Shown piece by piece: positions 1 to 23,372 of a stretch of 23,372 nt of DNA (positions within the stretch are counted from its first letter, which is position 1; each line of letters opens with the position of its first letter). A model generated the notes under the pieces. That model was not told the origin of the DNA, made no database searches, and worked only from the letters and a program-made list of their open reading frames with translations. Made by a program: the position numbers and the translations under genes. The stretch lies in IMG/VR virus record IMGVR_UViG_3300031951_001230, positions 1 through 23,372 of that record; one strand, 5' to 3'. The DNA comes from a virus.

Positions 1-326
1 TTAGGCAATAGATTATATCTTACACCATCAATATTCCTATCAGTAATAACTTCATAAGGATATAGACCACTAATTAATGGGTCTTCTTTATCAATATCAT
101 CAATAGGTATAAAAACACTTACCTTGGCATTAGGAACCCCAAATCCAGAGTTTATTGTTACCCTCCCAACTATTGCACCATAATCAGCACAAAAGTTCCT
201 ATAAGCCTCTTCTTGAGATATTCTTAAACTTAATATCTCAATAAAATCAAATTCTTGTTCAATAGGTACTTTTATGTACTTATCTAATCCATTTGGTGTT
301 GTTCTTATTCTTATTGTTTTAGACAT
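1..326 (-). CDS. Phage structural protein, N-terminal part (3' end outside window)
   Basis: An open frame starts at ATG 324-326 (minus strand) and runs off the left edge, so only about 108 N-terminal residues are visible, beginning MSKTIRIRTTPNG. Around residues 55-75 the segment GRVTINSGFGVPNAKVSVFI resembles the beta-sandwich repeats of carboxypeptidase-regulatory/transthyretin-like domains ('G.V...G.PV.NA.V.V'), a fold often used in phage surface and baseplate proteins. It lies downstream of gp6, gp25 and a small membrane protein on the same strand, so a virion or baseplate-peripheral role is inferred. Only 9 bases separate it from the stop of the upstream gene, which suggests cotranscription. 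Exact function not recognised. Confidence 0.6.
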   Translation of the reverse strand, partial: MSKTIRIRTTPNGLDKYIKVPIEQEFDFIEILSLRISQEEAYRNFCADYGAIVGRVTINSGFGVPNAKVSVFIPIDDIDKEDPLISGLYPYEVITDRNIDGVRYNLLP

Positions 327-335
327 TTAACAGAA

Positions 336-686
336 TTAATTTTTACTTGTTATGTCTTCAACATCCAATAATACAACATCATCTTCAGTTAATACGCTTA
401 ATTCTTCATAATCATCATCTTCCTCTGGCTCTTCATTTAATTTAACATTCATTTTCTTAGCCACAATCGCTAATAAATTTGTAATATCAATATTCTGATT
501 AACAACAATAGTTTTAAATAAAAACCAAATAAAAAATATATTAATAAATGGTAAACCAATTATTAATACAAATAAAAAATACATACTATTAATTAACGTA
601 TTTTTAACGTTACTAACAGAAATTTTATTTTCATTATTACTTAAATTTGTTGGTGTTATATCACCACTTTTACATCCACAACTCAT
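336..686 (-). CDS. Small hypothetical membrane protein with acidic C-terminus
   Basis: The 116-residue protein starts at ATG 684-686. It begins with a Cys-rich MSCGCKSGD stretch, then has a hydrophobic region at about residues 31-62 (SMYFLFVLIIGLPFINIFFI and following) that could form one long or two short transmembrane helices. The C-terminal third is very acidic (EEPEEDDDYEE, then a V/L/D-rich tail). It sits between gp6 (upstream) and the partial structural gene. The family is not recognised. Position suggests a late gene for a structural or envelope-interacting protein, but nothing in the sequence proves this. The N-terminal cysteines do not form a lipobox after a signal peptide. Confidence 0.6.
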   Translation of the reverse strand: MSCGCKSGDITPTNLSNNENKISVSNVKNTLINSMYFLFVLIIGLPFINIFFIWFLFKTIVVNQNIDITNLLAIVAKKMNVKLNEEPEEDDDYEELSVLTEDDVVLLDVEDITSKN

Positions 687-743
687 TGTTTTTATCGTTT
701 TATTATTAAATAATATAATTATTTTATTGTTAAAGAAAACAGT

Positions 744-2564
744 TTATTTGACCCTTACTTTAATATCAGTTTCAGGGAATTTAATTTCATATAAACTTGT
801 TGGTTCCCCGAATAAAGTAAAATCTTGTGATATATCAACTTGTCTGGTTGTTGAATCCAAATAAGGTTGTGAAATCTCATTTAAACTATATTTACCTTCA
901 CCTACTTTATTAAACACTCTTAAATCAATTACGTTTAATACACCACCAACATTATTTATTGCCTCAATCAATTGTGACATGTATATATTATCACCCATTT
1001 CAAAATTATTGATATTCATATAATTCTGTATGGTTATTATTACTTGTGTTACAATGCTTGATTGTGGTTGTCTCTTATCAATATATAAATCAACTTCAAA
1101 CGCTAAATTTATTATCCTACCGTTAGTTACTTGAACATAATCATTTAACATTCTATATTGAGCCAAATAAGTGGCTATATTATCTCTTAATGTGCTTGTT
1201 GATGTATTGCTTAGTTTTCCTTGTGCATTTAATCCTAATATGTATATGTTTATTTTGTTTTGTTCTTCAAAGACACCACATCTAAATGGTACACCAAATC
1301 TACCAGGCATTAATGCAATTCTTGCTTGATAATCTTTAATTGTAACTGCTCTATTCTGAGAAGCAAAATTATATTTAACCAAATTCCTTAATTCATTAAC
1401 ACTAGGTTCATCTCTACCACCTAACGCTGGAAATGCGTTATTGACAGTTAATGATGTTCTAACAGCACTATTTATTGTCTGGTCTGGGCCATTTACTGTC
1501 ATATCTAGTAATCCTAATCCATTAATAACATTAACCCCAAGATTTGTATCAGCACCACCACCAACTCTATATTTAACAAATAATGTTGTATTTGGTTTTA
1601 GTGTTTCACCTAATGTGTTATTATTAACGAAATCACCAATTTGATTTATTAAAGCAATATTTGAATCAAAATCACATAAACTTGTGACATCTCTTGAACC
1701 ACTACCAAAAATCATTTTATAAAAACCCAAGTCAGTGTATTCTGTCATGAATTTTTTTGTTGTTTTTATCCATTTACCAACCAAAACATTTGAATTATCT
1801 GATGCTCTTGTTGTATCTTCAACATAAATTTTATCTTCAGCCAAAGCATCAACTTCAAACCACCTTAAATCATTATTAAAAAAGTTATCAATATTTGGTG
1901 TTGTTGGATAATTTGTGCCATCTAATGTAATTACTGAATCAATAGACAAAACATTTGTATCTGGTAATACAACTTCTAAAAAAGGAACAACATCACTAAC
2001 TGTAATTGGTCTTTGATAATATTTTGTGTAACCATTAACGACCATTTCTCTCTTTACCAAATTATAATTTATAACATTGCCATTAGCATCAAAATTTGGT
2101 AGAATTAATCTATTTGGTATACCACCAATTGTAAATGGACTTGAAAAATCAATATCTGACATAGTTTCAAATACTTTACCTGCACCAGTTACTTGTGAAC
2201 CAATTCTTATTATTGGCGCATATGAAACATCAAATGTATCACCAAATGTCGGTACTGTTACCGTGAAATCAACAATTGTTACACTAGGTCTTTTACCTGG
2301 TACCTTTAACCCAAATGTCCTTGCTAATGATAATATAGATTTTCTCTCTTGTGCATAATCTATTTGTGTCTCTTGGAACATTCTGTCAGTATTATGTGAC
2401 AACATGTCACCTACAGCTGCATTGAGTTCCAGAAGCATTAGTCCGATGGATGCATCGTTAAAATCATTAAAAAACTCACTATAATATTGTCTAACCATAT
2501 TAATAAGGTCAGTACGTATATCCACAAAGTTTCTGGAAGAGTAATTAATACCTTGATTTGCCAT
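744..2564 (-). CDS. 6: Baseplate wedge protein, gp6-like (baseplate J family)
   Basis: A 606-residue protein, close to the 660 residues of T4 gp6. The N-terminus (INYSSRNFVDIRTDLINMVR ... GLMLLELNAAVGDMLSHNTD ... ERKSILSLARTFGLK) has the typical baseplate J/gp6 pattern: a helical start, 'iGd.L....D' and 'r..si..lA...Gy.p'. The central beta-rich part and a C-terminal section with VKYNFASQNRAVTIKDYQA and YMNINNFEMGDNIYMSQLI fit the family. In T4 gp6 forms the inner-wedge ring that connects wedges around the hub. The gp25 homologue lies just upstream on the same strand, the usual wedge gene pairing. The start is ATG 2562-2564, 12 bases downstream of a TATTTATA-type element that recurs before gp25. 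Confidence 0.88.
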   Translation of the reverse strand: MANQGINYSSRNFVDIRTDLINMVRQYYSEFFNDFNDASIGLMLLELNAAVGDMLSHNTDRMFQETQIDYAQERKSILSLARTFGLKVPGKRPSVTIVDFTVTVPTFGDTFDVSYAPIIRIGSQVTGAGKVFETMSDIDFSSPFTIGGIPNRLILPNFDANGNVINYNLVKREMVVNGYTKYYQRPITVSDVVPFLEVVLPDTNVLSIDSVITLDGTNYPTTPNIDNFFNNDLRWFEVDALAEDKIYVEDTTRASDNSNVLVGKWIKTTKKFMTEYTDLGFYKMIFGSGSRDVTSLCDFDSNIALINQIGDFVNNNTLGETLKPNTTLFVKYRVGGGADTNLGVNVINGLGLLDMTVNGPDQTINSAVRTSLTVNNAFPALGGRDEPSVNELRNLVKYNFASQNRAVTIKDYQARIALMPGRFGVPFRCGVFEEQNKINIYILGLNAQGKLSNTSTSTLRDNIATYLAQYRMLNDYVQVTNGRIINLAFEVDLYIDKRQPQSSIVTQVIITIQNYMNINNFEMGDNIYMSQLIEAINNVGGVLNVIDLRVFNKVGEGKYSLNEISQPYLDSTTRQVDISQDFTLFGEPTSLYEIKFPETDIKVRVK

Positions 2565-2576
2565 AATATTTTTAAT

Positions 2577-2589
2577 TATAAATATATAG
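2577..2589 (-). promoter_or_regulatory. AT-rich leader element upstream of gp6 (candidate phage promoter)
   Basis: The plus-strand 10-mer tataaatata at 2577-2586 (minus-strand sense TATATTTATA) begins 13 bases before the gp6 ATG. The identical 10-mer lies 13 bases before the gp25 ATG and 17 before the ORF at 12654. The recurrence at similar distances is what is seen; the promoter role is inferred. Chance matches are common in such AT-rich DNA. Confidence 0.3.
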
Positions 2590-2621
2590 CATGAAAAAAA
2601 TTAATGAATAATTATTTTTTG

Positions 2622-3008
2622 TTATATTTTAACTATAATAAAATCTCTTGCTGTAAAAACACCGTCATTAATTGTGTATTCTAATTTTATTACAGCGGTA
2701 TATTCTCTTTCTTCATCTTCTGTAACTGATAAATTATCAATATTAATTGTGGGGAAATATTTTTTTACTGTTGTTGATATTTCATCTTGTAAGTCACTAT
2801 ATGTGATACTATCATTTGGTTCAAATATATATAATAATAAATTAGTACCAAAATCTGGATTATATAATCTCTGACCCTTTCTTGTTAATATTAAATGCAT
2901 TAAATCAGCTTTAATTGCAGCATTATCTGTTGTCGTTAAATCAAGAAAAAAACCCTCTGGACTATTCTTAAACGGAAAATTAATATTTATATATCTCTTG
3001 CTAGCCAT
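2622..3008 (-). CDS. 25: Baseplate wedge protein, gp25-like
   Basis: A 128-residue protein (T4 gp25 is 132). The family features are visible: an N-terminal strand (RYININFPFKNSPEGFF), the helical segment AAIKADLMHLILTRKGQRLYNPDFGTNL with the R-x-P-xx-G-type loop (here YNPDFGTNLL), the conserved acidic-Pro-Asn turn FEPND, and a C-terminal beta segment. gp25 (W/gp25 family) primes sheath polymerisation and contacts gp6 in the wedge. It lies upstream of gp6, separated by 57 bases, and is preceded by a terminator and an AT-rich leader element, so it probably heads a structural transcript. Start ATG 3006-3008. Confidence 0.88.
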   Translation of the reverse strand: MASKRYININFPFKNSPEGFFLDLTTTDNAAIKADLMHLILTRKGQRLYNPDFGTNLLLYIFEPNDSITYSDLQDEISTTVKKYFPTINIDNLSVTEDEEREYTAVIKLEYTINDGVFTARDFIIVKI

Positions 3009-3020
3009 ATATCTTTATTT

Positions 3021-3033
3021 TATAAATATATTA
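3021..3033 (-). promoter_or_regulatory. AT-rich leader element upstream of gp25 (candidate phage promoter)
   Basis: The same plus-strand 10-mer tataaatata, followed by ttaa, as before the membrane protein at 12654. It sits between the terminator at 3054-3090 and the gp25 start, exactly where a new transcript would have to begin. The functional assignment is inference. Confidence 0.33.
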
Positions 3034-3053
3034 AAACATAATTTTATATAAAT

Positions 3054-3090
3054 AAAAAAACCCCTAATGTTATTTAGAGGTTTTATTATT
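3054..3090 (-). terminator. Intrinsic terminator after the 105-aa repeat-module gene
   Basis: An 11-bp stem (plus-strand aaaacccctaa paired with tttagaggtttt) with a 6-base loop. On the minus-strand transcript it is followed by a run of seven U (plus-strand a's at 3054-3060). The only C-A mismatch on the plus strand becomes a G-U wobble in minus-strand RNA, so the orientation is clear. A nearly identical copy lies at 3503-3534. Confidence 0.8.
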
Positions 3091-3104
3091 TTTGTGTGGT
3101 GGGG

Positions 3105-3422
3105 TTATTTATTAAATATTTTTTTAACTTCATCCCAAGTTTTATTCTCTAAATTTACGGCATTTATTTTAGCAATTTCATCATCTTTAATACCTATAAT
3201 ATTTTTTAACATTGTGATTCTAACCCACAATGCACCATTTTCCCATTTATCATCATCGTCTTTAAAAGAATGGATTGAATTCATTCTTGGGTCGTGGAAC
3301 ATACCAATCTCATCTTCCTTAATAACCCCTTCAGTAATCTTTTGTTTTCTGGTAGTTTCTGTAATAATCTTATCGATTAAATTAACCAATTCACTTTCTT
3401 TAATTCTTACAACTTTTTTCAT
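3105..3422 (-). CDS. Hypothetical protein with repeated N-terminal module (copy 1)
   Basis: A 105-residue protein. The start is ATG 3420-3422 (MKKVVRIKESELVN...), although the frame is open further upstream: that upstream DNA is a conserved non-coding leader shared by three genes. Residues 1-33 are identical to those of the next gene (3601-4146) and nearly identical to the gene at 4246-5229. The rest (from about residue 34) is unrelated to either, charged, with a FHDPRMNSIHSFKDDDDKW stretch. No known domain is recognised. The module ends in IITE-T, an (I/L)-x-E pattern like that cut by T4-type prohead protease, so a head-targeting or propeptide role is a hypothesis. Flanked by its own leader and terminator, it is an independent transcription unit. 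Confidence 0.65.
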   Translation of the reverse strand: MKKVVRIKESELVNLIDKIITETTRKQKITEGVIKEDEIGMFHDPRMNSIHSFKDDDDKWENGALWVRITMLKNIIGIKDDEIAKINAVNLENKTWDEVKKIFNK

Positions 3423-3476
3423 ATCTTTTTTATGTTTTATAATAAATACATTAAGAAAAAAAAAAACCACAAATTT
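3328..3476 (-). repeat. 149-bp leader/N-terminal module repeat, copy 1
   Basis: It covers the untranslated leader plus the first about 33 codons of the 105-aa gene. It differs from copy 2 (4052-4200) at one visible position (aaatacatt versus aaatatatt). Its distal end retains only the left half (ccacaaattt) of the hairpin that is complete in copies 2 and 3. Confidence 0.92.
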
Positions 3477-3502
3477 AATTATTTTTTTATTTACTAATAA
3501 AT

Positions 3503-3534
3503 AAAAAAACCCCTAATGTTATTTAGAGGTTTTA
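3503..3534 (-). terminator. Intrinsic terminator after the 181-aa repeat-module gene
   Basis: The same stem-loop as at 3054-3090 (aaaacccctaa / tttagaggtttt), with the U-tract on minus-strand RNA supplied by plus-strand a's at 3503-3509. It lies between the stop at 3601 and the next leader. The near-identity of the two terminators shows that the duplicated unit included the gene end as well as the start. Confidence 0.78.
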
Positions 3535-3600
3535 TTCTTTTTTTGTGGTAGGTTATTTAAAATAATTTTTTATTCTTAAATTTTCACTAACTTTTTGTTG

Positions 3601-4146
3601 TTAAGCTTGTGGTTTCGGTGCATTGGGTCTTTGATTTGGATTTACCTCTCCACCCTTTCTTGTTGTTTTAGGACCTAGGGTAAGTCTGGCATAAGAATCT
3701 TTTTCTTCACCACCCCATCCGCTTCCAATCTCTATATATTCACCACTTAATCCTTTTTTTAGTTCTAGGTCTGGAAATTGCTTAGCAACTAAATTACCGT
3801 ATTTTTGAGCATTAGCTTTATTAACACCCCTAATATCAACATGTAATACATCACCATAAGCACTAATAAAAACGTTTTGATTTTTAACATCTGGACTTGT
3901 TACTTTTTTACCACCAAAATCTAGAAGTGGTGTCGCTCCTTCTTTTTTAAATAAAGAATATAATTGTTTACCGTAATTTTTTAATACTAAAGCATCTTCT
4001 TTCAAAACCATTTCTTCATTAATAATCTGTTTTCCAGCTAAGTTTCTAACACCTTCAGTAATCTTTTGTTTTCTGGTAGTTTCTGTAATAATCTTATCGA
4101 TTAAATTAACCAATTCACTTTCTTTAATTCTTACAACTTTTTTCAT
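3601..4146 (-). CDS. Hypothetical protein with repeated N-terminal module (copy 2)
   Basis: A 181-residue protein; start ATG 4144-4146, chosen because the shared module begins there and the upstream frame is a conserved leader with a terminator-type hairpin. Residues 1-33 match copy 1 exactly. A second short element, RNLAGKQIINEEM, gives another I-x-E site (IINE-E). The remainder (about residues 50-181) has a mixed alpha/beta look, with QNVFISAYGDVLHVDIRGV, a Gly-rich GSGWGGEEKDSYARLTLG segment and a Pro/Asn-rich C-terminus. Function not recognised. It is probably an accessory virion or early-injected protein if the module is a targeting peptide; this is inference. Confidence 0.65.
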   Translation of the reverse strand: MKKVVRIKESELVNLIDKIITETTRKQKITEGVRNLAGKQIINEEMVLKEDALVLKNYGKQLYSLFKKEGATPLLDFGGKKVTSPDVKNQNVFISAYGDVLHVDIRGVNKANAQKYGNLVAKQFPDLELKKGLSGEYIEIGSGWGGEEKDSYARLTLGPKTTRKGGEVNPNQRPNAPKPQA

Positions 4147-4200
4147 ATCTTTTTTATGTTTTATAATAAATATATTAAGAAAAAAAAAAACCACAAATTT
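4052..4200 (-). repeat. 149-bp leader/N-terminal module repeat, copy 2
   Basis: 148 of 149 positions match copy 1 by eye. At its upstream end it merges into the complete bidirectional hairpin at 4182-4212. Confidence 0.92.
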
Positions 4201-4212
4201 TGTGGTTTTTTT
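4182..4212 (-). terminator. Intrinsic terminator between repeat-module genes
   Basis: Stem ccacaa/ttgtgg flanked by an A-run (4180-4190) and a T-run (4206-4212), so the structure could terminate in either direction. It lies downstream of the stop at 4246 and upstream of the 4146 start, and probably ends the transcript of the 327-aa gene. Confidence 0.75.
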
Positions 4213-4245
4213 CATTTGTGTAATACCATTATATTCTCAATAATT

Positions 4246-5229
4246 TTACAAAATATCAGTTGATATAGAATCTTTATCAACTTCTAATTTATCGCCATTA
4301 GATTTTTTAAGTTTAAAAGTAACTTCTTTAGTGGGTTCATCACCACTTTGAGATGTAACAATAATTGTATATTCTACACCGACTTGAAAATCTCGTTCAT
4401 CCATCGACCCTTGACCATAAGATTCTAAAGCATAAGCAAAATCTTCAGAATTTACTTCACCTAAATTATCTGGAATAATAACAGATTGAGTTCCATCTTG
4501 TCCTCTATGATAATATTCTTCTTCATTAATCATTTGTCTAATAGTTTTATTTGATTCTGTAATAATTTTATCGATTAAATTAACCAAATCACTTTCTTTA
4601 ATTCTTACAACTTTTTTATTTTCATTTATTTCTTTAGAATCAGGTATAATAACAGCATATCTTCCACCCCATTCTGATGTTCTTGGTATATTTGGGTCTC
4701 CTGGGAAAGCGGATAATACAATATATTCATTAGGTATTGCAGTGCCTTTTTCATCTTTTTTTGGTCTAACGATTATTGTTAATTCATCTGTTCTAAATTG
4801 GTTTATTGGTGCTGTTGTTTTAATTGCTGGTACTTTTATTTTATTAGGACCTTCAATTTTCTCAACTTCAGTTTCTTGAGCATTAGGTAATTTTTTAGCA
4901 TCTTCTATTGGTAGTACCAAATTGTAACCAATATTTGGTACTTTAATATTTACTGTTCCAGTTGTATTAGCAATTTTATCAATATCATTTCTTTTATTTA
5001 ATGTGTCTTGAACTATATTTAAAACATCATCAATAGATTTAGCAAAAATAGAACCTTGACCAACTTTACCATGTACATCCTCTAATTTATCTTTTAATGA
5101 CCAACCGCTAACATCTTTTGTTGGTATTGTAACGCCTTCAGTAATTTTTCTTTTTCTAGTAGTTTCTGTGATAATTTTATCGATTAAATTAACCAATTCA
5201 CTTTCTTTAATTCTTACAACTTTTTTCAT
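4246..5229 (-). CDS. Two-module hypothetical protein (apparent in-frame fusion of repeat-module genes)
   Basis: A 327-residue protein with start ATG 5227-5229; the open frame extends 38 codons upstream through the terminator and leader, which are unlikely to be translated. Residues 1-33 are the shared module (with KRKITEGV in place of KQKITEGV). Residues about 205-226 contain a second copy (KKVVRIKESDLVNLIDKIIT) in which the initiating ATG is replaced by an Asn codon, followed by IRQMINEEEYYHRGQ. Between them lies a domain with NEYIVLSAFPGDPNIPRTSE, WGGRYAVIIPD; after the second copy comes a probable beta domain (VGVEYTIIVTSQ ... KEVTFKLKK). It looks like two former genes joined by loss of the stop, terminator and start. 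If IITE sites are cut in the prohead, the product would be a two-part polyprotein. No family recognised. Confidence 0.65.
   Translation of the reverse strand: MKKVVRIKESELVNLIDKIITETTRKRKITEGVTIPTKDVSGWSLKDKLEDVHGKVGQGSIFAKSIDDVLNIVQDTLNKRNDIDKIANTTGTVNIKVPNIGYNLVLPIEDAKKLPNAQETEVEKIEGPNKIKVPAIKTTAPINQFRTDELTIIVRPKKDEKGTAIPNEYIVLSAFPGDPNIPRTSEWGGRYAVIIPDSKEINENKKVVRIKESDLVNLIDKIITESNKTIRQMINEEEYYHRGQDGTQSVIIPDNLGEVNSEDFAYALESYGQGSMDERDFQVGVEYTIIVTSQSGDEPTKEVTFKLKKSNGDKLEVDKDSISTDIL
4555..4617 (-). repeat. Internal, coding-only copy of the module repeat
   Basis: Closely matches the coding part of copies 1-3 (ttctgtaataattttatcg... through ...cttacaactttttt) but lacks the leader and the start codon. 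It encodes residues about 205-226 of the 327-aa protein. Confidence 0.85.
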
Positions 5230-5281
5230 ATCTTTTTTATGTTTTATAATAAATACATTAAGAAAAAAAAAAACCACAAAT
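5135..5281 (-). repeat. Leader/N-terminal module repeat, copy 3
   Basis: Very similar to copies 1 and 2, with a handful of substitutions confined mostly to the downstream 40 bases; the leader and the A-run of eleven are unchanged. Confidence 0.9.
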
Positions 5282-5296
5282 ATTTGTGGTTTTTTG
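5263..5296 (-). terminator. Intrinsic terminator after nrdA C-half
   Basis: Stem ccacaa/ttgtgg with an A-tract on one side and a T-tract on the other, placed 22 bases beyond the NrdA-C stop (5318-5320). It should end the nrdA transcript while its distal half is part of the leader of the next gene. Confidence 0.78.
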
Positions 5297-5317
5297 TTTG
5301 TGTTATTTATTATTATT

Positions 5318-6412
5318 TTAACTTGAACAACCAAAACATTCAAATTGACTGTCGGTTGGTTTTTTGGTAACGGTTATTTGTGTTGAAGCTAATTTTGTAT
5401 TAGTGTCAAGCTTTGATTTTGTTCTAGTATAATAAACACCAGTTTTTAATCCACCTTTCCAAGCATACATTAATGCACTGGCAATTTTACCATATTTAGC
5501 ATCAGAATGATAAACATTTAATGACTGTGATTGGTCAACATATTTGTTTCTAATTATAGCTAAATCTAATAAAACTCTTTGTGGTATTTCCCATACATCT
5601 TTATACCTATACCTAACCTCTTCAGGTATTTCAGTAATGTTCTGTATACTTCCCTTATTCTTAATAACCTTATCAATCATTTCAACATCCCAAAGATTAT
5701 TTTCAAGCAATTCATTAACAAGATATTTGTTGATAACCAAAAACTCACCTTGACCAACACGCCTTGTAAATAAATTTGATGTTACAGGTTCAAATGATTC
5801 AAAAACACCTAATAAAATCGCACTGGTAGCTGTAGGCATTAATCCTAATAACAAACTGTTATACAATGGTATTGGTTCTCCATTTGGTTTTGGTGACCAT
5901 CCTTCAATATATGTTTCACCCTTTGAATATAAACTACCTTCCCAAGCTGGATAATTAACACCAAGTTCTTCAGCAATTGTCATTGATTCAATAATTGCTG
6001 ATTTATACATTGTTTCAAATATCTTATGTGTCCATTCTTTAGCTTCTTCACTTTCAAAAGATATTTTTTTCTTTGCAAAGAAATCAGCTAAACCAGCTAC
6101 ACCAATTGCTAATGCTCTTTGTTCTAAACCAGCAGATTCGCTCCATTCATCACTCCATTTATTTTTATTTATAACCTCATTTAATCCTCTAACCAATATC
6201 TTTGTTGATGTTTCTATTGTATCAATATCATCATGTTCAGATAAATTAATTGATGCTAATGTGCATTGAGATGTTTTTCTTGGTGAGCTGGCCTGGAAAA
6301 TTTCTGCACAGTTGTGGATAAGTATTCCATTTGCAAAAAAATTATTATTACCATCTATCGTTAAATCATATACTGGTAATGTTGTCTCGATTTTTCTTAT
6401 TTTAATCCCCAT
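5318..6412 (-). CDS. nrdA: Ribonucleotide reductase large subunit, C-terminal half preceded by split-intein C fragment
   Basis: A 364-residue product. Residues 1-34 are an intein C fragment (VYDLTIDGNNNFFANGILIHN, blocks F and G, with penultimate His and terminal Asn). Cys35 is the +1 nucleophile and starts the NrdA C-extein CAEIFQASSPRKTSQCTLAS. By alignment to E. coli NrdA, Cys35 corresponds to the thiyl-radical Cys439, the E of CAE to Glu441, and Cys50 to redox Cys462. Further on are the radical-transfer Tyr pair (VYY, about 327-328) and the C-terminal reducing Cys pair (ECFGCSS). Trans-splicing with the product of 7511-8992 would give an intact enzyme of about 717 residues that makes dNDPs with NrdB (12721-13674). 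The start ATG 6410-6412 is one base after the endonuclease stop, which suggests translational coupling. Confidence 0.93.
   Translation of the reverse strand: MGIKIRKIETTLPVYDLTIDGNNNFFANGILIHNCAEIFQASSPRKTSQCTLASINLSEHDDIDTIETSTKILVRGLNEVINKNKWSDEWSESAGLEQRALAIGVAGLADFFAKKKISFESEEAKEWTHKIFETMYKSAIIESMTIAEELGVNYPAWEGSLYSKGETYIEGWSPKPNGEPIPLYNSLLLGLMPTATSAILLGVFESFEPVTSNLFTRRVGQGEFLVINKYLVNELLENNLWDVEMIDKVIKNKGSIQNITEIPEEVRYRYKDVWEIPQRVLLDLAIIRNKYVDQSQSLNVYHSDAKYGKIASALMYAWKGGLKTGVYYTRTKSKLDTNTKLASTQITVTKKPTDSQFECFGCSS
6311..6412 (-). other. Split-intein C fragment (IntC, 34 residues)
   Basis: Encodes residues 1-34 of the C-half, ending GILIHN directly before the Cys codon at 6308-6310. The length and motifs resemble IntC pieces of natural split inteins such as DnaE (about 35 residues). 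The canonical Asn and the His before it are intact, so splicing competence is expected. Confidence 0.9.
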
Positions 6413-6413
6413 A

Positions 6414-7451
6414 TTATTTTATTATTTCATTTATGTTTGTTAATACTTTTTTTAGGTATACGTATCTTATTTTATTTTCATTACAATATTTTTTAGCGGC
6501 ATTAATTTTCATTTCTTCATTTAATTTTCCTTTTACACCCCTAATAAACCCTTTAATCTCTAATAATATTTTTTCACCATTATATTCGATTAAAAAATCT
6601 GGTAAGTATAACGTACCGTTTTCCTTTTCAATATAAAAAGGTTCATAACTATATATTATATTATTTAGTTCTAAAAATTCTATTGTTTTAAATTCCCAAG
6701 AACTTCTATACCTTATTATACTTTTATTTAAACAATTCTTTACTTTAATAAAACCAGTTTTAAAGAATTTTGTTGACCCCATATTTTCATTCCTATTCAT
6801 GCTAATAGTTGATATTATTGACATCATTTTTGTGTGTATAGTATTTATATTTTCATCACATATATTAATATCATTAATTTCATTCTTAAAGTTTAAAAAT
6901 ATCGTTTCATTTAAATATTTATTAGATTTTAAAAAATTTTTAACCTTTTTTATCTTATATTGTTTTGATTTTCTTAAATCTGAAATTGTTAATCCATATA
7001 ATTTATTTATTTCATCTTCCGTTTTTAATGTTGTATCTATGTTTTTATTATTTAAAAATTTTATTTTAAAATTAATACTAGAGTTTTGAATTTTTTTTGT
7101 TTCTCTAAACGAATCGCCTCTATTAATACCCTTCATTTTTATTTTCATCTTTTCAGAATGTTCTGGTCTTAATTTACCTTTACTATGATAACCCTTAAAA
7201 AAATTAACGCAGTCATCAGGCCATGCAAATCTACCGTTCTTCCATATTTTTAATATGTTGTTATTTGAGTAACAATTCTTAAAATTATCAAATGTTAATA
7301 CGTTATTTAAATATAAGTTTTTCAAAGCTTTGTGTTTTTGATATACATCTTTTATTATTTTATCAATATATTTAATTAATTCTGAATCAAATAACGTTAT
7401 AAAATCTTTGTTATTAATTAATTCATTTATTTTTGTGTGTTTTTTTATCAT
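6414..7451 (-). CDS. Free-standing homing-endonuclease-like protein (NUMOD3 plus PD-(D/E)XK/Vsr-like nuclease)
   Basis: A 345-residue protein encoded between the two nrdA halves. Residues 87-115 (GYHSKGKLRPEHSEKMKIKM, then KGINRG) match the NUMOD3 DNA-binding motif typical of phage homing endonucleases. The C-terminal domain has YRSSWEFKTIEFLE (Glu253), YLPDFLIEYNG (Asp285) and ILLEIKG (Glu298, Lys300), a PD-(D/E)XK arrangement; the 'RSSWE...PDF' signature also occurs in Vsr-like nucleases of T4-type phages. Homing endonucleases between split-intein gene halves are known ('fractured genes' described from phage metagenomes). The likely role is to cleave intein-less nrdA and so spread the cassette. 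The start ATG 7449-7451 immediately follows a 23-bp hairpin, and the protein is Lys/Asn/Ile-rich compared with NrdA. Which nuclease subfamily it belongs to is uncertain. Confidence 0.83.
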   Translation of the reverse strand: MIKKHTKINELINNKDFITLFDSELIKYIDKIIKDVYQKHKALKNLYLNNVLTFDNFKNCYSNNNILKIWKNGRFAWPDDCVNFFKGYHSKGKLRPEHSEKMKIKMKGINRGDSFRETKKIQNSSINFKIKFLNNKNIDTTLKTEDEINKLYGLTISDLRKSKQYKIKKVKNFLKSNKYLNETIFLNFKNEINDINICDENINTIHTKMMSIISTISMNRNENMGSTKFFKTGFIKVKNCLNKSIIRYRSSWEFKTIEFLELNNIIYSYEPFYIEKENGTLYLPDFLIEYNGEKILLEIKGFIRGVKGKLNEEMKINAAKKYCNENKIRYVYLKKVLTNINEIIK

Positions 7452-7503
7452 ATAAATTGGTCTTTTTAATAAATATTTTAATTTATTAAAAAGACCAATT
7501 TAT
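7452..7503 (-). promoter_or_regulatory. Perfect 23-bp RNA hairpin abutting the endonuclease start codon
   Basis: Arms 7452-7474 and 7481-7503 are perfectly complementary with a 6-base loop (7475-7480). The stem ends at the base directly before the ATG (7449-7451) and would occupy the whole ribosome-binding region. There is no U-tract on either side, so it is not an intrinsic terminator. The likely roles are translational repression of the endonuclease when transcribed from upstream, as described for T4 intron endonucleases, or an RNase III-type processing site between the nrdA halves. Confidence 0.8.
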
Positions 7504-7510
7504 GTTTAGG

Positions 7511-8992
7511 TTATTGTAATATTTTTAACATATCGTTTTCAATTAAGTCTTTAGCCATAACATACCCTCTATTAATTGTATATATTTTATGTTCTGGTGT
7601 GCATATTAGTTTTTTATTTGTTTTATCATCTATTATTTCTAAAACTTCTGCATCTTTACTAGTCATAGCTGATGCTAATAGCTGTTTGTATTCTATAATA
7701 TCGTTTTCAATATTATAAGATTTAACTAATATATTCTTATTGACTTTAAATAATTCATTTAATGTTTTGATATCAACCTTATGTTCTTCATTATCTAAAA
7801 TTATGTCTATTATTGAATCTTCAGATATGCATAGATTACTCATTTTAATTGGACCAATATTTGATTGCATATTTCTTTTGTTAGCGTTGTCTTTATACAT
7901 AACATAAGGTCTGCCACTCTCAACTTGAGATTTAATAATAGAGTCAAATATTTCTTTAGGATTTACTTTCTTACCTATACCTAGATTAACAGCTTTTTCA
8001 TACTCTTCATTAAATTCAGTACCATATAAATCATATAATGGTCTTAATCCAGCTTTTTTAATATCATTAGGACAAAATAAATACCAATCACCACCAGTTT
8101 CTAATCTCTCCATAAACAAATCATTTATTACAACAGCTGTAAATAAATCACGTGTTCTTAATTGTTCATCCCCAATTGGTAATGTTAATTCTAAGAAATC
8201 AATAATATCTTTATGCCAAACAGATAAATATAAAGCGCAACTACCAGAACGAGAACCTTGTTTATAAAATCTCATTTTTGATTGTACCATGTCAGCAAAT
8301 CTAACAATACCACCAGCATTACCTTGAAAAGATTCTACAACACTTTCTTTGCTTCTTAATGGGTCAACCAATAACCCAATACCAGAACCTTCTTTAGATG
8401 CTGCTGATATCATCGTTAATGTGTTTTCTATTTCTTGAAAGCTATCCCCTTCTAAATGTGTTAAGTTACAAGAAATCATACCACCTCGTTTATCAATACC
8501 AGCATTGGTATAAATTGGTGTGGCAAAATTAATTCTTTTTAAATTAAGCTCATTTATTAAATTATTTCTTAACTCTTCATTATCACCATGTAAATGATTT
8601 GCAACCCTTTCATACATACATGATGGTAATTCAATAGGGTTTTTATTAGAATCTCTTTTAGAATATTTAGTTAAAAAAGTTGTTGCAGCAAAAAAATCAT
8701 ATGTTAAATCAACTGGTTTTAATTCTTTACCAATTAATTTAGATTGTCTACTTAATAAAATCCTACCACCAAGTAATGAATAATCTGGGTGTTGTATTAT
8801 CTTGTCAGCCGCTTTAAACGCTATTATCTCGTCAATCTCAGTTGTTGTTATGTTATCCGTTATCAATGGTATAACCTCTTGAAATAATGAATCAGAATCA
8901 ATTTTTAATCCATTTGATTGACCTTTTATTCTACTTAGAATCTTATTTGGCATAAATGCCTGTGTCGTTTTATCTCTCTTTAATATTCTCAT
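7511..8992 (-). CDS. nrdA: Ribonucleotide reductase large subunit, N-terminal half followed by split-intein N fragment
   Basis: A 493-residue product. Residues about 1-85 form an ATP-cone-like start (MRILKRDKTTQAFMPNKILS), followed by the N-terminal part of the class I RNR barrel with GGMISCNLTH (Cys175, counterpart of redox Cys225), SKEGSGIGLLVDPLRS and QGSRSGSCALYLSVWH. The extein ends ...KMSNL at residue 387; Asn386 corresponds to catalytic Asn437. Residues 388-493 are an intein N fragment starting with Cys388 (CISEDSIIDI, block A) and containing block B (CTPEHKIYTINRGY, TxxH). It ends at a genuine TAA, so the active site is only completed by protein trans-splicing with the product of 5318-6412. 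The start ATG 8990-8992 lies just downstream of a TTTG-N20-TAAATTTG promoter candidate. Confidence 0.93.
   Translation of the reverse strand: MRILKRDKTTQAFMPNKILSRIKGQSNGLKIDSDSLFQEVIPLITDNITTTEIDEIIAFKAADKIIQHPDYSLLGGRILLSRQSKLIGKELKPVDLTYDFFAATTFLTKYSKRDSNKNPIELPSCMYERVANHLHGDNEELRNNLINELNLKRINFATPIYTNAGIDKRGGMISCNLTHLEGDSFQEIENTLTMISAASKEGSGIGLLVDPLRSKESVVESFQGNAGGIVRFADMVQSKMRFYKQGSRSGSCALYLSVWHKDIIDFLELTLPIGDEQLRTRDLFTAVVINDLFMERLETGGDWYLFCPNDIKKAGLRPLYDLYGTEFNEEYEKAVNLGIGKKVNPKEIFDSIIKSQVESGRPYVMYKDNANKRNMQSNIGPIKMSNLCISEDSIIDIILDNEEHKVDIKTLNELFKVNKNILVKSYNIENDIIEYKQLLASAMTSKDAEVLEIIDDKTNKKLICTPEHKIYTINRGYVMAKDLIENDMLKILQ
7514..7831 (-). other. Split-intein N fragment (IntN, 106 residues)
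   Basis: Begins at the Cys codon 7829-7831 and runs to the codon before the stop. It has Hint blocks A and B, and with IntC totals about 140 residues, the size of an endonuclease-less mini-intein split at the usual loop. No endonuclease domain is inside; that gene is separate. Confidence 0.9.
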
Positions 8993-8999
8993 ATAATTA

Positions 9000-9031
9000 C
9001 AAATTTACTACTTTTTTTTAAATATAACAAA
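9000..9031 (-). promoter_or_regulatory. Bacteroidota-type promoter candidate for nrdA
   Basis: On the minus strand: TTTG (9028-9031), 20-base spacer, TAAATTTG (9000-9007), matching the Bacteroidota sigma-A consensus TTTG-N19-21-TAnnTTTG. The expected start site falls within a few bases of the ATG at 8992, so the message would be almost leaderless. The same arrangement with N20 precedes gp32. AT-richness makes chance matches possible. Confidence 0.42.
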
Positions 9032-9166
9032 GAAACAAATAACAAATAAAATATAAAAAAAAAATTATTATTTATAAAAAATCAATACTTTTTTTCTTTT
9101 AACATATTTATTATTAACAATAACAAAAATAAAAAAATAACAATTAACTAAAAAAAATAAATTACT

Positions 9167-9655
9167 ATGGCCGATTTACTCATGAAAATGCCACTACCTT
9201 ATGAACCTAAAAGAAAAAATAGGTGGCTTATTACTTTTCCAGCAGATTTAGGTATTCAACAATGGTGGTTGTCTTCAGCTTCAAGACCATCAATAACACA
9301 AAATGAAACTGAAATAGCATTTTTAAATACCTCAACTTGGGTTGTGGGTCGTTTTAATTGGGAAGCTATTGATGTTACTTTCCGTGACCCTATCGGACCT
9401 TCAGCTTCTCAAGCTATTATGGAATGGGTTCGTTTACACTCAGAATCAATTACTGGTAGACAAGGTTATGCAGTTGGTTATAAAAGACCTGTAGAATTGG
9501 AAATGCTTGACCCTACTGGTGTTGTGGTTGAAAAATGGTTACTTGATGGTACTATGTTAACTAACGTTAATTTTGGTGACCTTTCTTTTGAAGATGATGG
9601 TATTGCTGAAATTACAGCAACTTTAAGATTTGATAGAGCAATACTCCTTTTTTGA
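9167..9655 (+). CDS. 19: Tail tube protein, gp19-like
   Basis: A 162-residue protein, practically the length of T4 gp19 (163). Family pattern: a short N-terminal region with PYEPKRKNRWLITFPADLGI, then beta strands including FNWEAIDVTFRDPIGPSASQ, a helix AIMEWVRLHSESITGRQGYA, and the C-terminal beta-hairpin LSFEDDGIAEITATLRFDRA. gp19-type subunits stack as hexameric rings to form the DNA conduit inside the sheath. It is the only convincing plus-strand gene here, standing alone between nrdA and the accessory operon, with its own upstream AT-rich region (8993-9166) and a strong terminator at 9692. Start ATG 9167 follows an A-rich leader without an AGGAGG-type site. A CATATTTATTAT stretch at 9103-9115 resembles the leader element of the minus-strand structural genes. 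Confidence 0.87.
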   Translation: MADLLMKMPLPYEPKRKNRWLITFPADLGIQQWWLSSASRPSITQNETEIAFLNTSTWVVGRFNWEAIDVTFRDPIGPSASQAIMEWVRLHSESITGRQGYAVGYKRPVELEMLDPTGVVVEKWLLDGTMLTNVNFGDLSFEDDGIAEITATLRFDRAILLF

Positions 9656-9691
9656 TTTTTTGATTATCAACTACTTACGTATTTTTTTAAT

Positions 9692-9722
9692 AAAAACTCT
9701 TTCAAACGAAAGAGTTTTTTTA
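9692..9722 (+). terminator. Intrinsic terminator after the tail tube gene
   Basis: A 12-bp perfect stem (aaaaactctttc / gaaagagttttt) with an AAAC loop, followed by a T-run on the plus strand. It starts 37 bases beyond the gp19 stop. The A-run on the other side would also allow termination of minus-strand transcripts. Confidence 0.85.
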
Positions 9723-9741
9723 TTTTAATATAATTAAGTGT

Positions 9742-9825
9742 ATGTCAGAATCAGAAATTATGTTATCTAGAGGTATAAATAAGATATATGATTGTGGTAC
9801 TGTTAAATGGGTAATTAATTACTAA
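9742..9825 (+). CDS. Possible 27-aa ORF or gene remnant
   Basis: ATG 9742 to TAA 9823-9825 encodes MSESEIMLSRGINKIYDCGTVKWVINY (27 residues). It lies directly after the gp19 terminator and its stop overlaps the 3' end of the convergent gene at 9815. The IYDCGTVKW segment looks like real protein rather than random translation, so it may be the left-over of a longer gene. There is no ribosome site and no homologue I can name; it may equally be chance. Confidence 0.25.
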   Translation: MSESEIMLSRGINKIYDCGTVKWVINY

Positions 9826-10708
9826 ACGTGTCAAAAATTTTTCTATGGAACTCATCGTAGGTTAAATCTGGTGATATTGTTACAATAGGGTTAATTTTTA
9901 TTTCTAAATTTATTGGTAGTTCTTTATTTAATATTTTTGCTGCCATATATCTATGATGACCATCTTCTATATAAAACCCTGGTTTTTTATTTTTAATTTT
10001 TAAAAATGAGACATCAATTGGTTCTGATAAGTTTATTTTTTTAGCCCATTCTTTTGGTGATAAACCGCTTTTTTCTATTTCATATACAACATTTTCCAAA
10101 TCGGCTAACCATTTTAATTTTAATTCTTTTGGTTTTAAGGTTTTAATATCTTCTTCAGAAAAACCATGTGCTAATCTATCTAATAGTTCTATTGATAAAC
10201 CACCACTTCTAAGTAATTGTTCTGATGTTTCATATTTTGATAATTCTTTTTTTAAATCATTAATGTATAAATCATTTTTAAATTTAAAAACATCATTATA
10301 TAATGTGTTTTCAGTTATTAGTTCGTCAAAAATAACATCCCATTTGGTTAGAGGTATCCACCCATATTTTGTTTTTATTTCTAATTTATTTACTGGGATA
10401 TTTTCAAATGTTATATATTCATCACCTTTATTATTTTTTATTCTGTTAGACAATTCAAAATCATCAGTTAAAATTGTTCTTAATATTACCATTCTATCTT
10501 TACCACCTTTAGACATGGCATAATATTTTGCATAATCAATATCGTTTGTGAAGCTAATTGAAGGTTTTATTTCACCAACATTATTTGTTTTAATATAACC
10601 ATCTTTTTTTATATTGTTTGCAGCACCTTTACTAGTCCCATGATAAAGATAAATCTGTTCATTATTATTGGTAATTTCCCTTAATAGTTTTCTTATTAGT
10701 TGTTTCAT
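9815..10708 (-). CDS. PARP-like (H-Y-E) ADP-ribosyltransferase-fold protein with C-terminal ParB-like domain
   Basis: A 297-residue protein. Residues 1-12 (MKQLIRKLLREI) match the N-termini of two neighbouring genes. Residues about 19-115 show an ADP-ribosyltransferase pattern of the H-Y-E class: YLYHGTS (His23), SISFTNDIDYAKYYA (Tyr62/63) and GDEYITFENIP (Glu97). The C-terminal portion has FLKIKNKKPGFYIEDGHHRY (residues 235-254) followed by MAAKIL, the 'DGHHRy.Aa' signature of ParB/sulfiredoxin-like domains. ADP-ribosylation of a host target is the natural inference for the first domain, as with T4 Alt/ModA; the ParB-like part may bind or cut DNA or act as an NTPase. This is the last gene of a four-gene operon (12654 to 9815). 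No motif proves activity. Confidence 0.62.
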   Translation of the reverse strand: MKQLIRKLLREITNNNEQIYLYHGTSKGAANNIKKDGYIKTNNVGEIKPSISFTNDIDYAKYYAMSKGGKDRMVILRTILTDDFELSNRIKNNKGDEYITFENIPVNKLEIKTKYGWIPLTKWDVIFDELITENTLYNDVFKFKNDLYINDLKKELSKYETSEQLLRSGGLSIELLDRLAHGFSEEDIKTLKPKELKLKWLADLENVVYEIEKSGLSPKEWAKKINLSEPIDVSFLKIKNKKPGFYIEDGHHRYMAAKILNKELPINLEIKINPIVTISPDLTYDEFHRKIFDTFSN

Positions 10709-10723
10709 TTATCTTTTTTTTTA

Positions 10724-11233
10724 TTAAAATAAATCAATATAATATTTTTGGGTGAATTCTTCTATTTTAAATAGGGTTCTGTTCATATCATTTATTATTC
10801 TATCTAATTCGTTTTTTGGTATTTCTTCATTATTTTTTACCATTATTTCTTTATTATAAGATAGGGTTTCATTTAAACCTTTCATCGCAATAATAAAAAC
10901 TCTAAATGTTAAATCATCCATTTCTTTTGGTTGCATTGTATGAAATTGATTTTTTATAATAAATTTATGAAACGTATTATCATTTATTTTATGTGGGTAA
11001 TAAATGATTTCAGATGAGATGTTTAACTGTGGGAATTTTATTATTTCATCACCCATCATCATTGTTACGTTTTCATTATAAACTACTCTTTGTGCTTCTA
11101 ATCTTTTTTCGTCTCTAGGGTGTTTAAATATATTATATTCTTTAAGAAAAGGGATTCTTTTAATTAATATATCTTTAATATTATTGTTTGATTCTAAGTT
11201 TTCTCTTAGTAATTTTTTAATTAATTTTTTCAT
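10724..11233 (-). CDS. Hypothetical protein with MKKLIKKLLREN-type N-terminus
   Basis: A 169-residue protein. The start ATG 11231-11233 is preferred over an in-frame TTG at 11252-11254, because the N-terminus then aligns with MKNLIKKILREN of the upstream neighbour and MKQLIRKLLREI of the downstream one, and because the TTG would overlap the previous gene. The remainder is charged and mixed alpha/beta (RIPFLKEYNIFKHPRDEKRL ... FHKFIIKNQFHTMQPKEMDD), with a helical C-terminus. No family recognised. Five bases separate the upstream stop codon from this ATG, so the genes are probably translated together. Possibly a packaged accessory protein, by the shared N-terminus. Confidence 0.62.
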   Translation of the reverse strand: MKKLIKKLLRENLESNNNIKDILIKRIPFLKEYNIFKHPRDEKRLEAQRVVYNENVTMMMGDEIIKFPQLNISSEIIYYPHKINDNTFHKFIIKNQFHTMQPKEMDDLTFRVFIIAMKGLNETLSYNKEIMVKNNEEIPKNELDRIINDMNRTLFKIEEFTQKYYIDLF

Positions 11234-11237
11234 GTTA

Positions 11238-11813
11238 TTAATGGTCTCCGACAATAGCGTTAATTGGTTTTTTTAATTCTTCACCATTTATTTTAATTAT
11301 TTTCACATTAGTACCTTTATTTAGCGCACATTCCCATTGGTCTTCACCATACCAAATAAATGAATGAAACCCATAAATCCAATCTATATCTTTTGGGTTA
11401 ATAATAGCTTCTAATATATAAGGTTCACCCGTTTTCATCATTTTTATATTTGGGTGTCGCTCTCCGTATGCCCCAACGCCATTTTCATCAAATGACCAAT
11501 GCTTACCTATATCTTTTATATCTAAATCTTTTATAGAATTTAATTTAATTAATCTATAAATTGTTATTTTATTACTGTTTTTTAATTCATTATATTTATC
11601 AACATATAGTTCTATTCTTTCTATATAATTATCTCTAGAGTATTCTGCTTGTATATCATTTTTATCTTCTTCATACGCATCAAAAGATTCAGCAACGTCT
11701 TCTATATTTTCATAAGCGTATTTTGTCGCTGTTTCGTAGTTAGATAAAAATGAATCATATTCATTATATTCATTTAAATTTTCTCTTAATATTTTTTTAA
11801 TTAAATTTTTCAC
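11238..11813 (-). CDS. Putative ADP-ribosyltransferase-like protein (R-S-E pattern)
   Basis: A 191-residue protein starting at GTG 11811-11813, one base after the upstream TAA (11815-11817). Residues 1-12 are the shared basic helix MKNLIKKILREN. A helical acidic region (about 15-80) is followed by a C-terminal domain with ITIYRLIKL (Arg87), IGKHWSFDENG (Trp106-Ser107) and YGEDQWECAL (Gln159, Glu161), with YILEAIINPKDIDW between. This order, Arg on strand 1, a W-S/T-F motif, and Q/E-x-E near the end, matches R-S-E type ADP-ribosyltransferases. The assignment rests on motif order only. If right, the operon holds two different ADP-ribosyltransferase-fold proteins. Confidence 0.55.
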   Translation of the reverse strand: MKNLIKKILRENLNEYNEYDSFLSNYETATKYAYENIEDVAESFDAYEEDKNDIQAEYSRDNYIERIELYVDKYNELKNSNKITIYRLIKLNSIKDLDIKDIGKHWSFDENGVGAYGERHPNIKMMKTGEPYILEAIINPKDIDWIYGFHSFIWYGEDQWECALNKGTNVKIIKINGEELKKPINAIVGDH

Positions 11814-11814
11814 G

Positions 11815-12654
11815 TTACTTTTCTTTACTCATTTTATATAAATTAATTTTTTCTGATGTTCCAATAAGATTGCCGCTATCATCATAGTTAGAAATAGTTT
11901 GATAGGTATATTTAACATATTCTGAACCTTCTTTAATTAAATTTGTACAATATTTATATAATGTATTAGACTGTGTGTCATTAGTTTCTTTAATAATTTC
12001 TTCAGCTGCTCTTAACCCACCATTAGCTAAGTTTATACTAGCCTCACCAAATGTTTTAATGTCTTCTGGGTTAACAACACCATGTGACTCTCTTAATCTT
12101 ATTAAATATATTATTGCTTTAGTTACCATGTTAGTATCTCTTAAATGTTCTGACCCTCTTTCTTTCATATCCATTATAAAACCTATGGCAATATTTATAT
12201 GCATTTCACTTATTGGTTGATTAGTTGTACTAGCGTATGCTAATGAAGCTGAAATAATTAAAAAAACCATAACTAATATAGTTAAGTTAATAAGTTTAAA
12301 TACTACAGGGTATTTTTCTCTAAAAGATAGAACTGTTTTTGATACCCAATTAATAAAAGTTTTTAATTTTTCTAATATTTTTAATCCTATTTTAGATGCG
12401 TTTAACAAAAAAGTGTTTAACACTTCTATTATCTTTTGGTTTATTTTTTCAGATATATTTGAAAATATATTTTCATTAATTGTTAAATTTAATTCTTTAA
12501 TATATTCTTTTTCACTTATTTTATTTTCAATAAAATTTTTTGTTAATTTATGTTCTATTAAGAATTCTTTATTAAACTCAATTTTAGTGTGATTTTGTTG
12601 TTCTTCTAATAAGTTCTTAAACTTATTCATAAACATTCTCATTTCTTTGCTCAT
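11815..12654 (-). CDS. Hypothetical single-pass membrane protein
   Basis: A 279-residue protein, start ATG 12652-12654 (a later Met, giving MNKFKNLLEEQQ, is an alternative start that resembles the basic (L/I)-x-E N-termini of its neighbours). Residues about 40-115 are amphipathic, probably coiled-coil. Residues 118-141 (VFKLINLTILVMVFLIISAS and on) form one strong transmembrane helix. The C-terminal half is helical (NIAIGFIMDMKERGSEHLRD ... EASINLANGGLRAAEEIIKE). No known family is recognised. It is the first gene of the accessory operon, after the nrdB terminator and a TATTTATA leader element. Confidence 0.6.
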   Translation of the reverse strand: MSKEMRMFMNKFKNLLEEQQNHTKIEFNKEFLIEHKLTKNFIENKISEKEYIKELNLTINENIFSNISEKINQKIIEVLNTFLLNASKIGLKILEKLKTFINWVSKTVLSFREKYPVVFKLINLTILVMVFLIISASLAYASTTNQPISEMHINIAIGFIMDMKERGSEHLRDTNMVTKAIIYLIRLRESHGVVNPEDIKTFGEASINLANGGLRAAEEIIKETNDTQSNTLYKYCTNLIKEGSEYVKYTYQTISNYDDSGNLIGTSEKINLYKMSKEK

Positions 12655-12670
12655 AATATATTAATTTTTA

Positions 12671-12683
12671 TATAAATATATTA
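12671..12683 (-). promoter_or_regulatory. AT-rich leader element upstream of the accessory operon
   Basis: The third exact copy of plus-strand tataaatata (12671-12680), 17 bases before the start at 12654 and right after the nrdB terminator. A promoter role is inferred from its position after a terminator. Confidence 0.33.
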
Positions 12684-12687
12684 ACAA

Positions 12688-12716
12688 TAAAAAAACCCAC
12701 TTTAAAGTGGGTTTAT
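12688..12716 (-). terminator. Intrinsic terminator after nrdB
   Basis: A palindrome aaacccacttt/aaagtgggttt (12693-12714) with a U-run on the minus-strand transcript given by the plus-strand a's at 12689-12695. It starts five bases beyond the nrdB stop. Confidence 0.85.
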
Positions 12717-12720
12717 ATTT

Positions 12721-13674
12721 TTAGAATTCTTCATCAAAAATACCATCCATTGTTTTTGGTATTTCAATTCTTGTGTATTCACCTTCTCTTTTTTCAAAGA
12801 AATTATTTTTTGTTGATAGACCTATTCTTGACATAAAATCAAGTGGATTTGAGACCATAAATTCTCTTTCGCAACCAAAGTCATTTAAAACGATATCTGT
12901 AACATATTGTATATATTTTAACATATCATTTTTTGTCAGACCTTGAAGACCATCTGGCATACTTTCTTCAACAAATGTTTTTTCTACATCATAGCAACCA
13001 AGAATTATATTTCTAATTTCTGTTTTATTTAGCTTATATTCTTCTTTTAGATAGTTTTTATATAAGTTTAATGCGAACTCGTAATGAAATGTTTCATCTC
13101 TTAATATAAGTTCATTCATAGCTGCTAAACCTTGCATTTTATTTCTACTTCTAAACCAGAACACACCAGAGAACACACTAGCAAATGAAATACCTTCAAC
13201 ACAAGCAAAAGCTAATAATCTATGTGGAAATGATGGGTGTTGTATCCATTTTTCAGCCCATTCAGCTTTTTTAAATACAGCTTTGTTTGTTTCCATCGCA
13301 TTAAATAAATCTTCTTTTTCTTGTAGATTTTTTATGTAGGTATCGATTAATAATGAATAACCATTTGCATGAACTTGTTCAATAAATGTTTGGTGTCCAT
13401 AAAAATATTGTGCCTCTAACAATTCAACTTCATTTAAAAAGTTTGTTGCTAAGTTATCAATAACGAGACCATCAGATACAGCAAAGAAAGCTAAGATGTT
13501 TTTAAGATATGTTTTTTCATTATCTTTTAGTTCATCGAATTTATCTTTACTCAAATCAGTTTCTTCAGCAACCCATGTTTGGGATTCTGCTTTTTTATAC
13601 ATTTGCCATAAATCATTGTGTATGATTGGGAAAATGGAATATCTTTTTTTAATTGTTGAATCTTTCAGGTACAT
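12721..13674 (-). CDS. nrdB: Ribonucleotide reductase small subunit
   Basis: A 317-residue protein. The di-metal ligands are visible at family spacing: Asp68 (FFAVSDGLV), Glu99 and His102 (FIEQVHANGYSLL), Glu160 (CVEGISF), Glu194 and His197 (RDETFHYEF). Tyr106 sits four residues after His102, as does the radical Tyr122 in E. coli NrdB, so this is a tyrosyl-radical class I enzyme. The acidic C-terminal tail (DGIFDEEF) would dock onto NrdA. It works with the split-intein NrdA encoded 3.7 kb downstream. The gene follows gp41 with only 6 bases between stop and start and ends at a strong terminator, so it probably shares a transcript with the replication genes. Confidence 0.95.
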   Translation of the reverse strand: MYLKDSTIKKRYSIFPIIHNDLWQMYKKAESQTWVAEETDLSKDKFDELKDNEKTYLKNILAFFAVSDGLVIDNLATNFLNEVELLEAQYFYGHQTFIEQVHANGYSLLIDTYIKNLQEKEDLFNAMETNKAVFKKAEWAEKWIQHPSFPHRLLAFACVEGISFASVFSGVFWFRSRNKMQGLAAMNELILRDETFHYEFALNLYKNYLKEEYKLNKTEIRNIILGCYDVEKTFVEESMPDGLQGLTKNDMLKYIQYVTDIVLNDFGCEREFMVSNPLDFMSRIGLSTKNNFFEKREGEYTRIEIPKTMDGIFDEEF

Positions 13675-13680
13675 ATGTTT

Positions 13681-15090
13681 TTAATTTTCTTCTGTTGTTA
13701 TGTTTAATAAATTCTTTCTATTATTAAATATCTCGGCAACTCTTTGTTGGTTCTCTTTTTGTGTATTATTTTTTATTTCTGTTCTTGTTACACCAAAAGT
13801 AGTATTATCCATAGATACTGCTATTCTTGAGTTATCGAATTCAACATCTTCAAATACCATTCCATCTTTACCAAATCTTGATTTAAGGATTGTTATTGTT
13901 GCTTTATGTGTTTCTCTTTGTGGTAATGATTTACCTACAGACATTATAAAGTGAGCTACTTGACCTTTTTTGATTGACCCACCCATTTTATCTGCTTCAA
14001 CAATCTCTGAATTTAAGCTTTGTCTATTCCCTTGAACAGCTGTCCAACCTGCCATATCAAAATCAGATAATATCGTCTCAAATTGTCTCATTACAGCACC
14101 TTCACTTGTAAAGACATCTGTATATTCCTTTGAAGGGCTAACGCAGTCTATATAGTCTAATAATACGATATCTGGTCTAAAACCTTCTGATATTTTCTTT
14201 TCAATGTGTTTTCTAATCATTGGCATTGTTATACCATCGCTAGGAAGTTTTAACAAAACCAATCTACCACCATTTTTTTTCATTTCTTCAGTTTTATTGA
14301 AGACTTCTTCTTTATGGTTATGTAGTTCATTTAATTCAATACCAGTCCAACATGCCAAATGTTTTCTCTGAATTATTTTTGTTTTATCTTCAAAAAATAT
14401 TTGTAATACCTTATAACCATCATTATATGCTGTGTTAGCCATTTTGGTGATTAGAGTTGTTTTTCCGACCCCAAATGGGGCCAATATAAGCCCCAATTCA
14501 CCTTTTGATAGTCCACCATTCATTATCTCATCAAGCTTCGTTATACCTGTTCTAATTGGCTTTCTGAAGTCATCTGATAAAGCTTCTGTTATATTATGTA
14601 GAATATCTACACCATCATTTTCTGTATTACCATAACTTATAGCTGTTTTAAGAATTTCTAGACACTCATCATACTTTTCATGTTGATGTTTTGAGATTAT
14701 CTTTTGTATTTGCTGTACGGCTTTATTAATTTCTTGTTGTTTAAAAAACTTTTTAGAAACATCTTGAATATAAAGCGCATCATGCACAACCAATTCTTTA
14801 ATTTTGGCTATGGTTTTAATTAGATAATTTTTCTTTAATTCTTTTAAATCTAATTCAGCTGCTCTTATTAATAAGCTATCAAAATCTGGTACAACATTAT
14901 AATCTTTTTTACTTTGTTTTATTAAAGAGATTATTAATTTACTTTCATCGTTACTAAAATAATTTGGGTTAACAATATCTATAATGTTATTACCAAACTT
15001 TTGGTCTACGATTATTTGATTAATAAGTTTCTCTTCATATTTAACACCTAAGTAATCTAAAGTTGCTTCTTTATTTATACTATCATTCAT
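13681..15090 (-). CDS. 41: Replicative DNA helicase, gp41/DnaB-like
   Basis: A 469-residue protein (T4 gp41: 475). The N-terminal helical domain (about 1-160) is followed by the RecA-type motor: GITKLDEIMNGGLSKGELGL, Walker A APFGVGKTT (204-212), a catalytic-type FFEDKT, Walker B PDIVLLDYID (Asp312), and the H4-like AVQGNRQSLN (351-360). It forms the hexameric ring that unwinds DNA 5'-3' at the phage fork, with gp32 and UvsX from the same cluster. It has no intein, unlike some phage gp41 genes. Twenty-seven bases separate it from the upstream gene; a TAATATTTATA stretch before its ATG resembles the leader element seen elsewhere. Confidence 0.93.
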   Translation of the reverse strand: MNDSINKEATLDYLGVKYEEKLINQIIVDQKFGNNIIDIVNPNYFSNDESKLIISLIKQSKKDYNVVPDFDSLLIRAAELDLKELKKNYLIKTIAKIKELVVHDALYIQDVSKKFFKQQEINKAVQQIQKIISKHQHEKYDECLEILKTAISYGNTENDGVDILHNITEALSDDFRKPIRTGITKLDEIMNGGLSKGELGLILAPFGVGKTTLITKMANTAYNDGYKVLQIFFEDKTKIIQRKHLACWTGIELNELHNHKEEVFNKTEEMKKNGGRLVLLKLPSDGITMPMIRKHIEKKISEGFRPDIVLLDYIDCVSPSKEYTDVFTSEGAVMRQFETILSDFDMAGWTAVQGNRQSLNSEIVEADKMGGSIKKGQVAHFIMSVGKSLPQRETHKATITILKSRFGKDGMVFEDVEFDNSRIAVSMDNTTFGVTRTEIKNNTQKENQQRVAEIFNNRKNLLNITTEEN

Positions 15091-15117
15091 TTATATTTAA
15101 ATTATTTGTTATAAATA

Positions 15118-15609
15118 TTAAATGCTAATATTAAGATACGTCTTGGTATAGTTTTTTTTGCTTAGTTTACTTCTAATCTCAGAGATAATATCTGGGATGA
15201 TTTCTTTAATATCAACAGCGTATCTAAATTTTTGGTGGAATGATGTTCCAGAAAAAATAGATTTAGCAACTGTTTTTCTATCTATTTTAATTTCAAAACT
15301 GAAATTATCTTCTTTATCTGAAGGTTGTTTAACAGCCTGTTCAGATTGATTCATAAAATAATGAGAGTTGGCCAACATAAATTCGATTGTTTTATTCTTA
15401 AGATATGTTGGGATAATACCCATACTCCCATATTGACCATTATTCATACCACAAATATTATCCATTAATTCTTTAATCTCATAAGACTTTACTGAATTAG
15501 GATTAAAGTTATTTATTGGAAAATAACGTTGACAAATAATGTTGTCATTGATGTAGAGTACGAACTCAAATCTTTCTTGTTCAATTTTTTTTGCTTCTTC
15601 TTTTTTCAT
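15118..15609 (-). CDS. Hypothetical protein in the replication cluster
   Basis: A 163-residue protein between the FEN-like nuclease and gp41. It starts MKKEEAKKIEQERFEFVLYI, with a probable beta strand pair (RFEFVLYINDNIICQRYFPI), then a helix around YEIKELMDNICGMNNGQYGS, a polar linker at about 90-105, and a second strand-rich section (NFSFEIKIDRKTVAKSIFSG, then FRYAVDIKEIIPDIISEIRS). No recognised domain; it is not a size or motif match to T4 gp59. The location suggests a replication or repair role. Twenty bases separate its ATG from the upstream stop. Confidence 0.6.
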   Translation of the reverse strand: MKKEEAKKIEQERFEFVLYINDNIICQRYFPINNFNPNSVKSYEIKELMDNICGMNNGQYGSMGIIPTYLKNKTIEFMLANSHYFMNQSEQAVKQPSDKEDNFSFEIKIDRKTVAKSIFSGTSFHQKFRYAVDIKEIIPDIISEIRSKLSKKNYTKTYLNISI

Positions 15610-15628
15610 TTTATTTATTTATTTAAAT

Positions 15629-16681
15629 TTAATTCATATTACAATCACGATTCGCTAATTTTTTAAATGGTATTAGAAAATCGTCATATCTTGATGCACC
15701 CATTGCTTTATCTAATCCATCTCTTTTCATCAAACCCAATATTGTTTTAAGTGAAAAATCAGTATAATCAAAGTTACCGTTTATTAGTTCATTTAATTCA
15801 TCCATGGCTTTTTCAGTAATCATAGGTTTTTTTAAATTAACCAATCTTTCATTTATCTCGTAAATGTTTTCTTTTTGAACCCCATCAGTAACTTTATTTA
15901 TTATATTATTTAATACTTTAAGTGGTTTTTTCTTTTCAGATAAACGTTGGTTTTGTCTAGCGTTAGCCAATTCAATTACTTCATCAATAGTTAATTTTCT
16001 TTCATTCAACTCAGGGATTAATTTTAATAATGTTTTTTCACGCAATCCTTTAATACCTTTTATCGTATCACTATTATCTCCAAGTATTGTTTTCAATAAC
16101 ATTGCGTTTTCTTGTATATAACAAAAATACGAAGAATAATTACTAATTTCAACATATTGTCTTAAATCAAGAAAATAAATTTTTATATCATTGGAAATCA
16201 GCTGTAAAAAATCTCTGTCTGTTGATGCTATGGTGATAGTTTCATTTTCTTTTTTGTTTAGACAATAATAACCTATAAAATCATCACTTTCTACGATTTC
16301 ATCTGTTAATTGTCTAACGTTTAATGCATTTAGATAATCCCATATCTTTTTTCTTTGTTCTAGTTCAGCTAAGTCTATTGGGTGTGTACCATTTTCATAG
16401 TCTTTACCTCTAGAACTTTTGTATGGTTTATATATTTCATATCTTAACTTACCGCTAAGTTTACCGTCCCAAAAAACAAATACTTTATGGTATAAATCTT
16501 CATTCAATAATTTTCTCATAATAACTAAAAATGAGTATAACCCACCGATGTGTTCACCGTTTGTGTTATACTCATTCTTAGCACCAAGATATGAGAATTT
16601 AAATAAAGCATTACCATCTATAAGTAATGTATTTGTTTTTTTTATTTTATTTTCTCCGTTTTTTGGTGGTCTTCTATTCAC
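15629..16681 (-). CDS. rnh: 5'-3' exonuclease / flap endonuclease (T4 RNase H-like)
   Basis: A 350-residue protein (T4 RNase H: 305). FEN/PIN motifs appear in order: TLLIDGNALFKFSYLG (Asp22), KVFVFWDGKLSGKLR (Asp72), IVESDDFIGYY (Glu131, Asp133, Asp134), ITIASTDRDFLQLIS (Asp155, Asp157) and the helix-three-turn-helix ILGDNSDTIKGIKGLREKTL (Asp202, Asp205). These give the acidic two-metal centre. It removes RNA primers and flaps during Okazaki-fragment maturation. The start ATG 16679-16681 lies just after the uvsX stop (16684-16686). The basic Pro/Asn start MNRRPPKNGENKIKK may be an extension; no other start fits better. Confidence 0.88.
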   Translation of the reverse strand: MNRRPPKNGENKIKKTNTLLIDGNALFKFSYLGAKNEYNTNGEHIGGLYSFLVIMRKLLNEDLYHKVFVFWDGKLSGKLRYEIYKPYKSSRGKDYENGTHPIDLAELEQRKKIWDYLNALNVRQLTDEIVESDDFIGYYCLNKKENETITIASTDRDFLQLISNDIKIYFLDLRQYVEISNYSSYFCYIQENAMLLKTILGDNSDTIKGIKGLREKTLLKLIPELNERKLTIDEVIELANARQNQRLSEKKKPLKVLNNIINKVTDGVQKENIYEINERLVNLKKPMITEKAMDELNELINGNFDYTDFSLKTILGLMKRDGLDKAMGASRYDDFLIPFKKLANRDCNMN

Positions 16682-16683
16682 AA

Positions 16684-17778
16684 TTACGCTTTGAAATCGT
16701 TATCGCTTAAATTACTTTCTTCTTTTTCGATGATAAAGTCATCATATTCAGTATTTAAACGGGTTTTAATATACTCTTTATGAATTTCTTTATATTCGTT
16801 TAATCTATCTGGGTTCCAATAACCATGTGGTGTTGATGCTAATCTACCTTTTTGCTCAATACCGTTAACTTGGTTTTTTTCACATCTAATTTTAGTTTCA
16901 ACACCAAACTGATATTCTTCACCATTTAGTGTTGCTTTTAATTTTTCTGTTGAATGTGTTAAAATACCGCCAAAATGGAAAATTAATCTTGGGGAATAGA
17001 AAAACGCTTCACCGCCTTTATGTTTAATGACTTTATTTTCATTATCTAACCATATTTGTTGAACTACAGCAAATGTAGCAGTATACTCTGAAGTTTCACG
17101 TCTTGTTGATGGTATTCTATAGTTAATTAAACTTTTAAAAGAATTAGCTAACGCACCTGCTGTCCACTGATTATTGCTTGTTTTTGATGTTGCAGATTTA
17201 AAACAATTAACGCTACCAACAGAATCCCATAAGAAACAAACATTTTTTTGTAAGCTACCATTTTTTTGTGCATCCAATATAGAATGCATATGTAAAGCAA
17301 TATCTTCAACAACTGGTTCATCTCTTAATGGTTTTGTACCCATTTTACTATGTTGGTGGTCGTAATTTGCGTACATAGTTACTAAATCATAACCAGAAAT
17401 GTAAATAAAATCACCAACATATTTTTCTTTATTTGTTTCTTCATCATAAACAATACTATAATCAATACCAATATTTCTAGCGTGTTCCCAATTAAAATTA
17501 GTTTCTGTATCATATATAATCGGTAAAATACCTAATTTTTGACAGCCAACTATCGTTTCAATTATAGCTGTTGATTTACCAGTGTTTGAATATCCTCTAA
17601 ATGATGTGAAATACCCAATAGGGATACCTGGAACTTTAACAGCTTCATGAAATGCTTCAGACATTGGAATCCATGCTAATTCTTTTTCTTTTACATTAAA
17701 ATCAAGACCCATTTGTTTTTTAAATGCTTCTAAATCAAATTCTTTTTTTTCAATTTCTTTTTGTGGTTTTTTTGCCAT
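16684..17778 (-). CDS. uvsX: RecA-like recombinase UvsX
   Basis: A 364-residue protein (T4 UvsX: 391). Walker A GYSNTGKST at 62-70, Walker B VCFLWDSVGSV (180-190), a RecA-like core with GIDYSIVYDEETNKEKYVGD and ALANSFKSLINYRIPSTRRE (DNA-binding loop region), and a flexible acidic C-terminus (EEKEE-like, SNLSDNDFKA). It catalyses strand exchange on gp32-coated ssDNA, driving recombination-dependent replication. Its neighbours, gp32 upstream and the FEN nuclease downstream, fit. The start codon is followed by a Lys/Glu-rich helix, and the leader has a weak AGATAT ribosome site. A terminator (17816-17850) separates it from gp32. Confidence 0.93.
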   Translation of the reverse strand: MAKKPQKEIEKKEFDLEAFKKQMGLDFNVKEKELAWIPMSEAFHEAVKVPGIPIGYFTSFRGYSNTGKSTAIIETIVGCQKLGILPIIYDTETNFNWEHARNIGIDYSIVYDEETNKEKYVGDFIYISGYDLVTMYANYDHQHSKMGTKPLRDEPVVEDIALHMHSILDAQKNGSLQKNVCFLWDSVGSVNCFKSATSKTSNNQWTAGALANSFKSLINYRIPSTRRETSEYTATFAVVQQIWLDNENKVIKHKGGEAFFYSPRLIFHFGGILTHSTEKLKATLNGEEYQFGVETKIRCEKNQVNGIEQKGRLASTPHGYWNPDRLNEYKEIHKEYIKTRLNTEYDDFIIEKEESNLSDNDFKA

Positions 17779-17815
17779 ATATCTATTTTTATTTATTTAC
17801 TTTATTTATTTTTTT

Positions 17816-17850
17816 AATAAAAAGGGATAGTTTTAACTACCCCTTTTTAT
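17816..17850 (-). terminator. Intrinsic terminator after gp32
   Basis: Stem aaaaagggatag / ctaccccttttt with a TTTTAA loop. One plus-strand A-C mismatch becomes a U-G pair in minus-strand RNA, followed by a U-run. It lies between the gp32 stop (17871) and the uvsX start (17778), so gp32 can be made in excess while partial readthrough feeds uvsX. Confidence 0.8.
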
Positions 17851-17870
17851 TTTGTTAAACATTTTTTATA

Positions 17871-18788
17871 TTAAAATGGAAGGTCATCATCTTCATCTTC
17901 TTCTTCAGAAGGTTCTTCAATTTTTGTTGATGGTTTTGATTTACTTGCCAACATGTTAGATTTAACTGTTTCCAAACTTGTATTGATTTCTCCATTTAAT
18001 TCAACTGATTCTTCTTCAGTGGAAGTCAACGAATCTTTATCAACATATTTGTTTTGGTTAGAATCCCAAGCTGGTGTACCACCTTTTACAATGATTTCAA
18101 GATAATCATAATTCTTAACAGCATACACATCTTCCCATGTTCTGGTATCTGACAACCAAAGTTCAGCTTCTGCTGAATCTTCGCTCAATGGTGATGGGTC
18201 GCCAGCTGCAATTGCGGATACAACGATAGCGTTATTTTGGTTTCTATTAATAGTTACCACAAGGTCTCTACCATTTTCAACGTCTGTAATATCTTTATTC
18301 TTTTTAAGTGCATTCATAGCACCAATGATTTTATCATAGATACCTTCTTTTCTATAATCATGATTAAATCTCCAGAACTTAACACCATCTTGTTCGTTAT
18401 CTCTATCGATAACTTTAACAACATACATAAGTCTTGCTTTATAGTTTTTAGAAAGTTCTTTGTCTGTTTCTGTACCTGTTTCTAATAAGGCTTCACGTGC
18501 TTCACAAAAAGGGCAAGGTTCTTCTCTTTCGTGTTTTAAGCAAGCAAATGTTTTCCATTCTCCATTAACTTGGATTTTATGACCCCAAACTTCAGTAAAT
18601 GGTGAACCATTTTCAGATGGTAAAACCCTAATAGTTTTTGTTGCTGACTTAACACCTTCTTTAATGTAAGTAGAGAAATAGTTTTTTAAGTCATAAACTT
18701 TCTCACTTTTCTTTTCGTACAGTGGTTTACTGTTTTTTTCGTACTGTGCCAGAATTGCTTCTAAGCTGTTTTCACTTGTTTTACTCAT
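17871..18788 (-). CDS. 32: Single-stranded DNA-binding protein, gp32-like, with bacterial SSB-type tail
   Basis: A 305-residue protein (T4 gp32: 301). The zinc ligands are visible with T4-like spacing: His70 (VWGHKIQ), Cys83 (FACLKH), Cys92 and Cys95 (CPFC); H-x12-C-x8-C-x2-C compares with T4 H-x12-C-x9-C-x2-C. The N-terminal region (SLEAILAQYEKNSKPLYEKK) is helical and basic like the cooperativity domain. The C-terminus is acidic and ends EEDEDDDLPF. T4 gp32 does not end this way, but bacterial SSBs end DDDIPF. The protein coats ssDNA and recruits gp41, UvsX and the nuclease. A TTTG-type promoter lies at 18834-18865 and a terminator follows. Confidence 0.9.
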   Translation of the reverse strand: MSKTSENSLEAILAQYEKNSKPLYEKKSEKVYDLKNYFSTYIKEGVKSATKTIRVLPSENGSPFTEVWGHKIQVNGEWKTFACLKHEREEPCPFCEAREALLETGTETDKELSKNYKARLMYVVKVIDRDNEQDGVKFWRFNHDYRKEGIYDKIIGAMNALKKNKDITDVENGRDLVVTINRNQNNAIVVSAIAAGDPSPLSEDSAEAELWLSDTRTWEDVYAVKNYDYLEIIVKGGTPAWDSNQNKYVDKDSLTSTEEESVELNGEINTSLETVKSNMLASKSKPSTKIEEPSEEEDEDDDLPF

Positions 18789-18833
18789 TTTTAATATATT
18801 TAAAATTTAACGTTATTTACTAACCTATATTTA

Positions 18834-18865
18834 CAAATATACTAAATTAAAACACGTTTATCAAG
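18834..18865 (-). promoter_or_regulatory. Bacteroidota-type promoter candidate for gp32
   Basis: On the minus strand: CTTG (18862-18865), 20-base spacer, TATATTTG (18834-18841), one base off the Bacteroidota consensus TTTG-N19-21-TAnnTTTG. The predicted leader before the gp32 ATG is about 40 bases. The spacing equals that upstream of nrdA, and the surrounding TTAGTATATTTGTA resembles GTAGTAAATTTGTA there. Confidence 0.5.
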
Positions 18866-18882
18866 TATTTTAAATATTTTTT

Positions 18883-19611
18883 TTAAATATCTTCTTCTTC
18901 GTATGAATTATCGTCAACACTAAACGATTGTCTTATGTTGTTGTCGCTATAATCATAATTAATATCATCAGTAGTTAATGTATATTCTTTATTAGTGTCA
19001 CTAGTGACTTCATAACCATCGTGTTTTTGACCCCAAAAATCAGTTAATTTTTGATTATATGGGAAAGAGCTTAAAGACCTTAATTCTAATTTTTCAACTG
19101 GTGTTGGGTTTCTTTTAACCATTTCTCTTTCTAAGTCATCGATTTTATTGGTTATGTTATCCATTTTTGCCAATCTACTTTCCAAATCAGCCAATTTACT
19201 TATTAAGGTTTCAGTATTTCTTGTTGCTTCTTCTGCTGACCTTTTAGCTTCTTCAGAGCCTTTAACTAATTCTGTGACATCTATTTCAACATCTTCTTCT
19301 CCACCACCCATGTCAGCAGGTTGTTCCATACCCATATCAGCACCCATATCACCAGCCATATCAGTAGGTTGTTCTGTTCCCATATCAGCACCAGCATCAA
19401 TAGGTTGTTCTGGAGTTTCTTCAGCACCAGTGTCAGCAGGTTGTTCTGGAGTTGCTTCAGCACCTGGTTCTGGTTCTTCGTCTTGTTCTGATAATGAGCC
19501 TAATATAACATCTTTTTCATCTTTTTCTTCATTATAAAAGTCATATTCTAATAATAACTTAAATCTTTTAAGTTCTTCGTTTAATAGTTGTTTGTTAATA
19601 TTTTTTTTCAT
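18883..19611 (-). CDS. Low-complexity acidic, coiled-coil protein with basic N-terminal helix
   Basis: A 242-residue protein. Residues 1-25 (MKKNINKQLLNEELKRFKLL and LEYDF) form an amphipathic helix with LLNE and LLLE sites resembling prohead-protease cleavage motifs. Residues 46-104 are an acidic Pro/Gly/Ala/Met repeat built on (P/T)EQP(A/T)D-x-G units. Residues about 118-165 form a likely coiled coil (AKRSAEEATRNTETLISKLA, then LESRLAKMDNITNKIDDLER), and a polar acidic tail ends in SYEEEDI. The layout resembles a head-core/scaffold or internal protein, but no homologue is recognised. It follows the 64-aa gene by one base and reads on towards gp32. Confidence 0.6.
   Translation of the reverse strand: MKKNINKQLLNEELKRFKLLLEYDFYNEEKDEKDVILGSLSEQDEEPEPGAEATPEQPADTGAEETPEQPIDAGADMGTEQPTDMAGDMGADMGMEQPADMGGGEEDVEIDVTELVKGSEEAKRSAEEATRNTETLISKLADLESRLAKMDNITNKIDDLEREMVKRNPTPVEKLELRSLSSFPYNQKLTDFWGQKHDGYEVTSDTNKEYTLTTDDINYDYSDNNIRQSFSVDDNSYEEEDI
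19300..19476 (-). repeat. Imperfect tandem repeat inside the low-complexity gene
   Basis: Encodes residues 46-104. Units such as tcagcaggttgttc and ccatatcagcacc recur, giving repeated EQPxD and DMG motifs. The stretch is visibly richer in G+C than the flanks. Such repeats easily gain or lose units. Confidence 0.75.
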
Positions 19612-19612
19612 A

Positions 19613-19807
19613 TCAAATCAATAGTTGTCTACCATCTTCAGTAATTATTTTTTTATTAATTCTTTCTACGATGCTTTTATCACCTTTAATAACGCATACG
19701 CCAGAGGAACAGTCTAAATTAGGGTCTTGATTGTTTTCATCAATCATTAAATCAAGAGCTTTGTTTAAATCTTTTTTGTTGTTCTGATTATTAGTATTAT
19801 TTTCCAT
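19613..19807 (-). CDS. Small hypothetical protein (64 aa)
   Basis: Asn-rich start (MENNTNNQNNKKDLNKALDL), then NLDCSSGVCVIKGDKSIVER, then INKKIITEDGRQLLI. The paired cysteines (C-x4-C) could bind metal or form a disulfide, but no family is recognised. Its TGA and the next gene's ATG are separated by one base (TGATATG), so the two are translationally coupled. It may be a small assembly or regulatory factor; that is only inferred from its position. Confidence 0.55.
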   Translation of the reverse strand: MENNTNNQNNKKDLNKALDLMIDENNQDPNLDCSSGVCVIKGDKSIVERINKKIITEDGRQLLI

Positions 19808-19834
19808 AATATAAATTTATTATACTAATAAATA

Positions 19835-20464
19835 TTATGTTTTATAAAAAAAGTTTAATTTATCTTCTACTTTATTAAAAATGAAATATAAAAATGGTAT
19901 ATATTTTACATTATTGTTAATATATTCTATATATTGTTTATATTGTGAAATAATATCATTACCTATTAAGTAGGTATTACTAATATTTTTTATTTTTTGT
20001 TTTATTTTATTTATATTTATACCTATGTATTTTAATAGATTTAAATCAACACCGAATATTAAGTTATCTGAATATATATAAATCATATTATTTTTTTCAT
20101 ATGATATAATATTATTTAGTGAATATATTTTATTGATTATCTTTTTAATTGTTTTTTTATTTTGTTGTATTGGGTCTATAATGATATATTTAACATTTGT
20201 TATTAATTCGTTATATAACTTATGTTGAAACCAATTCAAATCGTCTTGGAATTTATCTCTATCTTCTGTTTTTTTAACTGTCCAATATAAATTAGGTTTG
20301 ATTTCTCTGTTTAATATATCAAAGTCTTTAAACAATTTTTTTGTTAAATCATATCCAACAATAAGTGTTGGTAGGTTATCTATTATGTCATCTATTGATG
20401 AAACAATATTAAATTGTTCAGGTAATGAAATATTCGAAGTAGAAACTATATTTGCTATTTTCAT
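19835..20464 (-). CDS. Hypothetical phage protein (209 aa)
   Basis: A very Ile/Asn/Lys-rich protein. The N-terminal half looks alpha/beta (PTLIVGYDLTKKLFKDFDIL, NVKYIIIDPIQQNKKTIKKI). It contains the distinctive KPNLYWTVKKTEDRDKFQDD, LNWFQHKLYNE segment, which suggests a conserved phage family, but I cannot name it. It has no signal peptide, transmembrane helix or catalytic motif. The start ATG 20462-20464 lies five bases after a TATATTTG box, so the message could be leaderless. It lies just downstream of the muramidase gene. Confidence 0.55.
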   Translation of the reverse strand: MKIANIVSTSNISLPEQFNIVSSIDDIIDNLPTLIVGYDLTKKLFKDFDILNREIKPNLYWTVKKTEDRDKFQDDLNWFQHKLYNELITNVKYIIIDPIQQNKKTIKKIINKIYSLNNIISYEKNNMIYIYSDNLIFGVDLNLLKYIGININKIKQKIKNISNTYLIGNDIISQYKQYIEYINNNVKYIPFLYFIFNKVEDKLNFFYKT

Positions 20465-20468
20465 ACTA

Positions 20469-20476
20469 CAAATATA
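20469..20476 (-). promoter_or_regulatory. TAnnTTTG box directly upstream of the 209-aa gene
   Basis: Minus-strand TATATTTG in the context ATAGTATATTTGTA, similar to the gp32 and nrdA boxes. The -33 element is poor (TTAC at a 21-base spacing). It is listed because the 13-base context recurs. Confidence 0.25.
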
Positions 20477-20485
20477 CTATTTTTA

Positions 20486-20959
20486 TTAATTATATTTGTA
20501 ATAAGCTTGTTTATATAATAATAATGTTTTATCAGGTTTAAATTTATTTAAAGAAGTCCAAGTAGTTTTTAATTTATTGCTTACTTCAGTCATTTCAGCT
20601 TCATTAGTAATGTTAAAATCAAAATTTTGACCTAATATTCTTTTAATTAATTTTAACGCTGCATTATCTTGATTTACTTTAGTCATAGGTGCGTTTATTT
20701 TATTATTCATTTCTTCCCAAGTTGACCCAATAAATTGATACCTACCAGCGGCTGTAGTGAATAATGTTTTATCTTTGTTTATAGCGACTTTCCATTTTTC
20801 TTTACCATGTATAATTGTTGTATCTTCAGTCCAATTATTTATTACTCTTAACTCACTGGGTTTTGCTGAATATAAAACATCGTAACCATTTTTACTTTTA
20901 CCATATGTTCCCTCACAATAAGACAATAAATCTAAGAAAGCTTTTTCGTAATTTGTCAT
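20486..20959 (-). CDS. Muramidase, GH104 / lambda R endolysin-like
   Basis: A 157-residue protein, as long as lambda R (158). It begins YEKAFLDLLSYCEGTYGKSK then NGYDVLY, aligning with lambda R 'FLDMIAWSEGT...GYDV'; Glu16 is the catalytic glutamate. A second signature, FTTAAGRYQFIGSTWEEMNN, matches 'STGAGRYQLL...W'. These enzymes are lytic transglycosylases that cut the glycan strands of peptidoglycan. It has no signal peptide or transmembrane segment. It starts six bases after the M23-containing tail gene, so it is either the endolysin for lysis or a tail-associated cell-wall enzyme; the tight coupling to a tail gene favours the second but does not settle it. Confidence 0.83.
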   Translation of the reverse strand: MTNYEKAFLDLLSYCEGTYGKSKNGYDVLYSAKPSELRVINNWTEDTTIIHGKEKWKVAINKDKTLFTTAAGRYQFIGSTWEEMNNKINAPMTKVNQDNAALKLIKRILGQNFDFNITNEAEMTEVSNKLKTTWTSLNKFKPDKTLLLYKQAYYKYN

Positions 20960-20965
20960 AAAATT

Positions 20966-23372
20966 TTATATTTTTATTTGTTTATCTCCAATACTTGGTA
21001 ATGTTTGTGCTGGTAAAATTGCTATATCACCAATTACTTCTGGTTTTTTTCTACCTAAAGGTAAACAAGTATCAACATTTACTACTTCACCACTAAAAAA
21101 TTCAAAACCTTGTTGTTGTCCTCGTCTTATCTCAAAATGTAAATGCGCACCACTTGATTCTCCTTCCATAGGTAGTTTTAAATCACCACCTAAATATGAT
21201 GGATTATTATCATCACCACCACTTTTTGCTATTATTTGATTTTTAATAACATTTATACCTGGATTCCAATATTTACTTAAAATTTTTGTTTTTAAATCTT
21301 GTGTTAAATTATTATTTGATACATTAGCAACTATATTTGATTCTATATCTGATAAATGACCATATAATGATTTATAATAAAAACCATCACTTAATAAACC
21401 ATGGTTTATAATTAAATAAAGACCATACCCTGAACCAGACCCTTGATATGCTATTTTCTCTATTGTACCATTATAGATAGCATACAAATCGGAACCCTTT
21501 TTAGCTGGTATATCAATACCTTTATGTACATCACCTTTTTCATGAAATAAATTAACACCTCTACCTAAGCGTATATAACTTCTTATAGGGTCATCGAACC
21601 CTAAATCTTTTTCTGGTATTGCACCAGATTCACCTGCACTGCTATTACTTATAAACTCACTTGGTGTACTATAACCTAACGCTTTACTTATATTTACAAA
21701 TAAAGATTGTCTATCAACTAGAGGTAATTGAGAATATTTAATTCTTTGACCAGTAAATGATGTTGTCATGTAATTAGGTTTTATATTATGTGATACATTT
21801 GTTATTAAATAAGCACCATGAAACATTGGTATATTATTTAATTGAAAATACATCATTGGTTGTATCATAGGGTTACCTAACATGCTTACTTTTGCGGAAT
21901 AACTTCTAACATTATATACGTTATATAAATTTTGTCCAATAAATGTTCTATTATTTTCAGATTTATTATCGACCAAATCTGAAGTAGTTCTAAGTGATTC
22001 ATCAGTTTCTTTAAATTCGCTTTGGTCTAATTCAATATCTGTAAATATACTTTGATTTTGTTGGCTATAATTAACTTTAAAAACAGCTAAACCATTTTCA
22101 GTTCCAGTGTTATCAAAATCTGATGGTATAGTACTATTATTTGATGGACATATAAAATCAAAACCATCATTTTTTAAATTAGCCGAATCACTTAAATCTA
22201 ACGCTCTAGACTTTTCTCCAGAATAAATACAAATAAATGTTGGTCCACATGTTGGTGTTTTATCATACCAATCTGGAAACGTTTTAAAAACCGATTTTAA
22301 TTCTTCTTCATCACGATAATTTATAAATGTTGGTAATGGTATAAAATCAAAATTATTATCAGTTAATAACTTAGCATAAAAATTATAAAAACTTATATTA
22401 GGGTTTGTGTTTATAGTGTTTGGTATTTCAGAAGGGTTTATATAAAAAACATCACCAATATCTCTAAAACTTCTAGAAACAAATCTAAAACTATCTAATA
22501 ATGTCGCACCATTAGTTTTATTAAATGATGCATAATCACCAGTACATTTATAAATTATTTTATTTTCATCTTCAGAACTTGTAACCCATTTATCATTTAT
22601 GTTTTTACAAAATTTATATAAATTTAACTTAATTATATTTAAATCAGCCGTACCAAAAGTTTTTTGTAGTGCTTGTTTATCTTCATTAGCTAATTCTTCT
22701 TTTTTTACATTTAATAAATCATATATTGTTTTTATATATAATTCTAAATTTTCTTTTTTAGATGTTATTTCAGAATATCTAGTATTAGCTAATTTTGGGT
22801 CTAACCATATTTTATAACTAGTGTTAGCAATAACAACTTCTTCCTTTAACCCATCAATAATAAGAGTTACTGGTGTTGTTTCTCCATTAATAATTGTATT
22901 ATATTTACCTTTTAATTCTAGTTCTATAAAATATTTAGTATTTTGTTCTACATTATTAATTATAATATTGTTATAATATGTTAGATTGAATGTTTTTTCT
23001 AATGTTGTTTTGCTAACATTTGTTAGTGTTGTTAACAAATCTACTTTTGATTTAAACGTTACCACATCACCATTATGTATTTCTAATTTTGTTTTAAAAT
23101 CTTGCCAATCGTTATTAACAAAATCAAAAAAAATTTTTTTAAATTCTTCTTTAACTTGAGCTGGTAATGATTCTAATATTTCATCATAATCTTTTTTAAA
23201 TGTTATGTTTGAAATTAATGGAACAAATTTATTGAGTACTATAATACTAAATAAATCGTTTCTATTAGGTGTCCAAACATCACCTTGACTAAATAACTCT
23301 GACCAATTTATTGGGTCTATACTACCAGAACCACCACCAACTATTCTTAGGTTATTGTCTAAAGTATAAAGT
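20966..23372 (-). CDS. Large baseplate/tail protein with C-terminal M23 (LytM) peptidase, 5' end outside window
   Basis: The frame is open from the right edge to the stop at 20966, about 802 visible residues. There is no good start at 23065, where an in-frame GTG only interrupts continuous coding, so the gene begins beyond the window. The upstream section reads SGSIDPINWSELFSQGDVWT and so on. The middle has a tail-hub-like stretch, MLGNPMIQPMMYFQLNNIPM then FHGAYLITNVSHNI, as in gpD/gp27-type hub proteins. The C-terminal domain (about 20980-21570) is an M23 peptidase: VHKGIDIPAKKGS (HxxxD), YKSLYGHLSD and GAHLHFEIR (HxH) give the zinc ligands and catalytic His. It probably digests peptide cross-links during DNA entry, together with the adjacent GH104 enzyme. 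Confidence 0.8.
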   Translation of the reverse strand, partial: LYTLDNNLRIVGGGSGSIDPINWSELFSQGDVWTPNRNDLFSIIVLNKFVPLISNITFKKDYDEILESLPAQVKEEFKKIFFDFVNNDWQDFKTKLEIHNGDVVTFKSKVDLLTTLTNVSKTTLEKTFNLTYYNNIIINNVEQNTKYFIELELKGKYNTIINGETTPVTLIIDGLKEEVVIANTSYKIWLDPKLANTRYSEITSKKENLELYIKTIYDLLNVKKEELANEDKQALQKTFGTADLNIIKLNLYKFCKNINDKWVTSSEDENKIIYKCTGDYASFNKTNGATLLDSFRFVSRSFRDIGDVFYINPSEIPNTINTNPNISFYNFYAKLLTDNNFDFIPLPTFINYRDEEELKSVFKTFPDWYDKTPTCGPTFICIYSGEKSRALDLSDSANLKNDGFDFICPSNNSTIPSDFDNTGTENGLAVFKVNYSQQNQSIFTDIELDQSEFKETDESLRTTSDLVDNKSENNRTFIGQNLYNVYNVRSYSAKVSMLGNPMIQPMMYFQLNNIPMFHGAYLITNVSHNIKPNYMTTSFTGQRIKYSQLPLVDRQSLFVNISKALGYSTPSEFISNSSAGESGAIPEKDLGFDDPIRSYIRLGRGVNLFHEKGDVHKGIDIPAKKGSDLYAIYNGTIEKIAYQGSGSGYGLYLIINHGLLSDGFYYKSLYGHLSDIESNIVANVSNNNLTQDLKTKILSKYWNPGINVIKNQIIAKSGGDDNNPSYLGGDLKLPMEGESSGAHLHFEIRRGQQQGFEFFSGEVVNVDTCLPLGRKKPEVIGDIAILPAQTLPSIGDKQIKI

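Follow-up and report, generated by a model that had tools for sequence, protein, structure and literature searches.

A repeated N-terminal tag on unrelated proteins of uncultured T4-like phages as a probable capsid-targeting propeptide

Three consecutive genes of an uncultured virus share a leader and their first 33 codons, behind which they encode unrelated proteins. We regard these 33 codons as quite probably encoding a cleavable N-terminal capsid-targeting propeptide, similar in action to that of the T4 internal proteins. Sequence comparisons show that the constant part of the module is an N-terminal tag with a wide distribution, occurring on many proteins that are otherwise unrelated; the family is large and apparently undescribed. 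The analysed stretch, referred to as the window, is a 23,372-base record of an uncultured virus. Judged from its gene content, comprising the baseplate proteins gp6 and gp25, the tail tube protein gp19, NrdA/NrdB, a helicase, a UvsX-type recombinase, and an ssDNA-binding protein, several of which were named from sequence reading, the virus is a T4-like contractile-tailed phage. The window can be extended to approximately 69 kb with G032, another contig of this virus that shows 99.994% identity over 16.3 kb.

The array consists of three minus-strand genes with a common 5' module (Table 1). The common block reaches from about position -52 through codon 33 and encodes MKKVVRIKESELVNLIDKIITETTRK[QR]KITEGV, after which each gene continues into its own C-terminal part (payload). 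The gene 3 payload comprises 294 residues when the internal tag, which separates payloads 3a and 3b, is included. The first-pass annotation had counted three copies of the module and overlooked this fourth tag copy within the frame of gene 3.

Table 1. Coordinates of the tagged genes, module copies, and putative signals in the window.
Feature	Position	Strand	Basis or remark
Gene 1, 105 residues: tag and 72-residue payload	3105..3422	-	ORF and tag match
Gene 2, 181 residues: tag and 148-residue payload with a weak tail-terminator-like fold	3601..4146	-	ORF, tag match, and structure model
Gene 3, 327 residues: tag, payload 3a, internal tag, payload 3b	4246..5229	-	ORF and tag match
Module copy 1, leader (about -52 to -1) and codons 1-33	3324..3474	-	
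Module copy 2, leader and codons 1-33	4048..4198	-	Differs from copy 1 at 1 coding and 1 leader base
Module copy 3, leader and codons 1-33	5131..5281	-	Differs from copy 1 at 7/99 coding bases; same leader from -52 onward
Internal tag copy NKKVVRIKESDLVNLIDKIITES inside gene 3	4543..4620	-	In frame; without leader and start codon
Candidate cleavage sites in module copy 1			IITE, residues 19-22; KITE, residues 28-31
Promoter-like TATTTATTATAAAA, leader of copy 1	3435..3448	-	Sequence; also at 4159-4172 and 5242-5255
Terminator-like hairpin after gene 1	3057..3084	-	
Terminator-like hairpin after gene 2	3506..3533	-	Identical to that of gene 1
Hairpin after gene 3	4183..4213	-	At the 5' edge of module copy 2
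Hairpin ahead of module copy 3	5268-5295	-	Similar to that at 4183-4213
Gene with shorter tag MKQLIRKLLRE	9815..10708	-	Payload weakly like RNA 2'-phosphotransferase and ParB
Gene with shorter tag MKKLIKKLLRE	10724..11230	-	
Gene with shorter tag MKNLIKKILRE	11238..11813	-	

We searched for the tag core with a degenerate DNA pattern, K[VIM][VIM]R[ILMF]xES[DE]L..., which required neither the start codon nor the later residues. The pattern matched at least 120 viral stretches in IMG/VR and had zero matches in 84,980 bacterial and archaeal genomes (257 Gb). Among the matches listed, all 94 translated ones, found in 80 loci, start 2-3 codons after an ATG, with the consensus MKK[IV][IV]RLTESDL[TVIA][RKN][IL]VKRVIxE. 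All 94 listed matches also possess Glu at tag residue 22 and Ile, Leu, or Val at residue 20, even though the pattern ended earlier. The information per column amounts to 3.7 bits at the Glu, drops to 1.4 at the next position, and reaches the background within two to three residues; the residue following the Glu varies. One tagged protein of G025 lacks Glu at residue 22, which counts against the propeptide reading. BLAST clustering of the 93 payloads of the matches listed gives 71 clusters, of which 55 are singletons. With the window's own module as the query, 20 of the 21 tagged records gave matches, up to 15 in a single record. A tblastn search of isolate phages with the 33- and 23-residue tags found no match, for which the low-complexity filter or the short query may account, and a literature search for RLTESDL retrieved no paper describing the tag. 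RIKES, the nearest sub-motif, was confined to L006, a contig of the same virus. A 71-residue protein of G008 (267799-268011) begins with a related tag, KVVRVKESDMVKMLEGIVAEA, and this genome also has gp20, gp21, and gp23.

In T4, targeting propeptides are removed by the prohead protease gp21, whose cuts fall after L/I-x-E, and the internal proteins reach the head by means of an N-terminal capsid-targeting sequence (CTS) that is later removed (PMC9026906; for the internal proteins also PMC3012670). By analogy, each gene considered here would combine its own promoter-like leader and the tag with an unrelated payload. Within a T4-type head, the tag would dock the protein in the prohead core, where the S77 (gp21-type) prohead protease would cut after I/L-x-E, presumably at IITE and/or KITE in the module of the window, and the mature payload would remain in the head, probably to be injected together with the DNA. 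Because targeting would depend on the tag alone, new payloads could be placed behind it, which duplication or recombination of the 5' module would bring about. We infer packaging, cleavage, and injection of the tagged proteins, as well as the functions of the payloads, from sequence features.

The I/L/V-x-E end of the tag resembles the T4 prohead-protease motif, a likeness that concerns the presence of the motif and not cleavage. Of the 18 tagged contigs measuring 100 kb or more, 15 contain the S77 protease family, tagged contigs alone being counted, and the tagged contigs inspected display the T4-like gene order gp20-gp21-gp22-gp23. The propeptide of the major capsid protein gp23 in tagged contigs ends in [HFY]LINE, followed by A or S. 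The strongest indication comes from orthologues in the head locus (the YMFFSN, GSRGSY, and PERM families), which carry different tags, with [VIL]xE at the same boundary before a conserved body, for example, MKKVIRLTESDLTRLVKRVLSE before SHEEGSDRYMFFSN, MKNLDNLIKQVLKE before QNERYMFFSN, and MNREIKITESQLTSLIRKVVNE before SHKESSRYMFFSN. In a gene beside gp23, tag and body meet as VLNE before VTSTSTGSRGSY and as ILRE before ATSDSSGSRGSF. Hence, a single tag can precede many payloads, and a single payload can follow several tags. There is no S77 protease in the window, which is a partial record with its own head genes outside it. Neither S77 nor gp23 was found in G004 and G007, the closest relatives of the window among the genomes compared, which are perhaps incomplete; the T4-type head set is present in the relative G008 and in the isolate immuto.

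We consider it unlikely that the tag is an uncleaved docking or targeting peptide for a site other than the head, such as the host RNA polymerase, the membrane, the replication compartment, the tail, or the baseplate, with the Glu marking a helix end. Such a peptide would fit the 3 of 91 tagged proteins (set A2, L066-L145) that look like endolysin or peptidoglycan-binding proteins, which would be atypical head cargo and count against delivery to the head, as well as some tagged proteins with a weak resemblance to tape-measure proteins. However, the tag end matches both the prohead-protease motif and the end of the capsid propeptide in the same genomes, and the different tags on orthologues all end at the same E boundary.

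Nearly all tagged payloads lack a Pfam or PHROGs assignment. For the array, Pfam and PHROGs gave no family for gene 1 and no convincing match for any payload, and no relatives of the gene 2 or gene 3 payloads were found among viral contigs. The single-sequence model of the gene 2 payload (pLDDT 72) weakly suggests a tail-terminator-like fold, the corresponding rows having Z of 7-8, which is no higher than unmatched models usually give. For payload 3a, the single-sequence model (pLDDT 54.6) hints very weakly at an RNase-toxin fold through three toxin rows, CdiA-CT, HigB2, and RelE, which have Z of 2-3. If the gene 2 product were a neck protein, the tagged cargo would comprise structural parts as well as effectors. 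Should the tag prove to be a signal for head delivery, a simple sequence search would make many uncharacterised proteins candidates for injected proteins, a class to which inhibitors of host restriction enzymes belong in T-even phages.

A shorter tag, MK[KN]LI[KR]K[IL]LRE, behaves alike and follows the same logic as the long one: 65 of its 83 translated matches directly follow the start codon, and our own comparison of both tag types gives the common core Lxx[IL][VI]K[RK][VI][IL]xE. One of the three window proteins carrying it (9815-10708) starts with YHGTS like ADP-ribosyl/phosphotransferases (phrog_5470, E 0.016) and has a ParB-like end (phrog_1033, E 1.3e-4), a domain make-up that recalls T4 Alt, a packaged cargo protein. 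A PDB sequence search with this protein returned nothing. The shorter-tag genes lie beside the tail tube gene gp19, which is located on the plus strand between nrdA and nrdB (9167-12654). The genes nrdB and nrdA are adjacent in several relatives, gp19 is close to the sheath gene in G004 and G007, and no tail tube gene was found beside the sheath gene in G032.

The array separates the nrdA gene pieces from gp25. All six relatives listed have nrdA next to gp25, approximately 90-110 bp apart in five of them, and the array genes are absent there. With the site empty in the relatives, the array represents either an addition in the lineage of the window or a loss in the others. The neighbouring nrdA (5318-8992) is split into two ORFs, an N-terminal half with an intein-like tail and a C-terminal half starting with the intein-like VYDLTIDGNNNFFANGILIHNC, and a free-standing endonuclease-like ORF (6414-7451) resides between the halves, an arrangement resembling a fractured gene with split inteins. 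The order and copy number of the array rest on one assembly because L006, an independent contig of the same virus, ends inside the repeat of approximately 150 bp. It is nevertheless quite unlikely that misassembly at this repeat produced the order of the array or the fusion in gene 3, given that the tag was confirmed in many other contigs and that the internal copy of gene 3 has diverged flanks and an open frame.

The promoter-like TATTTATTATAAAA lies 13-26 bases ahead of the ATG in each leader. A ribosome site had been assigned to the leader in the first-pass annotation, but a Shine-Dalgarno sequence is absent; the leader is A-rich and contains the promoter-like box instead. Boxes related to TATTTATTATAAAA also precede gp6 and gp25; across the approximately 69 kb, such boxes stand upstream of 10 of 56 genes compared with 1.3 expected, for a pattern picked after inspection. 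Six terminator-like sites were found against 0.9 expected, and the terminator thought to be shared by two units is indeed an identical 28-nt hairpin at the ends of units 1 and 2. Another hairpin lies between units (4183-4213 and 5268-5295), so that terminator-like hairpins set the units apart. This second hairpin is whole upstream of copies 2 and 3, whereas copy 1 retains the right arm only, which looks like a relic of copying a segment that began inside the hairpin.

Within the window, the leader and the first codons are almost identical as DNA, as would be expected if the conserved stretch worked as nucleic acid, either as a translation-start enhancer or as a regulatory leader carried together with the promoter. 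This explanation is very improbable in view of the divergence across genomes, where synonymous codons agree at 61% while the residues stay conserved, and the leaders show 42% identity and no agreement; we set a purely nucleic-acid module aside on these grounds. The identity of the tag DNA is 83% within genomes vs. 75% between them, part of which shared codon usage may explain.

Base-by-base comparison and shuffled controls bear out the three units with a common leader and 33 codons followed by unrelated payloads. Copies 1 and 2 differ in one of 99 coding bases, a silent change, and at leader base -27, thus at two positions over the whole module rather than the single base noted initially. Similarity stops right after TEGV: the first 99 nt are 92-99% identical, whereas the following 162 nt are 33-37% identical, and alignments between the payloads of genes 1-3 do not exceed those of shuffled sequences (p 0.27-0.97). 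Ordinary diverged tandem paralogues, to which the tandem placement and the common N-terminus might point, are scarcely credible with payloads that cannot be aligned, and were set aside. The near-identical modules before unrelated payloads imply recent copying, and we infer recombination inside the shared DNA, by homologous recombination or gene conversion.

The array is covered by a single genome of its species; payload turnover can be followed in two other tag-bearing genomes, G025 and G014, with a median protein (orthologue) identity of 92.7%. They contain 12 and 11 tagged genes, respectively, approximately six of which are full-length orthologues, and several others have matches largely confined to the tag or of low identity. 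In one pair, both the tag and the C-terminal body (71-74% identical) are the same, with approximately 50 extra residues in between in G014, bounded by KRVVKE and KRKVNE and placed exactly behind the tag. The segment of approximately 50 residues ending in KVNE is present in G014 (reverse complement, 9152-9721) and L087 (10008-10499), absent from the G025 orthologue, and possibly constitutes a removable second segment. These data speak for exchange or insertion immediately after the tag in closely related genomes. The anticipated difference in payloads between close relatives thus applies to several tagged genes, which share little but the tag, and not to the half or so that are full-length orthologues. 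The cassette diversification proposed in the first-pass annotation survives in part, as modular exchange at the family level, while the supposed variable C-termini of one protein are better described as different cargoes behind one tag. We suggest, with slightly more doubt than conviction, that the promoter-plus-tag module serves as a plug-in for delivery, being copied and recombined before unrelated genes to load a dozen or more different injected proteins per virion in a large group of uncultured T4-like and jumbo phages, and that double-tagged genes such as gene 3 yield two cargoes upon cutting by the prohead protease. If so, the tag alone would flag many unknown injected counter-defence proteins.

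The closest functional parallel is found in the T4 internal proteins IPI, IPII, and IPIII, which also have a short common N-terminus ending in I/L-x-E before unrelated small bodies. T4 ipII and ipIII share the start MKTYQEFIAEA, in which MKTYQEFIAE precedes A, and then continue into different bodies. The set of T4 internal proteins is described as highly diverse, conservation being limited to the CTS (PMC3012670), and its members are injected inhibitors of GmrSD restriction enzymes (PMC12373910). However, MKTYQEFIAE cannot be aligned with the tag of the window. Since only MK and the hydrophobic-x-E end agree, the tag may be said to work like a CTS without being a member of that family. The tags described here are also different in having 22-33 residues (approximately 11 in the shorter type), in occurring on 11-15 genes in some genomes, and in belonging to a promoter-plus-tag DNA module that is tandemly repeated and accompanied by a double-tagged gene. 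A role of the tag in head delivery would mean that phages outside the laboratory models have taken the T4 principle of one tag for many cargoes much further. In phiKZ and SPN3US, many head proteins are likewise cut by a gp21-like protease after x-x-E motifs, but the motif of phiKZ is S/A-x-E, and the available part of the source describes no large family with one recurrent N-terminal tag in these phages (PMC9026906). The nearest isolate by recombinase and gp6 is Flavobacterium phage immuto (NC_055915), with a recombinase only 35% identical, which encodes gp20, the gp21 protease, and gp23. Immuto (L062, L064) has repeated starts of its own, MENFDLKKFLVE followed by NKLT-type sequences in four proteins and MKKQILSE followed by QF in two; although unlike the tag of the window in sequence, they are candidate members of a further tag family, here in a phage that can be cultured.

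What the first reader, a model, noticed from the sequence alone, without database searches (positions are those of the whole stretch)
5318..8992. Fractured nrdA: naturally split intein with a free-standing endonuclease gene between the halves
Seen: NrdA-N plus IntN (blocks A and B, Cys1), then an independent endonuclease gene, then IntC (FANGILIHN) plus NrdA-C starting with Cys. The remaining frames are intact and catalytic residues are divided between the two products. Known: 'fractured genes' with split inteins and nested endonucleases have been reported mostly from phage metagenomes, in nrdA, nrdJ, gp41 and IMPDH. A new full genomic context with visible regulatory structure is valuable, and the 106 + 34 residue intein may be a fast trans-splicer.
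Basis: partly seen in the sequence, partly recalled or inferred. Interest (0 to 1): 0.9.

Follow-up and report, generated by a model that had tools for sequence, protein, structure and literature searches.

The report
Split-intein nrdA with late-timed homing nuclease
A phage's DNA-building-block enzyme is encoded in two halves that most likely splice together as proteins, with a selfish DNA-cutting gene lodged between them that carries its own switch, apparently delaying it until late in infection.

Summary
On the minus strand, 8992-5318, nrdA is fractured: NrdA-N (387 aa) + IntN (106), a separate 345-aa nuclease gene, then IntC (34) + NrdA-C (330). The joined exteins give 717 aa with no gap; 61 related viral loci carry this junction unbroken. 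The break lies just before the catalytic cysteine, which doubles as splicing nucleophile. Fractured nrdA is a known kind; IntN is a NrdJ-1 relative.

New here: (1) the nuclease is PD-(D/E)XK-like, and the whole cassette is present or absent between phages about 95% alike. (2) A sister split intein sits one codon later with an unrelated GIY-YIG nuclease. (3) The inner gene carries a timing module: a hairpin at its start codon (21 of 33 groups; 9 of 168 other genes) holding the phage group's late-type promoter motif ATATTTAT (9 of 12 near groups; 0 of 58 nrdA starts). Eight split loci without the inner gene lack the motif and have no hairpin at z<=-3.

Trans-splicing, cutting and timing are inferred, not measured. 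A new variant of a known kind: T4 I-TevI/Aeh1-mobE-style control inside a split intein.

The parts
7832..8992 (-). nrdA N-extein, 387 aa, ends ...KMSNL
7514..7831 (-). IntN, 106 aa, Cys1 and block B TPEH (stop codon 7511-7513)
7452..7503 (-). perfect 23-bp hairpin with 6-nt loop, ending directly at the nuclease start codon
7469..7476 (-). ATATTTAT, late-type promoter motif of this phage group, at -25 from the nuclease ATG, in the loop and 3' arm
7485..7505 (+). stretch resembling the intein-less junction; possible operator (weak in the window itself, rank p=0.064)
6414..7451 (-). 345-aa PD-(D/E)XK-like endonuclease gene (E253, PD285, E298-x-K300 invariant in 7 aligned sequences, window included)
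6311..6412 (-). IntC, 34 aa, own ATG, ends HN
5318..6310 (-). nrdA C-extein, 330 aa plus stop, begins with the catalytic Cys (+1)
9000..9007 (-). TAAATTTG (TAnnTTTG, Bacteroidota-type -7 box by recall) at -15 from the nrdA start
5268..5295 (-). terminator-like inverted repeat downstream of nrdA-C

Best explanation
A mobile fractured-gene cassette, IntN - [hairpin with late-type promoter] - PD-(D/E)XK homing endonuclease gene - IntC, sits in phage nrdA directly before the thiyl-radical cysteine. NrdA-N-IntN and IntC-NrdA-C are made separately, the intein halves associate, and class-1 splicing (Cys1, Cys+1 = the catalytic cysteine, terminal Asn) yields a normal 717-aa NrdA (inferred from anatomy). 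The nuclease is inferred to cut intein-less nrdA alleles so that repair copies the whole cassette in; presence and absence of the cassette between close phages is shown, the cutting is not. In read-through RNA from nrdA the hairpin hides the nuclease start codon; RNA started at the embedded late-type promoter would lack the 5' arm and leave it open, so the nuclease would be made late (folding computed, promoter use and timing inferred).
For: Junction: 61 contiguous alleles (near-copies included), all reading Cys-Ile-Glu across it. IntN homologous to the active intein NrdJ-1, E=2.3e-14 (activity from passages of PMC13123727). dN/dS for window against L004 and L008: exteins 0.10-0.16, IntN 0.11-0.13, nuclease 0.19-0.33 (dS is 1 or more in most comparisons, so the ratios are rough). 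Cassette present in L004 and absent in L034, with about 96% (left) and 95% (right) identity over 2.4 kb on each side of an exact insertion. Labels are scattered on the extein tree: A needs 4 changes for 4 rows, B 7 for 10. Nuclease: TnsA-like E=1.2e-4 in the window, below cut-off; Phage_endo_I above cut-off in relative L121; AlphaFold model pLDDT 80.9, PDB list includes TnsA, Bax1, Hjc, XisH (that these are PD-(D/E)XK nucleases is recalled). Hairpin z<=-3 at 21 of 33 inner-gene starts against 9 of 168 other starts, p=2e-13. ATATTTAT in the L004 phage: 42 of 88 upstream regions with gap >=45, 8 of 88 on the opposite strand, 0 of 46 upstream of tightly packed genes, 12 of 1483 coding pieces; 25 of 43 occurrences at -20 to -27. 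Of the 10 longest of 36 proteins behind it, three match tail sheath, baseplate hub and head-tail adaptor, two match homing/HNH nucleases; of the 10 longest of 14 behind GTATnTTTG, five match SSB, nuclease, protease, RNA-binding and DNA-binding proteins. Inner-gene starts 9 of 12 groups against nrdA starts 0 of 58, p=3e-9. Start region unpaired 0.27 in read-through RNA, 0.75 in the assumed late RNA.
Against: No activity was measured. The block-F His is Asn here. 10 of 33 groups have no hairpin at z<=-2, among them L118 with the same nuclease family. Covariation counts on the few available hairpins are weak: 97 of 500 and 24 of 500 shuffles reach the score. The late label of ATATTTAT is not clean: in the window it also stands before the replicative helicase gene, of the 10 proteins searched behind it four have no PHROG match and one an unknown family, and one virion protein carries the early-type motif. 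For 31 nrdA genes that follow another ORF closely, the stretch before that ORF held neither motif. No T4-type late sigma family in the L004 contig (3 of 14 records match). No Foldseek PDB match with E<=0.001. No co-conversion tract demonstrated.
Confidence: 0.77

Rival explanations
1. Genes in pieces without splicing: the two NrdA fragments assemble non-covalently, as in Aeromonas phage Aeh1, where mobE splits nrdA and the enzyme still works.
For: Aeh1 precedent in the same gene, read in PMC2988022 section 17 and passages of PMC3653736.
Against: Both fragments carry constrained intein halves with the block A, B and G residues; unspliced, 106 and 34 extra residues would sit at the active-site break.
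Confidence: 0.06
2. Decaying element: splicing is poor or lost and NrdA is dispensable.
For: Block-F His replaced by Asn; split relatives without the inner gene exist (8 loci).
Against: dN/dS well below 1 in exteins, IntN and nuclease; an nrdB-like open frame at 12721-13674 on the same contig; 24 of 52 related IntC also lack the block-F His.
Confidence: 0.06
3. The hairpin acts as a transcription attenuator or RNA-processing site between IntN and the nuclease, not as a translational switch.
For: A terminator-type scan flags the repeat, on the + strand only; T4 mobE carries an internal weak terminator (PMC2988022 passages).
Against: The stem has only 3 G-C pairs and no U-run follows it on the minus-strand RNA; 43 of 47 stems of at least 8 pairs end within 12 nt of the inner start codon (loci not dereplicated).
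Confidence: 0.13
4. ATATTTAT is a translation-initiation signal rather than a promoter.
For: 25 of 43 occurrences lie at -20 to -27 from the start codon.
Against: 0 of 46 upstream of tightly packed genes, and 14 of 43 occurrences lie further upstream, -31 to -116.
Confidence: 0.1

Closest known systems
Fractured genes with split inteins and an inner homing endonuclease gene (Dassa et al. 2009, not held, known from citations; 7 nrdA and 2 nrdJ ocean cases per a passage of PMC3653736)
   Same: Two host-gene halves each with an intein half, nuclease gene between, nrdA among the hosts.
   Different: PD-(D/E)XK-like nuclease here (the 2009 family is, by recall, Vsr-like/EDxHD); hairpin and late-promoter module and the one-codon-shifted sister shown here. 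Whether the 2009 paper noted any of these I could not check.
NrdJ-1 split intein (PDB 8ubs; PMC13123727 passages)
   Same: Homologous IntN, E=2.3e-14; RNR host.
   Different: NrdJ-1 needs Ser+1; here Cys+1, which is the catalytic cysteine. By recall NrdJ-1 sits one codon later, like class B here.
T4 I-TevI/II/III, segB and Aeh1 mobE hairpin-controlled homing endonucleases (PMC2988022)
   Same: Hairpin over the start region in read-through RNA, late promoter positioned so that late RNA lacks it; Aeh1 mobE even splits nrdA.
   Different: Those are intron-borne or free-standing; here within a split intein, no visible Shine-Dalgarno, and a different motif (ATATTTAT, not TATAAATA).
NrdA intein with LAGLIDADG nuclease in phage ICP1 (PMC10448857 passages)
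   Same: Intein in phage NrdA.
   Different: Nuclease inside the intein, spliced in cis.

Membership tests
Fractured gene / naturally split intein | Host gene in two ORFs, each fused to an intein half | tested here: met
Fractured gene / naturally split intein | Splicing residues: Cys1, block B T-x-x-H, block F Asp, HN and Cys/Ser/Thr+1 | tested here: met
   usual residues as in PMC4031507 passages. The helper block-F His is Asn.
Fractured gene / naturally split intein | Joined exteins equal an uninterrupted relative | tested here: met
   61 contiguous alleles; L034/L004 DNA pair
Fractured gene / naturally split intein | Trans-splicing activity | not testable with these tools
   needs co-expression
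Fractured gene / naturally split intein | Nuclease gene between the halves that homes into empty alleles | tested here: inconclusive
   gene present and constrained, patchy cassette distribution; cutting not tested
PD-(D/E)XK nuclease | Catalytic motif E...PD...(D/E)xK | tested here: met
   invariant in 7 aligned sequences
PD-(D/E)XK nuclease | Family profile and fold | tested here: inconclusive
   window below Pfam cut-offs, relative L121 above; PDB fold matches coherent but none with E<=0.001; 26 viral model matches with E<=0.001
T4-type hairpin-timed homing endonuclease gene | RNA hairpin covering the translation start | tested here: met
T4-type hairpin-timed homing endonuclease gene | Late promoter placed so that late RNA lacks the 5' arm | tested here: inconclusive
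   motif and position fit this phage group's late-type motif; start site not mapped; the T4 motif TATAAATA itself is absent here
T4-type hairpin-timed homing endonuclease gene | Late-only protein | not testable with these tools
   needs infection time course
Aeh1-type genes-in-pieces NrdA without intein | No splicing element at the break | tested here: not met
   intein halves present

The most novel reading that the evidence does not exclude
Fractured-gene cassettes are three-part mobile units whose inner nuclease gene carries a standard timing module, hairpin plus embedded late promoter, rewritten in each phage lineage's own promoter type (ATATTTAT in the Bacteroidota-type group, TATAAATA elsewhere), gained and lost with the nuclease, and partly doubling as an operator that mimics the homing site for autorepression.
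Probability: 0.45. Interest if true: 0.75.

Novelty: new variant of a known kind. Interest (0 to 1): 0.62.

Why it matters
It joins two bodies of work: split inteins used as protein-ligation tools, and timing control of phage homing endonucleases. If right, the selfish gene inside a split intein must solve the same problem as the T4 intron nucleases, staying silent in the host gene's early message, and solves it by the same logic in other promoter languages, which is directly testable. It also offers natural allele sets in one gene (empty, split with either of two unrelated nucleases one codon apart, split without nuclease), uncharacterised NrdJ-1-like split inteins, and a proposed late promoter motif for an uncultured phage group.

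Tried and rejected
Co-conversion around the insertion in L004 against L034: identity is somewhat lower just right of the junction (218 of 240), but the differing bases show no consistent lean to the other class A alleles; dropped. T4 consensus TATAAATA as the window's late promoter: absent from its hairpin, not enriched in the window (15 against 10.7 expected, 16 of 100 shuffles as high) or in the whole L004 phage record (156 against 187 for the reversed pattern), and only 7 of 89 upstream regions against 3.3 in shuffles; rejected in favour of ATATTTAT. Operator mimicking the homing site: strong in L123, L140 and L187-L190, but window rank p=0.064 and L008 p=0.51; combined p=1.7e-5 over 33 groups, best match on the junction in 4 of 33; in the first look 7 of 29 had p<0.05. 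Kept only as a lead. Covariation on small hairpin sets gave little. Nuclease relatives in bacterial genomes: none confirmed of 595 candidate stretches. Phage records: 8 weak matches to the nuclease domain only. First AlphaFold model poor (pLDDT 58.6). One search read only the window's genes by a file-name slip and was redone. The start codons that my first scripts chose for five class B loci lay inside the hairpin; searches use a later ATG of the same frame. In one search four of 33 groups were left out and two loci (L103, L161), because the junction could not be placed; partial exteins and identical rows were dropped. Two viral-contig scans kept the best 80 of 110 and 80 of 219 loci, so the survey is a part, biased to close relatives.
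Full report
What is there. The window is one whole 23,372-base virus record. Besides nrdA it encodes an NrdB-like protein, a DnaB-type helicase, a UvsX-like recombinase, an SSB, baseplate wedge proteins and a tail tube. On its minus strand nrdA is in two pieces around a third gene. Alignment to the human enzyme puts the break at S-N-L|C, the cysteine being residue 429 of 3hnc; that this is the thiyl-radical cysteine is recalled. So the +1 splicing nucleophile is the enzyme's own catalytic cysteine.

Junction test. Among the viral loci fetched with the C-terminal protein (best 80 of 110 kept) and in later scans, 61 have N-extein residue 387 directly followed by C-extein residue 1, all with Cys-Ile-Glu; near-copies are included, and 52 distinct intact rows remain in the tree. 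There is no gap or duplication. The closest pair is L034 (empty) and L004 (cassette present): about 96% DNA identity on the left and 95% on the right, 2.4 kb each, around an exact insertion.

Allelic diversity. The same split intein plus PD-(D/E)XK-like nuclease occurs in L004, L005 (partial) and L008, with related cassettes in L118-L121. A second class (L006 in part, L007, L009, L010, L073, L089-L091 and others) has its intein one codon later, after the catalytic cysteine, with Cys as +1, so the spliced product would read Cys-Cys-Glu instead of Cys-Ile-Glu; its nuclease matches a GIY-YIG family. L011 has the second intein with 16 nt between the halves and no nuclease gene. On an extein tree of 66 rows the classes are scattered: A needs 4 changes for 4 rows, B 7 for 10; L011 (B), L004 (A, row L116) and L034 (empty) sit together. 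This is the pattern of a mobile element.

Survey. An IntN profile scan (best 80 of 219 kept) together with the other loci gave 65 non-identical split loci with an inner ORF and more than 300 nt between the halves, the window counted as one. By blastp linkage the inner ORFs form one large group (57; GIY-YIG and HNH types), the PD-(D/E)XK group (7) and one other. Of 55 scanned, Pfam finds GIY-YIG in 29, LEM-3-like GIY-YIG in 9, HNH in 3, Phage_endo_I in 2, TnsA-like in 2. Split nrdA-type genes are therefore common in this collection, and the window is one member.

The nuclease. E253, PD285, E298 and K300 are invariant in seven aligned sequences, window included. Pfam: TnsA-like E=1.2e-4 in the window, below cut-off; Phage_endo_I above cut-off in L121. 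A 7-sequence AlphaFold model has pLDDT 80.9. Foldseek's PDB list includes TnsA, Bax1, XisH and Hjc, but none with E<=0.001; 26 viral models match with E<=0.001, among them endonuclease I, TnsA-like and NUMOD3 proteins, best 2.2e-6. dN/dS is 0.19-0.35 between window, L004 and L008, with dS near saturation.

The hairpin. 7452-7503 forms 23 perfect pairs ending at the nuclease ATG, -25.2 kcal/mol, no shuffle of 200 as stable. Over 33 groups (inner ORFs at least 85% alike merged) z is <=-3 in 21 and <=-2 in 23, against 9 and 18 of 168 other gene starts in the same loci. In the uncorrected 65-locus set z<=-2 occurs at 43 inner starts, at 0 of 65 stretches inside the inner ORF and at 5 of 65 IntC starts. 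Of eight split loci without an inner ORF none reaches z<=-3; one (L011) has -2.8 in the stretch after IntN. Ten groups lack the hairpin at z<=-2, including L118 of the same nuclease family. Stem sequences differ strongly between lineages, but covariation counts on the small sets are weak.

The promoter. In 152 kb of the 362-kb phage record holding L004, not including the nuclease locus, ATATTTAT stands on the coding strand in 42 of 88 upstream regions with gap >=45, 8 of 88 on the opposite strand, 0 of 46 upstream of tightly packed genes and 12 of 1483 coding pieces; 25 of 43 occurrences lie at -20 to -27. Of the 10 longest of 36 proteins behind it, matches are tail sheath, baseplate hub, head-tail adaptor, two homing/HNH nucleases, one unknown family, and none for four. 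Of the 10 longest of 14 behind GTATnTTTG, matches are SSB, nuclease, protease, RNA-binding and DNA-binding proteins, three unknown families, one virion protein, and none for one. GTATnTTTG resembles the Bacteroidota -7 box (recalled). In the window ATATTTAT lies within 90 nt before 8 of 24 genes: at -21 before two baseplate genes, -25 before the nuclease, -63 before the tail tube, three genes of unknown function, and, against a pure late reading, -28 before the helicase gene; nrdA has TAAATTTG at -15 and SSB TATATTTG at -53. Across classes A and B, ATATTTAT precedes the inner gene in 9 of 12 groups (L007, L099 and L121 lack it; L121 has TATAAATA) and nrdA in 0 of 58; TAnnTTTG precedes nrdA in 30 of 58, but for 31 nrdA genes that follow another ORF closely the stretch before that ORF held neither motif. 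Over the whole survey TATAAATA, the T4 late motif, lies within 60 nt in 8 of 33 groups, seven of them at -28 to -35, against 4 of 168. The T4 late sigma family was found in 3 of 14 records, not in that of L004.

Mechanism. Read-through RNA from nrdA folds the hairpin, and the start region is 0.27 unpaired; RNA assumed to start 6 nt after ATATTTAT lacks the 5' arm and is 0.75 unpaired. This is the logic described for T4 I-TevI-III, segB and Aeh1 mobE (PMC2988022, passages and section 17). The start site, the timing, splicing and cutting are inferred.

Operator lead. In several loci the DNA of the hairpin resembles the uninterrupted junction (15 of 16 in L140, 13 of 14 in L123). Against windows of the same exteins the combined p is 1.7e-5, but only 4 of 33 groups have their best match there and the window's own rank p is 0.064. 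I-TevI has such an operator (PMC2988022 passages).

Literature. Fractured nrdA genes are known: a passage of PMC3653736 cites 7 nrdA and 2 nrdJ cases from ocean data. Dassa et al. 2009 is not held. Searches of the held library for split intein with late promoter or hairpin and homing endonuclease, and for split inteins in phage RNR, gave no listing that showed this combination; a search for a Bacteroidetes phage late promoter gave nothing to the point. That is not proof of absence. Papers were seen as passages, except section 17 of PMC2988022, which was read whole.

Verdict.

Noticed in passing
L016:2580-5993: An in-frame intein-like insert of about 415 aa lies in NrdA directly before another cysteine (GMIS|C...HN|CNLTHL), i.e. 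a second, cis, site in the same gene family.
   Followed up: no
window 7036-7039: Two other assemblies, 100% identical over 7036-23372, both end inside the nuclease gene within 3 bases of each other, while the window reads through; both continue beyond the window's right end. Cause unknown: strain fork or AT-rich break.
   Followed up: partly
window 4246-5226: The ORF downstream of nrdA holds a near-repeated motif VVRIKES(E/D)LVNLIDKIITE twice.
   Followed up: no
L213:3553-4641 and L217:7946-9118 (phage record of L004): Two genes with homing/HNH nuclease matches also carry the ATATTTAT motif 21-22 nt before their start.
   Followed up: no
L011, L122, L133, L143, L148, L157, L163, L171: Split nrdA-type loci that have both intein halves but no inner ORF; possible ready-made compact split inteins.
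   Followed up: partly
L172, L174, L181, L188: Related inteins whose halves lie in one ORF (cis), so split and unsplit forms coexist in the family.
   Followed up: no
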